In this document: in pieces, positions 1-64,000 of the stretch
Numbering within the stretch: position 1 is the stretch's first letter
Layout: each line of letters starts with the position of its first letter
Made by a program: the position numbers and the translations under genes
From: Chloroflexota bacterium
GTDB lineage: Bacteria; Chloroflexota; Limnocylindria; QHBO01
Reading direction: 5' to 3'
Length of the DNA stretch: 64,000 bases
Assembly: GCA_040902225.1 (NCBI GenBank)
Contig: JBBDXT010000004.1
Span: 516,965-580,964, forward strand
Notes under the pieces: model-generated
The model's database searches: none
Told to the model about the DNA's origin: nothing
The model's input: only the letters and a program-made list of their open reading frames with translations

Positions 1-70
1 TCAGCAGCGCTGCCAGAACCAGGATCTGGCCCCGCTCGCGCTGGTCTTGAGGAGCCGGCCGGTGCGTCAT
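1..70 (-). CDS. TadG-like pilus protein, N-terminal fragment
   Basis: Only the first 23 codons lie in the window; the rest runs off the left edge. The start ATG (70-68) overlaps the TGA of the upstream TadE-like gene in an ATGA junction. The visible peptide has a short charged head followed by RERGQILVLAALL, the hallmark start of TadG / Flp-assembly TadE-G-like proteins, in which a polar head precedes the single N-terminal membrane helix. It follows two TadE-like genes, the usual order in Tad loci. The function (minor pseudopilin or pilus-associated envelope protein) is inferred from this motif and the context only. Confidence 0.7.
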   Translation of the reverse strand, partial: MTHRPAPQDQRERGQILVLAALL

Positions 71-612
71 GGTCGCTTGGGCTCCATTCGCAGTTCGGTT
101 GAGGATGTGAGGCAGAACCCGGGAGATCCGCATGCCGGGGCGATGAACTCGAGCCCCGGTAGGAAGATGGGGACGACGTGGTTCACGCGAACGCGGACGG
201 TCCACACCGTCGTGTTGTCGGACGGCGGGCAGTCGGTCGCAAACGTGCTGTCTTCGGACTGCCAGTCGGCCCCCACACCTTCGGAGCCAACCGCGGCGAT
301 GCTGCTGGCCGTGGACCATGTGCCAGCCGGGTAGTTGACCAGCGAGGTGCCACGGGCGAGCTGATCGGCCGCTGCCGCGAGGGCGGTGCGCGTGGCGGGA
401 GAGTCGCACGGGCTGATCGATTGCGTAACTGCCCATCGGGCAGTGTCGCGCGCGACCTGCGTGATCGCATTCTGGCTCCACAGGATGACGCCGAATTGGA
501 TCAGGCCGCCGATGACGAACAGGAACAGACCGATCACCAACCCGAACTCGACGAGGGCTTGCCCCCGATGCGCGCGAGGTGGTCGCCTGCGTGGTCGGTT
601 CACGCTGATCAT
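67..612 (-). CDS. TadE-like pseudopilin
   Basis: A 181-residue protein with a basic head, the motif GQALVEFGLVIGLFLFVIGG (about residues 18-37) and one N-terminal membrane helix, then an extracytoplasmic domain with several cysteines. This is the TadE-like architecture: a pseudopilin of the Tad/Flp pilus processed by a prepilin peptidase, with the conserved Glu in the hydrophobic segment (EF after GQALV). The start ATG overlaps the stop of the upstream paralogue (ATGA, 609-612), and its own stop overlaps the TadG-like start, so the three are translationally coupled. It is a paralogue of the 609-1193 gene. A generic TadE/TadG assignment is safe; the exact role in the pilus is not. Confidence 0.85.
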   Translation of the reverse strand: MISVNRPRRRPPRAHRGQALVEFGLVIGLFLFVIGGLIQFGVILWSQNAITQVARDTARWAVTQSISPCDSPATRTALAAAADQLARGTSLVNYPAGTWSTASSIAAVGSEGVGADWQSEDSTFATDCPPSDNTTVWTVRVRVNHVVPIFLPGLEFIAPACGSPGFCLTSSTELRMEPKRP

Positions 613-1193
613 GGCGTCGGCCGCGCCTCCATCCGGAACCGCGCCGTGGTCGTAATGGGCAGGTAACAGCCGTTGGTGTCACACGCTCCCAAGCCGGGCA
701 GATAAGCCAGCCCGGGCAGGAAGACCGGGGCCCGATGTGTGAGGCGCACCGTGACGTAGGCTGCCGTGGTGCTGTCCACGGTGGGGCAGGGTTCGCCGTT
801 CTGGTACGACCAGACCACCTCGACCCACTCCGAGTTGGGTGGAGTCGCCGGCATCGGCTCGTTATCGGCGTAGGCGGTGAACGTCAGCGCGTTCCAATCC
901 CCAGCCGCGTATCCCATCAGGCGAGACTGCTGGGCGATCGCGTCGGCCTCCGTGACCGGTTCAGGCGGAGAGGCAGTGGTTGCGCTGAGACATGGGTCGA
1001 ATGCCTGCGTCGCTGCCCAGCGTCCGGTATCGCGGGCCACCTGGATGAGCGAGTGCTTGGTGGCGAAGATGACCCCGTACTGGATAATGCCTCCGACGAG
1101 CATGAGCAGGATCGGAAGCACCAGGGCGAACTCGACCAGGGCCTGGCCGCGCCGCGATCGCGCCTGTCTGTTCCACCTGGGCGTGTGGCTCAC
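609..1193 (-). CDS. TadE-like pseudopilin (first of pair)
   Basis: A 194-residue protein, MSHTPRWNRQ at the start, then RRGQALVEFALVLPILLMLV, the typical TadE N-terminal helix with its conserved Glu. An extracytoplasmic domain with scattered cysteines follows. The frame is open further upstream to 1457, but that extension is low-complexity and Arg-rich. I place the start at GTG 1193 because a GGGGAG ribosome site sits 6 bases before it, and the protein then begins just ahead of the helix as in its paralogue. It forms a coupled unit with the next TadE-like gene and the TadG-like fragment. The matching CpaE/TadZ-like ATPase lies 6 kb away at 7636. Confidence 0.82.
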   Translation of the reverse strand: MSHTPRWNRQARSRRGQALVEFALVLPILLMLVGGIIQYGVIFATKHSLIQVARDTGRWAATQAFDPCLSATTASPPEPVTEADAIAQQSRLMGYAAGDWNALTFTAYADNEPMPATPPNSEWVEVVWSYQNGEPCPTVDSTTAAYVTVRLTHRAPVFLPGLAYLPGLGACDTNGCYLPITTTARFRMEARPTP

Positions 1194-1325
1194 TGTTGCT
1201 CCCCTGGCGTGGACGGGTACCGTCGTACTACAGGACGAATAGGACCATCTACGCCGCGGACGATAATCCTGCGGCCTTGCAAGAGACCTTGCAGCCCGAA
1301 ACTGCGGTGACAATGCGCACCCACC

Positions 1326-1331
1326 TAGACT
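1326..1331 (+). promoter_or_regulatory. -10 element TAGACT, leaderless promoter for NUDIX gene
   Basis: TAGACT ends 6 bases before ATG 1338, so transcription should start at or next to the A of the start codon. There is no convincing ribosome site. No clear -35 is visible. Confidence 0.55.
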
Positions 1332-1337
1332 CGGGAA

Positions 1338-1922
1338 ATGGTCGAGCGCGTGCTGGTGCTGCCCCGTGCTGAGGTCCCCGGCGGGTGTCATTTCACGGGA
1401 GTCCGCGAGACCAGCGATCAGACGATGGCCGTGCTGCAGACCGCGACGGCGACCCACGGTCGCTTCATGGACCGGCCGCTCGCGGAGCAGGATCAGGCCT
1501 TCAAGCAGCTCATCCCGTATGTCGTCATCCGCGACGGAGCGCTCGTGTACCTGATGGAGCGCACCGCGGCGGGGGGCGATTCACGGCTGCACGGCAAGGC
1601 GAGCATCGGGGTCGGCGGCCATCTCAACCCGGTCGACGAGGGAGAAGACCCCCTTGCCGATGGGCTCCGCCGGGAGTGGTCCGAGGAGTTGGTGACCGAC
1701 TGGGAGCCGGAGTTTCGGCTGGTGGGGATGCTCAACGATGATTCGAACCCGGTTGGATCGGTTCATCTGGGAGTCGTCTTCGAGGTCCAGGCCGATGGCC
1801 GCCCGGTCGAGGTGCGCGAGCGCGACAAGCTGACCGGTCGCTTCGCTACAGCGGCTGAGGTTCGCGCTGTGTGGGATCGGATGGAGACCTGGTCCCGCCT
1901 CGTCGCCGAGCACCTCCTCTAA
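1338..1922 (+). CDS. NUDIX-type hydrolase / predicted phosphoesterase
   Basis: A 194-residue protein starting VERVLVLPRAEV, with a NUDIX-like segment GGHLNPVDEGEDPLADGLRR continuing into EWSEEL (about residues 92-117). The spacing differs from the classical box GX5EX7REUXEEXGU, but the RE..EE helix is present. This matches the predicted-phosphoesterase branch of NUDIX proteins, whose members begin with a similar VLVVPR strand, which supports the first ATG. Substrate is unknown; a diphosphate linked to another moiety is expected for the superfamily. It is transcribed away from the Tad genes and is not obviously in an operon with nfeD, which has its own promoter-like element. Confidence 0.75.
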   Translation: MVERVLVLPRAEVPGGCHFTGVRETSDQTMAVLQTATATHGRFMDRPLAEQDQAFKQLIPYVVIRDGALVYLMERTAAGGDSRLHGKASIGVGGHLNPVDEGEDPLADGLRREWSEELVTDWEPEFRLVGMLNDDSNPVGSVHLGVVFEVQADGRPVEVRERDKLTGRFATAAEVRAVWDRMETWSRLVAEHLL

Positions 1923-1947
1923 AAGCGGCCCTTGGGCGGCCCACGCG

Positions 1948-1953
1948 TATACT
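1948..1953 (+). promoter_or_regulatory. -10 element TATACT, leaderless promoter for nfeD
   Basis: TATACT ends 7 bases before ATG 1961. The GGAAGG between them directly abuts the ATG and is too close for a normal ribosome site, so a leaderless or near-leaderless start is likely. Confidence 0.6.
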
Positions 1954-1960
1954 CGGAAGG

Positions 1961-3301
1961 ATGTCTCGGCTGCGGCGCGCCTTCGCGGTCGGCGCCATGC
2001 TCCTTGGTCTCGTCTCGCTGGCGGCAAGCGCTGCCGGAGCCGATGTGGGCGTGCTCAGGCTGCAGCTGACGGGCGTGATCGACCAGGTCAACGCCGCCTA
2101 CATCGAGGAGGGGCTGCAGACCGCAGCCGACTCGGGCGCAGCCGCCGTCATCATCCAGATCGATTCACCCGGCGGCGAGCTGACCAGCATGGATCGCATC
2201 CTGAAGGCGATCCTGGGCAGTGAGGTGCCGGTCATCACCTGGGTCGCACCGGAGGGGGCGCGCGCCGGGAGCGCCGCCACCTTCATCACCCTGGCCGGGG
2301 ACGTGGCGGCCATGGCGCCGCTCACCAACATCGGTGCCGCGTCGGTGATAAGCGGCACTGGCGAGGACCTGCCGGAGACCCTGGGCCGCAAGGTGACCAA
2401 CGACGCCGTGGCGCGCATCACCGAGCTGGCGCGCGACCACGGCCGCAACGCGGCGTGGGCGGAGCGGGCGGTGCGGAACGCGGCCAGCGCCTCGGTCAGC
2501 CAGGCGATCGCCATGAAGCCGCCGATCGTGGACATCCTGGCGGCCGATACCGACGCCCTATTCGCCGAGATCGACAAGGGGACGCGTGCCGACGGCTACG
2601 CCTATACCTTCAACGGCGAACCCTTGCCGAAGCTCTCCGGACTGCCGATCAGCGACGGGACCATGAACATCGGCCAGCAGTTCCTGCACCTCCTGTCCGA
2701 CCCGAACATCGCCTTCATCCTGTTCACCATCGGCTTCTACGGGATCCTGTCGGAGCTGTTCCATCCGAACCTGATCAGCGGCTCGCTGGGAGCGATCGCC
2801 ATCGTGCTGGCCTTCATCGGCTCCAACAGCCTGCCCCTGAACGTAGGCGGCCTGCTGCTGATCCTGATGGGGATCAGCCTCTTCGTGCTGGAACTGCACT
2901 TCACCAGCTACGGCTTCCTGGCGGTGGGTGGAGTGGTCTGCTTCCTGCTGGGCGCCTTCGCCCTGTACACCGGCGTCGACACCGACAACCCGGTCGAGTT
3001 CACGGTCAGCCCGATCCTGATCGTGGGCGCCATCCTGCTCAGCCTCGCGTACTTCTTCGTACTGGTCCGAGGGCTCATCCAGATGCGCGCCAACCGATCC
3101 ACCGCGCTCCCGATCGCAACCCTGGTGGGGGCAGGTGGGACGGCCCAGACCCTCATCGCCCCAACCGGCATCGCCTATGCTGGAGGCGAGGCTTGGTCGG
3201 CTCGCAGCCGGCACGGGGAGATCCAGCCCGGCAACCCGCTGCGCGTGGTCGCGGTCGAGGGGCTGGAACTGATCGTCGAGCCGGAGGAGAAGGATGGCTG
3301 A
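1961..3301 (+). CDS. nfeD: NfeD-family membrane serine protease (ClpP class)
   Basis: A 446-residue protein with a signal peptide (about 1-27), a ClpP/crotonase-fold protease domain (about 30-215), four or five membrane helices (about 235-385) and a C-terminal OB-fold NfeD domain. The serine-lysine dyad of the family is readable: Ser104 in GARAGSAATF and Lys144 in LGRKVTNDAV, and IDSPGG supplies the oxyanion strand. Long-form NfeD proteins act at the membrane with stomatin/SPFH partners and cleave stomatin C-termini in archaeal homologues; an SPFH gene is present downstream at 5761. The open frame reaches back to 1871 inside the NUDIX gene; ATG 1961 is chosen because it starts the signal peptide and follows a TATACT element. 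It overlaps the next gene by 8 bases. Confidence 0.92.
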   Translation: MSRLRRAFAVGAMLLGLVSLAASAAGADVGVLRLQLTGVIDQVNAAYIEEGLQTAADSGAAAVIIQIDSPGGELTSMDRILKAILGSEVPVITWVAPEGARAGSAATFITLAGDVAAMAPLTNIGAASVISGTGEDLPETLGRKVTNDAVARITELARDHGRNAAWAERAVRNAASASVSQAIAMKPPIVDILAADTDALFAEIDKGTRADGYAYTFNGEPLPKLSGLPISDGTMNIGQQFLHLLSDPNIAFILFTIGFYGILSELFHPNLISGSLGAIAIVLAFIGSNSLPLNVGGLLLILMGISLFVLELHFTSYGFLAVGGVVCFLLGAFALYTGVDTDNPVEFTVSPILIVGAILLSLAYFFVLVRGLIQMRANRSTALPIATLVGAGGTAQTLIAPTGIAYAGGEAWSARSRHGEIQPGNPLRVVAVEGLELIVEPEEKDG

Positions 3302-4454
3302 CGCGGTCGTGACTCGATCGGGCGCGGACCGCGGAGCGTCCGAACGGCCGAACGGCGTGGCCGTGGTCGACGGCGCCGGTGGTGCCCTGACCGCCTGGTT
3401 CCTCGACGGCGTCTCGGCCGAGCTGTCGGCGCGCGGCTATCCGGTCCAGCGGGATCGCGAGCGGGATGCCACTGACATCGACCCGGACGTGCGAGTGGTG
3501 CTGAACGCGGTCGAAGCCGACGAGCCGCGCAGCTTCCGGCGCCGATCCAAGGAGATCTTCGTGGTCGGCGTGGCCGAGCTGCCCGACTCACCGGACGACA
3601 TGCTGCGCGCCGGCTACCCACTGCTGGTGCGCTCGCTCTCCAACGTGTTCGTGCCGATCGCGCGGAACGGCGGCGGACCGGAGGCCTACCTGATCACGAT
3701 GGAGCAGGGCTTCCACCGCATCGCCGGCGAGGCCGATGACGAGACCTTCTTCGCGCGCGTGGTCGACCGCATCGTGCCCCTCGCCGAGTCCCGGCTCGTG
3801 ATCGACAACGAGTTTGTTCCCGACCTGCCCCGCGAGCTGTGGCATGGCGACGAGCACACGCAGGCGATTGCGCGCGCCGGGCAGCGGCTCGACGAGCTCG
3901 ACCTGCTGCCCGCCCCGTGGCCGATCGACGAGATGCTGAGCGCCGACGAGTTGCGGCACGTGAAGCGCCTGTTCGGGATCGGCGGCCTGAGCTACGGCAA
4001 CGCCAGCGAGCGCCAATCCGGCGACGACTTCTGGATGAGCGCCAGCGGCGTGGACAAGAGCAGGCTGCGCGAGATCGGACGCGACATCCTGCTGGTGACC
4101 GGCTTCGATGCCGAGCGCGGCGTGATCCGCCTCAGCGTCCCGCCCGCCGTGAAGCCGCGGCGGGTCTCGGTCGACGCGATCGAGCACCTGACCATCTACC
4201 GTGCGCACGTCGAGGTCGGCGCCATCCTGCACGTCCACGGCTGGGTCGCGGGCGCCGTCTCGACCGAGGCCGTCTACCCCTGCGGCACCGAAGAGCTGGC
4301 CCGCGAGGTGGCCGAGCTGGTCCGCGAGGCCCCCGATCCCGGCCACGCCGTGATCGGCCTCAGGAACCACGGCCTGACGATCACCGGCGAGAGCCTGGAC
4401 GAGATCCTGGAGCGGGTTGGGCCGCACATCGTCCGCCAGGTCCCGATGAGCTGA
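3294..4454 (+). CDS. Class II aldolase/adducin protein with unknown N-terminal domain
   Basis: A 386-residue protein. The C-terminal half (about 205-380) is a class II aldolase/adducin domain: SYGNASERQSGDDFWMSAS matches the GN.S.R loop, ILHVHGW gives two metal-ligand histidines and LRNHGLTITG the third. These domains use a divalent metal to cleave or isomerise sugar phosphates or related acids. The first ~200 residues are not a domain I recognise; they look globular and soluble (VVLNAVEADEPRSFRRRSKE, then SNVFVPIARNGG). The start ATG follows GGAGGAGA and overlaps the nfeD stop by 8 bases, and a dehydrogenase gene follows after 8 bases, suggesting a small sugar or polyol pathway. The substrate cannot be predicted. 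Confidence 0.8.
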   Translation: MADAVVTRSGADRGASERPNGVAVVDGAGGALTAWFLDGVSAELSARGYPVQRDRERDATDIDPDVRVVLNAVEADEPRSFRRRSKEIFVVGVAELPDSPDDMLRAGYPLLVRSLSNVFVPIARNGGGPEAYLITMEQGFHRIAGEADDETFFARVVDRIVPLAESRLVIDNEFVPDLPRELWHGDEHTQAIARAGQRLDELDLLPAPWPIDEMLSADELRHVKRLFGIGGLSYGNASERQSGDDFWMSASGVDKSRLREIGRDILLVTGFDAERGVIRLSVPPAVKPRRVSVDAIEHLTIYRAHVEVGAILHVHGWVAGAVSTEAVYPCGTEELAREVAELVREAPDPGHAVIGLRNHGLTITGESLDEILERVGPHIVRQVPMS

Positions 4455-4462
4455 CTGGCGCT

Positions 4463-5728
4463 ATGGAGGGCAGGCCGGCTCGCGGCCTTGGCCTGCGCGT
4501 CGGCGCATCCCGCCTGAACCAGCGGGCGCTGCGGTTGGTCGGTCGACGGCTGCCGGCGTTGACCGGCGGCTGGATGCCATGGCTGGCGCTCTCCCGATAC
4601 CCGATCCCCGCGCCGCCAGGACCCGACTGGGTCCGGATCCGGCCGCTGATGGCCGGGATCTGCGGCAGCGACACCGCGCTCCTCACCGGAAGGGCCAGCC
4701 CCATCCTGTCGCCGTTCGCCTCGTTCCCCGCCATCCTGGGCCACGAGGTGGTGGGGGTGATCGAGGAGGCAGGCAGCGCCGTCGCCCACGAGGTAGGGGA
4801 GCGGGTGGTGGTCGACCCGATCATCTCGTGCTTCGTCCGGGGTCTGGACCCATGTCCCGCCTGCCGCGATGGCCTGCCCGCCCTGTGCCGCCACGCGGCC
4901 GATGGGTCTCTCGCGCCGGGGATGCTGATCGGGTACTGCCGCGACCTGCCCGGGGCCTGGTCGGAGGCAATGCTTGCGCATGCCAGCCAGCTGCACCGGG
5001 TTCCCGACTCGCTGAGCGACGAGACGGCGGTCCTGGTGGAGCCGCTGGCCTGCTCGCTGCACGCGGTCCTGCGCGCTCCGCCGGGGCCGGGCGAGAAGGT
5101 GCTGGTGGTGGGCGGAGGGACGATCGGGCTTGGCGTACTGGTGGCCCTGCGCATGGTAGATCCGAACGCCGATGTCACCGCGGTGGTCCGGCATCCACTC
5201 CAGGTCAGCCTGGCAGAGCGCCTGGGCGCGAGCCGCGTGGTGCTCGATCTCGGTGGCGGCGGGCCGCAGCGGGCGGCAGTGGAGGTCACCGGCGCACGCG
5301 CCCATCGGCCGATCGTCGGCGACCAGGTCTTCACGGGCGGCTTCGACCTTGTCTTCGATGGGGTCGGCAGCCGTGCCAGCGTGGACGCCGGCCTGCGGGT
5401 CGTGGCGCCCCGCGGTCGGTTCGTCCTGCTCGGCACCGCCGGGGAACTCGAGCACCTCGACCTCACGCTCGCCTGGGCGCGCGAGCTGCGGGTCATCGGC
5501 AGCTATGTCTACGGCCGGGAAGCCTCCCTGCCGGGGGCGCCGCACACCTTCGAATACCTGCTCGGCCGGCTGGCCGAACCGGGCGCGCCACCGGTCGCGG
5601 AGCTGGTCACGCATCGGTTCGGGCTCGACCGCTGGAGGCAAGCGCTGGCGGTTGCCACCGGACGCGGCCGACACGCATCGGTCAAGGTGGTCTTCGATCA
5701 TGCAACGGCCTATGCTGCCCGCGACTGA
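4463..5728 (+). CDS. Zinc-dependent medium-chain alcohol dehydrogenase
   Basis: A 421-residue MDR-family oxidoreductase. Catalytic zinc ligands are visible: Cys67 in GICGSD, and His94-Glu95 in LGHEVVGVIEEAG. A cysteine cluster (Cys123, 131, 134, 142) corresponds to the structural zinc lobe, though its spacing differs from the usual C-x2-C-x2-C-x7-C. The dinucleotide-binding loop VLVVGGGTIGLGV lies at about 213-225. It resembles sorbitol and threonine dehydrogenases. An N-terminal extension of about 40 residues precedes the GroES-like fold. The frame is open far upstream across the aldolase gene; ATG 4463 is the first start after the aldolase stop. Pairing with an aldolase suggests a shared catabolic or modification step. 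Confidence 0.85.
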   Translation: MEGRPARGLGLRVGASRLNQRALRLVGRRLPALTGGWMPWLALSRYPIPAPPGPDWVRIRPLMAGICGSDTALLTGRASPILSPFASFPAILGHEVVGVIEEAGSAVAHEVGERVVVDPIISCFVRGLDPCPACRDGLPALCRHAADGSLAPGMLIGYCRDLPGAWSEAMLAHASQLHRVPDSLSDETAVLVEPLACSLHAVLRAPPGPGEKVLVVGGGTIGLGVLVALRMVDPNADVTAVVRHPLQVSLAERLGASRVVLDLGGGGPQRAAVEVTGARAHRPIVGDQVFTGGFDLVFDGVGSRASVDAGLRVVAPRGRFVLLGTAGELEHLDLTLAWARELRVIGSYVYGREASLPGAPHTFEYLLGRLAEPGAPPVAELVTHRFGLDRWRQALAVATGRGRHASVKVVFDHATAYAARD

Positions 5729-5760
5729 ACGCTGCGCCGCTCGAGAAGGGAAGCTTCTGG

Positions 5761-6657
5761 ATGCCTGACAATCTGGTTGGCCTGGTGATCCTGCTGATCG
5801 GCCTGGCAATCCTCATCGCCCTGCTGACCACCATTGTCAACATCGTCCGCGAATACGAACGGCTGGTCGTCTTCTTCCTGGGAAGGCTGCAGGGCGGGCG
5901 CGGTCCGGGGCTGGTGCTCCTCATCCCGTTCATCCAGCAGGCGGTCAAGGTCGACCTGCGGGAGCGGTTCCTGGAGGTGCCGCAGCAGACCTGCATCACC
6001 AAGGACAACGCCCCGATCAGCATCGACTTCCTCGTCTACTCCAAGGTCTTCGACCCGGTCGAGACGGTGACCGCGGTGGTCGACTTCACCGGCGCTTCGC
6101 AGGCGCTGGCGGCGACCACCCTGCGCGCTGTGATCGGCGACATCCCGCTGGATGACGTGCTGGCCAAGCGCGAGGAGATCAACAACGTCCTGCGCTCCAA
6201 GCTCGACGAGGTGACGCACCGCTGGGGCGTCAAGATCACGAACGTCGAGATTCGCGAGATCGTGCCGCCGCGTGACATCCAGGATGCGATGAACCGCCAG
6301 ATGAGCGCCGAGCGCAACCGGCGCGCCAACATCACCGAGTCGGAGGGGACCCGGCAGGCCACGATCAACGTGGCCGAGGGCGACAAGCAGAGCGCCATCC
6401 TGCGTGCCGAGGGCGAGCGGCAGGCCCAGGTCCTGCGGGCCGAGGGCTTCAGCAACGCGCTCAAGACGATCTTCGCCGCCGCCAAGGGGGTTGACGACAA
6501 GACGATGACCCTCCAGTACCTCGAGGCGCTCAAGGCGCTCGCCGCCGGCGCGTCCACCAAGTGGATCGTGCCGATGGAGCTGGCCGAGCTGACGCGGCCG
6601 CTGGCCGGGGTGATGCGGGCTGCGCGCGAGGCCGGCGAGCCACCCGCCAAGACCTGA
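5761..6657 (+). CDS. SPFH/Band 7 stomatin-like protein (slipin)
   Basis: A 298-residue protein with one N-terminal membrane helix (about 5-28), then a Band 7 domain with the slipin pattern REYERLVVFFLGRLQGGRGP, VDLRE and NVEIREIVPP. A long charged coiled coil with repeated AEG.rQA units follows (about 190-240). SPFH proteins oligomerise into membrane microdomains and typically partner NfeD proteases; nfeD is two genes upstream, with the aldolase and dehydrogenase between them. The upstream open frame is a shadow; ATG 5761 gives the canonical N-terminal helix, with a weak AAGGGA ribosome site. It is probably the last member of the nfeD operon, or is read on into the hydrolase gene. Confidence 0.92.
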   Translation: MPDNLVGLVILLIGLAILIALLTTIVNIVREYERLVVFFLGRLQGGRGPGLVLLIPFIQQAVKVDLRERFLEVPQQTCITKDNAPISIDFLVYSKVFDPVETVTAVVDFTGASQALAATTLRAVIGDIPLDDVLAKREEINNVLRSKLDEVTHRWGVKITNVEIREIVPPRDIQDAMNRQMSAERNRRANITESEGTRQATINVAEGDKQSAILRAEGERQAQVLRAEGFSNALKTIFAAAKGVDDKTMTLQYLEALKALAAGASTKWIVPMELAELTRPLAGVMRAAREAGEPPAKT

Positions 6658-6674
6658 GCGACCCGGCGAAGGGC

Positions 6675-7601
6675 ATGGCAACGCCTCCGGGCCGACGGCG
6701 CGGGCTGATCGCCTGGCTGGGTCGGGTCGTGGCCGCCGTCACCTTCGGCTATCTCGGCTACCTGACGGTGGAGGGGTCGCGACGCATCGTCAGCCCCGGC
6801 CGCCGCCCATTCGTGCCGGAGGAGGGCGATCCCGCCACACCCGCCGACATCGGCCTCGCCTACGAGGACGTTCGCTTCACGAGCGATGACGGGGTGACGC
6901 TCTCCGGCTGGCTGATCCCCGCCGGCCGCGAGACGCGTGCGGCGGTGGTCCTGCTGCACGGCTTCTCCGGGCATCGGTTGCCGTGGCTGGCCGGTTTCGT
7001 GCCGTGGCTGCAACGGCGCTACCACGTCCTGCCGTTCGACTTCCGCGGCCACGGTGGCAGCGACGACTCTCTCATCTCGCTTGGCACGCTCGAGCAGCGC
7101 GACGTGGCCGCGGCGGTGCACTTCCTGGCCGGTCGCGGGCTCGGGCCCATCGCGCTGATGGGGAACAGCATGGGCGGCTCGGTGGCGCTCATGGCTGCGC
7201 CCGACCTGCCGGTGGCTGCTGTCGTCGCCGATGCGGCCTATGCGGACCTGCGCAACCCGATCGCAAACCGCATGCGGGAGGCTGGCTATCCGCTTGCGCG
7301 GCTGGGGGCAGGGCTCGCGCTGGCGGCAGCGAGCCTGCGAGCACGCGTCTGGCTGCGCTCGCCGATGAACCGTGTGGCACAGATCGCGCCGCGTGGACTG
7401 TTGCTGATCTCCCCCGGCGAGGATCGGCTGGTGAGTCCGCACCAGTCTCAGCGCATGTTCCGGGCTGCGGGCGAGCCGAAGGAGCTGTTCGTGGTCCCCG
7501 GAGCCGCCCATTCAGAGGCGCATTCGACCGCCCCGGAGGCGTACGAGCGCCGCGTCCTGGACTTCCTGGCCCGGCACCTGGACGGGGAAGCGCCCGTATA
7601 A
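6675..7601 (+). CDS. Alpha/beta hydrolase, membrane-anchored
   Basis: A 308-residue alpha/beta hydrolase with an N-terminal hydrophobic segment (about 16-32) that probably anchors it. The motifs are VLLHGFSGH (oxyanion strand), the nucleophile elbow GNSMGG (Ser catalytic), SPGEDRLV (acid) and GAAHSEA (His). This is the family of BAAT/Bem46-like serine esterases and peptidases; the substrate is unknown. The open frame continues upstream inside the SPFH gene; ATG 6675 is the first start after it and has AAGGGC near it. The final codons (GTATAA) overlap the TATAAT element of the next gene. Confidence 0.85.
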   Translation: MATPPGRRRGLIAWLGRVVAAVTFGYLGYLTVEGSRRIVSPGRRPFVPEEGDPATPADIGLAYEDVRFTSDDGVTLSGWLIPAGRETRAAVVLLHGFSGHRLPWLAGFVPWLQRRYHVLPFDFRGHGGSDDSLISLGTLEQRDVAAAVHFLAGRGLGPIALMGNSMGGSVALMAAPDLPVAAVVADAAYADLRNPIANRMREAGYPLARLGAGLALAAASLRARVWLRSPMNRVAQIAPRGLLLISPGEDRLVSPHQSQRMFRAAGEPKELFVVPGAAHSEAHSTAPEAYERRVLDFLARHLDGEAPV

Positions 7602-7602
7602 T
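7597..7602 (+). promoter_or_regulatory. -10 element TATAAT for the receiver-CpaE gene
   Basis: A consensus TATAAT that overlaps the TAA stop of the hydrolase gene. It leaves a leader of about 27 bases containing GGGGAG at 7626-7631 before ATG 7636, so this is an ordinary leadered promoter rather than a leaderless one. It implies that the CpaE gene is transcribed independently. Confidence 0.5.
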
Positions 7603-7635
7603 CGCCCGGACCTCCATTCCGCCTCGGGGAGCTGC

Positions 7636-8826
7636 ATGGCCACCAGAATCCTGGTCGTCGACGACGACCTGAACATCCAGCGCGTCCTCGTCTTCGCCCT
7701 CAAGCAGGAGGGCTACGAGGTCACGGTCGCGTCCGACGGCGCCGCGGGGGTGGAGATGGCTTTCGAGGCGCGGCCCGACCTGATCCTGATGGACGTGGCC
7801 ATGCCCAAGCTGGATGGCTACGCCGCCACGCAGCAGATCCGCGCGGCGGAGAAGGGCATCGGCCGCATCCCGATCATCATGCTCACCTCCGAGGCCGACG
7901 TGGAGCAGCGGGTCCGGGGTCTCCGCGCGGGCGCCGATGACGACATCGTCAAGCCGTTCCACCCGCTCGAGCTGATGGCCCGCATCAAGGCGCTGCTCGC
8001 CCAGAGCGGGGGACCCACCCCCACGAGGACCGGCCCCGAGGCGCCGACCCTTGGCAGGCTGTGCGCCTTCTATCCCGCCAAGGGGGGTGTGGGCACCACC
8101 ACCATCGCCATCAACACCGCCATTGGGCTGGCGCGCGAGCTGAAGCGACGGACCGCCCTGATCGACGCCAACCTCCAGTTCGGCGACCTGCGCGTCTTCC
8201 TGGACCTGGGCCTCGATACCCCCTCGATCGTGAACGCGATCAGCGAGCCTGACCTCGATCTGGACCTGTTCCGGACCATGATGGTCAGCCATCGGTCCGG
8301 GATCGACCTGCTGCTGGCCCCGGCCACCCCGGCGTCCGCCGACATCGTGGTCGAGCGGCAGCGACAGGCGCCCGCGGTGATGAGCAACCTGTTGGGTCTC
8401 TCGCGACGCCTGTACGACTACACCCTGGTCGACATGTCGCAGTCGATCGACGATTTCAACCTCCAGCTCTTCGACGAAGCCGATGTCATCTACGTGGTAA
8501 TGACCGCCGACCTGTCGTGCCTCAAGAACGTGCCGTTGGTGCTCGAGACGATGGACAGCCTGGGCTACGAGAAGAGCAAGGTGCAGCTCGTCCTGAATCG
8601 GTCCAATGCGTACACCGGCATCAATGTCAGCAACGCAGAGTCGGCACTCGGCCGCAAGATCGACTACCAGGTCATCAACGAGTACCGCGGCGCGATCAGC
8701 GCCCTGAACTCGGGCGAGCCGTTCATGTCCAGCCGCGCCGATGCGCCCTTGAGCAAGAGCGTGCTGGCCTTCGCCCGGGCCATCGACGAGGCCTTTGCGA
8801 CCGAGGCCGTTCCCGCCGGCGCCTGA
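7636..8826 (+). CDS. Response-regulator receiver fused to CpaE/TadZ ATPase
   Basis: A 396-residue two-domain protein. Residues 1-125 are a CheY-like receiver: DDD at 9-11, phospho-acceptor Asp53 in LILMDVAMP, Thr in MLTSE and Lys in VKPF. Residues 140-396 are a MinD/ParA-type ATPase with the deviant Walker A KGGVGTTT and switch region LIDANLQFGDL. Receiver plus ParA-like ATPase is the arrangement of CpaE/TadZ, which places the Tad pilus machine at a cell pole. Unlike many TadZ proteins whose receiver is degenerate, this receiver keeps the phosphorylation residues. The TadE/TadG-like genes at the left edge support a Tad role over plasmid or chromosome partition. Confidence 0.88.
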   Translation: MATRILVVDDDLNIQRVLVFALKQEGYEVTVASDGAAGVEMAFEARPDLILMDVAMPKLDGYAATQQIRAAEKGIGRIPIIMLTSEADVEQRVRGLRAGADDDIVKPFHPLELMARIKALLAQSGGPTPTRTGPEAPTLGRLCAFYPAKGGVGTTTIAINTAIGLARELKRRTALIDANLQFGDLRVFLDLGLDTPSIVNAISEPDLDLDLFRTMMVSHRSGIDLLLAPATPASADIVVERQRQAPAVMSNLLGLSRRLYDYTLVDMSQSIDDFNLQLFDEADVIYVVMTADLSCLKNVPLVLETMDSLGYEKSKVQLVLNRSNAYTGINVSNAESALGRKIDYQVINEYRGAISALNSGEPFMSSRADAPLSKSVLAFARAIDEAFATEAVPAGA

Positions 8827-8962
8827 CCGTTAAGCGGCGCCTAACGAGCCGATAAGGCCCGACCCCTAGCCTCCTGCTCAGCCGGTCGCCGCCGGAGTTT
8901 GGGAGGCGAGCAGGTGTGCGGCCGGCACCTCATCCGCTTCGATCCGCGCCTCTCAAGGCGAG

Positions 8963-10483
8963 GTGGTGCGCTTGCTGGCCGAGACGCTCAGCGCGTCGAT
9001 CATGGGCGTCGAAGGCCTGCCGGTGCGCGTCGAGGTGGATGTCGCCTTTGGTCTGCCGGCGCTCACGATCGTGGGCCTGGCGGGGAGCCAGGTGCAGGAG
9101 GCCCGTGAACGAGTCAGGAGCGCGCTACGGAACAGCGGGTTCGAGGTGCCGGCGCGACGGATCACCATCAACCTGTCGCCCGCGGACCTGCCCAAGGACG
9201 GCACGGGCTACGACCTGCCGATCGCGGTGGGGATCCTGGCCGCCTCGGGCCAGCTTCGCGACGTCGACCGACTGCGGCAGACGGCCCTGGTCGGCGAGCT
9301 GGGGCTGGATGGCGGCGTGCGCCCGGTGCCGGGCACGATGGCGCTGGCGGCAGCCTCCTTCAGCGCCGGCGTCCCGTCGCTGATCGTTGCCGTCGGAGCG
9401 ACCGGTGAGGCTGCTGCGGTGGCCGGCCTGCGCGTCCACGGCGCCGCTTCGTTGGGAGAGGCGGTCGGTCACCTGGCGGGCGTGCGCGACCTGCCCGTGG
9501 CGGAGCCGACGGAGCTGCCCTCGCCTGTCCCCACGCGGCGCGGTCCTGATCTCGCCGAGGTGGCCGGCCAGGCGCTGGCGCGCCGCGGGCTGGAGATCGC
9601 GCTGGCCGGGCGCCACAACCTGGCGCTGTGCGGGCCGCCGGGGATCGGCAAGACGCTCCTCCTGCGCTGTGCGGCCGACCTGATGCCGCCGCTCGAGGAC
9701 GACGAGGCGATCGAGGTCAGCCGCATCTACTCCGTGGCCGGGCTCCTCGAACGGCGCGCGCCGCTCCTCCGCGAGCGACCCTTCCGTGCGCCGCACCACA
9801 CCATCTCGACCCAGGCGCTCGTGGGGGGAGGCCCGCGGGTGCGGCCCGGGGAGGCGTCGCTGGCGCATCGGGGCATCCTGCTGCTCGACGAGACGCTGCA
9901 GTTTCGATCGGATGCGCTCGACGCGCTGCGTGAGCCCCTCGAGGGCGGGAGCGTCACCATCGCGCGCGTCGACGGAGCACTCACCATGCCGGCGCGCTTC
10001 ACGCTGCTGGCCGCCTTCAATCCGTGTCCCTGTGGCTGGCGCGGCTCCAGGCAGCGGGCGTGCACCTGCGAGGATGCCACCGCCCGCCGCTATCTGGCCC
10101 GGCTCTCCGGGCCGCTGCGGGACAGAATCGACCTGTGGGTGACGATGGCGCAGCCCGCCCCGGACACTGCCGCCAGCACCGATGGCATCGAGCCGAGCGA
10201 GGCAGTGACGGCCCGCATCGTAAGGGCGTGGCGGCGACAGCTGGAGCGGCAGGGCAGCGCCAACGGCGACCTGCCGGCCGGCGCGCTCCGCGCGGACCGG
10301 GGATTCGGACCGGTGGCCGCTGGCATCCTGACGCAGCGTGCGCGCCGATTCGCGATGTCGCCGCGCCGGATCCATCGCGCTGCGCGAGTGGCGCGCACCA
10401 TCGCCGACCTCGCCGCGGTTGTCGAGGTGGCCCGGGAGCACATCGACGAGGCGCTGACCTACCGCGGCGCGGTGGGCTCGTGA
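8963..10483 (+). CDS. comM: ComM/YifB Mg-chelatase-like AAA+ helicase
   Basis: A 506-residue protein of the YifB/ComM family: an N-terminal Lon-protease-like fold (VEGLPVRVEVDVAFGLPALT, then NLSPADLPKDG), an AAA+ core with Walker A GPPGIGKT and FRAPHHTIS, a zinc-like segment NPCPCGWRGS, and the C-terminal Mg-chelatase domain. ComM drives branch migration during natural transformation. It is followed by dprA with a GTGA overlap, a widely conserved pair. Two tandem GTG codons (8963 and 8966) follow AAGGCGAGG; either may be used, and no earlier start exists in frame. The 136-base region before it carries a possible TAGCCT element at 8867-8872 but nothing decisive. Confidence 0.92.
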   Translation: MVRLLAETLSASIMGVEGLPVRVEVDVAFGLPALTIVGLAGSQVQEARERVRSALRNSGFEVPARRITINLSPADLPKDGTGYDLPIAVGILAASGQLRDVDRLRQTALVGELGLDGGVRPVPGTMALAAASFSAGVPSLIVAVGATGEAAAVAGLRVHGAASLGEAVGHLAGVRDLPVAEPTELPSPVPTRRGPDLAEVAGQALARRGLEIALAGRHNLALCGPPGIGKTLLLRCAADLMPPLEDDEAIEVSRIYSVAGLLERRAPLLRERPFRAPHHTISTQALVGGGPRVRPGEASLAHRGILLLDETLQFRSDALDALREPLEGGSVTIARVDGALTMPARFTLLAAFNPCPCGWRGSRQRACTCEDATARRYLARLSGPLRDRIDLWVTMAQPAPDTAASTDGIEPSEAVTARIVRAWRRQLERQGSANGDLPAGALRADRGFGPVAAGILTQRARRFAMSPRRIHRAARVARTIADLAAVVEVAREHIDEALTYRGAVGS

Positions 10484-11730
10484 TCGGGGTCGGGGCCGGG
10501 GGACCCGTGTCGCCGGCCTTGGCAACGGCGGCCGCCGAGACGCGCTTCCGCGCCGATCACGGTGGGTGGACCGGGATCGATCTTGGCGAGCTCGAACGAG
10601 AGGCGGAGGCCCCGTACTGGATCGCCATCTCGCTGGTTCCCGGCGTCGGTCCGGTTGGCTTCGCGCGGCTGCTGCGACGCTTCGGGAGTGCGCGCGCAGC
10701 CTGGGCTGCCGGACCGGCGCTGCTCGAGGCGCTGCCCCGGGTTCCGGATGACGCGGCCCCGGCCCTCGCACGACTGCGTCGGGAAGGGGCGAGTCGCGTG
10801 GCCTCGCGGGTGGCGGCTGCGACGCGGCGGTGCGGCGGCATCATCCTGAGCGCCCTCGATCCTGGGTATCCGGCTGCGCTGAGCGCGGCCGATCCGCGGC
10901 CGCCGGTCCTGTACCTGGCCGGCGATCCCGCCTCGATGACGCGACCGTGCGTGGCGATTGTGGGAACCCGCCGCGCCAGCGGCTACGGCCGTTCCTGTGC
11001 TGCCGAGATCGCGGAGGAGCTGGCGCGAGCAGGGGTCACGGTGGTGAGCGGGCTGGCGGTCGGGATCGACGCGCAGGCGCACGTGGCCGCCGTGGCTGCC
11101 GGGGGGCGGAGCGTCGCGGTCCTGCCGTCGCCGCTCGACCGCATTTACCCGCCCCGCCATCGTGACCTGGCCGCGCGGCTGGTCGCGACCGGCGGCGCGC
11201 TGATCTCCGAGCTCGCGCCAGGCCATGCGCCGGGCAAGCCGGACTTCGCGCGACGCAACCGCATCATCGCCGGCCTGGTGCGCGCGGTGGTGGTGGTCGA
11301 GGCGCCGGATCGCTCCGGTGCGCTGCTCACCGCCGCGGCGGCGATCGATCACGGTCGGGAGGTGTTCGCGGTCCCGGGTCCGATCGACGCCATCGCGTCG
11401 CGGGGCTGCAACCGGCTGATCGCCGATCACCAGGCGACCATCGTCACCTCCGCCGCCGCTCTGCTGCATCGCATCGGCGCACAGGCCGGCGGCCGGCCAG
11501 TAAGCGTCACCAGCCTCTCGGACCCGGAGGCCATGGTCCTCCACGCGCTGCTCCAGCGCCCCGCGTCGATCGAGGAGCTGATCGGCCGAACGGACATGGC
11601 AACCGGGGCGCTGGCGAGCACTTTGACGCTCCTGGAGGCTCGCGGATTGGTCGAATCCTACGGTGGCGCGACCTTCCATCCGACCCTCGCCGCACGCCGG
11701 ATCGGGCGCCCGACTGGGCTTGACAGCTGA
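10480..11730 (+). CDS. dprA: DNA processing protein DprA
   Basis: A 416-residue DprA/Smf protein. It has an N-terminal helical region with an HhH-like segment (SLVPGVGPVGFARLLRRFG), the Rossmann-like DprA core with GTRRASGYG, VVSGLAVGIDAQAH and ARRNRIIAGL, and a C-terminal winged helix (about 350-410). DprA loads RecA on incoming single-stranded DNA. GTG 10480 overlaps the comM stop (GTGA), giving translational coupling. The longer open frame upstream is a comM shadow. Together the two genes suggest natural competence, but no uptake-machine genes are in the window. Confidence 0.93.
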   Translation: MIGVGAGGPVSPALATAAAETRFRADHGGWTGIDLGELEREAEAPYWIAISLVPGVGPVGFARLLRRFGSARAAWAAGPALLEALPRVPDDAAPALARLRREGASRVASRVAAATRRCGGIILSALDPGYPAALSAADPRPPVLYLAGDPASMTRPCVAIVGTRRASGYGRSCAAEIAEELARAGVTVVSGLAVGIDAQAHVAAVAAGGRSVAVLPSPLDRIYPPRHRDLAARLVATGGALISELAPGHAPGKPDFARRNRIIAGLVRAVVVVEAPDRSGALLTAAAAIDHGREVFAVPGPIDAIASRGCNRLIADHQATIVTSAAALLHRIGAQAGGRPVSVTSLSDPEAMVLHALLQRPASIEELIGRTDMATGALASTLTLLEARGLVESYGGATFHPTLAARRIGRPTGLDS

Positions 11731-11812
11731 TCGGCGGGTATACTTCGTGCGCCACAAGGCAGCCGTGGGTCGTGCCCGACAGCGGTCAGCCCGTGACAGG
11801 AGTCACCGTCTA

Positions 11813-13420
11813 TTGATCTCTATTCGCAGTGCGCGCTTCGGAAATCGCGCCCCATTCGCGTCGCTCTCGTACCAGTTGCGACGCCATCGTGCCATCACCC
11901 GCACCCTCATCGCAGCCCTCTCCCTCGTCCTCGCATCCGCCGTTTCGGCGGGCGGTGCCGCGCAGGCCGGGCTGACGACCATCCTCCCACCCCCGACCTC
12001 GATTCTGCCCGTGGTCATCGGCGTGGGAATCGGCACCGAGCAGCCCGTGACCATGGCCTTCACCCATTCGATGGATGCCGCGTCAGTCGAGGCGGCACTG
12101 TCGATCGTCCCGTCGCATCCGGTACGCCTTGCCTGGTCCGACGACGGCGGCGAGCTCCGGGTGCTGCCCGAGGGTCTCTGGTCGCCTGACAGGCGCTACG
12201 GGCTCGTGGTGGCGGGAACGGCTCGCACCGCAGGCGGCGCGTTGCTGGGCTCCCCGGCTCGCTTCAGCTTCACCACCCAGACCGCGCCTCGCATCAGCGA
12301 CTTCGCGATCCACTACGTGGCGGAGACCGCCGTCCCTGTCGCGGCCATGGGCGCTACCGAGTCCGACCTGGTCGGGCCGCCGCCCGACACCGCGTCGGAC
12401 GTGAGCGCCGGGACCTCGATCGAGATCGCATTCAGCGCGCCGATGAATCATGCTGAGGTGGAGCAGGCCTTCGTCCTGAGCCCCGCCACGCCGGGCATCC
12501 TCCGCTGGGCCGGCAGCACCCTGACCTTCACACCGATCGAGCGACTCGCATCGGGCGCCCGCTATGCCGTCTCGCTGGTGGGGGTGCACGACCGCGCCGG
12601 CAACCCGCTCGGCGGGGACGCATCCTTCTCGTTCACCACCCGACCGGGCGCCCAGCTGGTGCAGAGCACGCCAAAGGCCGATGCCATCGGCGTGACAACC
12701 AAGGAGATCGGCCTCTGGTTCAGCCAGCCGGTGGATGCCGCGGTGGTCGGCGCCGCGCTGCGGGTCACTGATCGATCGACCGGCGCCAAGCTGACCGGCA
12801 CGACGTCATGGAACGCCTCGCACACGCAGCTGGTCTTCAAGCCGGCGCGCGCGCTGGCGGCCGGCCACCGCTTCGACGTGAGCCTGGCCAAGGGCGCCCT
12901 CGACGCCGATGGCAACGCGCTGACCGCCAGTCTGACCTTCACCACCAAGCCACTCGTCGTCGCCGTCGCACGCCCCCGCGTCTCGGTGTCCGCGCCAGCT
13001 CCCTCGTCGACCCTGGTCGGCCACGCGCTGAACCAGGTCAATGCCGCCCGTGCGGCGTACGGTCTCAAGCCGCTCGTGCTCAACTCGGCCATCTCGGCCG
13101 TCGCCAATGCGCACGCCTGGGACATGCTGCGGAACGGCTACTTCAGCCACACCAGCCTCGACGGGCGTACCAAGCAGGACCGTTTGCGCAACGGGGGCAT
13201 CTCGTTCGGCTGGTCGGGCGAGAACATCTGCTACAGCAACAACGGCTCGCGGACACCAACCGGCGTGCTCAACTGGTGCCACAACCAATTCATGGCCGAG
13301 CCGTACCCTGGCTACAACAATCACATCGGCAACATCCTCGGCACGCACTACACCCGGATCGGCATCGGGATCGCCGTCAGCGGCTCAAAGGTGTACGTCG
13401 TGTGGGATTTCACGGACTAG
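11813..13420 (+). CDS. Secreted protein: Ig-like (Big_5) repeats plus CAP/SCP domain
   Basis: A protein of about 535 residues. A signal peptide (about 27-56: LIAALSLVLASAVSAGGAAQ) is followed by three SbsA/Big_5-type Ig-like domains (about 65-165, 195-285, 290-385), each with the F(T/S)..M/V(D/N) start and a closing FSFTT or LTFTT strand. A C-terminal CAP/SCP domain (about 400-535) has HAWDM, GYFSHTS and GENICY. CAP domains of this kind occur in secreted bacterial proteins of unclear role. The frame is open from 11663, but that stretch overlaps dprA; I favour TTG 11813, preceded by AGGAG at 11798-11802. A TATACT at 11739-11744 could be its promoter. Confidence 0.8.
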   Translation: MISIRSARFGNRAPFASLSYQLRRHRAITRTLIAALSLVLASAVSAGGAAQAGLTTILPPPTSILPVVIGVGIGTEQPVTMAFTHSMDAASVEAALSIVPSHPVRLAWSDDGGELRVLPEGLWSPDRRYGLVVAGTARTAGGALLGSPARFSFTTQTAPRISDFAIHYVAETAVPVAAMGATESDLVGPPPDTASDVSAGTSIEIAFSAPMNHAEVEQAFVLSPATPGILRWAGSTLTFTPIERLASGARYAVSLVGVHDRAGNPLGGDASFSFTTRPGAQLVQSTPKADAIGVTTKEIGLWFSQPVDAAVVGAALRVTDRSTGAKLTGTTSWNASHTQLVFKPARALAAGHRFDVSLAKGALDADGNALTASLTFTTKPLVVAVARPRVSVSAPAPSSTLVGHALNQVNAARAAYGLKPLVLNSAISAVANAHAWDMLRNGYFSHTSLDGRTKQDRLRNGGISFGWSGENICYSNNGSRTPTGVLNWCHNQFMAEPYPGYNNHIGNILGTHYTRIGIGIAVSGSKVYVVWDFTD

Positions 13421-13448
13421 TCCGTGCTCCGGAGCGCCCGCTGACGGG
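13411..13448. other. Three back-to-back hairpins between the CAP gene and topA
   Basis: Three short inverted repeats abut: CACGGACTAGTCCGTG (13411-13426, a perfect palindrome holding the TAG stop of the CAP gene), GCTCCGGAGC (13426-13435) and CCCG-CTGA-CGGG (13437-13448). No T-tract follows, so a classical intrinsic terminator is not evident. The array ends 3 bases before the topA -10 element and could act as terminator, operator or supercoiling-sensitive element. Confidence 0.45.
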
Positions 13449-13451
13449 TGC

Positions 13452-13457
13452 TACACT
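13452..13457 (+). promoter_or_regulatory. Extended -10 element TGC-TACACT for topA
   Basis: TGCTACACT at 13449-13457 has the TGn extension and ends 9 bases before ATG 13467. The same arrangement (GGTGCTACCCT, then 9 bases) precedes rel at 25427. A leaderless or 1-3-base leader mRNA is expected. Confidence 0.55.
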
Positions 13458-13466
13458 CCCTGACCG

Positions 13467-15662
13467 ATGCCCCCGAAGAAGCGTTCCAGCGGCAACCTGG
13501 TGATCGTCGAGTCGCCCGCCAAAGCCAAGACGATCGAGCGGTACCTTGGACCCGGCTACACCGTCACCGCCTCCTTCGGCCATGTTCGCGACCTCCCCCA
13601 GAAGAACCTGGGAGTCGATCTCGAGCATGACTTCGCCCCGCGCTACGAGCCGCTCAAGGAGCGCCGGAAGGAGCTCGAGAAGCTCGCCGACCTGGCGCGC
13701 AAGGCCGAGACGGTGTGGCTCGCCACCGACCTCGATCGCGAGGGCGAGTCGATCGCCTGGCACATCGCGGAGTACGCCGGCCTGGACGACGCGCACGTTC
13801 GCCGCGTGACCTTCAGCGAGATCACCAAGCCGGCCATCGAGGCGGCGTTCGCCCACCCACGCGCCGTCAACCTCGACCTGGTCAACGCCCAGCAGGCGCG
13901 GCGGGTCATCGATCGGCTGGTCGGCTACAAGCTCAGCCCGCTGGTGAGCAGCAAGATCCGGCGAGGACTCTCAGCTGGACGCGTGCAGAGCGTGGCGGTG
14001 CGCCTGGTCGTCGATCGCGAGCGCGAGATCGACGCCTTCACGGCCGAGGAGTACTGGACCATCGCGGCCGAGCTGACCCGTCGCGCGGAGAGTGGCAAGT
14101 TCACGGCCGAGCTGACCGGGATCGACGGCAAGAAGGCCCGCATCGGCTCGCAGGCCGAGGCGCGAGAGCACGAGGCCGCCCTGCGTGCCGCGGAGTACAA
14201 GGTCGCCTCGGTCAGCCGCACGCAGCAGAAGAAGTCCGCGCCGCCGCCGTTCACGACCAGCACCCTGCAGCAGGAAGCCTCCCGCAAGCTGAGCTTCGGG
14301 GCGCGACGCACCATGAGCGTCGCCCAGTCGCTGTACGAGGGAGTCGCCCTGCCGGAGGGCCAGGTCGGGCTGATCACCTACATGCGCACCGACTCGCTCT
14401 CGATCGCGAGCGGTGCGGTGAGCGAGGCGCGCGGCGTCATCGGCGAGCGATTCGGCGCCGATTTCGTGCCTGAGAAGCCGAATGCCTTCCGCAACCGGAG
14501 CCGCGGCGCTCAGGAGGCCCACGAGGCGATTCGCCCGTCCAGCTTTGCTCGCACGCCCGACAGCATGCGGGCGCACCTCAAGCCGGACGAGTTCCGCCTG
14601 TACGAGCTGATCTGGAAGCGGGCGATCGCCAGCCAGATGGCTCCTGCCCGCTTCGACCAGGTCGGCGTTGACGTGGACGCGGGGCGCTACACCCTGCACG
14701 CCGGCGCTCGCAAGCGCGTCTTCGACGGCTACCAGGCCGTCTATGTCGAGGGCCGTGACGACGAGGAGGACGAGCGCCTGGCGGTGCTGCCGGACCTGCG
14801 CGACGACGAGCCGCTCGACCTCGCCGCGGTGACCGCCGAGCAGCATTTCACCCAGCCACCGCCCCGATACACCGAGGCAACCCTGATCAAGGCGCTCGAG
14901 GAGCACGGCATCGGCCGGCCTTCGACCTACGCCCCGACCATCGAGACGATCCGCGCCCGTGGCTACGTCACCATCAAGGAGCGCCGCCTCTTCGCGGAGG
15001 AGTCCGCCTTCAAGGTCACCGACCTGCTGGTGGAGCACTTCCCCGAAGTGGTGGACATCGAGTTCACCGCGCGCATGGAGGAGCAGCTCGACGAGGTGGC
15101 GGCGGGCACCAACGAATGGGTGCCGATGGTGCGCGCGTTCTGGGACCCCTTCAGCGTCCAGATCGCCGAGGGGCGGGCCAACATCGCCAAGCAGGTCGAG
15201 CTGACCGACATCGTCTGCCCGCTGAGTGGCGACCTGCTGGTCAAGCGCTTCGGTCGCAACGGCTGGTTCCTAGGCTGCAGCGGCTACCCGGAGTGCAAGT
15301 ACACCGCGCCGCTGCCCGGGGAAGAGGCCGAGGCGGCCGCGCTGCCCGGCGTGGGGGAGGAGTGCCCGCAGTGCGGGCAGGGCCACCTGGCGGCGCGCAC
15401 CGGCCGGTTCGGGCCGTTCGTGGGCTGCGACCGCTACCCGGAATGCAAGTACATCAAGCGCGAGACGCCCGCCGCCGAGCGCTTCGGAGTCTGTCCGAAG
15501 TGCGGGCAGGGGACAGTGGTGACAAAGCGAGCCCGGCGCGGCCGGCGGCCGTTCTGGGGCTGCGACCGCTATCCCGATTGCGACTACGTGAGCTGGACCC
15601 GGCCGGGTCGCCCGGAGGAGGAGGGCGAGGCTCCCGCGGCAGCTGCGGCCGCAAGTGGCTGA
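13467..15662 (+). CDS. topA: DNA topoisomerase I
   Basis: A 731-residue type IA topoisomerase. A Toprim domain begins at about residue 11 ([17 protein letters not shown], with [10 protein letters not shown] supplying the acidic DxD/E set), and the catalytic tyrosine sits in [11 protein letters not shown]-terminal zinc ribbons follow: C-P-Q-C...C-D-R-Y-P-E-C and C-P-K-C...C-D-R-Y-P-D-C are complete, but the first one starts CPLSG and lacks the second cysteine. The enzyme relaxes negative supercoils. It heads an operon in which xerC, murJ, femX, murE and femX follow with overlapping ends. Confidence 0.97.
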
Positions 15663-16641
15663 CGCGCCGGCGCTGAGCGGCGACGCCGCGGCGGCCCTGC
15701 GGCGCTTCCTGGGCCATCTCTCGAGCCGCAACTCCTCGCCGGGCACCATCCGCGAGTACCGTCGCCACGTGGCGCAGTTCTTCGCCTTCCTCGGATCGCG
15801 CGGCGTCGACTGGAAGTCGCCCGACCGCGCTACGGTGCGCACCTACCTGGGAACGCTGGCGGAGCGCGGCCTGTCCGCCTCGACCGTCGGCGGGCAGCTG
15901 GCCGCCATCCGCTCGCTGTATCGCCACGCTGCCCGACAGGGCTGGATCGACGGCGATCCGGTGGCCGGGGTCCGCTCGCCCAAGCGCCCCGGCCGCCTGC
16001 CCCGGGTCCTGTCGGTGGACGGGGCGGCGCGCCTGGTCGAGGCGCCGGCTAACGTCATCAGACCCGGCCGACGCAGGCGCGACCCCGCACTGGCGGACGC
16101 CACGGCGCGCCGCGATGCCGCAGTCCTCGAGCTGCTGTACGCCACCGGGATGCGGATCAGCGAGCTCGCCTCGCTCACCGTCGACCGCCTCGACCCCAGC
16201 CGCCGCCGGCTGCGGGTGATCGGCAAGGGGAGCAAGGAGCGCGAGCTGCTCTTCGGCGAGCCGGCAGCCCGCGCGGTGCGCGCCTACCTGGCGTCCGGAC
16301 GTCCGACCCTGGCCGCCCGCAGCAGCAGCCCGGTTGCGGCGCTCTTCCTGAACAGCGCCGGCGGACCGCTGACCGCGCGGGGGGCTCGCATGATCGTGGA
16401 TCGCTGGGTGACGGCTTCCGGCGCCCCGGCCAGCACCTCGCCGCACACGCTCCGTCATTCGTTCGCCACGCACCTGCTCGAGGGCGGAGCCGACCTGCGC
16501 ACCGTGCAGGAGCTGCTCGGCCACGCCAGCCTGGCCACGACCCAGATCTACACGCACCTCTCCGACGCGTCGTTGCGCACGGCCTATCGCTCCGCGCACC
16601 CCCGATCGGGCCGGACCGGCTCCGCCCGCCCCACAGAGTGA
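15655..16641 (+). CDS. xerC: Tyrosine recombinase XerC
   Basis: A 328-residue tyrosine recombinase: an N-terminal SAM-like core-binding domain (about 10-100) and a catalytic domain with Arg in ATGMRISEL, Lys in [37 protein letters not shown] (His and the nucleophile Tyr). The complete R-K-H-R-H-Y set is present. GTG 15655 overlaps the topA stop by 8 bases; topA-xerC adjacency is common and supports a housekeeping dimer-resolution role rather than a phage integrase. A paralogue at 54817 is probably XerD. An insert of about 10 residues ([13 protein letters not shown]) precedes the first active-site Arg. Confidence 0.9.
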
Positions 16642-18257
16642 GCGACGCCGTCGGCGTGGAGACGCCGCCGGAGCCTCGCGGTCCATCGATCGGTCGAGTG
16701 CTGGCCAACGCCAGCCTGATCCTGACCGTGGCGGCGCTCGCCAGCCGCCTGCTGGGCTGGATCCGGCTGCTGGTCATCGGCTCGCAGTTCGGTGCGTCGG
16801 AGGACCTCGACGCCTACTTCGCTGCCTTCCGCATCCCGGATGCGATCTTCCAGCTGGTGGTGGCCGGGGCGCTCTCGGCCGCCCTGATCCCGGTCTTCAG
16901 CAGCTACCGGGCGCGGGAGGACGAGCGCGAGGCCTGGCGCCTGGCGAGCAGCGTCATCAACCTGGTCCTGATCGCGCTGGCCGTGTTCAGCCTGGTGATG
17001 GCCATCCTGGCCCCCTGGGTGGTGCCGATCATCGCGCCGGGCTTCGACCCCGAGACGACCGAGCTGACGGTGCGCCTCACGCGGGTGATGCTGCTCAGCC
17101 CGGTCTTCATCGGGATGGGCGCCGTGGTGAGCGGGCTGCTGAACACCTACGGGCGCTTCGGGGTGCCGGCGGCAGCCCCGCTGGTCTACAACCTGGCGAT
17201 CATCGTGGCCGCGGTGGTGCTGGCGCCAACGCTGGGGGTCGAGGGGCTGGCGATCGGCGTGGTGGCGGGGTCGATCCTGCACCTGGCAATCCAGCTGCCG
17301 CAGCTGCGCGGCGTGGGACGTCATTACGACCTGACCATCGGCCTTGGACATCCGGGGGTCCGCCAGGTGGCGTGGCTGATGGGTCCGCGCCTGCTCGGCC
17401 TTGCCGCGGGACAGCTGAACTTCATCGTCAGCACCGTGCTTGCCAGCAGCCTGGGGGTTGGGGCCGTGACCGCCTACAACTACGCCTTCCAGCTCAGCCA
17501 GATCCCGGTCGGCGTGCTGGGGGTGAGCGTCGCGGTCGCCCTCTTCCCGACCTTCTCGCGCGATGCGGCGCTGGGACACATCGCCGAGATCCGGCGCCAG
17601 CTGTCGACCAGCCTGCGCATCCTCATCTTCCTGGCAGCACCGCTGACGGCAGTCATGATCGTCCTGGCCCGCCCGATCGCCGCGGTCTTCTTCCAGTACG
17701 GCCTCTTCTCGAGTGCCGCCGCCGAGCGCACGGCGGGGGCGCTGGTCTTCTTCAGCATCGGCCTCGCCGGGCATATCGTGGTGCACGTGCTGACGCGCGC
17801 CTTCTACGCAATGCAGGAGACCCGCGTCCCGGTGCTGTGGGCGATCGTGGCGGTGGCCATCAACGTGCCGCTGATGGTGATCCTGTCGGGGCCGATGGGG
17901 GTCGAGGGGCTGGCACTGGCCCTCTCGATCAGCGCCTCGCTGGAGGTGATCGGCCTGGCTTGGGCCCTTCGCCGCCGGATCGACTCGATCGACGAGGGGA
18001 CGATCCTGCGATCCACGCTTCGCTCGGCGACCGCGGCGGTTGTTGCCGGCGCCGTCATGCTCGGCGGATTGACCGCCGCGCAGGAGTGGTTCGGCCCGCT
18101 GTTGGCGAACGGCGCGGGGCGCGTGCTGGTGCTGCTCGTCCTTGCCGCTGCCGGGACGGCGGTCTACCTGCTGGCGGCCGTTGCGATGCGTTCCCAGGAG
18201 CTGGGCCAGGTGCGTCGCTACCTGCTCCACCGTGGCTCGGCCGAGGACACCGCATGA
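16638..18257 (+). CDS. murJ: Lipid II flippase MurJ
   Basis: A 539-residue polytopic membrane protein of the MurJ/MviN family with about 14 helices. Family signatures are [31 protein letters not shown] and ALIPVFSSY near the N-terminus. It flips lipid II across the cytoplasmic membrane. GTG 16638 overlaps the xerC stop (GTGA), and the next gene starts within its own stop (ATGA). It sits with murE and two FemX-type genes, so the operon links precursor synthesis, possible branching and export. Confidence 0.95.
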
Positions 18258-19309
18258 GCCGCTTCCGGCCGGCGACGCCCGCTGACGAGTCCGCCTGGCA
18301 GGCGCTCCTTGGACGGAGCCCGGCCGGCGACTTCCTGCACGACTGGGCGTGGGCAGAGGTGGCAGCCTTCGACGGCCAGGTGCAGAGGCGCTTCGTGGTC
18401 GAGGAGGAGGGCGAGATCGTGGCGATCGCAGCAGCCCAGGAGCGTCGCCTGCCGCTTGGACGGGCCTTCTGGTACGTCCCGCACGGGCCCGTCCTCGACT
18501 ACGCCGATCCCCAGGCTGCCGATCGGTTGCGCGCCGTGACAATTGGCCTGCGCGAGGTCGGCCGGGCCTCCCGGGTGATCGCGGCCAAGCTGGAGCCGCG
18601 TGTCGAGGCCGATTCGTCCGCGATGGCGCACTTCGCACGCCTGCGGCCCGATCCGCGAACCGTCCAGGTTGGCCAGACGCGCCTGGTGGATCTGACCGAT
18701 GACGAATCGTTGATGGGCAGCTTCGACAAGGACACGCGCTACGCGGTGCGCCGCTCGCAGCGCGAAGGAGTGGAGGTCCGCGTCCTGACCGATGCGTCCG
18801 ACACGACGCCGATCGACGAGCTCCACGGCCTGGTGCTCGAGACGCAGCGCCGAGCGGGCTTCCCGCGGCCGCCGCTCGAGCGCTATCGGACCGCGTGGAA
18901 AGGGCTCGCAGGCGCCGGCCGCGCCTCGATCCTGGAGGCCCGGCGGGGCGACGAGCTGCTCGCCTCCGGCATGCTGGTGCTGGAGGGCGAGCAATCCTTC
19001 TATCTCTTTGCCGGCTCGCGGCGCGAGGAGCCGGGCGAGCCGAAGCACTACGCCAGCTACCTGCTGCAGTGGGAGATGATGCGCCTCGCCCGCGAGCTCG
19101 GCAGCCGGGTTCACGACCTGTGGGGGATCGCTCCCGCTGGGGCCGGCCCGGAGCACGCCTGGCACGGGGTCGGCCTCTTCAAGAAAGGCTTCGGCGGCCG
19201 CGAGGTCCGATGGGCTGGCACCTGGGATGTCGTCATCGACCCCACCGTCTACCGCCTCCGCTCGGTGGTCGCGATGGCGCGCTCGGCCATCCCTGGGAGG
19301 TCCCGATGA
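18254..19309 (+). CDS. FemX-family aminoacyltransferase (copy 1)
   Basis: A 351-residue FemA/B/X-type protein built of two GNAT-like folds. Recognisable elements are the N-terminal DFLHDWAWAEVAAFDG, GRAFWYVPHGPVLDY, the RYAVRRSQREGVEV helix-strand, FYLFAGSRRE and HDLWGIAP...FKKGFGG near the end. Members add an amino acid from aminoacyl-tRNA to the side chain of the diamino acid in lipid II. The ATG overlaps the murJ stop (ATGA) and its end overlaps murE (ATGA, with GGGAGG before it). Two diverged copies follow at 20795 and 23003. The amino acid added cannot be read from sequence. Confidence 0.88.
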   Translation: MSRFRPATPADESAWQALLGRSPAGDFLHDWAWAEVAAFDGQVQRRFVVEEEGEIVAIAAAQERRLPLGRAFWYVPHGPVLDYADPQAADRLRAVTIGLREVGRASRVIAAKLEPRVEADSSAMAHFARLRPDPRTVQVGQTRLVDLTDDESLMGSFDKDTRYAVRRSQREGVEVRVLTDASDTTPIDELHGLVLETQRRAGFPRPPLERYRTAWKGLAGAGRASILEARRGDELLASGMLVLEGEQSFYLFAGSRREEPGEPKHYASYLLQWEMMRLARELGSRVHDLWGIAPAGAGPEHAWHGVGLFKKGFGGREVRWAGTWDVVIDPTVYRLRSVVAMARSAIPGRSR

Positions 19310-20802
19310 GCGCACCACGCTTGATGGGCCTCGGCGAGCTGACCGACGCCATCGGTCCGGAACGGGTGGTCGGCGTGCCGGTCGGCGAGGTCCGCTCCCT
19401 CGCCTACGACTCGCGGCACGCCACTGCGGGCACACTCTTCTTCGCGGTTCCCGGCGACCATGTCGACGGGCATGACTTCATCGCCGATGCGGTGGCGCGC
19501 GGCGCACGAGCGGTGGTCGCCGAGCGGGAGACCCCTGGCCTCGCCGTCCCGCAGCTGCTTGTGCCCCGCACCCGCGACGCACTGGGCGATGCCGCCGACG
19601 CCTGGTACGGGCGCCCCTCGGAGCGCCTGGAGGTGATCGGCGTGACCGGCACCGACGGCAAGACCACGACCTGCTACCTGGCCGTCGCCGCGCTGCAGGC
19701 CGGCGCGCGCCGGCCGGGGATGATCGGCACGGTGGCGGTACGGGTCGGCGACATGGAGTGGCCCAATAGGGATCGGAACACAACCCCGGAGGCGCTGGAG
19801 CTCCAGGCGCTGCTGGCGGGCATGGTCGAGGCCGGCAACGATTGCGTGGTGATGGAGGCGACCAGCCACGGACTCGCCCAGTCACGCGTCCGCAACTGCC
19901 GCTTCCGGGTCGCGATTGTGACCAACGTGACCAGCGAGCACCTCGAGTTCCACGGCACGCTGGAGGCGTATCGGGCGGCCAAGGCGATGCTGGTCGAGGA
20001 GGCGCCGATTTCCATCCTGAATGCCGATGACCCAGCCTTCGGCTACTTCCGCGACCGAGCTCGTGACCGGGTCCTCACCTACGGGACCGATTCCTCCGCC
20101 GACGTCCGCGCCACTGATATCGAGGCCCGCGCCGACGGCACGACCTTCACGGCCACCACGCCCAGCTGGAGCGCCGAGGTCAGCCTGAAGCTGCCAGGTG
20201 CCTTCAACGTGCACAACGCCCTGGCGGCGCTGGCCCTGGCCGAGGTCGAGGGCGTTGACCTCGCTGCAGCGGCCGCCGCCCTTGGCGGCGTCAGCGGCGT
20301 TCCCGGCCGAATGGAGCGGATCGACGCTGGTCAGCCGTTCGGGGTGGTGGTCGACTACGCGCACACCGCCGAGTCGCTCGAGAAGGTGCTCAGCACCCTT
20401 CGTCCGCTGACAAAGGGGCGACTGATCGTGGTCCTCGGTTCGGCGGGGGAGCGCGACCGGGTCAAGCGTCCCGCCCTGGGGCGCGTGGCGGCCGAGCTGG
20501 CCGACCTCGCCATCGTGGCGGACGAGGACCCCCGCCTGGAAGATCCGCGGGTCATCAACGAGGCGATCGCCGACGGGGCGCGCGAAGCTGGCGCTCGCGA
20601 CGGCGAGAACCTCTGGGTCATCGACGACCGCCGGCAGGCGGTCGCACACGCCATCCGCCTGGCGGAGGCGGGCGACATGATCCTGCTGGCCGGCAAGGGG
20701 CACGAGGGCAGCATCATCTACGGCCGCGAGAAGCGCTGGTGGGACGAGCGCGAGGTGGCTCGCCAGGAACTCGCCACGGCCGGATTCAGCGCCGATGCCT
20801 GA
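19306..20802 (+). CDS. murE: UDP-MurNAc-tripeptide synthetase MurE
   Basis: A 498-residue Mur ligase. The UDP-binding N-terminal domain holds SLAYDSRHATAGTLFFAVPG, the ATP loop is GVTGTDGKTTT (about 113-122), and the central domain holds NVTSEHLEFHGT. The third amino acid is recognised in the C-terminal domain; the usual DNPR motif of diaminopimelate enzymes is here D-E-D-P-R (406-410), similar in pattern to the DDPR form found in Lys-using Thermotoga MurE. The substrate may therefore be lysine or ornithine rather than diaminopimelate, which would fit the FemX genes on both sides. It overlaps both neighbours. Confidence 0.94.
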   Translation: MSAPRLMGLGELTDAIGPERVVGVPVGEVRSLAYDSRHATAGTLFFAVPGDHVDGHDFIADAVARGARAVVAERETPGLAVPQLLVPRTRDALGDAADAWYGRPSERLEVIGVTGTDGKTTTCYLAVAALQAGARRPGMIGTVAVRVGDMEWPNRDRNTTPEALELQALLAGMVEAGNDCVVMEATSHGLAQSRVRNCRFRVAIVTNVTSEHLEFHGTLEAYRAAKAMLVEEAPISILNADDPAFGYFRDRARDRVLTYGTDSSADVRATDIEARADGTTFTATTPSWSAEVSLKLPGAFNVHNALAALALAEVEGVDLAAAAAALGGVSGVPGRMERIDAGQPFGVVVDYAHTAESLEKVLSTLRPLTKGRLIVVLGSAGERDRVKRPALGRVAAELADLAIVADEDPRLEDPRVINEAIADGAREAGARDGENLWVIDDRRQAVAHAIRLAEAGDMILLAGKGHEGSIIYGREKRWWDEREVARQELATAGFSADA

Positions 20803-21865
20803 GCTCTCCGCCTTCTACGTCACCGACCGCGACGCCTGGAACGCCTTCGTCGAACAGGCCCCGTACCGCAGCTTCCCGCAGCTCTGGGAGTGGGGCGAGC
20901 TGCGCGAGCCGGCCGGGTGGCGTGCCATCCGGTTCGCGGTAGGGGAGCGCGAGGAGCGGCCGCTGGCGGGCGCCCAGGTGCTGATCCGCACCGTGCCGGT
21001 CGTCGGCTGGCGCCTCGGGTATGCGCCGCGGGGCCCGATCGGCCAGTTCGACGAGCCGGAGACTCGCCGATCCCTGGTCGCGGCCATGCGCCACCTGCGC
21101 GTCCTGGAAGGGATAGCCACCCTCAAGGTGGACCCCGAGGCCACGGCAGGCGAACCGCTCAGTGCGGAGCTTCTTGGCCCCCGTTGGCGGCCGTCGGCCA
21201 AGGTGCAGCCGCCGCGGACCCGGGTCATCGACCTCTCACTCGACGAGGACGCGCTCCTGGCCGGCATGCGCAAGAAGCACCGGCAGTACGTCCACAAGGC
21301 AGAACGCGCCGGGATCCAGGTCGAGCAGCTCGCCACGAACGCCCCGCCCAACGAGGCGGCCACCGCCCTGACCGACTTCTACGCGATCTACCGGGAGACC
21401 GCCGAGCGCGCGGGATTCGCGGTCCGCGTGCAGGAGTACTACGAACGCGTCTGGAGCCTCTTCGGCCCGGGCGGCCACGCCCGGCTCTTCTTCGCCACCC
21501 TGGACGGCGAGCGCGTGGCGACGCTCTTCCACTTCACATGCGGCGACCGCGCCGCAGAGGCCTACGGCGGCATGACCGATGCCGGCGCGGCCTCGCACGC
21601 CAACTATCTGCTCAAGTGGGAGGCGATGCGCGCCTTCAAGGCCGCCGGCTTCTCCAGCTACGACCTGTGGGGCATCGCGACCGGCGGCATCGCGCAGTTC
21701 AAGGAGGGCTTCGGCGGCCGACAGATCGACTACGTCGGCGCCCGGGACCTTCCGCTCCGCACCGCCCAGGACGCGGCCCTCCGGTTGCTCCTGCCCGCCT
21801 ACGGCATCGCCCAGCGAGCCCGCCTGCGGCTCACTGGTCACAAGCTCGCGGGCAGCGACGACTGA
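20795..21865 (+). CDS. FemX-family aminoacyltransferase (copy 2)
   Basis: A 356-residue FemX-type protein, diverged from copy 1 but with the same landmarks: YRSFPQLWEWGELREPAGWR, the basic KKHRQYVHKAERAGI helix, YETAERAGF-like second GNAT start, and YDLWGIATGG...FKEGFGG. It starts inside the end of murE (8-base overlap), so it is cotranslated with it. Expected reaction: tRNA-dependent transfer of an amino acid to the lipid II side chain, after or in place of copy 1. The topA-led operon appears to end here: a minus-strand gene begins 6 bases downstream. Confidence 0.88.
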   Translation: MPELSAFYVTDRDAWNAFVEQAPYRSFPQLWEWGELREPAGWRAIRFAVGEREERPLAGAQVLIRTVPVVGWRLGYAPRGPIGQFDEPETRRSLVAAMRHLRVLEGIATLKVDPEATAGEPLSAELLGPRWRPSAKVQPPRTRVIDLSLDEDALLAGMRKKHRQYVHKAERAGIQVEQLATNAPPNEAATALTDFYAIYRETAERAGFAVRVQEYYERVWSLFGPGGHARLFFATLDGERVATLFHFTCGDRAAEAYGGMTDAGAASHANYLLKWEAMRAFKAAGFSSYDLWGIATGGIAQFKEGFGGRQIDYVGARDLPLRTAQDAALRLLLPAYGIAQRARLRLTGHKLAGSDD

Positions 21866-21870
21866 CGGAG

Positions 21871-22131
21871 TCAGCGGCTCTTCGAGAAGTCGGTCTCCTT
21901 CACGACCTTGCCAGTGCGATCGTAAGTCCGCCAGATCCCGATCTGCCGCCCACGGTCGAACTCGCCGGATCGCATCGGGCTCCCGTCCTTGCGGAAGAAC
22001 TCCCAGGCGCCGTGCATCTGGCCGTCGAGCTGAAAGCCGCGGTAGCGGACTCCGCCGTCGTCGTAGTGAGCGATATCGGGGACCGGCTCCGTGCGTTTCG
22101 GCATCCAGGGGATTATCGTCGTTCGGGCCAT
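21871..22131 (-). CDS. Small MORN-like (YwqK-type) repeat protein
   Basis: An 86-residue soluble protein whose second half carries about three short MORN-variant units (YRGFQLDGQMHGAWEFFRKD, SGEFDRGRQIGIWRTYD, KETDF), the pattern of YwqK-family proteins that are sometimes annotated as antitoxin components. It is convergent with femX copy 2 and divergent from the Phd-VapC pair, sharing with it a 36-base promoter region that holds a palindrome. MPKRTEPV at 22104 is an alternative start. A link to the neighbouring toxin is possible but unproven. Confidence 0.65.
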   Translation of the reverse strand: MARTTIIPWMPKRTEPVPDIAHYDDGGVRYRGFQLDGQMHGAWEFFRKDGSPMRSGEFDRGRQIGIWRTYDRTGKVVKETDFSKSR

Positions 22132-22144
22132 TGACCAGGGTCTT

Positions 22145-22156
22145 ATGACCGGTCAT
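22145..22156. promoter_or_regulatory. Palindromic operator ATGACCGGTCAT in divergent promoter
   Basis: A perfect 12-base palindrome within the imperfect longer repeat TTATGACCGGTCATGATAA. It abuts the GATAAT element (22157-22162) of the antitoxin gene and lies 14 bases before the start of the divergent MORN-like gene. The position fits autoregulation by the antitoxin or toxin-antitoxin complex on both genes. Confidence 0.55.
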
Positions 22157-22162
22157 GATAAT
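22157..22162 (+). promoter_or_regulatory. -10 element GATAAT, leaderless promoter of antitoxin gene
   Basis: GATAAT ends 5 bases before ATG 22168 and directly follows the palindrome, so a bound repressor would block it. It also argues for ATG 22168 over the in-frame TTG 22162. Confidence 0.5.
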
Positions 22163-22167
22163 TGGCC

Positions 22168-22464
22168 ATGAGAACCGTGACTGCGATGGGCCTTCGGGCG
22201 CGCCTGGGCGAGATCCTCGACGCAGCTTCTTCCGGCGAGCGGATCGTGATCGAGCGTGACCATAAGCCGATGGCGGTCTTGATCCCTTACGAGGACGCCG
22301 CCCGCCTCGATCCGGACGAGCAGGAGCGCATCCGGCGCAGCCTCGAGGCTCTTGACCGACTGGTGGCCCGCGGCAAGCGCCTCCGGGCCTCGGGTCTCAT
22401 TCCCGGGGACGCGCCAGATGCAGTGACGGCGATCCGTGAGGAGCGGGCGCGCGATGACCTCTAG
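22168..22464 (+). CDS. Phd/YefM-type antitoxin
   Basis: A 98-residue protein. The N-terminal half MRTVTAMGLRARLGEILDAA followed by SGERIVIERDHKPMAVLIPY is the Phd/YefM fold, in which the head binds DNA; the charged C-terminal tail (RRSLEALDRLVARGKRLRAS onward) would wrap the toxin. It neutralises the PIN toxin encoded next and represses its own promoter. ATG 22168 is preferred over TTG 22162 because of the GATAAT spacing. It overlaps the toxin gene by 11 bases, giving coupled translation. The module interrupts the femX series and has slightly lower GC than the flanks, consistent with acquisition. Confidence 0.85.
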   Translation: MRTVTAMGLRARLGEILDAASSGERIVIERDHKPMAVLIPYEDAARLDPDEQERIRRSLEALDRLVARGKRLRASGLIPGDAPDAVTAIREERARDDL

Positions 22465-22990
22465 CGTGGCCTCGGCGCTCGTAGTCGACGCCTCGGTCGC
22501 CGTGGCGATCACCGTCCAAGAAGCGGGTCACGACCGCGCCGTTACGATCCTCCGAGAGCGCCGGGCCGCCGGTAGCAAGCTGCTGGTGCCTGCATTCTTT
22601 TGGCTCGAGGTGGCCAACGTCCTCGTCAGGCGCTATCGCCAGCGGCCTGGGGTGGTGCTCGAAGCAATCGTTGACTTGGAGAACCTTGGTCTGGAGTCTA
22701 TTGCGCTCGACCGGCCGCAACTGTTGCTCACGATCGACGCAATGGAGCGCGGCGGCCTTTCGGCCTACGACGCCGCGTATCTAGCCCTCGCGGAGTCCGC
22801 CAATGCGCAGCTCACGACTGCCGACCGACGCCTCGCTGCTGCAGCCGGCAGCCGGGCCTTACCGATCGGTGGCGGTCGCACAATCAAGGAAGCCCGCGAG
22901 CCCTACCCGGAATCCTGGGCGGCGTGGCCGGGGGCCGCCGCCTATCTCAAGCAGCTTCGCGCGCAGGTGGTCGGCCAGGCCAACGGGTAG
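22454..22990 (+). CDS. vapC: VapC-type PIN-domain ribonuclease toxin
   Basis: A 178-residue PIN-domain protein with the acidic catalytic set visible: Asp12 in LVVDASVAV, Glu in FFWLEVANVL, Asp in LSAYDAAYLALAE and Asp in LTTADRRLA. Such toxins cut tRNA or rRNA in the cytoplasm when the antitoxin decays. It is longer than typical VapC proteins (about 130-140 residues) because of a C-terminal extension of about 40 residues (GGRTIKEAREPYPESWAAWP onward). GAGGAG before ATG 22454 is a good ribosome site inside the antitoxin gene. Its TAG stop forms part of the TAGGCT element of the next gene. Confidence 0.87.
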   Translation: MTSSVASALVVDASVAVAITVQEAGHDRAVTILRERRAAGSKLLVPAFFWLEVANVLVRRYRQRPGVVLEAIVDLENLGLESIALDRPQLLLTIDAMERGGLSAYDAAYLALAESANAQLTTADRRLAAAAGSRALPIGGGRTIKEAREPYPESWAAWPGAAAYLKQLRAQVVGQANG

Positions 22991-22993
22991 GCT
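22988..22993 (+). promoter_or_regulatory. -10 element TAGGCT for femX copy 3
   Basis: TAGGCT begins with the TAG stop of vapC and ends 9 bases before ATG 23003, the same spacing as at topA and rel. No ribosome site is visible. Confidence 0.45.
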
Positions 22994-23002
22994 TCTGGAC
23001 CG

Positions 23003-24082
23003 ATGCCTCCCATCCTCCGTCGCGCCGACGACACCGACCGCACCGCCTGGGACGCCTTCATCGCCTCCCGTCCGGAGGCCGATCTCCTCCAGAGCTGGGC
23101 CTGGGGCGAGTGCACCGCGCTCGCGGGCGAGCCGTCTGCCCGCCTCCTGCTCGATGACAACGGCACGATCCGCGGCATTGCCCAGGCCCTCATGCGCCCT
23201 GCCGGGTTCGGCCGCCAGGTCGCCTACGTCGCGCATGGCCCAATCTGGGACCGATCGGCCCCGGACGCCGATCGTCTCTTCGCCTGGCTGCTCCAGGGCC
23301 TGCGCACCCTCGCCCGCAAGGAGAAGGCGCTCGTGGTCAAGCTCGACCCCCGTACGGAGCCCAGCGACGCGACCGACCTCGCCGGTCTTGTCGGGACCAA
23401 CAGGCTCCGCCCTGCACCCGACCTGCAGGCCCCGACTACCCGGATCGTCGACCTGCTGGATGGGGCCGAACAGCTCGAAGCGTCCTGGCACGCGGACGCG
23501 CGTCGCCTCTCGCGTCGCGCCGAGCGCGAGGGCACGCAGGTCACCGTCACCCGCGAGCCCGATCCCGCGCAGATTGCGATCCTCCACGAGCTGCTGACCC
23601 TGACCGCCGAGCACGGCGACTTTCGCGTCCGCTCACCGGAATTTCTCGAGCGGCTCGCGACCGAGCTGAGCCGCTCGGACGGCTGGTACCTGGGCATCGG
23701 CCGTGTCGAGGACACGCCGATCGCCGCCATGGCCTTCCCCCGCATCGGCAATCGCGCTTACTACCTGTACGGGGCCCTCCGCCGCGACCCCGAGTACAAG
23801 CATCACTACGGCGCCCACGCCGTCATGGCCACGATGCTCCGGGACCTCGCCGCCGATGGCTGCTCCACCGTCGACATGTGGGGCGTCGCCGAGCCGGACG
23901 ACACCACCGCCGATCCCGCCTGGCGTGGCTTCTCCGACTTCAAACGCACCTTCGGCGGCCTTCCCCTCCGCCATCCCGGCCTCTTCGACCTCGTGACCCA
24001 TCGGTTCTGGTACCGGCTTCGCGCCATGCGGGCCTGGTTCCATGGGCGTGTCGCAGCGATTCTTGCCTTGTCGGATCGGTAG
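23003..24082 (+). CDS. FemX-family aminoacyltransferase (copy 3)
   Basis: A 359-residue FemX-type protein with the same plan as copies 1 and 2: SWAWGECTALAGEPSARLLL, AYVAHGPIWDRSAPD, SWHADARRLSRRAEREGTQV, YYLYGALRRDPEYKHHYGAH and VDMWGVAEPDD...FKRTFGG. It probably adds an amino acid to the lipid II stem peptide. It is separated from copies 1 and 2 by the MORN-like gene and the toxin-antitoxin pair and seems to have its own promoter. Three paralogues suggest a multi-residue interpeptide bridge or different substrates. Confidence 0.87.
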   Translation: MPPILRRADDTDRTAWDAFIASRPEADLLQSWAWGECTALAGEPSARLLLDDNGTIRGIAQALMRPAGFGRQVAYVAHGPIWDRSAPDADRLFAWLLQGLRTLARKEKALVVKLDPRTEPSDATDLAGLVGTNRLRPAPDLQAPTTRIVDLLDGAEQLEASWHADARRLSRRAEREGTQVTVTREPDPAQIAILHELLTLTAEHGDFRVRSPEFLERLATELSRSDGWYLGIGRVEDTPIAAMAFPRIGNRAYYLYGALRRDPEYKHHYGAHAVMATMLRDLAADGCSTVDMWGVAEPDDTTADPAWRGFSDFKRTFGGLPLRHPGLFDLVTHRFWYRLRAMRAWFHGRVAAILALSDR

Positions 24083-24148
24083 TTGTTCAATGGGGTAGGG
24101 TTTCATTAACAATCACCGGACGAGCGGTGGGCATGAGGAGAGCGAGCG

Positions 24149-24460
24149 ATGTATGCCAGGGTGAGCTACTACGCCGAATCGCCAGAGCAGATTGATGCAA
24201 CGATCAGCAACTGGCGGAACAATGTCCTTCCTGCGGTTCGGCAGCAGATGAAGGAATCGGGCCTCAAGGACCATGGCGCCATGGTCCTCGTCGACCGCGG
24301 CTCTGGAAAGTCGCTCAGCATCAGCTTCTGGGAAACGGAAGACGAGATGCGGGCGAGTGAGGAGCAGGCCGACCGAGCCCGAGGGCAGATAGCTCGCGCC
24401 GGAGGCGGGAATATCACCGGCGTCGAGCGGTATGAAGTTGTAATCGACGAGCGAGAGTAG
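24149..24460 (+). CDS. Conserved small protein, dimeric alpha/beta-barrel-like
   Basis: A 103-residue protein (MYARVSYYAESPEQIDATIS ... GAMVLVDRGSGKSLSISFWE) with the beta-alpha-beta-beta pattern of antibiotic-biosynthesis-monooxygenase-like dimeric barrels. I recognise the fold style but not a specific family, and no cofactor is predicted. GGAGAG precedes ATG 24149. It is followed in the same direction by two SRPBCC proteins. The upstream gap (24083-24148) contains AT-rich TTTCATTAACAAT, unusual for this genome, and may hold its promoter. Confidence 0.65.
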   Translation: MYARVSYYAESPEQIDATISNWRNNVLPAVRQQMKESGLKDHGAMVLVDRGSGKSLSISFWETEDEMRASEEQADRARGQIARAGGGNITGVERYEVVIDERE

Positions 24461-24509
24461 ACACATCGCTGACCTGGACTAAAGTCGGCTGGTACAGGGA
24501 CGCGATGGC

Positions 24510-24941
24510 ATGATTTCCGCACGCGACAGCACCACGATCGGCCGACCCATCGACGAGGTCTTCTCGTATGTGGCCGATACCACCAACGACCCCGCTTGGC
24601 ACACCGATTTCACTGAAGTCCGCCGCCGCGGCTCGCAGCCGACGCAGCTTGGAACGGAGTTCGACGTCCAGATCAAGCCCTTCATGGGACAGTCGACGGG
24701 CTGGCTGAAGGTCACGGGGTACGAGCTGAACCGCCTGCTTGAGCTCGAAGGCCGTGTGGGGGCGATGGAGCCGACGCTCCGCTACACCTTTCGAACGGCG
24801 GATGGCGGGACGGAGGTGGGCCGGGAGGAAGCCCTTGAGCCACCGGGCCTGATGCGTTTGCTGCAGCCGTTCCTGCGCCCGGTCTTCGCCCGCAGAAACA
24901 GACAGTTTCTGGAGAACCTGAAGCAGGTTCTCGAGCGCTAG
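24510..24941 (+). CDS. SRPBCC (START-like) domain protein 1
   Basis: A 143-residue protein with the polyketide-cyclase/START layout: DSTTIGRPIDEVFSYVADTT, then FDVQIKPFMG, LLELEGRVGAMEPTLRYTF strands and a final long helix (PFLRPVFARRNRQFLENLKQ). SRPBCC proteins bind hydrophobic ligands; no catalytic residue is evident. It pairs with a second SRPBCC gene 51 bases downstream, with which it shares layout but little sequence. An in-frame ATG lies only a few bases before a second possible start, so the exact N-terminus is uncertain. Confidence 0.75.
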   Translation: MISARDSTTIGRPIDEVFSYVADTTNDPAWHTDFTEVRRRGSQPTQLGTEFDVQIKPFMGQSTGWLKVTGYELNRLLELEGRVGAMEPTLRYTFRTADGGTEVGREEALEPPGLMRLLQPFLRPVFARRNRQFLENLKQVLER

Positions 24942-24992
24942 ACGGAGGCTGCGGGAGCCGATGTCACGGAGCTCGTGCTGGGATAAGGACGC

Positions 24993-25406
24993 ATGAGAAT
25001 TGAATTGACAGAGCTCATCAACCGACCGCCGGCAGAGGTGTTTCGGTTCATCGCTGCTGACCATGTTCGGAACCATCCGCGCTGGGATCCCAAGATGGAG
25101 CTTCAGCAGGTAACCGAGGGACCGCTCGGCGTTGGAACCGTCATTCGTCGGCGCAATACACATACAGGCAAGCCGGTCGAAGGGACGATGGAGGTCGTGG
25201 AGTTCGTGCCGAACCGTGCGTTCGGGATGGTGATTCAGGACGGTCCGACGGAGATGCACTCGCGGATCACGTTCGAGGAGCAGGATGGGAACCGAACCAA
25301 GCTCATCGCCAGCGTCGACATACCGTCGATGGCCGAACCGATGAACCCCGAGCCGATCGAGCAGAGCATGCGCCGCATGAAGGAGCTGATCGAAGCCGGG
25401 CGGTAG
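24993..25406 (+). CDS. SRPBCC (START-like) domain protein 2
   Basis: A 137-residue protein: MRIELTELINRPPAEVFRFI, HPRWDPKMELQQVTEGPLG, GTVIRRRNTHTGKPVEGTME, ending in a long helix (EPIEQSMRRMKELIEAGR). This is the usual SRPBCC coenzyme- or lipid-binding layout. Function unknown. AAGGA sits just before ATG 24993. Its TAG stop lies only 6 bases before the extended -10 element of rel. Confidence 0.75.
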   Translation: MRIELTELINRPPAEVFRFIAADHVRNHPRWDPKMELQQVTEGPLGVGTVIRRRNTHTGKPVEGTMEVVEFVPNRAFGMVIQDGPTEMHSRITFEEQDGNRTKLIASVDIPSMAEPMNPEPIEQSMRRMKELIEAGR

Positions 25407-25411
25407 GGTGC

Positions 25412-25417
25412 TACCCT
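25412..25417 (+). promoter_or_regulatory. Extended -10 element TGC-TACCCT for rel
   Basis: GGTGCTACCCT ends 9 bases before ATG 25427 and closely copies the topA element in sequence and spacing. This favours ATG 25427 over the in-frame TTG 25421, which would lie inside the promoter spacer. Confidence 0.5.
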
Positions 25418-25426
25418 TGCTTGACC

Positions 25427-27643
25427 ATGGACCTGGCACGCCTGAGGGCGGCCCCGGCCGCCGTGGCGAAGCGCATCTCGCGAAATGCCGAGCCAGCGGC
25501 CAGCACGCCCACCATCGATACCGTCATCGCGGAGGCGCGACGACATCGGCCGAGCGTCAACGTCGGCCTGATCGAGCGTGCCCACCAGGTCGCGGCGGCC
25601 GCGCATGAAGGCCAGCTGAGGGCGTCGGGCGAGCCGTACATCACCCACCCGGTGGCGGTGGCCTACGAGCTGGCGGCGCTCCAGCTGGATGCGGAGAGCA
25701 TCGCCGCCGCACTCCTGCACGACGTGCCCGAGGACACCGATCTGACCATCGCCGACCTCGAGAAGCGCTTCGGGCGCGAGGTGGCGCGGCTGGTCGACGG
25801 GGTCACCAAGCTCAGCAAATTCGGCTCAGCCCGCTCCATGGAGGAGCAGCAGGCCGAGAACATCCGGAAGATGTTCCTGGCCATGGCCGAGGACGTGCGG
25901 GTGGTCATCATCAAGCTCGCCGACCGGCTCCACAACATGCGCACCCTGGGCGCCCTGCCACCCGACAAGCAGGTGCGCATCGCGCGCCAGACGATGGAGA
26001 TCTACGCGCCGCTGGCACATCGGCTGGGGATCTGGCAGTGGAAGTGGGAGCTCGAGGACCTCGCCTTCAAGCACGCCGAGCCGGAGACCTTCCGCAAGAT
26101 GGTCGAGATGCTGGCCGACCGCCGCAAGGAGCGCGAGTCGTTCGTCAATAAGAGCATCGGCATCCTGACCAAGGAGCTTGCCAAGGTCGAGATCGAGGCG
26201 GAGATCAGCGGGCGGCCCAAGCACCTGTACAGCGTCTACAAGAAGATGGAGCGCAAGGGCGCCGAGTTCAGCGAGATCTACGACCTGCACGCCATCCGGC
26301 TAATCGTGGACGAGGTCAAGGACACGTATGCCGCGCTGGGTGTGGTCCACTCCATCTGGCGACCGATCCCCGGGCAGTTCGACGACTACATCGCCATGCC
26401 CAAGGCCAACCTTTACCAGTCACTGCACACCGCCGTCATCGGGCCCGATGCCAAGCCGCTCGAGGTCCAGATCCGGACCCGCGCCATGCACGAGGTGGCG
26501 GAGGCGGGGATCGCCGCTCACTGGCGCTACAAGGAGGGCTCGCGCGGCGATCGCCGCTACGACGAGAAGCTGGCCTGGGTGCGGCAGCTGATCGACTGGC
26601 AGCGCGAGGTGGTCGACGCGACCGAGTTCGTGGAGGGGCTCAAGCTCGACATCTTCCAGGACCAGGTCTTCGTGTTCACCCCCAAGGGCGACGTCAAGGA
26701 CCTGCCCTCCGGCGCGACCCCGCTCGACTTCGCCTACCGCATCCATACCGATGTCGGCCATCGCACCATCGGCTCCAAAGTCAACAACCGATTGGTGCCG
26801 CTCGACTACCGGCTGCACAACGGAGACATCGTCGAGATCATCACCACCAAGGCCGCGCACGGGCCGTCCCGAGACTGGCTCAACATCGTGCGCACCAACC
26901 AGGCCCGCGAGAAGATCCGCGCCTGGTTCAAACGGCAGCAGCGCGACGAGAACATCGCCCAGGGCAAGGAGATCCTCGACCGTGAGCTCCGCCGCCTGGC
27001 GCACGAGACGCTGGTCAGCATCGACGCCGACAAGCTGCTGGAGCTGGCGTCCCATGCGCATTACAAGGAGCTCGACGACTTCTACGCCGCCATCGGCTAC
27101 GGGGCGGTCTCGCCGGCCAGCGTGGTTGGCAAGCTGGAGATCCACGACGACGCGGCGATCACCCTGCCCGAGGTGGCGCCGCCCTCCGGCGTGCCCTCCG
27201 CCAGTGGGATCCGGGTCAAGGGGGTGGGCGACCTTCTGGTGCGCTTCGCGAAGTGCTGCTCACCGATCCCCGGCGACCCGATCACCGGCTACGTAACCCG
27301 CGGCAAGGGCGTGACCGTGCACCGCTCCAACTGCCGGTCGGTGCTGTCGGAACGGGATATCGAGCGGCTGATCGACGTGGATTGGGAGGCGGTGGACCTG
27401 CAGACCTACCCGATCACCATCCGGATCCTGGCGGTTGACCGGCCGGGGCTGCTCAACGAGATCACGAATGTCGTGGCCGAGGACAAGGTCAACATCGTGG
27501 CGGCGTCGATTGGCACGCACCCCGATGGCACCGCCACGATCAGTGCCACGCTCAAGGTCACGTCGTTGCAGCAGCTAGCCAAGGTGCTGACCCGCATCGA
27601 GCGGGTGCGTGATGTGACCAGCGTCAGTCGCGAGGCGCGCTAG
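25427..27643 (+). CDS. rel: Bifunctional (p)ppGpp synthetase/hydrolase Rel
   Basis: A 738-residue RelA/SpoT homologue with all domains: an HD hydrolase (about 45-190; AALLHDVPEDTDLT carries the HD pair and ED), a synthetase (about 235-350; IYDLHAIRLIV, PKANLYQSLHT), TGS (about 410-470; VFTPKGDVKDLPSGATPLDF), a helical and conserved-cysteine region (AKCCSPIPGDPITGY) and a C-terminal ACT domain (about 660-735). It makes and degrades the stringent-response alarmone and is regulated by ribosome and tRNA. No second long Rel is seen here. Its 3' end overlaps a small minus-strand reading frame. Confidence 0.96.
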   Translation: MDLARLRAAPAAVAKRISRNAEPAASTPTIDTVIAEARRHRPSVNVGLIERAHQVAAAAHEGQLRASGEPYITHPVAVAYELAALQLDAESIAAALLHDVPEDTDLTIADLEKRFGREVARLVDGVTKLSKFGSARSMEEQQAENIRKMFLAMAEDVRVVIIKLADRLHNMRTLGALPPDKQVRIARQTMEIYAPLAHRLGIWQWKWELEDLAFKHAEPETFRKMVEMLADRRKERESFVNKSIGILTKELAKVEIEAEISGRPKHLYSVYKKMERKGAEFSEIYDLHAIRLIVDEVKDTYAALGVVHSIWRPIPGQFDDYIAMPKANLYQSLHTAVIGPDAKPLEVQIRTRAMHEVAEAGIAAHWRYKEGSRGDRRYDEKLAWVRQLIDWQREVVDATEFVEGLKLDIFQDQVFVFTPKGDVKDLPSGATPLDFAYRIHTDVGHRTIGSKVNNRLVPLDYRLHNGDIVEIITTKAAHGPSRDWLNIVRTNQAREKIRAWFKRQQRDENIAQGKEILDRELRRLAHETLVSIDADKLLELASHAHYKELDDFYAAIGYGAVSPASVVGKLEIHDDAAITLPEVAPPSGVPSASGIRVKGVGDLLVRFAKCCSPIPGDPITGYVTRGKGVTVHRSNCRSVLSERDIERLIDVDWEAVDLQTYPITIRILAVDRPGLLNEITNVVAEDKVNIVAASIGTHPDGTATISATLKVTSLQQLAKVLTRIERVRDVTSVSREAR

Positions 27644-27773
27644 GGGCTTGGGCCTGGCGGGCTCGGGCCACCTCATTGGTGTCGAGCCTGGTCGTGCACT
27701 CGTGCTGCACGATCGCACGAACGACCCTGACACCGGCGACTACGCCGAGGATTTCTGCCAGGATCCGCGTCAT
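27624..27773 (-). CDS. Possible small protein (49 residues)
   Basis: A short reading frame, MTRILAEILGVVAGVRVVRA and then a polar tail, whose ATG overlaps the stop of the gene before it (ATGA, 27770-27773) in the style used throughout this window. The N-terminal third is amphipathic or weakly hydrophobic. Its end overlaps the last codons of rel on the other strand. Codon-position GC is high, but at this length that is weak evidence. Function unknown. Confidence 0.35.
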   Translation of the reverse strand: MTRILAEILGVVAGVRVVRAIVQHECTTRLDTNEVARARQAQAPSAPRD

Positions 27774-28139
27774 GTGCACGTGGCCTCGGCGCCCAGCTGC
27801 GAAATGTAGTCCCGCTCGATCTGCGACCCCAGCCCGACGCTGTCCAGGTGGGATCCACCTTCCAGGCCGCGATCACGGATTCCGATCACGACCGCGTACC
27901 GAACGCCGAGGTACGGCGGGACCCACTCCTCGAAATAGAGCGCGACAAATCCGCTATCGAAGCACCGAGCGTCAATCAGCCTCGGATGAATCGGGAGCGG
28001 GAATGCTCTCGAACTTGCGATGACCCACTGGCGCGCACCATCGGACTTCTGCATCCCGCAAGACGAGGGGCGGAAGGGTGTAGGCGAGTGCGGGCACTAC
28101 CGCCATCACGAGGATGAACAGGAGCGCTGAGCGAATCAT
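27770..28139 (-). pseudogene. Frameshifted small secreted protein
   Basis: ATG 28139 overlaps the stop of the glycosyltransferase gene (ATGA) and starts a clear signal peptide, MIRSALLFILVMAVVPALAY. That frame stops after 55 codons, but the +1 frame carries on with good coding character (LPIHPRLIDARCFDSGFVAL, then YFEEWVPPYLGVRYAVVIGI) to a stop at 27770. Removing one C from the CCC run opposite 27999-28001 joins them into one protein of about 122 residues. The segment length (370 bases) is one more than a multiple of three, as expected for a single inserted base. It may be a decayed gene, a phase-variable one or a sequencing error. No family recognised. Confidence 0.6.
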
Positions 28140-29350
28140 GGCTCTCCTGCCGGCACCGGCTCAGCCTCGGTGCGGGCCTGGACGAGGAGCAGGAAGACCA
28201 GCGTTGCGGCGGTCGCGATGAGCGTCAGCGAGATCCAGATCCGCGCGACCGGCAGCGTCACGAGGTCCTCGAGCCACGGCCAGAACGTGAACGGCGTGGT
28301 GTCGACCAGGGCGTAGAGCATCGAGGCTGTAAAGCCAGCGGTCATGAGCAGATATGCCGCGAAGACGCTCCAGTTGGCCGCGGCGAGGGGGGCCAGCACG
28401 GCCATCGCCGGGAACAGGTAGCGCTCGTGGACGCGGGTCGGCAGGAAGTAGAAGGCGAAGATCACGAAGGCTCCGCCGGCCAGGATCATGCGCAGGTCCT
28501 GCCGCCGCAGCAGCGGGAGCACCGCTGCGGTCAGGCCGAGGACGAGCAGGACGGCGCCGATGTAGACCAGGTCTCCATCGGGCTTCTTGTACCCGTGGAA
28601 GAGGCCCCAGATGTTCGCCGCATTGGCCGATGACATCTCCTTGAAGCTCCCAGCGCCGATCACGCGACCGATGTACGAGATCGGATCCATGCGCAGCGGG
28701 AGCGCCACGACCAAGTAGGCGGCCGCCCCGCCAAGGGCCGAGCGAACGATGGGAACGACGCTACGGGTCGCGCGCCACTGCACGATCGCGACGACCGCGA
28801 CCGGCAGCAGGACGAGCCCGAACTGCGGTTTGACCAGGAGCGCGAGCACGGCGCAGGCACCGGCCATTGCGAACCGCCTCCCGGCCAGCGCCAGCAGGGC
28901 GAGGAGATAGGCGAGCGTCCCGGCGGCGTCGACCTGTCCCCACACCGGTCCTGCCAGCAGCACGGCCGGGCTGAAGATGTAGATCGCCGGGGCCACGAGC
29001 CCCCGGACCGGGCCGACCATGCGTCGTGCCGCCACGTAGGTGACCACACCGATGGCCAGGTCGAAGGGGATCGAGAGGCCCTTGACCGCACGGGCCTGGG
29101 CGACACCGTCGAGCAGCACCCCGATCGGCCAGTACGCGTACAACAACGCCGGGTAGAGGGCGCCGTCATGGCGGTAGAAGTCCCACGGGCCGTAGATCGC
29201 CATTCTGTCCGCCCAGCGGCCGTTGACCTCCGCGTCGCCGTAGTGGCCTGTCGTGTCGAGGACAGCGAGCCGGATCGCCAGGCCTGCGGCCAGGAGCGCG
29301 GCGAGCGTCAGCCACACGAGGATCGTCCGGAGTCTGACGGTCCGCATCAT
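28136..29350 (-). CDS. GT-C type polytopic glycosyltransferase
   Basis: A 404-residue membrane protein with about 10-11 helices. The first extracytoplasmic loop has GHYGDAEVNGRWADRMAIYG with an acidic DAE, typical of GT-C enzymes using polyprenyl-phosphate sugars, and WGQVDA and a late TRVHERYLFPAMA motif resemble mannosyltransferases of the GT39/GT87 type. It probably glycosylates a lipid, polymer or protein outside the membrane. TAGGCT at 29362-29357 ends 6 bases before the ATG, so it may be transcribed separately from the sigma/anti-sigma pair 46 bases upstream. It is coupled by ATGA to the small secreted gene downstream. Confidence 0.82.
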   Translation of the reverse strand: MMRTVRLRTILVWLTLAALLAAGLAIRLAVLDTTGHYGDAEVNGRWADRMAIYGPWDFYRHDGALYPALLYAYWPIGVLLDGVAQARAVKGLSIPFDLAIGVVTYVAARRMVGPVRGLVAPAIYIFSPAVLLAGPVWGQVDAAGTLAYLLALLALAGRRFAMAGACAVLALLVKPQFGLVLLPVAVVAIVQWRATRSVVPIVRSALGGAAAYLVVALPLRMDPISYIGRVIGAGSFKEMSSANAANIWGLFHGYKKPDGDLVYIGAVLLVLGLTAAVLPLLRRQDLRMILAGGAFVIFAFYFLPTRVHERYLFPAMAVLAPLAAANWSVFAAYLLMTAGFTASMLYALVDTTPFTFWPWLEDLVTLPVARIWISLTLIATAATLVFLLLVQARTEAEPVPAGEP

Positions 29351-29356
29351 CGGCGC

Positions 29357-29362
29357 AGCCTA
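29357..29362 (-). promoter_or_regulatory. -10 element TAGGCT, leaderless promoter for GT-C gene
   Basis: Read on the minus strand, TAGGCT ends 6 bases before ATG 29350. Two ATG codons follow in tandem, and no ribosome site is visible. Confidence 0.45.
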
Positions 29363-29396
29363 GCGGCTCGCGATCAGATGCGGCAGACCGCGAAGG

Positions 29397-30203
29397 TCAA
29401 TCCCCGGTCGTGATCGCAAGCCCGAGGAGCGTGGAATCACACGTGTTGTCTACGCCCGGATCCACGATGAAGTAGATCGACTCGCCGCGACGGACCGTGG
29501 TGGTGACGTCGAGATGGTCGCTGTCTCCCGAACGAACCTCGGACGCGAACAACGTTGAAGACTCACGGTCCACCGAGAAGCCGATGCCGCTCCCGAGCTC
29601 CTTGCAGTTGCGATCGACCATGAGCACGAAGCCGCGAATCGTCACGTCCCCAGCGACGGGGCTCGTCCAGCCGAGGATCGCAAATCGCACGCTCCCATCG
29701 GCCTTCCAGGGATGCATGACAAGCCCATCCTTGTCGCGATACACGATGACGGTCGAGGGATCGGTCCACTGGCCGTTGGCGAAGGTCGGAAGTGGCTCGT
29801 ACTGGAGAGGAGCGTGCGCCCTGGGGCTGCTCAGATAGCTCCACACATTCGAGTTGCCGTACGAGTCCGGACTCGGGTTGCGCTGGCTGGGTGCCACCAG
29901 GAATTCCGCGCCGGGGTCCCACGCCAACTCCGGCCGGGCGTCCGCCGACGCGGTTGGAAACAGTGACCCGATGCGGTTAACCGTCAGCCCGCCCGCCACG
30001 ACGACCAGGATCAGCACCGCCGCGGCGGCCAACACTCCCACCGGCCCGCTGCCGAGCCAGCTACGACCTGTCCGGCGAGTTCCGCCCTGAGGAGTCCTGG
30101 CCACGGACTCCAGGGCATTCTCGAGCACCTCTCGTGGCATCGGCTGCGCATCGTCAGTGAGCCAATCGTCGAGGAGGCGTTCGATCTCTTCGTCGGATCT
30201 CAT
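29397..30203 (-). CDS. Putative membrane anti-sigma factor
   Basis: A 268-residue bitopic protein: a cytoplasmic head of about 50 residues (MRSDEEIERLLDDWLTDDAQ onward), one membrane helix (about 52-73, GVLAAAAVLILVVVAGGLTV) and a large extracytoplasmic beta-rich domain with two cysteines. It starts in the stop codon of an ECF sigma gene (ATGA), the standard sigma/anti-sigma arrangement. The head lacks an obvious HxxxCxxC zinc anti-sigma motif. The role is inferred from position and topology; the outer domain may sense an envelope signal. Confidence 0.72.
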   Translation of the reverse strand: MRSDEEIERLLDDWLTDDAQPMPREVLENALESVARTPQGGTRRTGRSWLGSGPVGVLAAAAVLILVVVAGGLTVNRIGSLFPTASADARPELAWDPGAEFLVAPSQRNPSPDSYGNSNVWSYLSSPRAHAPLQYEPLPTFANGQWTDPSTVIVYRDKDGLVMHPWKADGSVRFAILGWTSPVAGDVTIRGFVLMVDRNCKELGSGIGFSVDRESSTLFASEVRSGDSDHLDVTTTVRRGESIYFIVDPGVDNTCDSTLLGLAITTGD

Positions 30204-30748
30204 CGCCTGCCTACTTCCGGCGTCGTCCGAGCATCGGCCTCAAGTGCGGCGCGCAGGGTTTTGAGGGAGTAATGGAGCCGTGAGCGCACGGTGCCCACCG
30301 GGATGTCGAGGGCTTCGGCAATCTCCTGGTTCGACAGGCCGGCGTAGTGCTTCAGAACGACCACTGCCCGATGGTCGATGGGCAGTCGCTGGAATCCGCG
30401 CTCGAGCTGGTCGCGGTCCGCTACGAGGGTCGCGTGGTCGGGCGCGAAGGTCCGGTCCGGCGTCACGGCGGCCGCGCGCAGGCCCCACAGGCGCTGACGG
30501 CCTGCCTCGGCGTAGGCAGCGCGGACGACGATGCGGTAGGCCCACGCCTGGAATCGGTCTGGATCCTTGAGCTGGGGCAGCATCCGCCAGATATCGATCA
30601 TGGCCTGCTGGGCGGCGTCCTCGGCGCGTCCGGTGTCGCGCAGGATGTGATGGGCGGTGGCGTACATGCGATCACCGATCCTCACCGCAAGCGCAGCGTA
30701 GGCCGACTCGTCGCCCTGCTGCGCGCGCTCGACCAGCTCGCGATCCAA
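30200..30748 (-). CDS. ECF (sigma-70 family) RNA polymerase sigma factor
   Basis: A sigma factor of about 182 residues. Region 2 is RDTGRAEDAAQQAMIDIWRM and RFQAWAYRIVVRAAYAEAGR; region 4 is LPIDHRAVVVLKHYAGLSNQ with the helix-turn-helix EIAEALDIPVGTVRSRLHYS. The frame extends to ATG 30835, but that adds an Arg-rich 29-residue head without a ribosome site. TTG 30748 has GAGGG at a good distance and gives the typical ECF start MDRELVERAQQGDESAY, so I prefer it. It is coupled to a putative anti-sigma gene and probably activates its own operon. Confidence 0.88.
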   Translation of the reverse strand: MDRELVERAQQGDESAYAALAVRIGDRMYATAHHILRDTGRAEDAAQQAMIDIWRMLPQLKDPDRFQAWAYRIVVRAAYAEAGRQRLWGLRAAAVTPDRTFAPDHATLVADRDQLERGFQRLPIDHRAVVVLKHYAGLSNQEIAEALDIPVGTVRSRLHYSLKTLRAALEADARTTPEVGRR

Positions 30749-30942
30749 TGCCCGCCCTCGTCGCCCGCGACCTGGCTCGACAGGTCGACGCGTAAGGCGG
30801 CATCTTCGCCGTTGAGTGCGTGAGGTGGCAAGCATTCACGGTGCTGCGGAGGTGTGGGAGATGGGCGGGGTGATCCGCCCATTCCCCTCACTGGCGCCGA
30901 AGCCAGCCGTGGCACTTCGTCACTGCCGCAGCCAAGTGCTGG

Positions 30943-31479
30943 CTACGAGTTCACGTTTCCGATCGCGATGTCGCCCTGCACAAGGAAGGCGTCATGTGCG
31001 GTCGTGGCCGCGTCAGGACACGTTGCTGGGAAGTTGCGGGGCACGGCAACCGCAGTGGAGTCGAGTGGAAGGATGTACGTCCCGCTCACGACGTCCGGGT
31101 TGGCTGGGTTCTGGTCGCTATTGTCGATCAGGAACACCAGGAACTTGTCACCTACGCCAAAGCCCGGCGAAGGGTCAGCGGTCAGCCTCGTGATCACGCC
31201 GCCGATGGCGGTCTGGTTGCCGGAAACGTCGAGGCATTTCACCTGGCCGCTGAAGGTGAGGTTTATCGCCAGGTTTCGGTACCAGTACGAGCCCCACGCA
31301 CCGTTTGTATCGGCCTGGGCATATGCGTTGAACTGGACCCTCCGCTCATTGCCATCTGCGCTAAGGCGGTAGCCACTGCCCGATACGAAATCGCCGTTGG
31401 ACGCTGGCGCTCCCGATACTGGTGTACCCAGTAGCATCATGACGGCGGTTGCCGCCATGAGGACACGCAGTTTTCGCAC
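30943..31479 (-). CDS. Secreted beta-rich protein, unknown family role
   Basis: A 178-residue exported protein: signal peptide about 1-24 (KLRVLMAATAVMMLLGTPVS), then a predicted beta-sandwich with GSGYRLSADGNERRVQFNAY, GQVKCLDVSGNQTAIGGVIT and VFLIDNSDQNPANPDVVSG. This pattern (FNA, C-hydrophobic-V-x-GN, DN..NPD) recurs in small secreted proteins of actinobacteria and chloroflexi-like bacteria whose role is unknown. The open frame starts at 31905, inside hisS on the other strand; GTG 31479 is chosen because GAGAGGAG precedes it and the signal peptide begins there. It lies upstream of the sigma gene on the same strand and is divergent from hisS. Confidence 0.75.
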   Translation of the reverse strand: MRKLRVLMAATAVMMLLGTPVSGAPASNGDFVSGSGYRLSADGNERRVQFNAYAQADTNGAWGSYWYRNLAINLTFSGQVKCLDVSGNQTAIGGVITRLTADPSPGFGVGDKFLVFLIDNSDQNPANPDVVSGTYILPLDSTAVAVPRNFPATCPDAATTAHDAFLVQGDIAIGNVNS

Positions 31480-31615
31480 TTGGGCTCTCCTCTCGTCGTT
31501 GGGCGAGCCACCAAGCTGATGGCCGCTCGCTATCTGATGCAATGAGAGCCTCTGCCCTTCGATCGACTCAATCTTCGCTGACGGGCAGGGAGCGTTTCCC
31601 GAGGGTATGGGTCGG

Positions 31616-31621
31616 TAGACT
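31616..31621 (+). promoter_or_regulatory. -10 element TAGACT, leaderless promoter for hisS
   Basis: TAGACT ends 6 bases before ATG 31628, identical in sequence and spacing to the element at 1326-1331. No ribosome site lies between. Confidence 0.6.
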
Positions 31622-31627
31622 CCGCAC

Positions 31628-32893
31628 ATGTCCCGTCCCGTCTCCGCGCCGCGCGGCACGCGCGACCTGCTCCCCGAGGACGGCTCCGCCTGGAGCCGCA
31701 TCGAGGAGATCGCCCGGGACCTGAGCAGCCGGTATGCGCTCGATCGGATCGAGACGCCGCTCTTCGAGCGGATCGAGCTGTTCAGCCGCGGCCTGGGTGA
31801 GTCGTCCGACGCAGTCGAGAAGGAGATGTTCCGCGTCAGCGGGGCGGCCGGCAGCGAGGAGGAGCGCGCCGAGTGGGCGCTCCGACCGGAGCCCACTGCC
31901 GGCATCGTGCGGGCCTATCTCGAGCACGGCATGCACGTGCGGCCAGGTCCGCAGCGCCTGTGGATGATCGGCCCCATGTTCCGCTACGACCGCCCGCAGG
32001 CCGGCCGCTTCCGGCAGTTCGTGCAATGGGACGTCGAGGTCATCGGCGATCCGGGCCCGATGGTCGACGCCGAGATCATCGAGCTCGGCCACCGTTTCTT
32101 CGAGGGGGCGGGGTTGGGCGACGTCGTGGCCTACGTCAACTCGATCGGCGACGCGACGTGCCGCCCCGGCTACCGAACCGCCCTGATCGAGTACTTCGCT
32201 GCGAACGAAGACCGCCTGACCGATGACTCGCGACGGCGGCTGAGCGTCAACCCGCTGCGTGTCCTCGATGGCAAGGATCTTGATCCGGAGCTCGCTGCGG
32301 GCGCCCCCCGCTCGATGGACCACCTGTGCGATCCGTGCCGAGCGCACTTCGTGGCGGTCCAGGCATTGCTCGACGACCTCGGCGTGCGCTACGAGGTCGA
32401 CAATCGCATCGTGCGGGGCCTCGACTACTACACGCGCACCACCTTCGAGTTCTACGTTGCCGGCCGTCGGGGGCAGCAGCAGGCGCTCGGTGGCGGCGGC
32501 CGCTACGACGGGCTGGCGGAGCTCCTCGGCGGGCCCCCGATGCCGGGGATCGGCTTCGGGATCGGGATTGATCGGACGGTGCTGGCGGCAGCCGAGCAGG
32601 GCGTTACGGTGCCGGCAGGCGCACCCCTGGTGGTCGTGGTCGGCGCGGATCCGGATGCCCTTGCGCCGCGCCTGGCGGTCGCCGGGACCCTGCGTCAGGC
32701 CGGCCTCCGCGTGCGCGCCGACGGCAGCGCCCGAAAGCTGGGGAGGCAGCTGGAGTCGGCTGCCAAGCTCGGAGCACGCTTTGCTGTCATCGTCGACCCG
32801 CAGCTGCCGGAGGGGAGCGTGACCCTGCGCGACCTGGATGCCAGCGAGCAGCGCCAGGTCCGGCTCGACGAGGTAGCCGGGTCGATGCGTTAG
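31628..32893 (+). CDS. hisS: Histidyl-tRNA synthetase
   Basis: A 421-residue class II synthetase. Motif 1 lies around ETPLFERIELF, motif 2 around MFRYDRPQAGRFRQFVQWDV, the histidine-specific loop is VRGLDYYTRTTFEFY, motif 3 is MPGIGFGIGIDRTVLA, and an anticodon-binding domain follows (about 325-415). The presence of both the RGLDYYT loop and the C-terminal anticodon domain marks it as HisRS rather than the HisZ paralogue. It appears to be a single-gene unit: the gene downstream is convergent and ends 7 bases away. Confidence 0.95.
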   Translation: MSRPVSAPRGTRDLLPEDGSAWSRIEEIARDLSSRYALDRIETPLFERIELFSRGLGESSDAVEKEMFRVSGAAGSEEERAEWALRPEPTAGIVRAYLEHGMHVRPGPQRLWMIGPMFRYDRPQAGRFRQFVQWDVEVIGDPGPMVDAEIIELGHRFFEGAGLGDVVAYVNSIGDATCRPGYRTALIEYFAANEDRLTDDSRRRLSVNPLRVLDGKDLDPELAAGAPRSMDHLCDPCRAHFVAVQALLDDLGVRYEVDNRIVRGLDYYTRTTFEFYVAGRRGQQQALGGGGRYDGLAELLGGPPMPGIGFGIGIDRTVLAAAEQGVTVPAGAPLVVVVGADPDALAPRLAVAGTLRQAGLRVRADGSARKLGRQLESAAKLGARFAVIVDPQLPEGSVTLRDLDASEQRQVRLDEVAGSMR

Positions 32894-32899
32894 CCCCTA

Positions 32900-34171
32900 T
32901 CAGATCAGCCCGCTGATCAGCAGGACGACGCCGCAGAGGATGAGTCCGAAGAGCAGGAACGGGCGGTACGAGGCCCGCCTCAGGTCTTCGCGCAACAAAC
33001 CATCGGCTCGTGGCCCGGCCTCGTCGCGGAGCGCGATGAGCGGCGCCTTCCAGTCTCCGCCGCTGGCGGCCAATGCGCGAGCGTCCGCGATCACCGCCTC
33101 GCCGCGCGCCGCCAGGCGCTCGGCGGAGTCGGGGTCGCCGACCGCCTCGGCCTGTTCCCGCAACGAGTCGAAGTCCGGATCGCCACCCTCGACCCATCCC
33201 AGGTAGACCCGGAGCGACTGCTGCTCGAATCGATCCCACTCGCTCACGATGGGCATGCGCTCGGTGACCGCGCGTGCCTCGACCAGGTCCCCCGTGAGGA
33301 GGAGGATCTCGGCTCGCGCCCAGCGCGTCTCCGGCCGTTCGGGGTTTCGTTCCAGCCATCGATGCATCGCCGGCAAGGTGGCCGGCACCGGCGTCCCCAC
33401 CATCGCAACCCATCGCTTCATGCCGGGATTGCCGACGACCGCGTAGCCTTCCCACGCTCTCCGGACGCCCCCGGGAATCGTCACGTAACCCAACTCGACG
33501 GCGATCACGGCAAAGGCCACCGTCCCGGCCAGCAGCCCCACGGGCCAGGGCACGCCGGCTTGCACCGCCAGCGGGAGCCCGAACCCGGTGATCACCAGGG
33601 CAGCGGCAATGCCGATGAGCGTCTGGATCGGGATCGGGCCGATGGCCGTCTCCCGCAGGATGGCGCTCCCGATCGCGGCGGGATCGCGGATCTGGGTGGC
33701 GGCTCTCTCGAGAAGCGGCGGCACGGGCACCGGGCGATCTCCTCGAGCGATGAGCAGCGCCCCAACGACGATCAGCACGACCTCCGGCGCCCACCAGAGC
33801 CACAGGACGGCGTCGTAGACGAGGTCGGGATTCAGGGCATCCTGGACCAGGAAATAGCCCCACCATCCGGCCCCGGGCAAGCCAAGAGCGATCAGCAGCG
33901 TCCCGGCCGCCACCCCGTGACCTCGCCGCACGAGCCAGTAGGTTGCGAACGTGGGAATGGCCAAGAAGAGCGCGACATAACCCAGCTCGGGCATGAAGAG
34001 GAAGCCGATCGCGCCGCTGGCCCCCTCCAGGCCAGCAACCAGGCGCACGGTCGCGCGCGAGATCTCGCGGCCGCGGTAGCGCTGTACCCCGGCATAGACC
34101 AGGACGCCCGCCGCGCCGAGCATCGCGAGCAGTGTCACCAGCGCCATGAGCCGTATCACGGGCGGCATCAT
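32900..34171 (-). CDS. Polytopic membrane protein with soluble helical segment
   Basis: A protein of about 423 residues with about 8 helices in two blocks, a large helical soluble region with a TPR-like feel (MHRWLERNPERPETRWARAE, LLLTGDLVEARAVTERM; about 265-385) and a last C-terminal helix (PFLLFGLILCGVVLLISGLI). No family is recognised. The frame opens at GTG 34192, but the tandem ATGs at 34171 and 34168 start right before the first helix; I use 34171. It is divergent from aspS, whose -10 lies in the 44-base gap, and convergent with hisS. Confidence 0.7.
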   Translation of the reverse strand: MMPPVIRLMALVTLLAMLGAAGVLVYAGVQRYRGREISRATVRLVAGLEGASGAIGFLFMPELGYVALFLAIPTFATYWLVRRGHGVAAGTLLIALGLPGAGWWGYFLVQDALNPDLVYDAVLWLWWAPEVVLIVVGALLIARGDRPVPVPPLLERAATQIRDPAAIGSAILRETAIGPIPIQTLIGIAAALVITGFGLPLAVQAGVPWPVGLLAGTVAFAVIAVELGYVTIPGGVRRAWEGYAVVGNPGMKRWVAMVGTPVPATLPAMHRWLERNPERPETRWARAEILLLTGDLVEARAVTERMPIVSEWDRFEQQSLRVYLGWVEGGDPDFDSLREQAEAVGDPDSAERLAARGEAVIADARALAASGGDWKAPLIALRDEAGPRADGLLREDLRRASYRPFLLFGLILCGVVLLISGLI

Positions 34172-34199
34172 GGCAGGCTCGGAGCGGCCCACGCTCCGG

Positions 34200-34205
34200 T
34201 ACCAT
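34200..34205 (+). promoter_or_regulatory. -10-like element TACCAT for aspS
   Basis: TACCAT ends 10 bases before ATG 34216, so any leader would be only a few bases long. It is weaker than the other examples. Confidence 0.35.
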
Positions 34206-34215
34206 TCGACCTCCC

Positions 34216-36015
34216 ATGGGCCAGGCCTTCCGGAGTCACACCTGCGGCGAGCTGCGCGCCTCCCACGTGGGAGAGCGGGTGACGCTGGCCGGCTGGGTGC
34301 ATCGGCGCCGCGACCATGGCCATCTGGCCTTCTTCGACCTGCGCGACCGATACGGGATCACCCAGGTGGTGACCAACGCGGACGACGCAGCTGATGCCCA
34401 TCTCGCCGCCGAGCCGGCACGCAACGAGTGGGTGGTGCAGGTGGAAGGCGTGGTGCGCCATCGGCCTCCGGGGACGACCAACGCCGAGCTGGCGAGCGGC
34501 GAGATCGAGGTCGCGGTCGACACCTTCGCCGTCCTCAACCCCAGCAAGCTGCCGCCGTTCTACGTCAACGAGGAGCAGCCCGGCCTCGACGAGTCGCTGC
34601 GCCTGACCTATCGCTACCTTGACCTGCGCAGGCCTCCGCTCCAGGGGCGGATCCTGCTGCGGGCACGGCTGGCGAGTGCCGTTCGCCGGCAGCTGGAGGC
34701 ATTCGGGTTCGTCGAGGTCGAGACCCCGACTCTGATCCGCAGCACGCCCGAGGGTGCGCGCGACTTCGTGGTGCCCAGCCGCGTGCAGCCCGGCAAGTTC
34801 TACGCGCTGCCGCAGTCCCCGCAGCAACTCAAGCAGCTGTTGATGGTGGCCGGGTACGACCGCTACTACCAGCTCGCCCGCGCATATCGGGACGAGGACC
34901 AGCGCGGCGATCGGCAGCTGGAGCACACCCAGGTCGACATCGAGATGAGCTTCGTGGCAGCCGAGGACGTCATGGCGACCGTCGAGGACGTGGTGACCGC
35001 CGTCAGCGGCGAGGTGCTCCCGGAGCGTCCGATCCTGCAGACTCCGTTCCCGCGCCTCACCTACGAGGAGGCGATGAGCCGATATGGATCGGACAAGCCC
35101 GATCTGCGCTTCGGGATGGAGCTGATCGACCTGGGCGAGACGGTCAGCGACGTCGACTTTCGGATCTTCACCGAAGCGCTCGCGGGGGGTGGCGCCGTGT
35201 TCGCCATCCGCGCACCAGGCTGCGGTGACTACTCTCGCCGCCAGCTCGACGAGCTGACCGACCTTGCCCAGCGCCACGCTGCCAAGGGCCTGATCCACGT
35301 GTCCGTGCAAGCTGATGGCTCCCTTCACGGCCCGCTCGGTAAGTTCCTGTCGTTGACGCAGACGGCAGCCATCCTGGAAGCGGTGGGTGGCGAGGCAGGC
35401 GACCTGCTCCTCATGGTGGCCGATGCCGATCGTCTCGTCGCTGCCGGCGCGCTCGGCCGGCTGCGGCTCGAGATGGGCCAGCGGCTCGACCTGCGCGATG
35501 CCAGCACGCTGGCGTATGTCTGGGTCTATCCCTTCCCGATGTTCAAATGGGACGCGGACCTCGGCCGCTGGGATGCGACCCACAACCCGTTCAGCGCACC
35601 GCTCTGGGATGAAGAGGCACGCATGGAGGCCGATCCCGGCGCCGTCCATGCCCAGCAGTACGACCTGGCGCTGAACGGCTGGGAGCTCGGTGGTGGATCG
35701 ATTCGGATCCATCGTCGCGACCTGCTTGAGCGCGCCTTCGCGTTGATGGGCCACAGCGTGGAGGGGATGCGCGACCAGTTCGGCGCCCTGCTCGATGCGC
35801 TCGAATATGGCGCACCTCCACACGGCGGCATCGCGATCGGGCTGGACCGATGGTCCGCCCTGCTCGCCGACCAGGACAACATCCGCGAGGTGATGGCTTT
35901 CCCCAAGACGCAATCCGGCAGTGACCTGATGATGGGCGCGCCGTCGCCGATCACTCCCGAACAGCTGGCCGAGCTGTCGCTGCGCGTCGTGGATCACGAC
36001 CGAGAGAAGTCCTAG
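34216..36015 (+). CDS. aspS: Aspartyl-tRNA synthetase
   Basis: A 599-residue bacterial-type AspRS: an N-terminal OB fold (about 15-110; RVTLAGWVHRRRDHGHLAFF), the class II core (motif 2 around YQLARAYRDEDQRGDRQLEH), the bacterial GAD insertion (about 290-420) and motif 3 in GGIAIGLDRWSALLA. Length agrees with the bacterial family (about 590). Whether it is discriminating or also charges tRNA-Asn cannot be settled from the sequence alone. A frameshifted lipoprotein frame begins 3 bases after its stop. Confidence 0.96.
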   Translation: MGQAFRSHTCGELRASHVGERVTLAGWVHRRRDHGHLAFFDLRDRYGITQVVTNADDAADAHLAAEPARNEWVVQVEGVVRHRPPGTTNAELASGEIEVAVDTFAVLNPSKLPPFYVNEEQPGLDESLRLTYRYLDLRRPPLQGRILLRARLASAVRRQLEAFGFVEVETPTLIRSTPEGARDFVVPSRVQPGKFYALPQSPQQLKQLLMVAGYDRYYQLARAYRDEDQRGDRQLEHTQVDIEMSFVAAEDVMATVEDVVTAVSGEVLPERPILQTPFPRLTYEEAMSRYGSDKPDLRFGMELIDLGETVSDVDFRIFTEALAGGGAVFAIRAPGCGDYSRRQLDELTDLAQRHAAKGLIHVSVQADGSLHGPLGKFLSLTQTAAILEAVGGEAGDLLLMVADADRLVAAGALGRLRLEMGQRLDLRDASTLAYVWVYPFPMFKWDADLGRWDATHNPFSAPLWDEEARMEADPGAVHAQQYDLALNGWELGGGSIRIHRRDLLERAFALMGHSVEGMRDQFGALLDALEYGAPPHGGIAIGLDRWSALLADQDNIREVMAFPKTQSGSDLMMGAPSPITPEQLAELSLRVVDHDREKS

Positions 36016-36017
36016 CC

Positions 36018-36367
36018 ATGCCTCGGCGACCGATCCGCCTGATCTTGGCAATCGGACTTGGTGTGGCGGCCCTGGCGGCAGGCTGCGTGAATTCAGCGGC
36101 CGGGGTACTCCGGAAGCGGCGGCGGCCTTCAACTCGGCACACCCACGAGAGACAGTGATCGACCATTACCGAGCGGAATGGACGGCTGCCGGCTGGACGC
36201 TCAACCCGTCATCGCCTCTCGCCTCTGAGCCGCCCGCGGGCGAGGACAGTCCCGACTTCGTGTTCGGCGGCGCGAGCGCCCACAAGGACGGCATGACCTA
36301 CTCGATCACGGCTCAGCTGGAGGGAGCAGAGACGCTCTACCTGCTGCTCGTCGGCCCAGATCGATGA
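36018..36367 (+). pseudogene. Frameshifted small lipoprotein
   Basis: ATG 36018 starts a lipoprotein signal, RLILAIGLGVAALAAGC, with the lipobox LAAGC. Soon after the cysteine the frame runs into Arg-rich junk and stops at codon 47. In the -1 frame the sequence continues as good protein (GTPEAAAAFNSAHPRETVID, then HYRAEWTAAGWTLNPSSPLA) to TGA 36367. One extra G in the GGGG run at 36102-36105 would restore a single protein of about 116 residues; the 350-base length is one short of a multiple of three. It may be a true mutation, phase variation or an assembly error. The mature domain is not recognised. Confidence 0.65.
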
Positions 36368-36427
36368 CGCCTGCAATTGACAGTCGCGGTGTAATCACGC
36401 AAGGGGGCGAATGCAGAGGAGGAGAGG

Positions 36428-36580
36428 ATGTCTCTGAAGCCGGGCGCAATTCTGTTGCTCGTCGCGGTTGTGCTGTTTCTGCTTGCGGCGTTTGAGTTCA
36501 AGGTCGGCACGTTGGACCTCGTGACGCTCGGCCTGGCCGCGTTCGCGGGCTCGTTCCTGCTCGAGGGCTGGAAGCGCTAG
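36428..36580 (+). CDS. Small membrane protein (50 residues)
   Basis: A 50-codon gene with GAGGAGAGG immediately upstream of ATG 36428. It encodes two hydrophobic segments, PGAILLLVAVVLFLLAAFEF and LVTLGLAAFAGSFLLEGW, ending in KR, so it is a two-helix membrane protein. Strong third-position GC and a good ribosome site support expression. Such small proteins are common in high-GC bacteria and are often missed. Function unknown. It is convergent with ectC, 3 bases away. Confidence 0.65.
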   Translation: MSLKPGAILLLVAVVLFLLAAFEFKVGTLDLVTLGLAAFAGSFLLEGWKR

Positions 36581-36583
36581 CGT

Positions 36584-36970
36584 CTAATCGGTCGGCGGCG
36601 GGAAGCTTCCATCTGCGTCATGCGTCTCGCCGCCGGTCAACGCCGGGTTGAAGACACAAACGAGATGGAGGTCGGTCCGCACGCGGAGGGTGTGGCGGTC
36701 GTGCTGGTCGAGCGCATACATCGACCCAGGCCGAAGGATGTGCTGCTCACCAGTTAACAGGTCGGTCAGCTCCGCCTCACCCGCCATGAGGTAGCAGGCC
36801 TCGAGGTGATGCTTGTACTGCAGGGTGAGCTCGGTTCCTGCCGCCACGGTGGTGTCGTGCAACGAAAAGCCCAGCCCGTCGCGTCGTAAGAGGAGGCGGC
36901 GGCTGCGCCAGCCCTCGCCCGCGACATCCCGGTCACTCCCCACCACATCGTCGAGGGTTCGCACGATCAC
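36584..36970 (-). CDS. ectC: L-ectoine synthase, orphan
   Basis: A 128-residue cupin that matches EctC over its whole length: MIVRTLDDVVGSDRDVAGEG, WRSRRLLLRRDGLGFSLHDT, YKHHLEACYLMAGEAEL and LVCVFNPALTGGETHDADGS. The metal ligands known from structural work on EctC (Glu57, Tyr85, His93) are conserved at exactly these positions. The enzyme cyclises N-gamma-acetyl-diaminobutyrate to ectoine, an osmolyte. ectA and ectB are not adjacent, so this is an orphan ectC here; it may act on an imported or differently made substrate. GTG 36970 has GGAGG 8 bases upstream. Divergent from the LCP gene. Confidence 0.9.
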   Translation of the reverse strand: MIVRTLDDVVGSDRDVAGEGWRSRRLLLRRDGLGFSLHDTTVAAGTELTLQYKHHLEACYLMAGEAELTDLLTGEQHILRPGSMYALDQHDRHTLRVRTDLHLVCVFNPALTGGETHDADGSFPPPTD

Positions 36971-36998
36971 CGATCCACACCTCCATGTCCCAGCGTCG

Positions 36999-37004
36999 TA
37001 GACT
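36999..37004 (+). promoter_or_regulatory. -10 element TAGACT, leaderless promoter for LCP gene
   Basis: TAGACT ends 7 bases before GTG 37012, an in-frame start 27 bases inside the longest open frame. The element lies inside the putative longer coding region, which argues against ATG 36985. Confidence 0.5.
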
Positions 37005-37011
37005 GCCGCCC

Positions 37012-38445
37012 GTGGCGCCCCGCTTGATCGCCGCGATTCGGCACTCCGCCGTGATCGCAGCTCTGCTCTCGTTCGTGTGGCCCGGCCTTGGTCAAGGCTG
37101 GGTCGGTTCGCGTCGTCGGGCGCTGATGTTCGCGGTGCCGATGATGCTCCTGCTGGGCGCCGGCGTGGTGGTCATGATCGTGCAGGGCAAGGCCCGCTCC
37201 CTGGGCCTGCTGCTCCAGCCGAGCGTTCTGCTGCCGCTCATCGCGCTCAACATCGCCGTGCTCGTCTACCGCCTCTTCGCAATCGTGGACGCGTATCGAG
37301 CGGCGGCGCGCCGTTGGCCGCCGATCCCGGATTTCCGGGCCGCGCTCGGACTGGTCCTCCTGGGCACCCTGCTGGGCAGCACGCTCCTGATGCACGGCTG
37401 GCTGGGGTTCGTCGGCATCAAGGCGTATGACACCGTGGTCGCCATCTCCCACCCGTTCGGCAGCGCGACGCCGGTCCCCGCCGCCAGCCGGCTACCCGGC
37501 GAGACGCCCGGCCCGACGCCCGAGCCGACGCCGATCCCCACTCCAGAACCGGCGTGGGGTGACAACGGGCGGCTCGATCTGCTCCTGGTCGGGGGAGACG
37601 CCGGCCCCGGGCGCTTCAGCCTGCGCACGGACACGATGGTCATCCTGAGCATCGAGGTCAGGACCGGGCGCGCTGCGCTGTTCGGGCTGCCGCGCAACCT
37701 CCTGAACGTCCCGCTGCCGGACGGTCCGGCCCAGGCCTTCGACTGCCGGTGCTATCAGGACCAGCTGAATTCGCTCTACACCTACGCCATTGCTCATCCC
37801 GAGATCTTCCCCGGCCCTGATGAGGAGCGCGGCTATCGGGCCGTCCAGGAGGCGATCGCCGAGCTGACCGGCCTCCAGATCGACGGGCAGGTGGTTGTCA
37901 CCCTCGGCGGCTTCATTCACGTGGTGGATGCGCTGGGTGGGCTGGACATGACGACGAAGGACTCCATCTATGATGCGACCTATCCGGATCCCTTCAGCAT
38001 CAAGCGCGATGTCACCGTCTACATTGCGAGAGGCTTCCACCACTTCGACGGCTGGCATGCGCTGGCCTACGCGCGTTCGCGCCACCAGGACAACGACTAC
38101 AACCGGATGAACCGGCAGCAGGAGGTGCTGCTGGCGCTCCGCCAGCAGCTCGACCCGTGCACCCTCATCCCGCGCATCCCCGAGCTGCTCGACATCGCCC
38201 GTGACTCGCTCTGGACCAACATCCCGATCGAGCAGCTGCCGGACCTGTTGGCGATCGGAGCCAGCGTTCGCCCCGGCACCATCGCCACCTACCAGTTCTG
38301 GCCACCGGCCATTCAAGAGAATCTGGACTTCGCGAGCATCAGCCGGGTGCGGTCGATCGCGCGCACCGCGTTCCTGATGCCCTTGGCAACGCCGGCGCCG
38401 TCGTCCAGCGAGACCCCCACATCCGGCTCCGGGTCGGTCTGCTAG
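37012..38445 (+). CDS. LytR-CpsA-Psr (LCP) family envelope transferase
   Basis: A 477-residue protein: about four N-terminal membrane helices, a Pro/Thr-rich linker (PGETPGPTPEPTPIPTPEPA) and an extracytoplasmic LCP domain (about 185-440) with RTDTMVILSIEVRTGRAALF, GLPRNLLNVPLPDG and HALAYARSRHQDNDYNRMNR, which hold the Arg/Asp residues that bind the polyprenyl pyrophosphate. LCP proteins attach glycopolymers to peptidoglycan, or sometimes to protein. The multi-helix N-terminus is longer than the usual single helix. Start GTG 37012 is chosen from the TAGACT element; ATG 36985 is the alternative. Confidence 0.87.
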   Translation: MAPRLIAAIRHSAVIAALLSFVWPGLGQGWVGSRRRALMFAVPMMLLLGAGVVVMIVQGKARSLGLLLQPSVLLPLIALNIAVLVYRLFAIVDAYRAAARRWPPIPDFRAALGLVLLGTLLGSTLLMHGWLGFVGIKAYDTVVAISHPFGSATPVPAASRLPGETPGPTPEPTPIPTPEPAWGDNGRLDLLLVGGDAGPGRFSLRTDTMVILSIEVRTGRAALFGLPRNLLNVPLPDGPAQAFDCRCYQDQLNSLYTYAIAHPEIFPGPDEERGYRAVQEAIAELTGLQIDGQVVVTLGGFIHVVDALGGLDMTTKDSIYDATYPDPFSIKRDVTVYIARGFHHFDGWHALAYARSRHQDNDYNRMNRQQEVLLALRQQLDPCTLIPRIPELLDIARDSLWTNIPIEQLPDLLAIGASVRPGTIATYQFWPPAIQENLDFASISRVRSIARTAFLMPLATPAPSSSETPTSGSGSVC

Positions 38446-38458
38446 GAGACCTGGTCCG

Positions 38459-39634
38459 ATGAGCATCTACCTCGACCATGCCGCCACCACGCCGCTCCGC
38501 GCCGAGGTGCTGGAGGCGATGCTGCCCTACCTGACGAACCACTTCGGCAATGCGTCAAGCCCGCACGCCGCCGGCCGACGGGCGCGGCAGGGACTCGACG
38601 AGGCCCGGGAAGGGATCGCTTCGATCCTGGGCGCCAGGCCCCGCGAGATCGTCTTTACCGGCGGCGGCAGCGAGGCCGATAACCTCGCCATCAAGGGTGC
38701 CGCCTGGGCGGCCAGCGCCAAGGGACGGCACATCGTCACCAGCGGCGTGGAGCACAAGGCGGTGCTGCATGCCTGCGCAATCATGGAGCGCTCCGGCTTC
38801 GGGGTGACCGTCGTCCCGGTCGACCGATTCGGCCGCGTTGACCCCGCCGCGGTCGAGGCCGCCATCAATGAGCACACCAGCCTGGTCTCGATCATGTACG
38901 CCAACAACGAGGTCGGCACGATCCAGCCGATCGCGGAGATCGGTGCCATCTGCCGCCGTCACCGCGTCCTCTTCCACGCCGATGCAATCCAGGCCGCGGG
39001 CTTCCTTCCACTCGACGTCGACAACCTGGGAGTCGATCTGCTGAGCCTGGCCGCGCACAAGGTGTACGGGCCCAAGGGGGTCGGCGCGCTGTTCGTGCGG
39101 CAGGGGACGGCACTCCTGCCGCAGATCCAGGGCGGCGCCCAGGAGCGGCAGCGGCGCGCTGGAACGGAGAACGTGGCCGGCATCGTCGGCTTTGGGCGGG
39201 CCCTGGAGCTGGCCCAGGGCGATCGATCGGCCCGCGACGCCGAGAATGGGCGTCTGGCCGGCCTGCGTGATCGGCTCCTTGTCGGCATGCGGGAGCTGGA
39301 CGGGGTGGAGCCGAGCGGCCATCCCAGCGAGCGCCTGCCGCATAGCGCCAGCTGGCTGATCGACGGCGTCGAGGGAGGAGACCTGGTGGCCGCGCTGGAC
39401 CTGGAGGGCGTTGAGGGGAGCACGGGCAGCGCCTGCACCAGCGGCTCCGCCGAACCGAGCCACGTCCTGCTGGCGATGGGGATCGACGCCGAGCGTGCCC
39501 ATGGTGCGCTGCGCCTGACCGCCGGCCGAGGTACGACGCTCGACGACATTGAACGAGCGACCGAGGTCCTGCGCTCGACCATCGGCCGCATCCGTGAGCA
39601 GGCCGCGCGACCAAACACCGTGGCATCGGCCTGA
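38459..39634 (+). CDS. iscS: Cysteine desulfurase (IscS/NifS family)
   Basis: A 391-residue PLP enzyme: YLDHAATTPLRAEVLEAMLP, the cofactor lysine in SLAAHKVYGPKG, GGAQERQRRAGTENV, and the active cysteine in STGSACTSGSAEPSHVL. It takes sulfur from cysteine to give a persulfide for iron-sulfur clusters and tRNA thiolation. TGATG overlap with mnmA downstream indicates that its sulfur mainly feeds 2-thiouridine formation. AGGAG lies before ATG 38459. Whether it also serves cluster assembly is not shown by this context. Confidence 0.94.
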   Translation: MSIYLDHAATTPLRAEVLEAMLPYLTNHFGNASSPHAAGRRARQGLDEAREGIASILGARPREIVFTGGGSEADNLAIKGAAWAASAKGRHIVTSGVEHKAVLHACAIMERSGFGVTVVPVDRFGRVDPAAVEAAINEHTSLVSIMYANNEVGTIQPIAEIGAICRRHRVLFHADAIQAAGFLPLDVDNLGVDLLSLAAHKVYGPKGVGALFVRQGTALLPQIQGGAQERQRRAGTENVAGIVGFGRALELAQGDRSARDAENGRLAGLRDRLLVGMRELDGVEPSGHPSERLPHSASWLIDGVEGGDLVAALDLEGVEGSTGSACTSGSAEPSHVLLAMGIDAERAHGALRLTAGRGTTLDDIERATEVLRSTIGRIREQAARPNTVASA

Positions 39635-40722
39635 TGGCCCGCATCGTTGCCGCCATGAGCGGCGGCGTGGACTCGAGCGTTGCAGCGGCGCTGCTGGCGC
39701 GCGACGCGGGCCAGAGCGGTGACGAGGTGGTCGGCGTCTGGATGCGGCTTCACCCTGACGGTGGCGAGGGGTACGAGCAGAGTCGGAGCTGCTGCTCGCC
39801 CGACGCGCACGACGACGCCCGCCGGGTCGCGCAGCTGGTGGGGATCCCGTTCTTCGCCCTCAACCTGGAGCGCTCGTTCGAGGAGCGGGTGATCGACGCC
39901 TTCGCGGACGGCTACCTCGCCGGCGCCACTCCGAACCCATGCCAGGCCTGCAACCAGTACATCAAGTTCGACGAGCTGCTGCGTCGCGGCCTCGCCGCGT
40001 ATGGCGCCGACCAGGTGGCGACCGGCCACTACGCGCGAGTCGAGGAGCGGGACGGTCACTTCCACCTCATGCGTGCGGCCGACGCCAACAAGGATCAGAC
40101 CTATTTCCTGTGGGTCCTCGACCAGGGCCAGCTGGCGCACACCCGCTTCCCGCTCGGCGAGCTGACCAAGCCCGAGGTACGGCGGATCGCCGCCGAGCTG
40201 AAGCTGCCGACCGCCGACAAGCCGGAGAGCCAGGAGATCTGCTTCGTGCCCGCCGGCGACTACCGCGAGCTGCTGGCCGAGCGGCGCGGATACCTCGGCG
40301 AGCCGGGCCCGATCGTCGACACCGGTGGCGAGCGGATCGGCACCCATACCGGGTACGCGCACTACACCGTTGGACAGCGGCACGGCCTGGGCGTCGCGCT
40401 CGGCGAGCCCGTCTTCGTGCAGGAGGTACGCCCTGCCTCGAACACGGTGGTAGTGGCCAGGCGCGACGAGATCGCCGCGCGCAGCTTCGCGGTCGAGGGG
40501 CGCCGCTTCGTGGCGGGGGCGCCGCCGGCCGATCGCTTCAGCGCATCGGTCCGCATCCGGCACCGTGGAGCGGAGGTGCCGTGCGAGGTCACCGTGATCG
40601 GGGATGAGCGGCTCCTGGTCGAGACCTCCGAGCCGGTCTGGGCACCGGCGCCGGGGCAGGCGGCGGTCCTGTACGACGGAGAGGAGTGCCTCGGCGGCGG
40701 TCGCATCGCCCGCGCGACATGA
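39634..40722 (+). CDS. mnmA: tRNA-specific 2-thiouridylase MnmA
   Basis: A 362-residue protein with the PP-loop AAMSGGVDSSVAAALL at the N-terminus, the first catalytic cysteine in TPNPCQACNQYIKF, SQEICFV (second cysteine), GQRHGLGVA and a C-terminal beta-barrel. It thiolates U34 of tRNA-Lys/Glu/Gln. Its ATG overlaps the TGA of the desulfurase gene, and the end overlaps a small membrane protein gene (ATGA). Confidence 0.96.
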   Translation: MARIVAAMSGGVDSSVAAALLARDAGQSGDEVVGVWMRLHPDGGEGYEQSRSCCSPDAHDDARRVAQLVGIPFFALNLERSFEERVIDAFADGYLAGATPNPCQACNQYIKFDELLRRGLAAYGADQVATGHYARVEERDGHFHLMRAADANKDQTYFLWVLDQGQLAHTRFPLGELTKPEVRRIAAELKLPTADKPESQEICFVPAGDYRELLAERRGYLGEPGPIVDTGGERIGTHTGYAHYTVGQRHGLGVALGEPVFVQEVRPASNTVVVARRDEIAARSFAVEGRRFVAGAPPADRFSASVRIRHRGAEVPCEVTVIGDERLLVETSEPVWAPAPGQAAVLYDGEECLGGGRIARAT

Positions 40723-41036
40723 CGCCCTGGATGGTGCTCACCGCCTTCGTGGCGGCGATCAACCTGACCGTCTTCACCGCTCTCCGCGGTCGCTGGGACC
40801 GGCGGCTGCTGATCCTGGCGCTCGCCTCGCTGTTGGGCACCGCCGCGGGGAACGCGATCGGGGCGCGAACCGGCCTCGAGCTGGTGCGGATCGGCGACTT
40901 CCACCTGCTGGCCGCCTGCCTGGGTGCGCAGCTCGCCATGCTGGCCACCGATCTGCTGGCGCAGCTCGGACCTTCGCGGCCGCCCCCCGAGCGCCCTGCC
41001 CGCGGTGGTCGGGACGGGGAACGGACGGATCGTTAG
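40719..41036 (+). CDS. Small integral membrane protein
   Basis: A 105-residue protein with three hydrophobic segments (MTPWMVLTAFVAAINLTVFT, LLILALASLLGTAAGNAIGA, LLAACLGAQLAMLATDLLAQ) and a polar Arg-rich tail. The ATG overlaps the mnmA stop. The GxxxGN pattern in the second helix suggests helix packing. No family recognised. It is the last gene of the desulfurase-mnmA unit. Confidence 0.72.
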   Translation: MTPWMVLTAFVAAINLTVFTALRGRWDRRLLILALASLLGTAAGNAIGARTGLELVRIGDFHLLAACLGAQLAMLATDLLAQLGPSRPPPERPARGGRDGERTDR

Positions 41037-41039
41037 AAT
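41034..41039 (+). promoter_or_regulatory. -10 element TAGAAT for ytxH-like gene
   Basis: TAGAAT begins with the TAG stop of the upstream gene. With a start site about 7 bases on, the leader would be about 28 bases, so this is a leadered promoter. Confidence 0.4.
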
Positions 41040-41073
41040 CAGCGGACGCAAACGCTAGGGACGGACCGAGAGC

Positions 41074-41334
41074 ATGAAAGATTCCGGGTTCGGCAGCTTC
41101 CTCGCAGGAGTCGTGATCGGCGGACTGATCGGTGCCGCCATCGGCCTCCTCCTTGCCCCGCGAACGGGTGACGAGATTCGCGAGCAGGTCGGTGAGTTCG
41201 TCGGCGAGAAGAAGGCAGCCATCGGTGAGGCGATCAGCGAGGGTCGCGCGGCGGCCGAGAAGGCACGCGCGGAGATGATGTCCGCGTACGATGCCGGCGG
41301 TGGGGAGCCTGCGCCGGAGGGCGCTGCCTCCTGA
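41074..41334 (+). CDS. YtxH-like small protein
   Basis: An 86-residue protein with a glycine-rich N-terminal helix (FLAGVVIGGLIGAAIGLLLA) immediately followed by PRTGDEIREQV and a charged helix rich in Ala/Glu/Lys (KKAAIGEAISEGRAAAEKAR). This is the YtxH/gas-vesicle-like pattern, found in general-stress proteins. It is probably membrane associated. It lies alone between the mnmA unit and alaS; a strong hairpin follows its stop. Confidence 0.8.
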   Translation: MKDSGFGSFLAGVVIGGLIGAAIGLLLAPRTGDEIREQVGEFVGEKKAAIGEAISEGRAAAEKARAEMMSAYDAGGGEPAPEGAAS

Positions 41335-41367
41335 CCGGCCATTCGCGCGCAATCACGCACGAGGAGT

Positions 41368-41393
41368 CGAGAGCCGGTTGTCGCCGGCTCTCG
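41368..41393 (+). terminator. GC-rich hairpin between ytxH-like gene and alaS
   Basis: A perfect 10-base-pair stem: C-GAGAGCCGG, loop TTGTCG, CCGGCTCTC-G. No T-tract follows, so it could be a factor-assisted terminator for the ytxH-like gene, or a 5'-leader structure of alaS, whose ATG lies 30 bases downstream. Confidence 0.45.
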
Positions 41394-41422
41394 TGGTGAG
41401 TACGAGGTCACGGGCAGGACCG

Positions 41423-44050
41423 ATGCCGGAGCTGCAGGCCGCCGAGATCCGCGAGCGCTTCCAGCGCTTCTTCGAGGCGCGCGGCCACACCCGCGTGCCG
41501 GCGGCTCCGCTCCTTGCGCGCGACGACCCGACGCTCCTCTTCACCAACTCGGGGATGGTCCAGTTCAAGCGGGTGCTGACCGGCGAGGAGAAGCGCGACT
41601 ACACGCGCGCCGTCGACGCGCAGCCATGCCTGCGGGTGGCCGGCAAGCACAACGACTTCGAGCAGGTTGGGCGCACACCCCGTCACCACACCCTGTTCGA
41701 GATGCTCGGCAACTGGAGCTTCGGCGACTATTTCAAGCGCGAGGCGATCCACTGGGCGTGGGAGTTCCTGACGGTCGAGCTGGGGATTCCTGGCGAGCGC
41801 ATCGCCGCCACCACCTATACCGATGACGACGAGGCGCGCCGCATCTGGAGCGAGGAGATCGGCCTTCCGCCGGAGCGGATGGCGCAGTGGGGCAACATCG
41901 CCGCCGGCGACGACCACAACTTCTGGTCGATGGGCGAGACCGGCCCGTGCGGGCCGTGCAGCGAACTGCACTACGACCGCGGCGCCGAGCTTTCCGAGGG
42001 GCCCGAATGCGTGCCCGACCATTCGGAGACCTGCCCGCGCTGGCTGGAGATCTGGAATCTGGTCTTCATGCAGTTCGACCGATCAGTCGACGGGACCCTC
42101 ACGCCTCTGCCGTTCCCCAGCGTCGACACCGGGATGGGACTGGAGCGGATGGCGAGCGCCGTGCAGGGGGTCGACAGCAACTACCTGACCGACCTTTTCA
42201 CCCCGATCATCGACCGGCTGGCGGAGCATCTTGGCCACGATCCCCAGAGCGTCGAGAGCGAGCGCTTCAGCTACCAGGTGGTCGCCGACCACAGCCGGGC
42301 GATGACCTTCCTGATCGGCGAGGGACTGAGGCCGTCGAATGAGGGTCCCGGCTACGTGCTGCGCCGGATCATGCGGCGTGCCGTCCGGCACCTGCGCCTG
42401 ATGGGGATCACGCAGGCGGTGCTGGCCGAGACGTGCGGGACCGTCATCGAGGTGATGGGCGGCGCGTACCCGTATCTCGTCGCGAATCGGGAAGAGATCC
42501 TGGGCACGGTCGACGCCGAGGAGCGCAAGTTCGCACGCACGCTCGAGGCGGGGAGCGAGCGGCTCGCAGCGCTGGTCGACGCGGCGGGGCCGAATGGCAC
42601 CATCGCCGGCGACGAGGCGTTCCGGCTGCACGACACGTTCGGCTTCCCGATCGACCTCACCGTGGAGATCGCTGCGGAGCGTGGCGTGACCGTGGACCGC
42701 AAGGGGTTCGAGGCCGCCATGGAGGAACAGCGCGATCGCTCGCGGGGCTCCCGCGCCGGCCGCTTCGCGCCACTCCCGGGCGTCGAAGGGCTGCGCAGCG
42801 AGTTCACCGGCTATCCCAACGAGACGTCGGCAGATGGCCTGGCTGTCCTGGTGGTTGCGGAGGGCGAGGGATCGACCCAGGTCGTGCTCGACAGGACGCC
42901 GTTCTACGCGGAGGGCGGCGGCCAGATCGGCGATCGTGGCGAGCTGGTCGGAGAGCGTGGAAGGCTCGTGGTGGACGACACGCAGCGCGTCGGCGACGCG
43001 ATCGTGCATGTCGGGCGGCTGGAGGGCGCGCTCACCGTCGGCGACGTGGTCAACGCCCGCGTCGACGAGGAGCGACGCTGGGGGGCGGCGCGCAACCACA
43101 CCGCCACGCACCTGCTGCACCGCGCCCTGCGCGACGTCCTCGGCGAGCAGGCAAAGCAGGCCGGCAGCTGGGTTGGGCCGGATGGGCTGCGCTTCGACTT
43201 TCCGGCGGACGCGGCCACGCCGCGGGAGGGGCTGCGCGACGTCGAGCGTCAGGTGAATGCTCAGATCCGCCGCAACGCATCGGTCACACCGACCGAGATG
43301 TCGCTGGCCGAGGCCCAGGCGATCGGCGCCGACATGTTCTTCGGCGAGAAATATGCCCCCGAGCGGGTTCGGGTCATACGGGTCGATGGCTACAGCGCCG
43401 AGCTGTGCGGCGGCACGCACGTGGCGGCGACGGGGCAGATCGGCTCCTTCCGGATCACGGGTGATGCGAGCATCGGCACCGGGTTGCGGCGAATCGAGGC
43501 GGTGAGCGGAGCGGCGGCCGATGAGCTGGTCGCCTCCCGGCTCGAGGCGCTGCACACGGCGGCCCAGCTGCTCGGCGCCGCCGAGGACCAGGTCGCGACT
43601 CGAATCGAGAGTCTGCAGGCGCGGCTGCGAGAGGCGGAGAAGGGTGGCAGCAACGCCAGCACCACGCGACTCGATGCCGTGCAAGCCCTGGCGGGTGCGC
43701 AGCAGGCGGGTGAGGCGAAGGTCGTCGTCGAGCGCTACGCCGATGCCGATGGCGCCGCGCTGCGGGCTCTCGCGGATGACCTGCGCGCCGCAACGGGTCG
43801 CTTCGTGGCCGTCATCGCCGGTGAGCGCGGAGGGCCGGCGATCCTGGTCGCCGCCAGTCGCGACCTCGTCGAGGAAGGGTTCGATGCTGCCGCAATCGTG
43901 CGCGAGGTGGCGCCGATGATCGGGGGCGGGGGCGGCGGGCGCGCAGAGCTTGCCCAGGCGGGTGGCAAGGACCTCGCCGGCCTGGACCAGGCGCTGCGCG
44001 AGGGCGCCCGCCTGGCGCTCGAGGCGCTCCAGCGGATCGAGAACGGCTGA
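41423..44050 (+). CDS. alaS: Alanyl-tRNA synthetase
   Basis: An 875-residue AlaRS: catalytic domain (TNSGMVQFKRVLTGEE; HNDFEQVGRTPRHHTLFEML), the editing domain zinc set in NHTATHLLHRAL and CGGTHVAATGQIG, and the C-terminal C-Ala domain with coiled coil and a glycine-rich end (GGGGGGRAELAQAGG). Length agrees with bacterial AlaRS. The frame is open from 41291, but ATG 41423, preceded by GGCAGG, gives the standard start MPELQAAEIRERF. The FtsA-like gene follows after 2 bases, so they are probably cotranscribed. Confidence 0.96.
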   Translation: MPELQAAEIRERFQRFFEARGHTRVPAAPLLARDDPTLLFTNSGMVQFKRVLTGEEKRDYTRAVDAQPCLRVAGKHNDFEQVGRTPRHHTLFEMLGNWSFGDYFKREAIHWAWEFLTVELGIPGERIAATTYTDDDEARRIWSEEIGLPPERMAQWGNIAAGDDHNFWSMGETGPCGPCSELHYDRGAELSEGPECVPDHSETCPRWLEIWNLVFMQFDRSVDGTLTPLPFPSVDTGMGLERMASAVQGVDSNYLTDLFTPIIDRLAEHLGHDPQSVESERFSYQVVADHSRAMTFLIGEGLRPSNEGPGYVLRRIMRRAVRHLRLMGITQAVLAETCGTVIEVMGGAYPYLVANREEILGTVDAEERKFARTLEAGSERLAALVDAAGPNGTIAGDEAFRLHDTFGFPIDLTVEIAAERGVTVDRKGFEAAMEEQRDRSRGSRAGRFAPLPGVEGLRSEFTGYPNETSADGLAVLVVAEGEGSTQVVLDRTPFYAEGGGQIGDRGELVGERGRLVVDDTQRVGDAIVHVGRLEGALTVGDVVNARVDEERRWGAARNHTATHLLHRALRDVLGEQAKQAGSWVGPDGLRFDFPADAATPREGLRDVERQVNAQIRRNASVTPTEMSLAEAQAIGADMFFGEKYAPERVRVIRVDGYSAELCGGTHVAATGQIGSFRITGDASIGTGLRRIEAVSGAAADELVASRLEALHTAAQLLGAAEDQVATRIESLQARLREAEKGGSNASTTRLDAVQALAGAQQAGEAKVVVERYADADGAALRALADDLRAATGRFVAVIAGERGGPAILVAASRDLVEEGFDAAAIVREVAPMIGGGGGGRAELAQAGGKDLAGLDQALREGARLALEALQRIENG

Positions 44051-44052
44051 CG

Positions 44053-45354
44053 GTGCAGGACCGGCTGAGGAGCCTCGTCGAACGCCTGACCAGGGTCGGT
44101 GGGCGCTCGGCTGCCGGTCCGCCGGCGCTCGTCGCACTCGATGTTGGGACCGAGTTCGCCAAGGCCCTGGTGGTGGCCATCACGCCTGACGAGGAGGGGC
44201 GGCTGGTCGGATCGGTCCGGGGCTCGGGACGGCAGCGTCAGGGCCTCACCCACATGCAGTCGGGCACCGTGAGCGACATTGATGCGGTCGTCGCCAATTG
44301 CTCACGCGCCCTGGGCGAGGCGCGGGAGATGGCGGGCATGCAGGCGACCTCGGCCGTGATCGGCATCGCCGGCGAGCTGGTCAAGGGCACGACCTCGAAT
44401 GGCGCGGTGCACCGCGAGAATCCACACGCGCCCATGACCGAGGCGGAGCTGCAGCAGATCGTGGAGCAGGTGCAGATCGAGGCCCTGGCCGACGCGGAGC
44501 GCCGCATCGCCTGGGAGAGCGGCGTCGAGCGCCTGGACGTGCGCCTGGTGCACGCTGCGGTGGTCGAGCTCAAGATCGACGGCTACCCGGTCAGCAATCC
44601 GATCGGCTTCACCGGCGCGCAGCTCGAGCTGTCGGTCTTCAACGCCTTCGCGCCGATGGTTCACCTTGGTGCCCTGCAGTCGGTGGCGAGCCAGCTTGGT
44701 CTCAAGCTGCTTGGAGTGATTGCCGAGCCGTATGCGGTGGCCACCTGCCTGGATCCCGGCGAGCTGGGGGATGCGGGCGCGGTCTTCGTGGACATCGGTG
44801 GCGGGACGACCGACGTGGCCCTGGTGCGCCACGGCGGGATCGCGGGCACCAAGATGCTGGCACTCGGCGGGCGGGCCTTCACCAAGGGGATCGCTGAGCG
44901 CTTTGCCCTCTCCTTCTCGCGCGCCGAGGCATTGAAGCTCGCGGCCGCGGACGGGGAGCTGCCCGAGCAGGTCGACCGGGCGACGCTGGCCGAGGCGCTG
45001 GCCGACGATGCGGCCGTGTGGCTGGGCGGCGTCGAGCTGATGATCAGCGACCTTGCCGAGGGGGAGCTGCTGCCCGGCCGTGTCTACCTGTGCGGCGGGG
45101 GCGCGGAGCTGCCGCAGATCGTGGCCGCGCTCGACGGCGATGAATGGTGGCATCGGCTGCCCTTTGCGCGAAAACCCCAGGTTCGTCCGCTCTCCCCGGC
45201 AGATGTGGTGGGCCTCCACGATGCGAGCGGGCAGCTGGCGACGCGCCAGGACGTGACCCCGATGGCGCTCGCGCACCAGGCCCTCATCCTCGACGCCAGC
45301 AGCAGCGCGGCCGAGCGTGCGATGCGCGCCGCCGTGCGGGCGATGCAGCTGTGA
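44053..45354 (+). CDS. FtsA/PilM-like actin-fold ATPase
   Basis: A 433-residue actin-fold protein: phosphate 1 VALDVGTEFAKALVVAI (about 26-42), an SHS2-like insertion (about 95-190), phosphate 2 AVFVDIGGGTTDVALV (about 243-258), adenosine motif YLCGGGAELPQIVAAL. These are FtsA/PilM hallmarks. There is no ftsZ nearby and no C-terminal amphipathic FtsA membrane helix is obvious, so it is unlikely to be the division FtsA. It is coupled by GTGA to a bitopic baseplate-J-like membrane protein, a pair that recalls PilM with PilN: a cytoplasmic actin-like ATPase bound to a membrane protein. Role unknown. Confidence 0.82.
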   Translation: MQDRLRSLVERLTRVGGRSAAGPPALVALDVGTEFAKALVVAITPDEEGRLVGSVRGSGRQRQGLTHMQSGTVSDIDAVVANCSRALGEAREMAGMQATSAVIGIAGELVKGTTSNGAVHRENPHAPMTEAELQQIVEQVQIEALADAERRIAWESGVERLDVRLVHAAVVELKIDGYPVSNPIGFTGAQLELSVFNAFAPMVHLGALQSVASQLGLKLLGVIAEPYAVATCLDPGELGDAGAVFVDIGGGTTDVALVRHGGIAGTKMLALGGRAFTKGIAERFALSFSRAEALKLAAADGELPEQVDRATLAEALADDAAVWLGGVELMISDLAEGELLPGRVYLCGGGAELPQIVAALDGDEWWHRLPFARKPQVRPLSPADVVGLHDASGQLATRQDVTPMALAHQALILDASSSAAERAMRAAVRAMQL

Positions 45355-46979
45355 GCCCCGTGGACGGCGAGCCCCAGCTCCTCTACCTGGAGCCCGACGA
45401 CGAGATCACCTCGGTGGTGCGCCGCCTGCGTGGGGCCGATGCCGGACGCGTCGTGCTGGTCGCTCCCGGCCGCAGCCGCGCGACCTCGAGCGTGGTGGCG
45501 CTGCGCCTGCTGGGGCGTGCCGCGGCCGAGACCGGTCGCTCCGTGGCGCTGGTGGCCGATGCCTCGACGCGGTCGCTTGCCGGCGAGGCTGGCATCGCCG
45601 CCTTCGCCTCGGTCGCCGACGCGACCTCGCCAACGCCATCCCCCGCGGAGCCGATGACTCCCACCCGTGCGCCAATTCACGTGGTCCGCGGCGCGGGCGG
45701 CGCACGGCCCCAGCCTGCAAGGCCGATCCCTGCCACCGACGGCATGGAGGAGACGGTGGCCGTCCACCTGCCACCGCCGTCTGGGGCTCCGGGTGCACCG
45801 GGTCGCGGACGCCGGCGCACTCGGGGCCTGCCCCGCTGGCCGTGGCTGGTGGCGCTCCTCGCCGCGGCTCTTGCGGCGGGCGCCGCGCTGCTGCCCGGGG
45901 CAACCGTCACGATCACGCCCGCCACGACGCCCGTTGGACCGGTCTCGATTCCGGTCACGGTCGACGTTGCCGGGCACGTGGCCGCCGAACTGGAGTCCAC
46001 CGAGCCCGGCACGGCAACGGGTGAGCGGCTGGAGGAGGTTCCGGCCAGCGGGGTCGTCACCTTCTTCAACTGGAATACGGTTGCTGTGGAAGTCCCCCGG
46101 GGCACGCACGTGTCGGTCGGTGGGAACACCGCGTTTGTCACGCTCGAGCGGATCGTGGTTCCGCGCGGCAAGTTTGGAGCGCCGATCGAGCCGGGTCAGA
46201 AGAGCGTCGCGGTGGCCGCCGTCGTGGCTGGCCTTGGGGGGAATGTCGCAGCCGGTGCGATCGACACGGTGGACGACGATGGGGTACGGCTCTTCCTGCG
46301 TGGATTCCCTGACAACCCGAACCGCTTAGTGACGAACTCCGAAGCCACGGCCGGCGGCGCGGAGACACCGCACACCGTGATCCAGCAGGAGGATGTCGAT
46401 GCTGTCGTGGCCGCCATCGAAGCCGACCTCCGGTCGCAGCTGGACGCGGCGCTGGCAGGAGATGCGGACCGCCTGTTCGCCGCGGCCACGGCCGAGGAGG
46501 TACCGAGCATCGAGGTACCCGACGACCTGGTCGGCAAGGAGGACGAGGCCACCTTCGAGCTGCGGGGGACGCTGACGTTCGATCGCGCGTACGGTTCCCG
46601 TGCCGAGGCCGAGTCAACAGCTTCTTCGGCGCTCCTGACGCTTGGCGAAGAGGTGCCGCCGGGAACCGCCATCGTGGCCGACTCGATCCAGGTGGAGCTG
46701 GGGCCGGCGACGCTGGCCGGAGGGCGGCTGGACCTCACGGCTTCGGTGACGGCCGCCGCAGCCGCTGAGATAGACCAGGCCCAGGTGCGCGACCGCATCG
46801 CCGGACTGACCGTCCCCGAGGCCAAGGCTGAGCTCGCCCCGCTTGGTGACGTCGACGTCGACCTGTGGCCGGCCTGGGTGGATCGGCTCCCTCGGCTGAC
46901 CTTCCGAATCGACATCAGGGAGGAGGTCCAGACCCCGACCGAGTCACCCGGCCAGGCGCCGGCCCAGTCATTGAACTGA
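45351..46979 (+). CDS. Bitopic membrane protein with baseplate-J-like domain
   Basis: A 542-residue protein. The N-terminal cytoplasmic domain (about 1-95; LLYLEPDDEITSVVRRLRGA, VVLVAPGRSRATSSVVALRL) has an alternating beta-alpha pattern. A Pro-rich linker is followed by one membrane helix (about 163-185). The outer part (about 186-525) contains baseplate-J/gp47-like segments (VPRGTHVSVGGNTAFVTLER, GGNVAAGAIDTV) and ends PTESPGQAPAQSLN. Baseplate-J domains build phage tail and secretion baseplates, but similar bitopic proteins occur without phage genes. GTG 45351 overlaps the FtsA-like stop. An envelope assembly or anchoring role together with the FtsA-like ATPase is inference. Confidence 0.75.
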   Translation: MSPVDGEPQLLYLEPDDEITSVVRRLRGADAGRVVLVAPGRSRATSSVVALRLLGRAAAETGRSVALVADASTRSLAGEAGIAAFASVADATSPTPSPAEPMTPTRAPIHVVRGAGGARPQPARPIPATDGMEETVAVHLPPPSGAPGAPGRGRRRTRGLPRWPWLVALLAAALAAGAALLPGATVTITPATTPVGPVSIPVTVDVAGHVAAELESTEPGTATGERLEEVPASGVVTFFNWNTVAVEVPRGTHVSVGGNTAFVTLERIVVPRGKFGAPIEPGQKSVAVAAVVAGLGGNVAAGAIDTVDDDGVRLFLRGFPDNPNRLVTNSEATAGGAETPHTVIQQEDVDAVVAAIEADLRSQLDAALAGDADRLFAAATAEEVPSIEVPDDLVGKEDEATFELRGTLTFDRAYGSRAEAESTASSALLTLGEEVPPGTAIVADSIQVELGPATLAGGRLDLTASVTAAAAAEIDQAQVRDRIAGLTVPEAKAELAPLGDVDVDLWPAWVDRLPRLTFRIDIREEVQTPTESPGQAPAQSLN

Positions 46980-47407
46980 TGACAGCCGTCATCGGCCTGG
47001 ACCACGGCAGCCGGCGCATCGGTGTGGCGGTCGGCAACGAGGAGACCCGGCAGGCCTTCCCTCGTCCGGCATTGCTGCGCGGCAATGTGGCTACCGACCT
47101 GGAGCAGATCGCCGCGCTGGCAGGCTCCGAGGGCACGAGCCGAATCGTGGTGGGCCTGCCCCGCAACATGGACGGCAGCGAGGGGGCGCAGGCGGCTGCG
47201 GCACGGGCGTTTGGGGAGCAGCTGACCGCCATCGGCCTGGAGGTCGTCTTCGTCGACGAGCGGCTGACCAGCTGGCAGGCGGGGGAGCAGCTGGCGGCCG
47301 CGGGGCGCCGGCCGGAGCGGGGATCGGGCGAAAGGGACTCGGCGGCGGCGTGCCTCATCCTGCAAGAATGGCTCGACCGCAGGAGACCAGATGACCCGAC
47401 AGCCTGA
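46979..47407 (+). CDS. ruvX: Pre-16S rRNA processing RNase H-fold protein RuvX/YqgF
   Basis: A 142-residue RNase H-fold protein: GLDHGSRRIGVAVGNE at the N-terminus with the first catalytic Asp, IVVGLPRNMDGSEG, FVDERLTSWQA with the DER triad and RDSAAACLILQEWLD with the last Asp. It acts in 5' maturation of 16S rRNA. ATG 46979 overlaps the TGA of the baseplate-J-like gene (TGATG), and its end overlaps mltG by 17 bases. Confidence 0.93.
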   Translation: MTAVIGLDHGSRRIGVAVGNEETRQAFPRPALLRGNVATDLEQIAALAGSEGTSRIVVGLPRNMDGSEGAQAAAARAFGEQLTAIGLEVVFVDERLTSWQAGEQLAAAGRRPERGSGERDSAAACLILQEWLDRRRPDDPTA

Positions 47408-48719
47408 TCCCCGCTGGAACAAGAACGAGCAGCGCAACGCTCGGATCCGCGAGCTCCGCGACCAGCGCGACGCGCCGATGCGGCGGCGCCGCACGTTCCA
47501 GCCGCTGACCATTGTCGCCTGGTTTGGCGCCGTCATCGCGCTGGCCGTCGTACTGCTCTTTGTGGGCTTGCTGGCCCTCTCGCCCCGCCTCTTCGCGTGG
47601 GTGGAGGAGCATCCCGGCTCGATCGAGCACGGCGTCGTGCGCGACTTCGTGGAGTGGTACCGCCCCAACGCCCTGGCCGATGAGCCGGCCGGGGAGGATG
47701 GACGAAGGATCACGGTCGAGGTCGTGGCGGGCACCAACGATGCAGAGATCGGCCAGCTCCTCTTCGACAAGGGCGTCATCAGCAGCCAGCTCGCCTTCCA
47801 GTACGCGGTGCTGCAAGCCGAGCGCTCCGGCGAGCTGCAGGCCGGCGTCTATGACCTGTCGCCTGCGCTGCGCCCGTCTCAGATCGTGGCCGCTCTGAAG
47901 CAGGAGGCGGGCGAGGAGGTCACGATCACGCTCGTCGAGGGCTGGCGTCTGGAGCAGGTCGTCGGCTATCTGGGCACCACGAAGCTGACCATGAACCTGG
48001 AGGAGTTTGCGGCGCTCGCGAAGGCCCCGCCGGCCGACCTCGTCGCCCAGTTCGACTTCCTGGCCGATCTGCCGGAGGGCCGCAGCCTCGAGGGCTATCT
48101 CTACCCGGACACCTATCGGGTTGACGCCAATGACCACGCACGCCAGGTGCTCGAGAAGCTGCTCGGCACCTTCGGGGAGCGACTGACGCAGGAGATCCGC
48201 GACGGGATTGCCGCACAGGGGCTGACGATCGACCAGGCGGTGACCGTGGCCAGCATCGTGGAGCGCGAGGCGGTCCAGGACCCTGAGCGGCCGATCATCG
48301 CCGGCGTCTACCTCAACCGCATCAAGAACCCGACCGCCGGCACGGTTGGCCTCCTGAATGCCGACCCGACCCTCCAGTACGGGCTGGCCACGGCCGAGTT
48401 CGGGTCGCGGCCGATCTCCGAGTGGCAGGGGATCGAGTGGTGGCCGCAGCTGCAGACCGCGGGGGGCGAGGTGGTGCTCCCCGAGGAGCTGGCCGGCTAC
48501 CAGTCGTACCGGGTCAAGGGGCTCCCGCCGTCGCCGATCGCCTCGCCGCGGATCGCCTCGCTCGCCGGCGTGGCCGCGCCCGACACGAGCGGCGGCTACT
48601 TCTACTTCGTGGCGGCCTGCCCCGGCGGCGTGCGCGACGGGTCGCACTATTTCGCAGCGACCCTGCCGCAGCACAACGCCAACATCGCCAAGGCCAACGC
48701 CGAGTGCCCCGCGGCGTGA
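47391..48719 (+). CDS. mltG: Endolytic murein transglycosylase MltG
   Basis: A 442-residue bitopic protein: a basic cytoplasmic head of about 40 residues, one helix (about 39-62), a LysM-like domain (about 100-165; VEVVAGTNDAEIGQLLFDKG) and the YceG catalytic domain with EGYLYPDTYRVD and the catalytic Glu in VTVASIVEREA. ADPTLQYGL and YRVKGLPPSPI further support it. It cuts nascent glycan strands. Overlap with ruvX and spacing to efp put it in one operon; ruvX-mltG pairing is widespread. Confidence 0.95.
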   Translation: MTRQPDPRWNKNEQRNARIRELRDQRDAPMRRRRTFQPLTIVAWFGAVIALAVVLLFVGLLALSPRLFAWVEEHPGSIEHGVVRDFVEWYRPNALADEPAGEDGRRITVEVVAGTNDAEIGQLLFDKGVISSQLAFQYAVLQAERSGELQAGVYDLSPALRPSQIVAALKQEAGEEVTITLVEGWRLEQVVGYLGTTKLTMNLEEFAALAKAPPADLVAQFDFLADLPEGRSLEGYLYPDTYRVDANDHARQVLEKLLGTFGERLTQEIRDGIAAQGLTIDQAVTVASIVEREAVQDPERPIIAGVYLNRIKNPTAGTVGLLNADPTLQYGLATAEFGSRPISEWQGIEWWPQLQTAGGEVVLPEELAGYQSYRVKGLPPSPIASPRIASLAGVAAPDTSGGYFYFVAACPGGVRDGSHYFAATLPQHNANIAKANAECPAA

Positions 48720-48731
48720 TCGGAGTGCCGC

Positions 48732-49292
48732 ATGATTGACACCGGCGATATCAAGAAGGGCGTCATCATCGAGCTGGACGGGCAGCTGATGAAGGTGCTG
48801 GACTGGACGCACATCAAGATGGCGCGTGGATCGGCGCAGGTGCGAATGAAGCTCCAGAACGTCCGTCGCGGCGACATCGTGGAACGGACCTTCCAGGCGG
48901 GGACCCGCTGGCCGCGCGCCCGGGTGGAGCAGCGCAAGGTCCAGTACCTGTATGGCGACGGCGATTCGTTCCACTTCATGGACAACGAGACGTACGACCA
49001 GTTCGCGGTCAGCGCCAAGCAGATCGGCGAGGACGCTCGGTTCCTGAAGGAGGGGACCGAGGTCTTCGTCAGCATGTACGACGCCGAGGTGCTCGGCGTC
49101 GACCTGCCGGTTGCCGTCGACCTGCGGGTGACCCAGACCGATCCGGGCTTCGCCGGCGACACCGCCACCGGCGCCAAGAAATCCGCCACGATGGAGACCG
49201 GTTTGGCGGTCCAGGTGCCGCTCTTCGTCAACGAGGGCGACATGCTGCGCATCGACACGCGGACCGGCGAATACATGACCCGCCTGAAATAG
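48732..49292 (+). CDS. efp: Translation elongation factor P
   Basis: A 186-residue three-domain EF-P: KOW-like domain I (DIKKGVIIELDGQLMKVLDW), domains II and III with DNETYDQFAVSAKQIGEDA and the end RIDTRTGEYMTRLK. It rescues ribosomes stalled on polyproline. The tip residue of the loop that enters the peptidyl-transferase centre is Arg32 (HIKMARGSAQV) where E. coli-type factors carry a modified lysine, so any modification would differ. No modification enzyme gene is adjacent. It lies 12 bases after mltG. Confidence 0.96.
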   Translation: MIDTGDIKKGVIIELDGQLMKVLDWTHIKMARGSAQVRMKLQNVRRGDIVERTFQAGTRWPRARVEQRKVQYLYGDGDSFHFMDNETYDQFAVSAKQIGEDARFLKEGTEVFVSMYDAEVLGVDLPVAVDLRVTQTDPGFAGDTATGAKKSATMETGLAVQVPLFVNEGDMLRIDTRTGEYMTRLK

Positions 49293-49297
49293 GCCCG

Positions 49298-50557
49298 ATG
49301 ACGCCCGATTCCGATCAGCCCACCCTCTGGGAGGCGCCACGCCCGGCGCCACGCATCCTGCGCGTCTCGGACCTCAACCGCCGGGTGCGAGTCTTGCTCG
49401 ACGGCGACCCTGCGCTGGCCGACGTGTGGGTCGAGGGCGAGGTCAGCCAACCCTCGTACCCGCCATCGGGGCATTGCTTCTTCGTCCTGAAGGACGCCGC
49501 CAGCCAGGTGAAGGCGGTCCTCTTCCGCGAGGAGCTGGCCAGCGCCACGGTGCGTCCCGAGCATGGCATGCACGTGATCTGCCACGGCAAGGTGCGCGCC
49601 TACGAGCCGCAGGGCAGCTACCAGGTCTACGTCGAGTCCATCACGCCCGCGGGGGCTGGGGACCTGCACCAGCAGTACGAGGCGCTCCGAACCAAGCTGG
49701 CCGCGGAGGGGCTCTTCGACGAGGGTCGCAAGCGCCCGATCCCTCGCTGGCCGCGGCGGATCGGGGTGGTCACCTCGCCGGTCGGCGCCGTGTGGCGCGA
49801 CATCGGCAATGTGATGCGCCGGCGCTACCCGATCGCCGAGCTGGTCCTGTCACCGACGATCGTCCAGGGCCCAACCGCATCGGGTGCGATCGTGCGCGCG
49901 CTGCACCGCCTCTACACGGACGAGCGGATCGACCTCGTCATCCTGGCCCGCGGTGGCGGCTCGCTCGAGGACCTGTGGTCGTTCAACGACGAGCGCGTGG
50001 TGCGCGCCGTGATCGAGGCGCCGATGCCGGTGGTGGTGGGGGTCGGGCACGAGTCGGACGTGACGCTCGCCGACTTCGCCGCTGACCTCCGCGCGCCGAC
50101 CCCCTCTGCGGCTGCCGAGCAGGCGGTCCCGGACCTCGCCACCTTCCCGGCCATCCTGGATCGCCTGCGTGACCGTGCCTCGGCGGCAATGATCAGCGGC
50201 CTCGCCGATCGCGGCAGCTTTCTGGGCCAGGAGGGGCGTGCCCTCATCCGCCTGCTGCCCGATACCGCTGCCGCCCGTCAGCGCGCCGCCGAGCTCGTCG
50301 ACCGCGGCCACCGCGCGCTGAGCGCACGGACCTCCCACGAGCTGACGCAGCTGCGAGGCCTGGCGGACGCCCTGCGCGCCCTCTCGCCGGCGGCCACCCT
50401 GGAGCGTGGCTATGCGGTGGCCCGGCTCGCCGACGGCACGATCGTACGCGACCCTGCCCAGGCCAGGCCGGGGGAGCCGCTGGAGGTGGTGGTGGCCCGC
50501 GGTACGATCCGCACGCGCGTGGAGACGACCGCCGGGTCGGACGAGGAGGTGCTGTGA
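49298..50557 (+). CDS. xseA: Exodeoxyribonuclease VII large subunit
   Basis: A 419-residue protein: N-terminal OB fold (LADVWVEGEVSQPSYPPSGH, FFVLKDAASQVKAVLF), a central catalytic domain with GVVTSPVGAVWRDI, ILARGGGSLEDLWSFNDERV and VGHESDVTLADFAADLRAPT, then a coiled coil and the C-terminal RGYAVARL. It degrades single-stranded DNA in complex with XseB. ATG 49298 follows efp by 5 bases, and the end overlaps xseB (ATGA). Confidence 0.96.
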   Translation: MTPDSDQPTLWEAPRPAPRILRVSDLNRRVRVLLDGDPALADVWVEGEVSQPSYPPSGHCFFVLKDAASQVKAVLFREELASATVRPEHGMHVICHGKVRAYEPQGSYQVYVESITPAGAGDLHQQYEALRTKLAAEGLFDEGRKRPIPRWPRRIGVVTSPVGAVWRDIGNVMRRRYPIAELVLSPTIVQGPTASGAIVRALHRLYTDERIDLVILARGGGSLEDLWSFNDERVVRAVIEAPMPVVVGVGHESDVTLADFAADLRAPTPSAAAEQAVPDLATFPAILDRLRDRASAAMISGLADRGSFLGQEGRALIRLLPDTAAARQRAAELVDRGHRALSARTSHELTQLRGLADALRALSPAATLERGYAVARLADGTIVRDPAQARPGEPLEVVVARGTIRTRVETTAGSDEEVL

Positions 50558-50817
50558 TGACCGAGCCAGAGGCAGCCGCTGATCTTGCCGCGCGGCCCTT
50601 CGACGAGCTCGTCGCCGAGCTGCAGCGCATCGTCCAGGCGCTGGAGGCCGGCAATCTGCCGCTCGAGGAGAGCATCGCCCGCTACCGCGAGGCGTTGCGC
50701 CTGCACGCCGCGGCCGAGCTCCGGCTGCGGGAAGCCGAGCTGACCATCAGCCAGCTTGGGCGAGGGATGGGCGCCGAGGCCAGCGACCAGGCGCCCACCA
50801 CCGAGGGAGAGGGTTAG
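50554..50817 (+). CDS. xseB: Exodeoxyribonuclease VII small subunit
   Basis: An 87-residue helical protein with the family pattern FDELVAELQRIVQALEAGNL, PLEESIARYREALRLHAAAE, followed by a short tail. Several copies bind the coiled coil of XseA. The ATG overlaps the xseA stop. A TATACT element for dxs begins 5 bases after its stop. Confidence 0.93.
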   Translation: MMTEPEAAADLAARPFDELVAELQRIVQALEAGNLPLEESIARYREALRLHAAAELRLREAELTISQLGRGMGAEASDQAPTTEGEG

Positions 50818-50822
50818 CGGCA

Positions 50823-50828
50823 TATACT
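50823..50828 (+). promoter_or_regulatory. -10 element TATACT for dxs
   Basis: TATACT lies 30 bases before TTG 50859. With a start about 7 bases on, the leader is about 24 bases and includes GGAGAG (50849-50854), so this is a conventional leadered promoter. Confidence 0.5.
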
Positions 50829-50858
50829 TTCGCGCGCCAACGCGTAGCGGAGAGCTCC

Positions 50859-52838
50859 TTGCCGATCCTCGACACACTGAACGACCCCGCACAGCTGCGC
50901 GGGCTGAGCCCCGCGCAGCTGGAGGCGCTTGCCGGCGAGCTCCGCGAGAAGATGATTCGGACGGTGCAGCACACCGGTGGCCACCTGGCCAGCTCGCTGG
51001 GGGCGGTCGAGGTCACCCTCGCCCTCCATCGGGTGATGAGCTCTCCCGGTGATCGGATCGTATGGGACACCGGACACCAGGCCTATGCCCACAAGTTGCT
51101 GACCGGACGCCGCGATCGGTTCCATACCCTGCGCCAGCTGGACGGCGTGGGCGGCTTTCCACGCCGCAGCGAGAGCGACCACGACGTCTTCGACGGGGGC
51201 CACGCCGGGACGGGGGTCAGCATCGCGGTCGGGCTGGCCGCGGCGCGCGACCTGCGCCCCGGCGACGATCCGGCGCGACGGCAGCGGATCGCGGTCTGCG
51301 TCGGGGATGCCGCCATCCAGAGCGGCCTGACGCTCGAGGCGCTCAACCATCTCGGCGACGACCGGCATCGCCTGCTGATCGTGCTGAACGACAACGAGAT
51401 GAGCATCAGCCCGTCGGTGGGCGGGCTCTCGACGCGACTCAACAAGCTGCGCCTGAGCCGCGCCTACCAGGAGACGAAGTCGCTGACCCAGCGGGTGCTA
51501 CCACGCATCCCGCTCATCGGCCGCCCCTTATTCAATGCGCTGGCCTTCACCAAGGAGGGATTCAAGCGCTCGTGGGCCAAGGTCGGCTTCTTCGAGGACA
51601 TGGGGATCACCTACATCGGGGTCCTCGACGGCCACAACCTGGCCGAGCTGGAGCACAGCTTCGAGCGGGCCTTTGCCCTGCCCGGACCGGTGCTGGTCCA
51701 CGTCAAGACGGTGAAGGGGAAGGGCTATGGGCCGGCCGAGATCGACAGCATCAGCTTCCACGGCGCCAGCCTGCCGCCGATCGACCTGTGCCTGATCGAC
51801 CCCACCGAGGAGCCGCTGCCGCCCGAGGGCGAGCCCGGGCGTCGCCCGAAGACGTACACCGCAGCCTTCGCCGAGGAGCTGGTGCGGCTGGCGACCGATG
51901 ATGATCGGATCTGCGCCATCACCGCGGGGATGCCGACCGGGACCGGGCTGTCGCGCTTCGGCGCGCGCTTCCCGTCGCGCCTCTTCGACGTCGGGATCGC
52001 CGAGCAGCACGCCGTCACCATGGCCGCCGGCCTGGCGCTCGGCGGGAAACGACCGGTGGTCGCCCTGTATTCGACCTTCAGCCAGCGCGCGTACGACCAG
52101 CTCGTGCACGACATCTGCCAGAACGACCTGCCGGTGCTGCTGGCGATCGACCGCGCCGGGCTGGTCGGGGAGGACGGCACCAGCCACCAGGGCATGTTCG
52201 CCCTCTCCCCACAGCGCGCTCTGCCGAAGCTCGTCATCGGCTCGCCCAAGGACGAGCAGGAGCTGCGTGACATGGTGGTGACCGCGTTCGCCCACGCCGG
52301 ACCGATCAGCCTGCACTACCCGCGCGACCCCGGCGAGGACCTGCCGGACCGCGACGGATCGGCGCTCGAGATCGGGCGTGGCGAGGTGCTGCGCGCCGGT
52401 GGCGACCTGCTGCTGGTCGGCTTCGGACCGATCGTGCAGCGGCTGTCGCGGGTGGCCGAGACGCTCGAGCGCGACCACGGCCTGGCATCGACCGTCATCA
52501 ACGCGCGCTGGGCAAAGCCGCTCGACGAGGAGCTGATCGCCGCCCAGGCGGTGGGCCGGCGCCTGGTGGTGACTGCCGAGGAGAGCGCCGCCATGGGTGG
52601 GTTCGGCGACGGCGTTCTCGACGCCCTCAACCGGGCAGGCGTCCGCGTGCCGCTCCTCAAGATCGCCCTGGCCGAGGGGTTCGTGCACCACGGTGCCGTC
52701 GAAGACCTGCGACGCCAGCAGCGGATCGACGTGCCGGGGATGCTGGCCCAGATCCGCGAGGCGCTCGGCCTCGAGGCTCCCGCTGAGGCTTCCCTCGAGT
52801 CGACCGCTGGCGATCCGTCGAGCGCAAGCGCCGCCTGA
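50859..52838 (+). CDS. dxs: 1-deoxy-D-xylulose-5-phosphate synthase
   Basis: A 659-residue thiamine-diphosphate enzyme: DRIVWDTGHQAYAHKLLTGR, the ThDP/Mg segment around CVGDAAIQSGLTLEALNHLG, VLNDNEMSISPSVG, IGIAEQHAVTMAAGLALG and a transketolase-C domain at the end. It makes DXP from pyruvate and glyceraldehyde-3-phosphate, the first step of the MEP isoprenoid pathway; ispH of the same pathway is at 61988. The ThDP loop reads GDAAIQSG rather than the commoner GDGAITGG. Start TTG 50859 has GGAGAG upstream. The C-terminal tail is about 25 residues longer than usual. Confidence 0.94.
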   Translation: MPILDTLNDPAQLRGLSPAQLEALAGELREKMIRTVQHTGGHLASSLGAVEVTLALHRVMSSPGDRIVWDTGHQAYAHKLLTGRRDRFHTLRQLDGVGGFPRRSESDHDVFDGGHAGTGVSIAVGLAAARDLRPGDDPARRQRIAVCVGDAAIQSGLTLEALNHLGDDRHRLLIVLNDNEMSISPSVGGLSTRLNKLRLSRAYQETKSLTQRVLPRIPLIGRPLFNALAFTKEGFKRSWAKVGFFEDMGITYIGVLDGHNLAELEHSFERAFALPGPVLVHVKTVKGKGYGPAEIDSISFHGASLPPIDLCLIDPTEEPLPPEGEPGRRPKTYTAAFAEELVRLATDDDRICAITAGMPTGTGLSRFGARFPSRLFDVGIAEQHAVTMAAGLALGGKRPVVALYSTFSQRAYDQLVHDICQNDLPVLLAIDRAGLVGEDGTSHQGMFALSPQRALPKLVIGSPKDEQELRDMVVTAFAHAGPISLHYPRDPGEDLPDRDGSALEIGRGEVLRAGGDLLLVGFGPIVQRLSRVAETLERDHGLASTVINARWAKPLDEELIAAQAVGRRLVVTAEESAAMGGFGDGVLDALNRAGVRVPLLKIALAEGFVHHGAVEDLRRQQRIDVPGMLAQIREALGLEAPAEASLESTAGDPSSASAA

Positions 52839-52843
52839 CCGGC

Positions 52844-53632
52844 GTGACCCGGGTCCGCCTCGATCAGCTGCTCGTCGACCGTGCCCTGGCGCGGAGTCGC
52901 GCCGCGGCCCAGGCTCTGCTGCTGGCAGGCGAGGTGGAGCTGGCGGGCGCCGGCAGCCGCACCCTGAAGCCCGGCCAGCTCGTCGATCCCGAGGCGCAGG
53001 TATCGGTGATCGCACGCCGTCGCTGGGCATCTCGCGCCGGCGAGAAGTTGGACGCAGCGCTGGACGCGTTCGCGATCGATCCCGCGGGCAGGGCGTGCCT
53101 CGACGCCGGCTCCTCCACGGGTGGGTTCACCGACGTGCTCCTCGACCGCGGCGCCCGGATCGTGTACGCGGTGGATGTCGGTCGCGGCCAGCTGCTGGAC
53201 CGCCTGGCCCGCGATCCCCGGGTGGTCAGCATGGAGCGCACCAACCTGCGGACGCTGCGCCGGCTTCCGGAGCCGATCGACCTCGCCACGCTCGATCTCT
53301 CCTTCATCTCGCTCCGCCTCGTCCTCGCGGCGGTGCGCGAGCTGCTGCGGGACGAGGGCCAGGTGATCGCCCTGGTCAAGCCACAGTTCGAGGCCGGGCG
53401 AGACGCCGTCCCGCGTGGCGGCGTGGTGCGCGACCCGGCCACCCACCGTGCGGTGCTGCTGCAATTCTGCGAGGACGCGTCGGGCGCGGGCTTCTCACCG
53501 GCCGCGGTGATCGGCTCGCCGATCGTCGGCGCCGACGGCAATCGGGAGTTCCTGGTCCTGCTCTCCTCCGGACATGAGCCTCGGCCGGGATGGTTCTCGC
53601 AGGTGGACACGGTGGCGCCCTCGCCCGTATGA
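52844..53632 (+). CDS. tlyA: TlyA-family rRNA methyltransferase / hemolysin A
   Basis: A 262-residue protein with an N-terminal S4 RNA-binding domain (about 4-62; RLDQLLVDRALARSRAAAQA) and an FtsJ-like methyltransferase domain with LDAGSSTGGFTDVLLDRGAR (SAM site), YAVDVGRGQL and ALVKPQFEAGRDAV. Family members 2'-O-methylate rRNA in the ribosome. GTG 52844 follows dxs by 5 bases; dxs-tlyA-nadK adjacency is common. Confidence 0.93.
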   Translation: MTRVRLDQLLVDRALARSRAAAQALLLAGEVELAGAGSRTLKPGQLVDPEAQVSVIARRRWASRAGEKLDAALDAFAIDPAGRACLDAGSSTGGFTDVLLDRGARIVYAVDVGRGQLLDRLARDPRVVSMERTNLRTLRRLPEPIDLATLDLSFISLRLVLAAVRELLRDEGQVIALVKPQFEAGRDAVPRGGVVRDPATHRAVLLQFCEDASGAGFSPAAVIGSPIVGADGNREFLVLLSSGHEPRPGWFSQVDTVAPSPV

Positions 53633-53641
53633 CGGGCGCGG

Positions 53642-53647
53642 TACGAT
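53642..53647 (+). promoter_or_regulatory. -10-like element TACGAT, leaderless promoter for RHH gene
   Basis: TACGAT ends 7 bases before ATG 53655. It favours this ATG over the in-frame ATG 53646, which lies inside the element. Confidence 0.4.
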
Positions 53648-53654
53648 GGCCGCC

Positions 53655-53975
53655 ATGAAGCGCAAGCCGGCCGCGGCTGCCGAACAGCTGAGCGTCTTCG
53701 AGGAGCTGGCGGCTCTGCCCGAGCCGATCCATGAGCCGGCGCCGGACACGATGCGCCAGATCGTCTCGCTGCGGATGCCCGACGCGCTGCTGGAGCGGGT
53801 CGAAGAGGTGGCCCGGGGGCGCGGCGTCTCCCCGTCGAGCCTGATGCGCGCGCTGATCGCGGCGGGATTGGATCGGTCATACGCCGCCGTGACCCCGGAC
53901 GAGCTGGCGGCGGAGCTGGCCTCACTGCGGAAGGGGATCGACGAGATCGTCACGAGGCTGCGGACGAGCGAGTGA
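53655..53975 (+). CDS. Ribbon-helix-helix DNA-binding protein
   Basis: A 106-residue protein. After a 35-residue polar head comes a ribbon-helix-helix unit (about 36-72): RQIVSLRMPDALLERVEEVA then RGRGVSPSSLMRALIAAGLD. A C-terminal helix (DELAAELASLRKGIDEIVTR) may be a coiled coil for oligomerisation. No toxin gene is adjacent, so it is more likely a repressor, perhaps of the nadK-xerD genes that follow with a GTGA overlap. Its frame opens at 53574, but ATG 53655 is chosen from promoter spacing. Confidence 0.72.
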   Translation: MKRKPAAAAEQLSVFEELAALPEPIHEPAPDTMRQIVSLRMPDALLERVEEVARGRGVSPSSLMRALIAAGLDRSYAAVTPDELAAELASLRKGIDEIVTRLRTSE

Positions 53976-54808
53976 GCCGTTTCGGTTTCGCGTTCAACCC
54001 GACCAACCCACAGGCCCGCGCCGCGCTCGAGCGTGCACGGGCGTGGTGCGCCGCCAACGGGGTCGAAGCGTGGGACGCGGAAGCCGACGATGTCGATCGG
54101 ATCGCTGCGGAATGCGTGGGGAGCGAGCTGATCTGCGTGCTCGGCGGGGACGGGACGTTCCTGCGCGCGGCGCGCGGCATCGGCGACTCGGCGGCACCGA
54201 CCCTGGGCGTCAACCTGGGGCGCGTCGGGTTCCTGGCCAAGGTCGAGACCGACGACCTGGAGGAGGCGCTCTCCAAGGTGGCGAGCGGCGACTTCGCGCT
54301 CGAGGATCGATTCCGAATCGAGGCCACGCTGCTTCGAGCGGACGGTGAACAGCTGCGGCATGCCTGCCTGAACGAGGTGGTGGTGGCGCGCGGGACCCGG
54401 GTGCGAATGATCCAGGTCGAGGTCGAGGTCAGCGGCAGCCACCTGGCGACCTGGGTCTCCGACGGCGTGGTGGTTGCCACGCCGACGGGCTCGACCGCAT
54501 ATTCCTTCAGTGCCGGCGGCTCGGTGCTCGATCCCCGGCTGCGGAACATGATCATTACCTCGGTCGCCGGCTACCTGTCGCCGCTGCGCAGCGTGGTCGC
54601 GGGCGAGGAACAGGTCGTACGACTGTCGCTGCGCCAGGCGGTCTCGGGCGCGACGATCAGCATCGACGGGCAATGGGATCTGCCGATGGCGGTCGGCGAG
54701 ACGGTGGAGGTGCGCGCGCTGCCGGTGCCGCTGCGCATGGTCGAGCTGAGCGGCGGCACGCCGTTCTACGACCTGCTGCGCACCAAGGCCTCCCTGCTGC
54801 CGTACTGA
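53972..54808 (+). CDS. nadK: NAD kinase
   Basis: A 278-residue NAD kinase: [20 protein letters not shown] with the GGDG motif, [35 protein letters not shown] and [20 protein letters not shown]. It phosphorylates NAD to NADP. GTG 53972 overlaps the RHH gene stop (GTGA). recN, which often follows nadK, is absent; a Xer recombinase gene follows instead. Confidence 0.95.
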
Positions 54809-54816
54809 CGCGACGC

Positions 54817-55716
54817 ATGGCCGATGCGGCCGTCGATCCGGCACTGGACGCCGCCATCCGCGCGTTCCTGGACGAGCTGCAGGTGGAGCGCGGCCTGTCG
54901 CCGTTGACGGTGGCCGCCTATCGGCGCGACCTCGCCCAGTTCGCGGCGGTCGCGGGAAGGTCCTGGCGCCACGACCCGGAACCGGTGCGCGACTTCGTGA
55001 ATGCGCTCCGGCGCGATGGGCGGCGGCCGAGCACCCAGGCGCGCAAGGTGGCGGCCATCCGCAGCTTCTATGGCTTCGCGCTGCGCGAGGAGCTGGCCGA
55101 TCGGGACGTCGCCGCCCTGCTCGATGCTCCCAGGGCGGGAAGCTACCTTCCCGATGTACTGAGTGCGGAATCGGTCGCCAGCATCCTGGATGCGCCACCC
55201 GCCGATGACCCGGTCGGGATCCGCGATCGGGCGATTCTCGAGCTGCTGTACGCGTGCGGGCTGCGGGTCAGCGAGCTGACCGGCCTGGACACCGACCGGC
55301 TGGACCTTCCCGGGCTGCAGGTGCGCGTCATCGGGAAGGGCAACCGAGAGCGGAGGGTGCCGATGGGGGAGGAGGCGCGTGAGCGCATCCATCGCTACCT
55401 GGCCGGCCCACGCGCGACCTGGGCGGGGCGACGACCCAGCCCAGCCGTCTTCGTCAGCCAGCGGGGCGCACGGCTGGCGCGCGAATCGGTCTGGCGCCTG
55501 GTGAAGCGCTGGGCGGCTGCGGCGGGGGTCGAGGCGCGGGTGACGCCGCACACCTTTCGGCACAGCTTCGCCACGCACCTGCTCGAGGGAGGAGCCGACC
55601 TGCGGGTGGTTCAGACGCTCCTTGGCCATGCTAGCATCAGCACCACCCAGCTCTACACGCACCTGACCGGAGAGCGCCTCCGCGAGGTCTACGCGCGGGC
55701 GCATCCACGAGCCTGA
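54817..55716 (+). CDS. xerD: Tyrosine recombinase XerD
   Basis: A 299-residue tyrosine recombinase with core-binding domain ([20 protein letters not shown]) and catalytic residues in [45 protein letters not shown] and [16 protein letters not shown]. Length and the [17 protein letters not shown] head are XerD-like. With the XerC homologue at 15655 it would resolve chromosome dimers at dif; no dif-like site was identified here. XerC and XerD labels are assigned by similarity and context and could be swapped. Confidence 0.9.
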
Positions 55717-55735
55717 CCAGAAGCGGAGCACTCCG

Positions 55736-56539
55736 ATGAGTTACGCGCGGAACCTTCTCAGCCGGGGCGAGGAGGTCGTCTTCGAGAGCCGCCAGCACTG
55801 GTTCGCGGTGCTCGGCGAGACCTGGCCCTTCGTGATTGCGGCGGTCCTGGCTTTTGCCGTGCTGATCTGGAGCTCGAGCAGCGACTCGACCCAGCTGCTC
55901 CAGATCCTCCAGATCGTGTCGCTGGTGGCACTCATCGTGTCGCTGGCACGCGTCGGGCTCAAGGTGTGGTCCTGGCGCAACCAGGAGTACCTGGTCACCA
56001 CCAAGCGCTTGATCAAGGCCGAGGGCATCTTCAACAAGGCGATGTCCGACTCGAGCCTCGAGAAGATCAACGACGCGCACCTGACCCAGAGCTGGATCGG
56101 ACGCATCTTCGACTTTGGGACGCTCGACATCCTGACCGCCGCCGACGAATCGATGGGGATCCAGGACTACTACATGCTTGCCGACCCGGTTCGTTTCAAG
56201 ATCGCGATGCTCAACCAGAAGGAGAAGGTCGAGCACCCGGACCTGGCGCCCCCTCCGCGCATGCAGGCGCCCAGCACCTCGCCGGCCATGCAGCGCGCTG
56301 AGCCGATGGCGCCGCGCGCCGGATCCGATCGCGTGGCCCAGGTCCCGATGGAGGCATCCGCCGCGGCGCCGGCGGCTCCGGCGCCGCCCGTCGCGCCCGC
56401 CGCTCCGAATGCCGAGCCGCCTTCTGCCGCGGAGCAGCTCACCGCCACCCTCGAGAGCCTCGCCGCGCTGCGCGATCGTGGCCTCATCACGCCCCAGGAA
56501 TACGAGGCCAAGAAACGCGACCTGCTGGAGCGGATGTAG
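55736..56539 (+). CDS. Membrane PH-domain protein with SHOCT tail
   Basis: A 267-residue protein: two membrane helices (about 28-46, 52-74), a bacterial PH domain of the bPH2/YdbT type (about 78-150; NQEYLVTTKRLIKAEGIFNK, INDAHLTQSWIGRIFDFGTL), an Ala/Pro-rich linker (about 170-225) and a C-terminal SHOCT motif (LAALRDRGLITPQEYEAKKR). Such proteins sit in the membrane; their role is unclear. ATG 55736 follows a weak AGCGGAG. The next gene starts directly after its stop. Confidence 0.85.
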   Translation: MSYARNLLSRGEEVVFESRQHWFAVLGETWPFVIAAVLAFAVLIWSSSSDSTQLLQILQIVSLVALIVSLARVGLKVWSWRNQEYLVTTKRLIKAEGIFNKAMSDSSLEKINDAHLTQSWIGRIFDFGTLDILTAADESMGIQDYYMLADPVRFKIAMLNQKEKVEHPDLAPPPRMQAPSTSPAMQRAEPMAPRAGSDRVAQVPMEASAAAPAAPAPPVAPAAPNAEPPSAAEQLTATLESLAALRDRGLITPQEYEAKKRDLLERM

Positions 56540-57424
56540 GTGGAGGAACCCCGCCGCTCGTTCTCCGACGGGGTCTACGGAGCGGAGCTGGAGCGGCGCA
56601 TCGATGAGGCGGCGGCGGTCATCCGGGACCGCATCGGCGTCGTCCCACAGCTTGCGTCCCCGCGCCTGGCGATCGTCCTCGGCTCCGGGCTGGGGGGCGT
56701 GGTTGAGCTCCTCGATCCCGAACCGCGGGTCGTCATCCCGTACCGGGAGATTCCGCACATCCCGGTGGCCACCGTGGCCGGGCATGCCGGGGAGCTGGTC
56801 GCCGGCCTCGCATCGGGGATCCCGCTCCTGCTCCTGTCCGGGCGCGCGCATGGGTACGAGGGCTGGTCGCATCGGCAGTCGACCATCCTGCTGCGCGCGT
56901 GCCTCAGCCTGGGCATCGGGACGCTGGTGGTGACCAACGCATCGGGTGGGATCAATCCGGCATTCGATCCGGGTGACGTGATGCTGATCGCGGACGTCGT
57001 CAACCTGTCCGGCGACAATCCGCTGGCGGGGCCCAACCTGGACCGCTTCGGTCCGCGCTTCGTTTCCATGACCGATGCGCTCGACGCGAACCTGCGCGCC
57101 CTGGCGCGAACCGCGGCCGAGCGAGCCGGGGTCACCCTGCAGGAAGGCGTGTATCTGATGCTGGCGGGGCCAAGCTACGAGACGCGCGCGGAGCTGCGCA
57201 TGCTGCGTACCCTTGGCGCCGATGCGGTCGGCATGTCGACCGTTCCGGAGGTCCTTGTGGCGCGGCACCAGGGGGTGCGGGTGCTTGGCTTCAGCCTCGT
57301 GACCAACAAGGCGACGCCGGAGATGGAGGGCGAGGTGACCCACGAGGAGGTCCTGGCCATGGGCCCGATCGGTGCTGCGCGTCTCACGGCGGTCCTGGGT
57401 GAGCTCCTGCCGGAGCTCGGGTAG
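56540..57424 (+). CDS. punA: Purine nucleoside phosphorylase
   Basis: A 294-residue type II (trimeric) PNP: AIVLGSGLGGVVELLDPEPR (phosphate loop), LLLLSGRAHGYEGWS with the active His, TNASGGINPAFDPGDVMLI, AGPSYETRAELRML and VGMSTVPEVLVARHQG, FSLVTNKA. It phosphorolyses purine nucleosides for salvage. Start GTG 56540 directly abuts the stop of the PH-domain gene, and the next gene likewise starts at 57425, so the three are probably cotranscribed. Confidence 0.94.
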   Translation: MEEPRRSFSDGVYGAELERRIDEAAAVIRDRIGVVPQLASPRLAIVLGSGLGGVVELLDPEPRVVIPYREIPHIPVATVAGHAGELVAGLASGIPLLLLSGRAHGYEGWSHRQSTILLRACLSLGIGTLVVTNASGGINPAFDPGDVMLIADVVNLSGDNPLAGPNLDRFGPRFVSMTDALDANLRALARTAAERAGVTLQEGVYLMLAGPSYETRAELRMLRTLGADAVGMSTVPEVLVARHQGVRVLGFSLVTNKATPEMEGEVTHEEVLAMGPIGAARLTAVLGELLPELG

Positions 57425-58057
57425 GTGCTCTTCGGATCGCTCACGCTGGCGGAGCTGGTGGGGATTGCCATTGCGCTGGTGTTGGGCATCACGTTCCATG
57501 AGTTCAGCCACGCGCTGGTCGCGGACCAGCTTGGCGACCACCGGCCGCGGGCCCTCGGACGGGTCAGCCTGAACCCGCTGCGGCACCTCGATCCGCTGGG
57601 CTCGCTCTTCTTCCTGCTCGCCGGCTTCGGCTGGGGCAAGCCCGTCCCGGTGAACGCCTACGCCCTGCGGCCCGGGAGGACCGGCCTGACCTACGTCGCG
57701 CTGGCCGGCCCGATCGCGAACTTCGCGGTAGCTGCCGCGGTGGCCGTCCTCTTTCGCGCGTTGCAGCTGGCGGGACTGCTGGATGCTCCCTTCCTCCGCG
57801 ACGTGGTGGCGCTGACGGTGTACTTCAATATCGCGCTCGGCCTGTTCAACTTCATCCCGATCCCACCACTGGATGGGTACAACGTGGTGCTGCCGCTGCT
57901 GCCGCCGAGCCAGTCATTCGTCGTGCAGCGCTACGCGCAGTACGGGTACGTCGCGCTGCTCCTGTTGCTGGTGCTCTCCTACGGCCCGGGCAACGGCCCC
58001 CTCGGATGGCTCTTCGGCATGGCGTCGACGATCGCGGGGCTGATGCTTGGGACATAG
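57425..58057 (+). CDS. Site-2-protease-like M50 metallopeptidase
   Basis: A 210-residue polytopic protein of the short M50B type: zinc motif HEFSHALVADQLGD in the first helix and the third ligand in FNFIPIPPLDGYNV. GRVSLNPLRHLDPLGSLFFL is also characteristic. It has about six helices and no PDZ domain. It cleaves membrane or membrane-proximal substrates, unknown here. GTG 57425 abuts the punA stop; a TTG-started HD protein gene overlaps its 3' end. Confidence 0.9.
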   Translation: MLFGSLTLAELVGIAIALVLGITFHEFSHALVADQLGDHRPRALGRVSLNPLRHLDPLGSLFFLLAGFGWGKPVPVNAYALRPGRTGLTYVALAGPIANFAVAAAVAVLFRALQLAGLLDAPFLRDVVALTVYFNIALGLFNFIPIPPLDGYNVVLPLLPPSQSFVVQRYAQYGYVALLLLLVLSYGPGNGPLGWLFGMASTIAGLMLGT

Positions 58058-58535
58058 GGTTGCGGAGTTCATCGGCCATCTGACGGCTCGCGTCGATCCG
58101 GGCGAGATCGAGCGTGCACGCCCCCTCCTGCCCGATACGGCGTGGCCGCTCTTCGCGGGGATGCCCACCGCCGACCGGCGCCACGCCCTCGACGTCGCCG
58201 CACGGCTGGTCGCCTCCGGGCAGCGGGAACCGGACCTGCTCGCCGCCGCGCTGCTGCACGATGCGGCCAAGGGCCACCGCATGCGCCTGTGGCACCGCGT
58301 CGCAGGCGTCCTGCTCGAGGCGGTCGCTCCGCGAGCGCTGCGGCGCCTCGCCTCGCCGGATCAACGATCGTGGCGCTACCCGTTCCACCTGTACCTGCAG
58401 CACGCAGCGCTCTCCGCCGACGCGGCCCTGGCGGCAGGCTGCAGCCCGCGCGCCGCGGCCCTGATCCGCGGTTCGACCGACCCGGCTGATGCGCCGCTGG
58501 CCGCCGCCCTGCGCCACGCGGACGAGGGCCGCTGA
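58047..58535 (+). CDS. HD-domain hydrolase, small
   Basis: A 162-residue protein with an HD motif in DLLAAALLHDAAKGHRMRLW and an upstream His in ADRRHALDVAARLV, the pattern of HDIG/HD phosphohydrolases; two further histidines (YPFHLYLQHAAL) may complete a metal site. Short for the family. It starts with TTG 58047 inside the M50 gene (11-base overlap), and scpA follows after 4 bases. Substrate unknown, possibly a nucleotide or phosphate ester. Confidence 0.72.
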   Translation: MGHRVAEFIGHLTARVDPGEIERARPLLPDTAWPLFAGMPTADRRHALDVAARLVASGQREPDLLAAALLHDAAKGHRMRLWHRVAGVLLEAVAPRALRRLASPDQRSWRYPFHLYLQHAALSADAALAAGCSPRAAALIRGSTDPADAPLAAALRHADEGR

Positions 58536-58539
58536 CGCC

Positions 58540-59322
58540 ATGTCACAGTTCGAGCCGATCGAGATCGTGCAGGCATCGGTCGACGCGATTGCGGTCGACA
58601 GCGCGGGCGCGACGGGGCCTGGCTTCGAGGTCCAGCTGCCCACCTTCTCGGGCCCGCTCGCGGTCCTCCTGCACCTGATCGAGTCGCGCCAGCTCGACGT
58701 GCTGACCGTGCCGCTGGCCGAGCTGGCGGACGCCTACGTCGCCCACCTGGCCGAGCATCCGGTCGACCCCGCGCAGCTCGCCGAATTCGTGGCCGTGGCT
58801 GCCCAGCTGATCCTGCTCAAGTCTCGCAGCATGCTCCCGGGCGAGGTACTGCCGATCAGCGCGGATGCGACCGACGAGCCCGATGAGGAGGAGCTGCGCC
58901 GACGCCTGGTCGAGTACCGGGCCCTGCGGGACGTGGCTCGCGCCCTGGGCGAGCGAGACCTGGTTAAGCCGATGCAGCGTCGCGAGCCGCGGGAATCGGA
59001 TCTGCCGGTGGCCAGCCTGACGCCACTGCCGGTCGCGCTGCTGGTCGAGGCGATGCGGGCCCTGGCGGCGATCCCCGAGCCGGAGCCCGCGCCGCCCGAG
59101 ATCGTGGCCCGTGAGATCACGATCGCGATGCAGATCACGGTCCTGCGAACCGCGCTGGCGGCCGGCGGCCGCGTCGTGCTCCAGCAGCTGCTGGCCTCAT
59201 GCCGATCGCGCACCGAGGCGACGGTCACGCTGCTGGCAACCCTGGAGCTGGTCAGGCGTCGACAGGTTCGGGTTCGCCAGCGCGAGCTGTTTGGTCCGAT
59301 CTTGCTGGAGACGATGGCATGA
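58540..59322 (+). CDS. scpA: Segregation and condensation protein ScpA
   Basis: A 260-residue kleisin: the N-terminal motif FEVQLPTFSGPLAVLLHLIE, SRQLDVLTVPLAELADAYVA and LAEFVAVAAQLILLKSRSML, and a C-terminal winged helix. It bridges SMC heads with ScpB in chromosome condensation. The N-terminal head of about 28 residues is longer than usual. ATG 58540 is the first start after the HD gene; scpB overlaps by ATGA. Confidence 0.93.
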   Translation: MSQFEPIEIVQASVDAIAVDSAGATGPGFEVQLPTFSGPLAVLLHLIESRQLDVLTVPLAELADAYVAHLAEHPVDPAQLAEFVAVAAQLILLKSRSMLPGEVLPISADATDEPDEEELRRRLVEYRALRDVARALGERDLVKPMQRREPRESDLPVASLTPLPVALLVEAMRALAAIPEPEPAPPEIVAREITIAMQITVLRTALAAGGRVVLQQLLASCRSRTEATVTLLATLELVRRRQVRVRQRELFGPILLETMA

Positions 59323-59882
59323 CCGCGGCCGACGAACTCGGCGCCTTCCTGGAGGCGCTGCTCTTCATCGCCGAGCGACCGCTGAGCAGCATCGAGCTGG
59401 CCGAGCTGGCCGGCGTGCCGCGCCAGGAGGGCGAAGCAGCGCTCGCGAGATTGGCCCAGGACCTCGCCGCGGACCACCGGGGGCTGCGCCTGCAGCGCAT
59501 GGACGACGCCTGGCAGCTCGCCACCGCCCCCGAGGTCGGGGAGCGGCTCGCGACCTATGCGGCCCGCGAAGAGGCACGCGTCACGCCGGCGGCGCTGGAG
59601 GCGCTGGCGGTGGTCGCCTATCGGCAACCGTGCACCCGCGGCGAGGTTGAGCGCGTGCGCGGCGTCGACTCGGACTACGTGCTCCGATCCCTCCTCCATC
59701 GGCGCCTGCTGGTCGAGATGGGCAGGCGGGACACTCCCGGCCGCCCGATCCTGTACGGAACGACCTTCGCCTTCCTCGAGCGCTTCGGCCTTACCTCGCT
59801 CGACGACCTGCCACCGATCGAGGAGGGCAACCCACCGACGCTGCCGGCTGCCGAGCAGCCGGAGCCGGTCGATGCCGGCTGA
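59319..59882 (+). CDS. scpB: Segregation and condensation protein ScpB
   Basis: A 187-residue protein with two winged helices: LGAFLEALLFIAERPLSSIE and VTPAALEALAVVAYRQPCTR, GEVERVRGVDSDYVLRSLLH, GRPILYGTTFAFLERFGLTS. It dimerises and binds ScpA. It overlaps both neighbours: ATGA with scpA and 11 bases with the fused pseudouridine synthase-cmk gene. Confidence 0.94.
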   Translation: MTAADELGAFLEALLFIAERPLSSIELAELAGVPRQEGEAALARLAQDLAADHRGLRLQRMDDAWQLATAPEVGERLATYAAREEARVTPAALEALAVVAYRQPCTRGEVERVRGVDSDYVLRSLLHRRLLVEMGRRDTPGRPILYGTTFAFLERFGLTSLDDLPPIEEGNPPTLPAAEQPEPVDAG

Positions 59883-61320
59883 GCGGATCCAGAAGCTGCT
59901 GGCGCGGAGCGGCGTCGCGTCGCGGCGCGGAGCCGAGGTCCTCATCGCGGCCGGGCGCGTCACCGTCAACGGCCGGCCGGCGCGCCTCGGCGACAGCGCC
60001 GACCCTGGCGCGGACCAGGTGGCAGTCGACGGCAAACCACTGCCGGCCGCGTCGGCGACCGTTCACTACGCCGTCCACAAGCCTATCGGCCTCCTCTCGT
60101 CGGCGCACGATGAGCGTGGCCGTCGCTCGGTCGTGAGCCTGATCGATGCCGCGGGGGCCGCCCGCCTCTGGCCGGCCGGGAGGCTGGACGTCGATTCCGA
60201 GGGCCTGATGGTGCTCACCAATGACGGCGACTGGGCCAACCGCGTCCTCCACCCGCGCTACGGGGTCGAGCGCGAATACGCGGTGCTGGTCGATCCCACT
60301 CTGACGCGCTCGGACATGGAGGCGCTCCTGGCCGGTGTCGAGCTCGACGATGGACTTGCGCGGGTGCTGGCGGTCCAGCTGGCGCTGCCTCCACCGGAAG
60401 TGATCCGATCCTCCCCCGAGCGCGGTCGGTGGTTGCGGCTGCGGGTGGGGGAGGGTCGCAAGCACGAGGTCCGGCGACTCTTCGCGGCAGGCGGATACCG
60501 TGTCGAACGGCTGGTGCGAACCCGCCTCGGGTCGCTCTCCCTGGACGGCCTGGGCGAGGGGGAGTGGCGCGCGCTGCGCCCCGCCGAGGTGGAGGCGATG
60601 GCAGGCGCACGACCGAAGGTCAGGGCGGCCATTGCGCGCAAGCCGCTCACCGTGGCCGTGGACGGGCCGTCCGGCTCCGGCAAGAGCACGGTCGGGTACG
60701 CGCTGGCGCGGCGCATCGGTGCGACCTTCGTCGACACCGGGCTGATGTACCGGGCCCTGACGCTCGCCGCCCTGGAGCGGGGCATCGATCCCGCTGACGG
60801 CGAGGCACTGGGTCGCCTGGCCCGGGAAGTGCGCATCGAGGTCCGCCGGCCACGCCACGAGCAGACCGATCGTCGCGAGACGGTGCTGCTCGACCGGCGG
60901 GACGTGACGAAGGAGGCCCGCGCACCACGGATCGATCGGGTCGTCTCGTCGGTCAGCCGTCACGCCCCCGTGCGCGACGCGATGCTGCACGTCCAGCGCT
61001 CGGCCGCCCGACGTCACGACACGGTGATGGTCGGCCGCGACATCGGCACCGTGGTCCTGCCCGACGCCACGCTGAAGGTCTTCATGACCGCCGCCGCCTC
61101 GGTGCGCGCCGCGCGCCGCGCTGCCGAGATGGGGCGTCCGGATCGCCTGGATCGCTACCTGACCGAGATCGAGGAGCGCGACGCGGCGGACATCGGTCGC
61201 GAGGTTGCGCCCCTGCGCAAGGCGCCCGGGGCGCTGGTGCTCGACACCGGCGAGGTGGAGGTCGAAGCCTGCGTTGACGCCATCGTGGCGCACCTGCCGC
61301 CCCGACCTCCCGAGCGATGA
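59872..61320 (+). CDS. Fusion: RsuA/RluB-type pseudouridine synthase + cytidylate kinase
   Basis: A 482-residue two-enzyme fusion. Residues 1-245 are an S4 domain (RIQKLLARSGVASRRGAEVL) plus a pseudouridine synthase with catalytic Asp106 in AGRLDVDSEGLMVLTNDGDW and the later VGEGRKHEVRRLF. Residues ~255-482 are cytidylate kinase: P-loop VAVDGPSGSGKSTVGYALAR, FVDTGLMYRALTLAAL, MVGRDIGTVVLPDATLKVF. The linker is about 10 residues with no stop. The first modifies 23S rRNA, the second makes CDP/dCDP. The two genes are usually separate neighbours between scpB and plsC, so the fusion replaced that junction. ATG 59872 overlaps scpB. Confidence 0.93.
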   Translation: MPAERIQKLLARSGVASRRGAEVLIAAGRVTVNGRPARLGDSADPGADQVAVDGKPLPAASATVHYAVHKPIGLLSSAHDERGRRSVVSLIDAAGAARLWPAGRLDVDSEGLMVLTNDGDWANRVLHPRYGVEREYAVLVDPTLTRSDMEALLAGVELDDGLARVLAVQLALPPPEVIRSSPERGRWLRLRVGEGRKHEVRRLFAAGGYRVERLVRTRLGSLSLDGLGEGEWRALRPAEVEAMAGARPKVRAAIARKPLTVAVDGPSGSGKSTVGYALARRIGATFVDTGLMYRALTLAALERGIDPADGEALGRLAREVRIEVRRPRHEQTDRRETVLLDRRDVTKEARAPRIDRVVSSVSRHAPVRDAMLHVQRSAARRHDTVMVGRDIGTVVLPDATLKVFMTAAASVRAARRAAEMGRPDRLDRYLTEIEERDAADIGREVAPLRKAPGALVLDTGEVEVEACVDAIVAHLPPRPPER

Positions 61321-61991
61321 GCACCTGGTTCTACTTCCCCGGCGCGGTGATGACCGCGTGGCTGAAGTGGCTGCTGGGCGGCGGCCACGTCGAGGGGATC
61401 GAGAACGTTCCGCGCTCCGGCCCGTTCATCATGGTCAGCAATCACACCTCCAACCTCGACCCGCCCTTCATCGGCGGCGCGATCGGGCGTCACATTGGTC
61501 GCCCGATTCATTTCATGGCCAAGGTGGAGATCGACGACTGGCCGCTGATCGGCTGGCTGGCGCGCGGGTCCGGCGTCTTCTTCGTGCGGCGCGGAGCGGG
61601 CGACCGGGGTGCGCAGCGAATCGCGCTCGAGCACCTGGCCGCCGGCCGGCCGATCGGGATCTTTCCGGAGGGGACTCGGTCCCGGACCGGCGTGCTGCGT
61701 GAACCGAAGGTCGGCGTGGCGTTGCTGGCCATGCGCAGTGGCGCGCCGATCCTGCCGGTGGGGATCAGCGGCAGCGGCAAGATCTTTCCCGGGCGCAGCC
61801 GGTGGCCGCACCGCACCCGCGTCGACATCTGCATCGGGAAGCCTTTCCAGCTGCCGCATCAGCCGACCGGGCGCCTCGATCGTGAGGCCATGACCGAGGC
61901 GACGGAGCGGATCATGCGGGAGATCGCGGCGCTCGTGCCCGAGTGGCAGCGGGGTCGATATCGGCCCGGACCGATAGAATCGGGGGAATGA
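61317..61991 (+). CDS. plsC: 1-acyl-glycerol-3-phosphate acyltransferase
   Basis: A 224-residue acyltransferase: SNHTSNLDPPFIGGAIG gives the HX4D active site, then FFVRRGAGD, IGIFPEGTRSRTGVLREPKV and PILPVGISGS. It makes phosphatidic acid at the membrane; a hydrophobic N-terminal segment (WFYFPGAVMTAWLKWLLGG) anchors it. The ATG overlaps the stop of the fusion gene, and its own stop overlaps ispH (ATGA). Confidence 0.92.
   Translation: MSTWFYFPGAVMTAWLKWLLGGGHVEGIENVPRSGPFIMVSNHTSNLDPPFIGGAIGRHIGRPIHFMAKVEIDDWPLIGWLARGSGVFFVRRGAGDRGAQRIALEHLAAGRPIGIFPEGTRSRTGVLREPKVGVALLAMRSGAPILPVGISGSGKIFPGRSRWPHRTRVDICIGKPFQLPHQPTGRLDREAMTEATERIMREIAALVPEWQRGRYRPGPIESGE
61975..61980 (+). promoter_or_regulatory. 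-10 element TAGAAT, leaderless promoter for ispH
   Basis: TAGAAT ends 7 bases before ATG 61988, inside the 3' end of plsC. It would allow ispH to be expressed alone as well as by read-through. Confidence 0.5.
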
Positions 61992-62860
61992 GCACAGCCG
62001 TTCGACCCGAGGTTCGCATCGCCGAGCGCGCCGGCTTCTGCTATGGCGTACGCCTGGCGATCGACAAGGCGAAGCACGCCCGCGACGAGGGCAAGGAGGT
62101 CACCACACTCGGACAGCTGGTGCACAACCCCGGCATAAAGGCCGATCTGTCGGACCGCGGAATCCGCACCGCCGATCTGGCCGACCAGGTCGAGGGCGGG
62201 ACGCTCGTCATTCGCGCTCACGGCGTCCCGGCGACGGAGCTGGAGCAGGTGCGTGGCAAGCCGGACCTGGAGGTGATCGATGCCACCTGCACCTGGGTCC
62301 TGCAATCGCAGAAGGCGGCCCGCGAGCTCGCTGAGGCGGGCTACACCGTGTGCATCATCGGCCACGAGGACCATCCCGAGGTGAAGGGCGTGCGCTCCTA
62401 CGCCGGTGAGCGCCACGTCGTCGTCGACGACATGGACCGCTCCACCTGGGAGCGGGTGCCGCACACGAAGAAGATCGGCGTCCTGTCGCAGTCGACCATC
62501 CTGCCCTTCAAGCTCGAGGAGTTCGCCGCTTTCTGCCTGCGACGGTGTCACGACCTTCGCGTGGTCAACACCGTCTGTCCGGTGACGCTGACGCGCCAGG
62601 CCGATTCGGTGGTGCTGGCCGGCGAGGTCGACGCGATGATCGTGGTCGGCGGCAAGAACAGCAGCAACACCAAGGAGCTGGCCGTCAAGTGCGCGGAGGT
62701 CTGCGCCGATACGGTCCACGTCGCCGACGCCGATGAGCTCGAGGCCGAGCACCGCGACTGGGTAAGCGGCAAGGCGCGGATCGGGATCACCGGCGGGACT
62801 TCGACTCCGGAGGTGGACCTCGAGGAGGTCCGCGACCGGATCTACGCCCTGACCGGATAA
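61988..62860 (+). CDS. ispH: 4-hydroxy-3-methylbut-2-enyl diphosphate reductase IspH
   Basis: A 290-residue [4Fe-4S] enzyme. The three cluster cysteines are in RAGFCYGVRLAIDKA, IDATCTWVLQSQKAA and VNTVCPVTLTRQAD; RAHGVPA, IGHEDHPEVKG and GGTSTPEVDLEEV are further signatures. The second cysteine motif reads ATCTW rather than the usual ATCPxV. It makes IPP and DMAPP, the last step of the MEP pathway. The frame opens at 61943, but ATG 61988 fits both the TAGAAT spacing and the plsC stop overlap. Confidence 0.94.
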   Translation: MSTAVRPEVRIAERAGFCYGVRLAIDKAKHARDEGKEVTTLGQLVHNPGIKADLSDRGIRTADLADQVEGGTLVIRAHGVPATELEQVRGKPDLEVIDATCTWVLQSQKAARELAEAGYTVCIIGHEDHPEVKGVRSYAGERHVVVDDMDRSTWERVPHTKKIGVLSQSTILPFKLEEFAAFCLRRCHDLRVVNTVCPVTLTRQADSVVLAGEVDAMIVVGGKNSSNTKELAVKCAEVCADTVHVADADELEAEHRDWVSGKARIGITGGTSTPEVDLEEVRDRIYALTG

Positions 62861-62993
62861 CGGCAGTTCCTTCGCAATGACCTCCCGGTAATCACAACGA
62901 CCTGATCGGTCGTCGATCGCGTTGCTTTGATGACGGCAGGCTCATGGTTTGACGTGTTTGGCGCGTTACCTCGTCTCCTTCATTACCCTGGGG

Positions 62994-63692
62994 TCATATG
63001 TGCGGCGGCTGACGTGGCCTCGGTGGGAGCAGCAGCAAGCCATCCCCGTCGAGCGGCATCCCGGTTCGGATCGAGCGCCACACCGCGGCGGATGACCTCT
63101 GCAGTACGGGTGCGATTGCCGGGCGGATGGTGGCCAGGACGGACCGCGAGCGGCGCGTCCCCGGCACCGCCAGAACGAGCCTCACCTGCCTGCCGAACTG
63201 CTGCGCAAGCGCCGCGCGCTTGAGCTGAGCGGCTCGGAGTTGTGCCTGGAGGTCAACCAGCCCACCCTCCACTTCGATGTGCAGGATCTCGTCGCGTCCC
63301 ACCAGGACGAGATCGGCGGCACGTCGATCTCCACCGGCGACCGGGTGCTCCATGCGCACGCGCCAGGATCCATCTGTCTGCGCCACGATTGCCTGGACCG
63401 CGCCGAGCTGGCCGCGATCTCGCAGCGGGACTCCATCGGCCGGGAATAGCCGGAGGCTCAGATCGTGTCCAGCCGCGGCGGCGAGGGCGCACGCGGTGGG
63501 CCAACTTGGCCGCTGCCGCCCATGCTCCACGCGGCTGACCAAGCTCTGGCTGACCCCTGCGAGCTCCGCGAGGCGTCGTTGCGAAAGGCCCCCGGCGGTA
63601 CGCGCCAATCGCAGTTCCATGCCGAACCGCCTGGCCAGCGACTCGCTTCGCGCACGGCCAGCCCTGGCGTGCCGTGTTGACCGAGGGCGCAT
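62994..63692 (-). CDS. XRE-family regulator with nuclease-like C-terminal domain
   Basis: A 232-residue protein. An XRE helix-turn-helix lies at about 25-80 (GMELRLARTAGGLSQRRLAE, LAGVSQSLVSRVEHGRQRPS). The C-terminal half has the pattern of PD-(D/E)XK-like domains fused to HTH in high-GC bacteria: RAADLVLVGRDEILHIEVEG then LVDLQAQLRAAQLKRAALAQ. The catalytic lysine expected in E-x-K is a glutamate here (HIEVEG), so nuclease activity is doubtful. The first 24 Arg-rich residues may not be translated; MELRLARTAG at 63620 is an alternative start. Convergent with ispH; the 133-base gap between them holds only a weak hairpin (62897-62913). Confidence 0.72.
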   Translation of the reverse strand: MRPRSTRHARAGRARSESLARRFGMELRLARTAGGLSQRRLAELAGVSQSLVSRVEHGRQRPSWPTACALAAAAGHDLSLRLFPADGVPLRDRGQLGAVQAIVAQTDGSWRVRMEHPVAGGDRRAADLVLVGRDEILHIEVEGGLVDLQAQLRAAQLKRAALAQQFGRQVRLVLAVPGTRRSRSVLATIRPAIAPVLQRSSAAVWRSIRTGMPLDGDGLLLLPPRPRQPPHI

Positions 63693-63708
63693 CGGCCGAG
63701 CATGCGAC

Positions 63709-63741
63709 GGGCCGCTTACGGGCCGCTTACGGACCGCTTAC
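63709..63741. repeat. Three 11-base tandem repeats
   Basis: GGGCCGCTTAC is repeated three times (63709-63719, 63720-63730, and 63731-63741 with one change to GGACCGCTTAC). The array begins 17 bases upstream of the XRE gene start and includes the stop codon of the glycosyltransferase gene. Direct repeats of one helical turn suit cooperative regulator binding, possibly by the XRE protein itself. Confidence 0.6.
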
Positions 63742-64000
63742 GAGCCGATTCGCCGGGCCTCCTCCGCAGCGGCAGGCGGGGCCGGCTCGAGCAGGCGCCG
63801 CAGGCGGCGTCGCAGCAGCTTGTAGGACAGGTGGCGCTGCGCGATCTCGAAGTTGCGACGGGCGATGCGGCGCTGACGAGCCGGATTGGCGAGCACGGCG
63901 CGCACCGTCGCGACGGTCTCATCGGTGATGGCGCCGTCGATCTCGATCAGCTCCATGCCGAGCGGCGCGATATCCGCCACGTAGACCGGGTATCGGTTCA
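63738..64000 (-). CDS. Glycosyltransferase family 4, C-terminal fragment
   Basis: The C-terminal 87 codons of a gene that enters from the right edge; the frame stays open to the window end. The visible part NRYPVYVADIAPLGMELIEI, then DGAITDETVATVRAVLANPA, RQRRIARRNFEIAQRHLSYK and LLRRRLRRLLEP, matches the end of GT-B glycosyltransferases, where NRY..Y..DI..LG.E.IE.DG lines the nucleotide-sugar site and the last helix crosses back to the N-terminal domain. Substrate unknown. The stop lies within the third 11-base repeat. Confidence 0.72.
   Translation of the reverse strand, partial: NRYPVYVADIAPLGMELIEIDGAITDETVATVRAVLANPARQRRIARRNFEIAQRHLSYKLLRRRLRRLLEPAPPAAAEEARRIGS

Follow-up and report, generated by a model that had tools for sequence, protein, structure and literature searches.

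The window analysed here, a stretch of 64,000 nucleotides from a Chloroflexota bacterium, carries on its reverse strand a gene for an ectoine synthase (EctC) family protein. The genome containing it amounts to 2.28 Mb in 7 contigs and is 99.37% complete. The features of the locus are collected in Table 1. The preliminary description placed ectC between a putative 50-residue membrane protein and an LCP gene, and this arrangement was recovered, the former as a called ORF and the latter through a match to LytR_cpsA_psr.

Table 1. Features of the ectC locus, in window coordinates
Feature	Position	Strand	Basis
aspS, aspartyl-tRNA synthetase, constant neighbour of the family ectC	34216..36015	(+)	named from sequence
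50-aa ORF beside ectC	36428..36580	(+)	ORF call
ectC, ectoine synthase (EctC) family protein, 128 aa, GTG start	36584..36970	(-)	profile matches, active-site alignment
Shine-Dalgarno GGAGGTG of ectC, 7 bases before the GTG	36978..36984	(-)	sequence
LCP-family protein (LytR_cpsA_psr), head to head with ectC	36985..38445	(+)	profile match
nifS/iscS-type cysteine desulfurase, constant flank of ectC opposite aspS	38459..39634	(+)	profile match

The ectC product matched PF06339 with an E value of 1.1e-52 and 178.4 bits (cut-off 27), the sole match to this profile in the genome, and the NCBIfam ectoine synthase model NF009806 with 181.7 bits (cut-off 128). The protein is full length, positions 1-125 of 130 being covered by the family match. 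Four PDB sequences were retrieved at E<=0.001, all of them ectoine synthases (5bxx/5by5, 5onm, 5onn, 5ono). Over the compared stretches, the protein is identical to the Sphingopyxis enzyme at 66 of 125 positions (52.8%) and to the Paenibacillus enzyme at 61 of 123 (49.6%). The alignment retains the metal ligands E57, Y85 and H93 as well as the ligand contacts W21, S23, R25, H38, T40, Y52 and F107, the roles of these positions (Asn or His at 38) being those described in PMC6344544. S23, H38 and T40 match the Sphingopyxis enzyme, and His at position 38 is also present in 24 of the 27 operon-labelled rows of our alignment. The window copy is canonical at every position tested, including 23, 38, 40 and the spacing between Y85 and H93. 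By score, length and ligand residues it is a member of the EctC family with a predicted cyclase function, and the profile matches, the PDB matches and the alignment all bear out the earlier claim of a full-length EctC with Glu57, Tyr85 and His93. A strong ribosome-binding site, GGAGGTG, precedes the GTG start. A spurious antisense ORF was ruled out by the family scores, the conservation across the family and the ribosome-binding site.

The other genes of the ectoine pathway were searched for in this genome and in the 22 genomes of its family, itself included. In the genome containing the window, no ectB exceeded the cut-off of TIGR02407 (best match 222.2 bits against 552.2), and TIGR02406, the ectA model, gave no match at E<=0.001. 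Similarly, among the 22 family genomes no ectB exceeded 552.2 bits (best 234.5) and no ectA reached 120.6 bits (best 31.9). ectB matches below the cut-off occur in all 22, and the same model gives matches in 14 of 14 control genomes. The pair of ectA and ectB by which a canonical ectABC pathway was recognised is therefore lacking, over these cut-offs, in all 22 genomes. DoeA and DoeB, which together were taken to indicate ectoine degradation, gave no match in the genome containing the window; across the 22 family genomes DoeA was absent at E<=1e-30, and DoeB never passed its cut-off, two weak matches in G007 (50.2 and 41.9 bits) falling below it. The preliminary description had stated in advance that finding the whole ectAB at another place in the genome would make the locus part of a dispersed normal pathway. 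No ectAB was found over the cut-offs, and therefore ectC, with one copy in the genome and neither ectA nor ectB beside or apart from it, is an orphan genome-wide at the sensitivity of the models used. A dispersed normal pathway was thus ruled out, all ectA and ectB matches lying below cut-off in the 22 genomes.

Within the window, no match to the ectA, ectB, EctD/PhyH or aspartokinase families (NCBIfam or Pfam) was detected among the 37 ORFs scanned, in agreement with the earlier statement that none of these genes surrounds ectC. The scan comprised 35 of the 56 called ORFs and two shorter ones, with E cut-offs of 1e-10 or 1e-6 for 30 of them; the 21 called ORFs left out were short ones together with hisS, aspS, mnmA and alaS, named from sequence. 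The window also holds three features of separate interest. A single ORF at 59557-61320 runs from an S4/RNA pseudouridine synthase region into a cytidylate kinase, a possible gene fusion or read-through. Positions 18895-24082 contain a Mur ligase gene and two FemAB-type aminoacyltransferase genes with a PIN-domain gene between them, likely a cell-wall branch-peptide locus, odd for the phylum. Finally, two phage-integrase-family tyrosine recombinases (15655-16641 and 54673-55716) are found within 40 kb among housekeeping genes.

One EctC over the cut-off was detected in 17 of the 22 family genomes and in none of the 99 other genomes of the same search. In that search, 11 weak and partial PF06339 matches from the class's family f3 fell short of the cut-off (21.2-26.5 bits against 27) and were not accepted as EctC. 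Sampling 400 genomes of the phylum yielded 11 with EctC: 6 from the window's family, 3 from family f12, 1 from f85 and 1 from f22. The 15 named records matching the window's family are MAGs designated 'Chloroflexi bacterium' or 'Chloroflexota bacterium'. In all 17 carriers, ectC is located in the interval between aspS and nifS, antisense to these neighbours; the aspS flank is visible in 15 of 17, the nifS flank in 15 of 17 and both in 13, the missing flanks lying beyond contig ends. The reading frame is open in all 17, the copy of G012 being cut by a contig end. Three non-carriers (G005, G008 and G011) have a complete aspS-nifS interval without ectC (no match at E<=1e-4); as to the other two, aspS is cut by a contig end in G014 and was not found in G017.

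The immediate neighbours of ectC in the window are not constant. An LCP gene was seen to occupy the slot in just four genomes, namely that of the window, G001, G003 and (without ectC) G008, and G002 alone of the loci compared has a homologue of the 50-aa ORF. Neither being conserved in the slot across the family, both were ruled out as partners of ectC, whose constant neighbours are aspS and nifS. Contamination or a one-off transfer was ruled out by the slot shared by 17 genomes, with both flanks seen in 13. The single origin of the family ectC rests on this shared slot, the unity of the family in trees being weak.

All 120 pairwise comparisons among 16 family copies gave pN below pS; the median pN/pS was 0.50, a value raised by saturation. 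In the 15 closest pairs dN/dS ranged from 0.12 to 0.29 (0.18 between the window copy and G002), and therefore ectC has been maintained as a working protein under purifying selection, its activity being predicted. GGAG or GAGG, read by eye, lies within 22 bases upstream of ectC in 15 of the 16 copies. All 17 family rows share E57, Y85, H93, W21, R25, Y52, H55, C105, F107, E115 and H117. Variation is seen at position 38 (H in 5 rows, S in 11, N in 1), position 23 (S in 10, A in 7) and position 40 (T in 16, V in 1); G018 is an example of a relative with S38 and A23. Moreover, 7 of 16 family rows have one residue fewer between Y85 and H93.

Two EctC trees were built on 131 columns, one of 87 rows and a second of 74, from which 17 rows (most of them closely related to other rows) were left out and to which 4 sequences of family f22 were added. 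In the 87-row tree, a single branch (support 99/97) unites the 27 operon-labelled EctC with two Bacillaceae sequences that lack ectAB nearby. This label was given to L097 on an ectB fragment alone and to L041 (G215) through its kinship with G148 and G187. At the loci inspected in f12 and f85 (G148, G187 and G421), ectA and ectB lie directly upstream of ectC. The main orphan branch comprises 37 rows (95/90), mostly Pseudomonadota with three Actinomycetota. The window's family falls outside both branches and groups, with modest support (81/72), with the EctC of G447, a member of Chloroflexota family f22 that is placed inside the group. The 74-row tree returned the same two exclusions (operon branch 86/97, orphan branch 96/90); there the family was one clade in 56% of bootstraps and is not resolved as such.

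The surroundings of other ectC genes were compared by scanning the loci of 127 relatives with the patterns L[RH]LVCVFNP and [WQE]Y[KR]HHxEAC, which over-represent Cys105 and the motifs used and miss divergent orphans; 80 loci were kept. They comprise 15 from the window's family, 23 with ectB nearby (22 also with ectA) and 42 with neither, "nearby" meaning the fetched stretch of at most 6 kb on each side, less on short contigs. A distant ectB-like match of 26% identity is present in L100 and L126. Of the 42 lone loci, 17 had an amidase gene close to ectC (14 with an Achromobacter query, 3 with a Bacillaceae query) against 0 of the 23 operon loci, 9 had an SBP_bac_3 protein against 1, and 8 had a DUF1989 gene against 0. 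The loci are not independent, the 8 with DUF1989 being six Achromobacter and two Burkholderia. ABC permease/ATPase queries matched 14 of 42 lone and 7 of 23 operon loci and did not discriminate between them. Of the 5 ectC loci from Chloroflexota family f22, 3 likewise have DUF1989 as a neighbour; the G477 and G481 loci carry an identical EctC and count as one observation. The DUF1989 proteins near ectC are 55-62% identical to each other across phyla. We take DUF1989 to be tied to carboxyguanidine deiminase; the two are reportedly named together in one paper, and DUF1989 is said to figure in a TMAO demethylase paper as well.

Cassettes around lone ectC genes can be seen in two phyla, for instance at L065:9457-14514 (G447), L169:2259-5642 (G477) and L115:1952-8053 (Achromobacter). 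In G477, ectC, a CN-hydrolase gene, DUF1989 and an amidase gene missed by both amidase queries are gathered within 3.4 kb. In L126 (Afifellaceae), a DoeA-like M24 gene is found near ectC. These contexts suggest that many lone EctC may work in cassettes for uptake and hydrolysis. Amidase, DUF1989 and the other cassette genes were all absent from the 15 family loci compared, and applying the cassette context to the window ectC would be reasoning by analogy. Two further contexts were observed. In G477, a second ectC copy (L167:7704-10568) is close to genes for an alpha/beta hydrolase and for an osmolyte enzyme, a TreT-type trehalose synthase/glycosyltransferase. A short-chain dehydrogenase gene is found near lone ectC in 12 of the 42 loci, all from Roseobacter/Ruegeria relatives and mostly directly upstream (L099:5165-5983 and similar places in 11 others).

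Ectoine transporters were among the genes that the preliminary description proposed to look for. An OpuAC/OsmF-like system is indeed present in the genome containing the window: its OpuAC-type binding protein scores 84.4 bits to OsmF (cut-off 400) and adjoins a ProV-type ATPase (338.5 bits, cut-off 326.6). OpuAC-type osmolyte-binding proteins were detected in 20 of the 22 family genomes, the match in G005 being short and weak, and SBP_bac_3 proteins in 20 of 22 at E<=1e-10. These candidate importers make it possible that an ectoine precursor is taken up.

We tentatively favour, at somewhat less than an even chance, a role of the window EctC in salvage, as a cyclase acting on N-gamma-acetyl-diaminobutyrate that other organisms supply. 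Our reasons are that the enzyme departs from the canonical residues at none of the tested positions and that no other part of the pathway was found. The enzyme would use a metal, iron in the studied enzymes, for ring closure, and would convert N-gamma-acetyl-L-2,4-diaminobutyrate to ectoine, the N-alpha isomer probably being less well used. A kcat/Km of 1.47 per mM per s is reported for the Sphingopyxis EctC (PMC4795551). Ectoine makers or degraders would leak the substrate, which could then enter through amino-acid or osmolyte importers; at the price of a single small enzyme, the cell would acquire a stress protectant. An H. elongata ectC mutant reportedly forms ectoine when given the lone EctC of P. 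syringae, and host-plant leaves gave ectoine in culture (PMC5924519). Counting against salvage, P. syringae is reported to have taken up the added substrate without making the expected ectoine (PMC5924519), and ectoine metabolism is the one source of the substrate known according to PMC6344544. The generic nature of the importers, the drift at positions 23 and 38 in relatives and the place of the family outside the operon branch point the same way.

A changed substrate appears unlikely to us; in this reading EctC would cyclise, or open, some other gamma-acylamino acid or cyclic amidine (e.g. glutamine to ADPC), ectoine being at most a by-product. The placement of the family outside the operon-encoded EctC, the 7 of 16 rows shortened between Y85 and H93, and the amidases, DUF1989 and binding proteins that accompany other lone ectC genes are in line with such a change, as is the variation at positions 23 and 38, which are product and carboxylate contacts in the Paenibacillus enzyme (PMC6344544). 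The conversion of glutamine to ADPC is, moreover, a reported side reaction of EctC (PMC4795551). However, the window copy shows none of this variation at the tested positions, and its family shows none of the cassette genes at the 15 named loci.

Reverse use, in which imported ectoine or a similar ring would be opened to N-acetyl-diaminobutyrate and feed a general deacylase and nitrogen metabolism, we consider improbable. In its favour stands G447, in which no ectB was found over the cut-off and where a run of genes in the same direction comprises DUF1989, an amidohydrolase, an ArgE/DapE-type deacylase, a DoeA-like M24 hydrolase and ectC, so that ectC follows the DoeA-like gene and two M20 deacylase-type genes. 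The M24 hydrolase, however, scores 422.8 bits against a DoeA cut-off of 613 and the amidohydrolase 317.3 bits against a DoeB2 cut-off of 550, and the window's family has neither DoeA nor DoeB over cut-off. Biochemically, a minor hydrolysis of ectoine by EctC has been reported (PMC4795551), as has reversibility in Halorhodospira extracts, but purified H. elongata EctC is described as being without the reverse reaction (both cited in PMC3187862).

Still less credit can be given to a hidden complete pathway, in which an unrelated or promiscuous aminotransferase and acetyltransferase would make the substrate in the cell. The genome containing the window does have five ectB-like genes of the class III aminotransferase type. 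Yet all five fit other NCBIfam models better than ectB, namely PRK05769 (acetylornithine type), PRK08117, PRK06062 and, twice, the glutamate-1-semialdehyde aminomutase model PRK00062 (acetylornithine/GABA-type, PRK06062-type and glutamate-1-semialdehyde models), 2 of the 5 lying below the cut-offs of their own best models. Around the two best, no acetyltransferase was detected among the 10 neighbour ORFs scanned, which carry ABC importer parts, CoA transferase, dihydroorotate dehydrogenase and luciferase-type domains, and no EctA over cut-off was found in the 22 genomes. Finally, a functionless relic of a lost ectABC operon is hardly credible: the three family genomes with an empty slot indicate that the gene can be absent, but the frame is open in all carriers, purifying selection acts on it, the ribosome-binding site and active site are conserved, and no ectA or ectB remnant lies beside ectC in the 16 family loci searched.

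A broader proposal, which we regard as possible but somewhat doubtful, is that lone EctC, including this Chloroflexota lineage, are no leftovers of ectoine synthesis and constitute a separate class of amidine-ring enzymes acting on an imported N-acyl-amino acid or cyclic amidine. Elsewhere they would belong to a recurring cassette of amino-acid binding protein or importer, amidase or DoeA-like hydrolase, DUF1989 and EctC (Burkholderiales and another Chloroflexota family), of which the window's family would keep only EctC, at one site.

Whichever role applies, the lineage offers a clean test of what an orphan EctC does, with one gene, neither ectAB nor doeAB, and long maintenance at one site. 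EctC alone is no proof of ectoine making, which matters for pathway calls in metagenomes, and the cassette around other lone ectC genes names partner enzymes and compounds. Orphan ectC, their frequency and their undecided role are already in print (PMC5924519, PMC6344544). The preliminary description was right that such genes occur, but they are not limited to a few bacteria: 145 orphans are reported among 582 EctC-type proteins (PMC6344544), and the complete gene set in 75% of ectC-containing genomes (PMC5924519). The fixed-slot Chloroflexota lineage and the association with amidase and DUF1989 were not found in our searches of open-licence papers. The Chloroflexota family is thus a new lineage of a known orphan ectC kind.

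Compared with known systems, the window EctC shares with the operon EctC of Chloroflexota (G148, G187 and G421) the PF06339 match, the phylum and the catalytic residues, but the latter have ectA and ectB directly upstream and fall inside the operon branch. Ectoine breakdown genes (doeA/doeB; eutD/eutE) have a counterpart in the relative G447, whose ectC adjoins DoeA-like and deacylase genes, in contrast to the window's family with its lack of DoeA and DoeB at the thresholds given above. Another close parallel is with orphan EctC such as that of Pseudomonas syringae B728a, which likewise has intact metal and ligand residues without ectAB (PMC5924519, PMC6344544). At position 105 the family has Cys in 17 of 17 rows, Ser being frequent in orphans according to PMC6344544 and our own orphan set being biased towards Cys105 by the search pattern. 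Unlike the main proteobacterial and actinobacterial orphan branch, outside which it is placed in the trees, and unlike known orphans, the window's family keeps its ectC fixed at one housekeeping slot across a Chloroflexota family.

Follow-up and report, generated by a model that had tools for sequence, protein, structure and literature searches.

The window, a 64,000-nucleotide stretch of a Chloroflexota contig, contains two adjoining genes that we call gpA and gpB, set between alaS and the pair ruvX and mltG (Table 1). The gpA gene begins with GTG at 44053 and its stop codon occupies 45352-45354. The gpB gene also begins with GTG, at 45351, inside a four-base GTGA overlap with the gpA stop. 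The ATG of ruvX shares one base with the gpB stop (TGATG), and because of this overlap alaS, gpA, gpB, ruvX and mltG can be described as closely packed on a single strand. Envelope-building genes encoding MurJ, two FemAB-family proteins and an LCP-family protein lie at 16053-24082 and 36985-38445 of the window, which is weakly consistent with a wall context for gpA and gpB. A 442-aa open frame on the minus strand (31568-32896) is coding-like in composition and matched nothing in Pfam at E 1e-4. No RNA families were found in the window.

Table 1. Features of the gpA-gpB locus, in positions of the window.
Feature	Position	Strand	Length	Basis
alaS, conserved upstream neighbour (start codon provisional)	41291..44050	+		similarity and synteny
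gpA, FtsA-family actin-like ATPase distinct from the genome's own FtsA	44053..45354	+	433 aa	
gpA C-terminal helix (residues 419-430), basic and amphipathic; possible FtsA-like membrane-targeting helix	45307..45342	+		
gpB, bitopic membrane protein	45351..46979	+	542 aa	
gpB N-terminal alpha/beta domain (residues 9-91), presumably cytoplasmic; proposed gpA-docking domain	45375..45623	+		
gpB predicted membrane helix (residues 163-179)	45837..45887	+		AF2 model
gpB outer region (residues 183-524), beta-rich	45897..46922	+		
Baseplate_J/GlxA-type beta-barrel within the gpB outer region (~residues 225-343)	46023..46379	+		
ruvX	46979..47407	+		PF03652, 1.1e-35
mltG (YceG-like lytic transglycosylase), conserved downstream neighbour	47391..48719	+		PF02618, 1.9e-64

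The gpA protein matches Pfam FtsA (PF14450) at 3e-13 and the NCBIfam ftsA model (TIGR01174) at 5.9e-34, the latter over model positions 2-256 of 371. All 69 gpA homologues match the ftsA model (best 1.1e-36), and matches of the gpA type end at around position 256-271. With 117.7 bits against an equivalog cut-off of 175.85, gpA scores below canonical FtsA on the whole model. Its AF2 model (pLDDT 88.8) most resembles the FtsA:FtsN structure 7q6i, at TM 0.85 on the target; PilM 2ych reaches 0.80. The actin fold, an SHS2/1C-type insert and the phosphate and adenosine motifs place it in the FtsA/PilM-type superfamily. Across the 69 homologues the ATP-site residues D30, G32, T33, K37, D247, GGGT 249-252 and GGG 348-350 are invariant, and segment 418-433 has a mean hydrophobic moment of 0.46 (z 1.87) and a charge of +2.3. 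The basic C-terminal helix exceeds four control helices in amphipathicity.

The source genome (2.28 Mb, 99% complete) encodes a canonical FtsA elsewhere (C4:937586, 426.8 bits), as well as two MreB-like proteins. Canonical FtsA was likewise found in 46/46 sampled Chloroflexota and, separate from gpA, in 10/10 genomes tested from the Patescibacteria (CPR), nine of which carry an intact gpA-type match of ~102-123 bits alongside it. The possibility that gpA is the cell's only FtsA was rejected on these grounds. We built a tree of 77 sequences including 41 of gpA together with FtsA, MreB and PilM, the last confirmed by its own model. The 41 gpA sequences formed one group (SH-aLRT 94) apart from the other three families, with Chloroflexota gpA monophyletic (100) and CPR gpA surrounding it. 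More trust can be placed in this separation than in the branching order, since the deepest joins combine long branches with quick-search support. Thus gpA is distinct both from PilM and from the FtsA of its own cell, and is best described as a divergent FtsA paralogue in a clade of its own.

Such a paralogue might act in division as a second FtsA, anchoring FtsZ or components of the divisome at the membrane, whilst gpB, like FtsN, would activate wall synthesis at the septum. The best matches of gpA in both sequence and fold are to FtsA, one of them FtsA in complex with FtsN, and the amphipathic C-terminal helix and the presence of mltG in the neighbourhood would also agree with this role. Every genome tested for canonical FtsA nevertheless has one, and the module sits by alaS and mltG, away from the canonical ftsA locus. 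The TIGR01174 match moreover leaves out the C-terminal third, which in FtsA carries the contacts with the FtsZ tail; because the match ends where it does, gpA should not be credited with the filament and FtsZ-binding properties of FtsA. We therefore consider a second division FtsA unlikely, though it deserves to be weighed.

The AF2 model of gpB (pLDDT 88.4) comprises the N-terminal alpha/beta domain, in which a YLxxDDEIT motif is conserved, a disordered linker (~residues 107-161), the membrane helix and the beta-rich outer region. Basic residues precede the predicted membrane helix, suggesting an N-in topology. Pfam Baseplate_J (PF04865) matches residues 225-309 at 25.5 bits, above its gathering cut-off of 21.1, and at E 0.1 it is matched by 49 of 68 gpB homologues; the GlxA beta-barrel domain (PF21110) is matched by 18 of the 68 in Pfam. 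Streptomyces GlxA matches the same barrel about as strongly as Baseplate_J does, indicating that the domain is not phage-specific. Beyond this one J-type barrel, the remainder of the outer region gave no confident match. Against the PDB, the gpB sequence on its own gave no match and a profile search returned mostly barrel matches. Whole-chain TM scores from Foldseek were low (0.12-0.16 on the query for significant PDB hits), so the barrel alone is trusted.

The initial annotation, made from the DNA letters alone, had described a complete FtsA/PilM-type ATPase joined by a GTGA overlap to a bitopic protein with a cytoplasmic alpha/beta domain, one helix and a large outer region, and in all of this it agrees with the profile matches, codon positions and models given above. 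It had also seen baseplate-J-like segments in the outer region; one such barrel stands, but the plural does not.

Next, the distribution of both genes was surveyed. We found gpB in 144/201 Chloroflexota genomes sampled and, counted at E 1e-12, in 218/230 CPR genomes sampled (~95%); some of its matches cover the outer region alone and may be paralogues. Counted at E 1e-40, gpA is present in 54/201 Chloroflexota and in 127/240 CPR genomes, 18 of the 127 being weak. A protein search gave matches in 53 of 61 genomes, the source genome counted. One narrow peptide pattern matched only Chloroflexota and Patescibacteria, besides otherwise-titled records, one of them Steroidobacteraceae. The record JAICUY010000012.1 (L035), which bears that title, has a typical Chloroflexota mnmA-alaS-gpA-gpB-ruvX-mltG locus with a gpA 72% identical, and is probably misnamed or misbinned.

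The order alaS-gpA-gpB-ruvX-mltG, with gpA directly upstream of gpB, is shared by Limnocylindria, other Chloroflexota families and CPR, and contigs carrying the pair include Limnocylindrales, Saccharibacteria, Peregrinibacteria, Berkelbacteria and Howlettbacteria. Of 40 CPR regions chosen by gpA, 38 had calls for both genes; ruvX was called in 27, alaS in 25 and mltG in 17. In most of 39 Chloroflexota regions gpB adjoins ruvX, including those without gpA, and in many gpA-less Chloroflexota it remains between alaS and ruvX. The pair recurs in relatives and across Chloroflexota and CPR, and is thus not a chance adjacency. Its kept order with alaS and ruvX could reflect inertia instead of function. 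At four loci (L139, L144, L153 and L154) a divergent gpA-like protein of 74-158 bits occupies the gpA slot upstream of gpB, and one CPR genome has a further weak gpA-like frame of 37 bits just downstream of mltG (L211, 11011-12072).

Almost all gpA-bearing Chloroflexota (53/54) also have gpB, while gpA is absent from 91 of the 144 gpB-bearing ones. Thus, gpA is not required for the basic role of gpB. In one Chloroflexota family (f19; G099, G106, G113, G176, G197; L170, L171), single genomes hold several unlinked matches to the gpB outer region, as many as seven, and some of these lie in frames of ~900 aa. The many genomes with gpB alone, the multiplied outer regions of this family and the occurrence of J-type and GlxA barrels in secreted proteins would all suit a general outer-surface, adhesion or export protein, with gpA as its membrane-bound regulator and the mltG neighbourhood incidental. 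Conservation of the alaS-ruvX-mltG slot across two phyla speaks against this, as does the near-universal presence of gpB in CPR genomes of 0.4-2 Mb, which suggests a core role. We regard a general surface or export function as improbable.

A pilus origin fares worse. PilM_2 scores gpA at 24.1 bits against a cut-off of 27 and TIGR01175 at 27.3 against 133, placing it outside PilM. We found no PilN match in gpB, and the source genome has neither a PilN match nor a PilM above cut-off. Bona fide PilM proteins that exceed the PilM cut-off (nine tested) are present in five of the 10 CPR genomes; these also have gpA, and the two proteins fall in separate clades. Despite the PilM-like fold of gpA and the adjoining of an actin-like ATPase with a bitopic protein, it is hence very improbable that the pair is PilM/PilN of a type IV pilus in ordinary or degenerate form. 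It is just as hard to credit that gpB is a baseplate anchor domesticated from a phage or injection system, since its Baseplate_J and phage baseplate matches come down to a single confident barrel that Streptomyces GlxA matches about equally, a tblastn search of 50,697 phage records gave no gpB match, and no phage or injection-system domains occur among the window genes scanned. Matches of gpA to phage records were just four, all weak and partial, one of them annotated FtsA.

We also checked which part of gpB follows gpA. In Chloroflexota, genomes with gpA have higher scores for the gpB N-domain than those that lack it (p=1e-4, kinship ignored), whilst their outer-region scores are if anything lower. 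In CPR, among the matches listed and with split matches not joined, the N-domain was detected in 85/89 genomes with strong gpA against 14/51 without (p=7e-18, kinship ignored). Retention of the N-domain that tracks gpA is what docking would predict. Distance-matrix coevolution with gpA gave partial values of 0.67 for the N-domain and 0.65 for the outer region and, being equal for both parts, does not single out the N-domain.

Presence of gpB is also associated with that of mltG in Chloroflexota (both in 141 genomes, gpB alone in 3, mltG alone in 32, neither in 25; p=3.5e-13, kinship ignored), so that 141 of 144 gpB-bearing genomes have MltG. Genomes with mltG and no gpB include reduced members of the source genome's own class (family f5). 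Those with neither include family f10, with mostly single-contig genomes of 1.4-1.9 Mb, which we presume may be Dehalococcoidia. The Dehalococcoidia reportedly have no peptidoglycan wall. The link between gpB and mltG points to the cell wall.

Several broader claims of the initial annotation also hold. It had placed the pair in a housekeeping-like location with no phage or injection genes nearby, in keeping with the slot conserved across two phyla and the domain scan of the window. It had named ordinary PilM/PilN and chance adjacency in close relatives as the readings that would undo it; the FtsA encoded elsewhere, the absence of PilN, the separate clade of gpA and the recurrence of the pair in Chloroflexota and CPR argue against both, and the survey of genomes for both genes near ruvX and mltG that it had called for found the order kept in two phyla. 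Its view of an actin-like ATPase organising an outer-facing protein is partly supported, as far as the genetic tie between the two goes; that they bind, or that the ATPase organises a ring, would be a further step. Our results go further in making gpB the core of the module, often without gpA, in extending it to two phyla and in pointing through mltG to the cell wall.

Our preferred reading, to which we give about even chances, is that the pair is an ancestral scaffold of the envelope in Chloroflexota and Patescibacteria, with gpA docked on gpB and gpB acting in wall synthesis. It draws on the predicted folds, the coupling of the genes, their two-phylum distribution and order, the separate clade of gpA, the co-retention of the N-domain and the co-occurrence with MltG. 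The core part would be gpB, crossing the membrane once and placing its outer region, J-barrel included, in the zone of the cell wall. On the inner side, gpA would bind ATP, may hydrolyse it, and would sit on the membrane, perhaps via its C-terminal amphipathic helix. By analogy with PilM on PilN or FtsA on FtsN, it would dock on the cytoplasmic alpha/beta domain of gpB and so position or cluster gpB from inside, possibly by polymerising or forming a ring. Outside, the most likely partner of gpB would be the peptidoglycan machinery, possibly MltG, whose gene is the second one downstream. A bolder version, offered tentatively and with more doubt than belief, would have gpB inherited from the common ancestor of Patescibacteria and Chloroflexota and serving, near-universally in the former and in most of the latter, as a core part of the envelope. 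In that version gpA would drive gpB and join FtsA and MreB as a third actin-like system, and the J-barrel outer assembly in the wall zone would control glycan synthesis or termination.

Patescibacteria have tiny genomes, are very widespread and hold many conserved genes with no assigned role. Presence in ~95% of sampled CPR, in an order common with Chloroflexota, makes gpB a strong candidate for a core role in the envelope. The pair may thus be an overlooked part of envelope building in both groups, and cell-envelope biology would gain a second FtsA-like system. Their shared presence and order is also a character bearing on the proposed relationship of CPR and Chloroflexota. In line with the initial annotation, which knew of no such system, no published description of gpA or gpB was found in the open-access literature; novelty is provisional because most subscription papers and preprints fall outside that search. 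Neither baseplate nor PilM is mentioned in the main text of a Saccharibacteria genetics paper (PMC10633639).

Among known systems, FtsA (TIGR01174, PF14450) shares with gpA its fold, ATP-site motifs, SHS2/1C-type insert and amphipathic C-terminal helix. By contrast, gpA falls below the family cut-off, has a truncated match, coexists with canonical FtsA, forms its own clade and is encoded beside alaS, ruvX and mltG. The likeness of gpB to Baseplate_J/gp47 wedge proteins (PF04865) is confined to one beta-barrel of ~85-120 residues in the outer region, whereas gpB is membrane-anchored, cellular, syntenic with housekeeping genes and matches no phage protein over its full length. The GlxA domain (PF21110, PDB 4unm/5lxz) matches the same barrel with similar strength, but the architecture of gpB is unlike that of GlxA and no oxidase domain match is present. 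PilM-PilN of type IV pili resembles the pair in that an actin-like ATPase gene adjoins that of a bitopic partner with a cytoplasmic part. It differs in that this part of gpB is a folded alpha/beta domain and the outer part is of J-barrel type, and in that gpA branches apart from PilM and its genome has neither PilN nor a qualifying PilM. In its anatomy, then, the gpA-gpB pair would work like PilM-PilN or FtsA-FtsN whilst belonging, by family cut-offs and the lack of a PilN partner, to neither.
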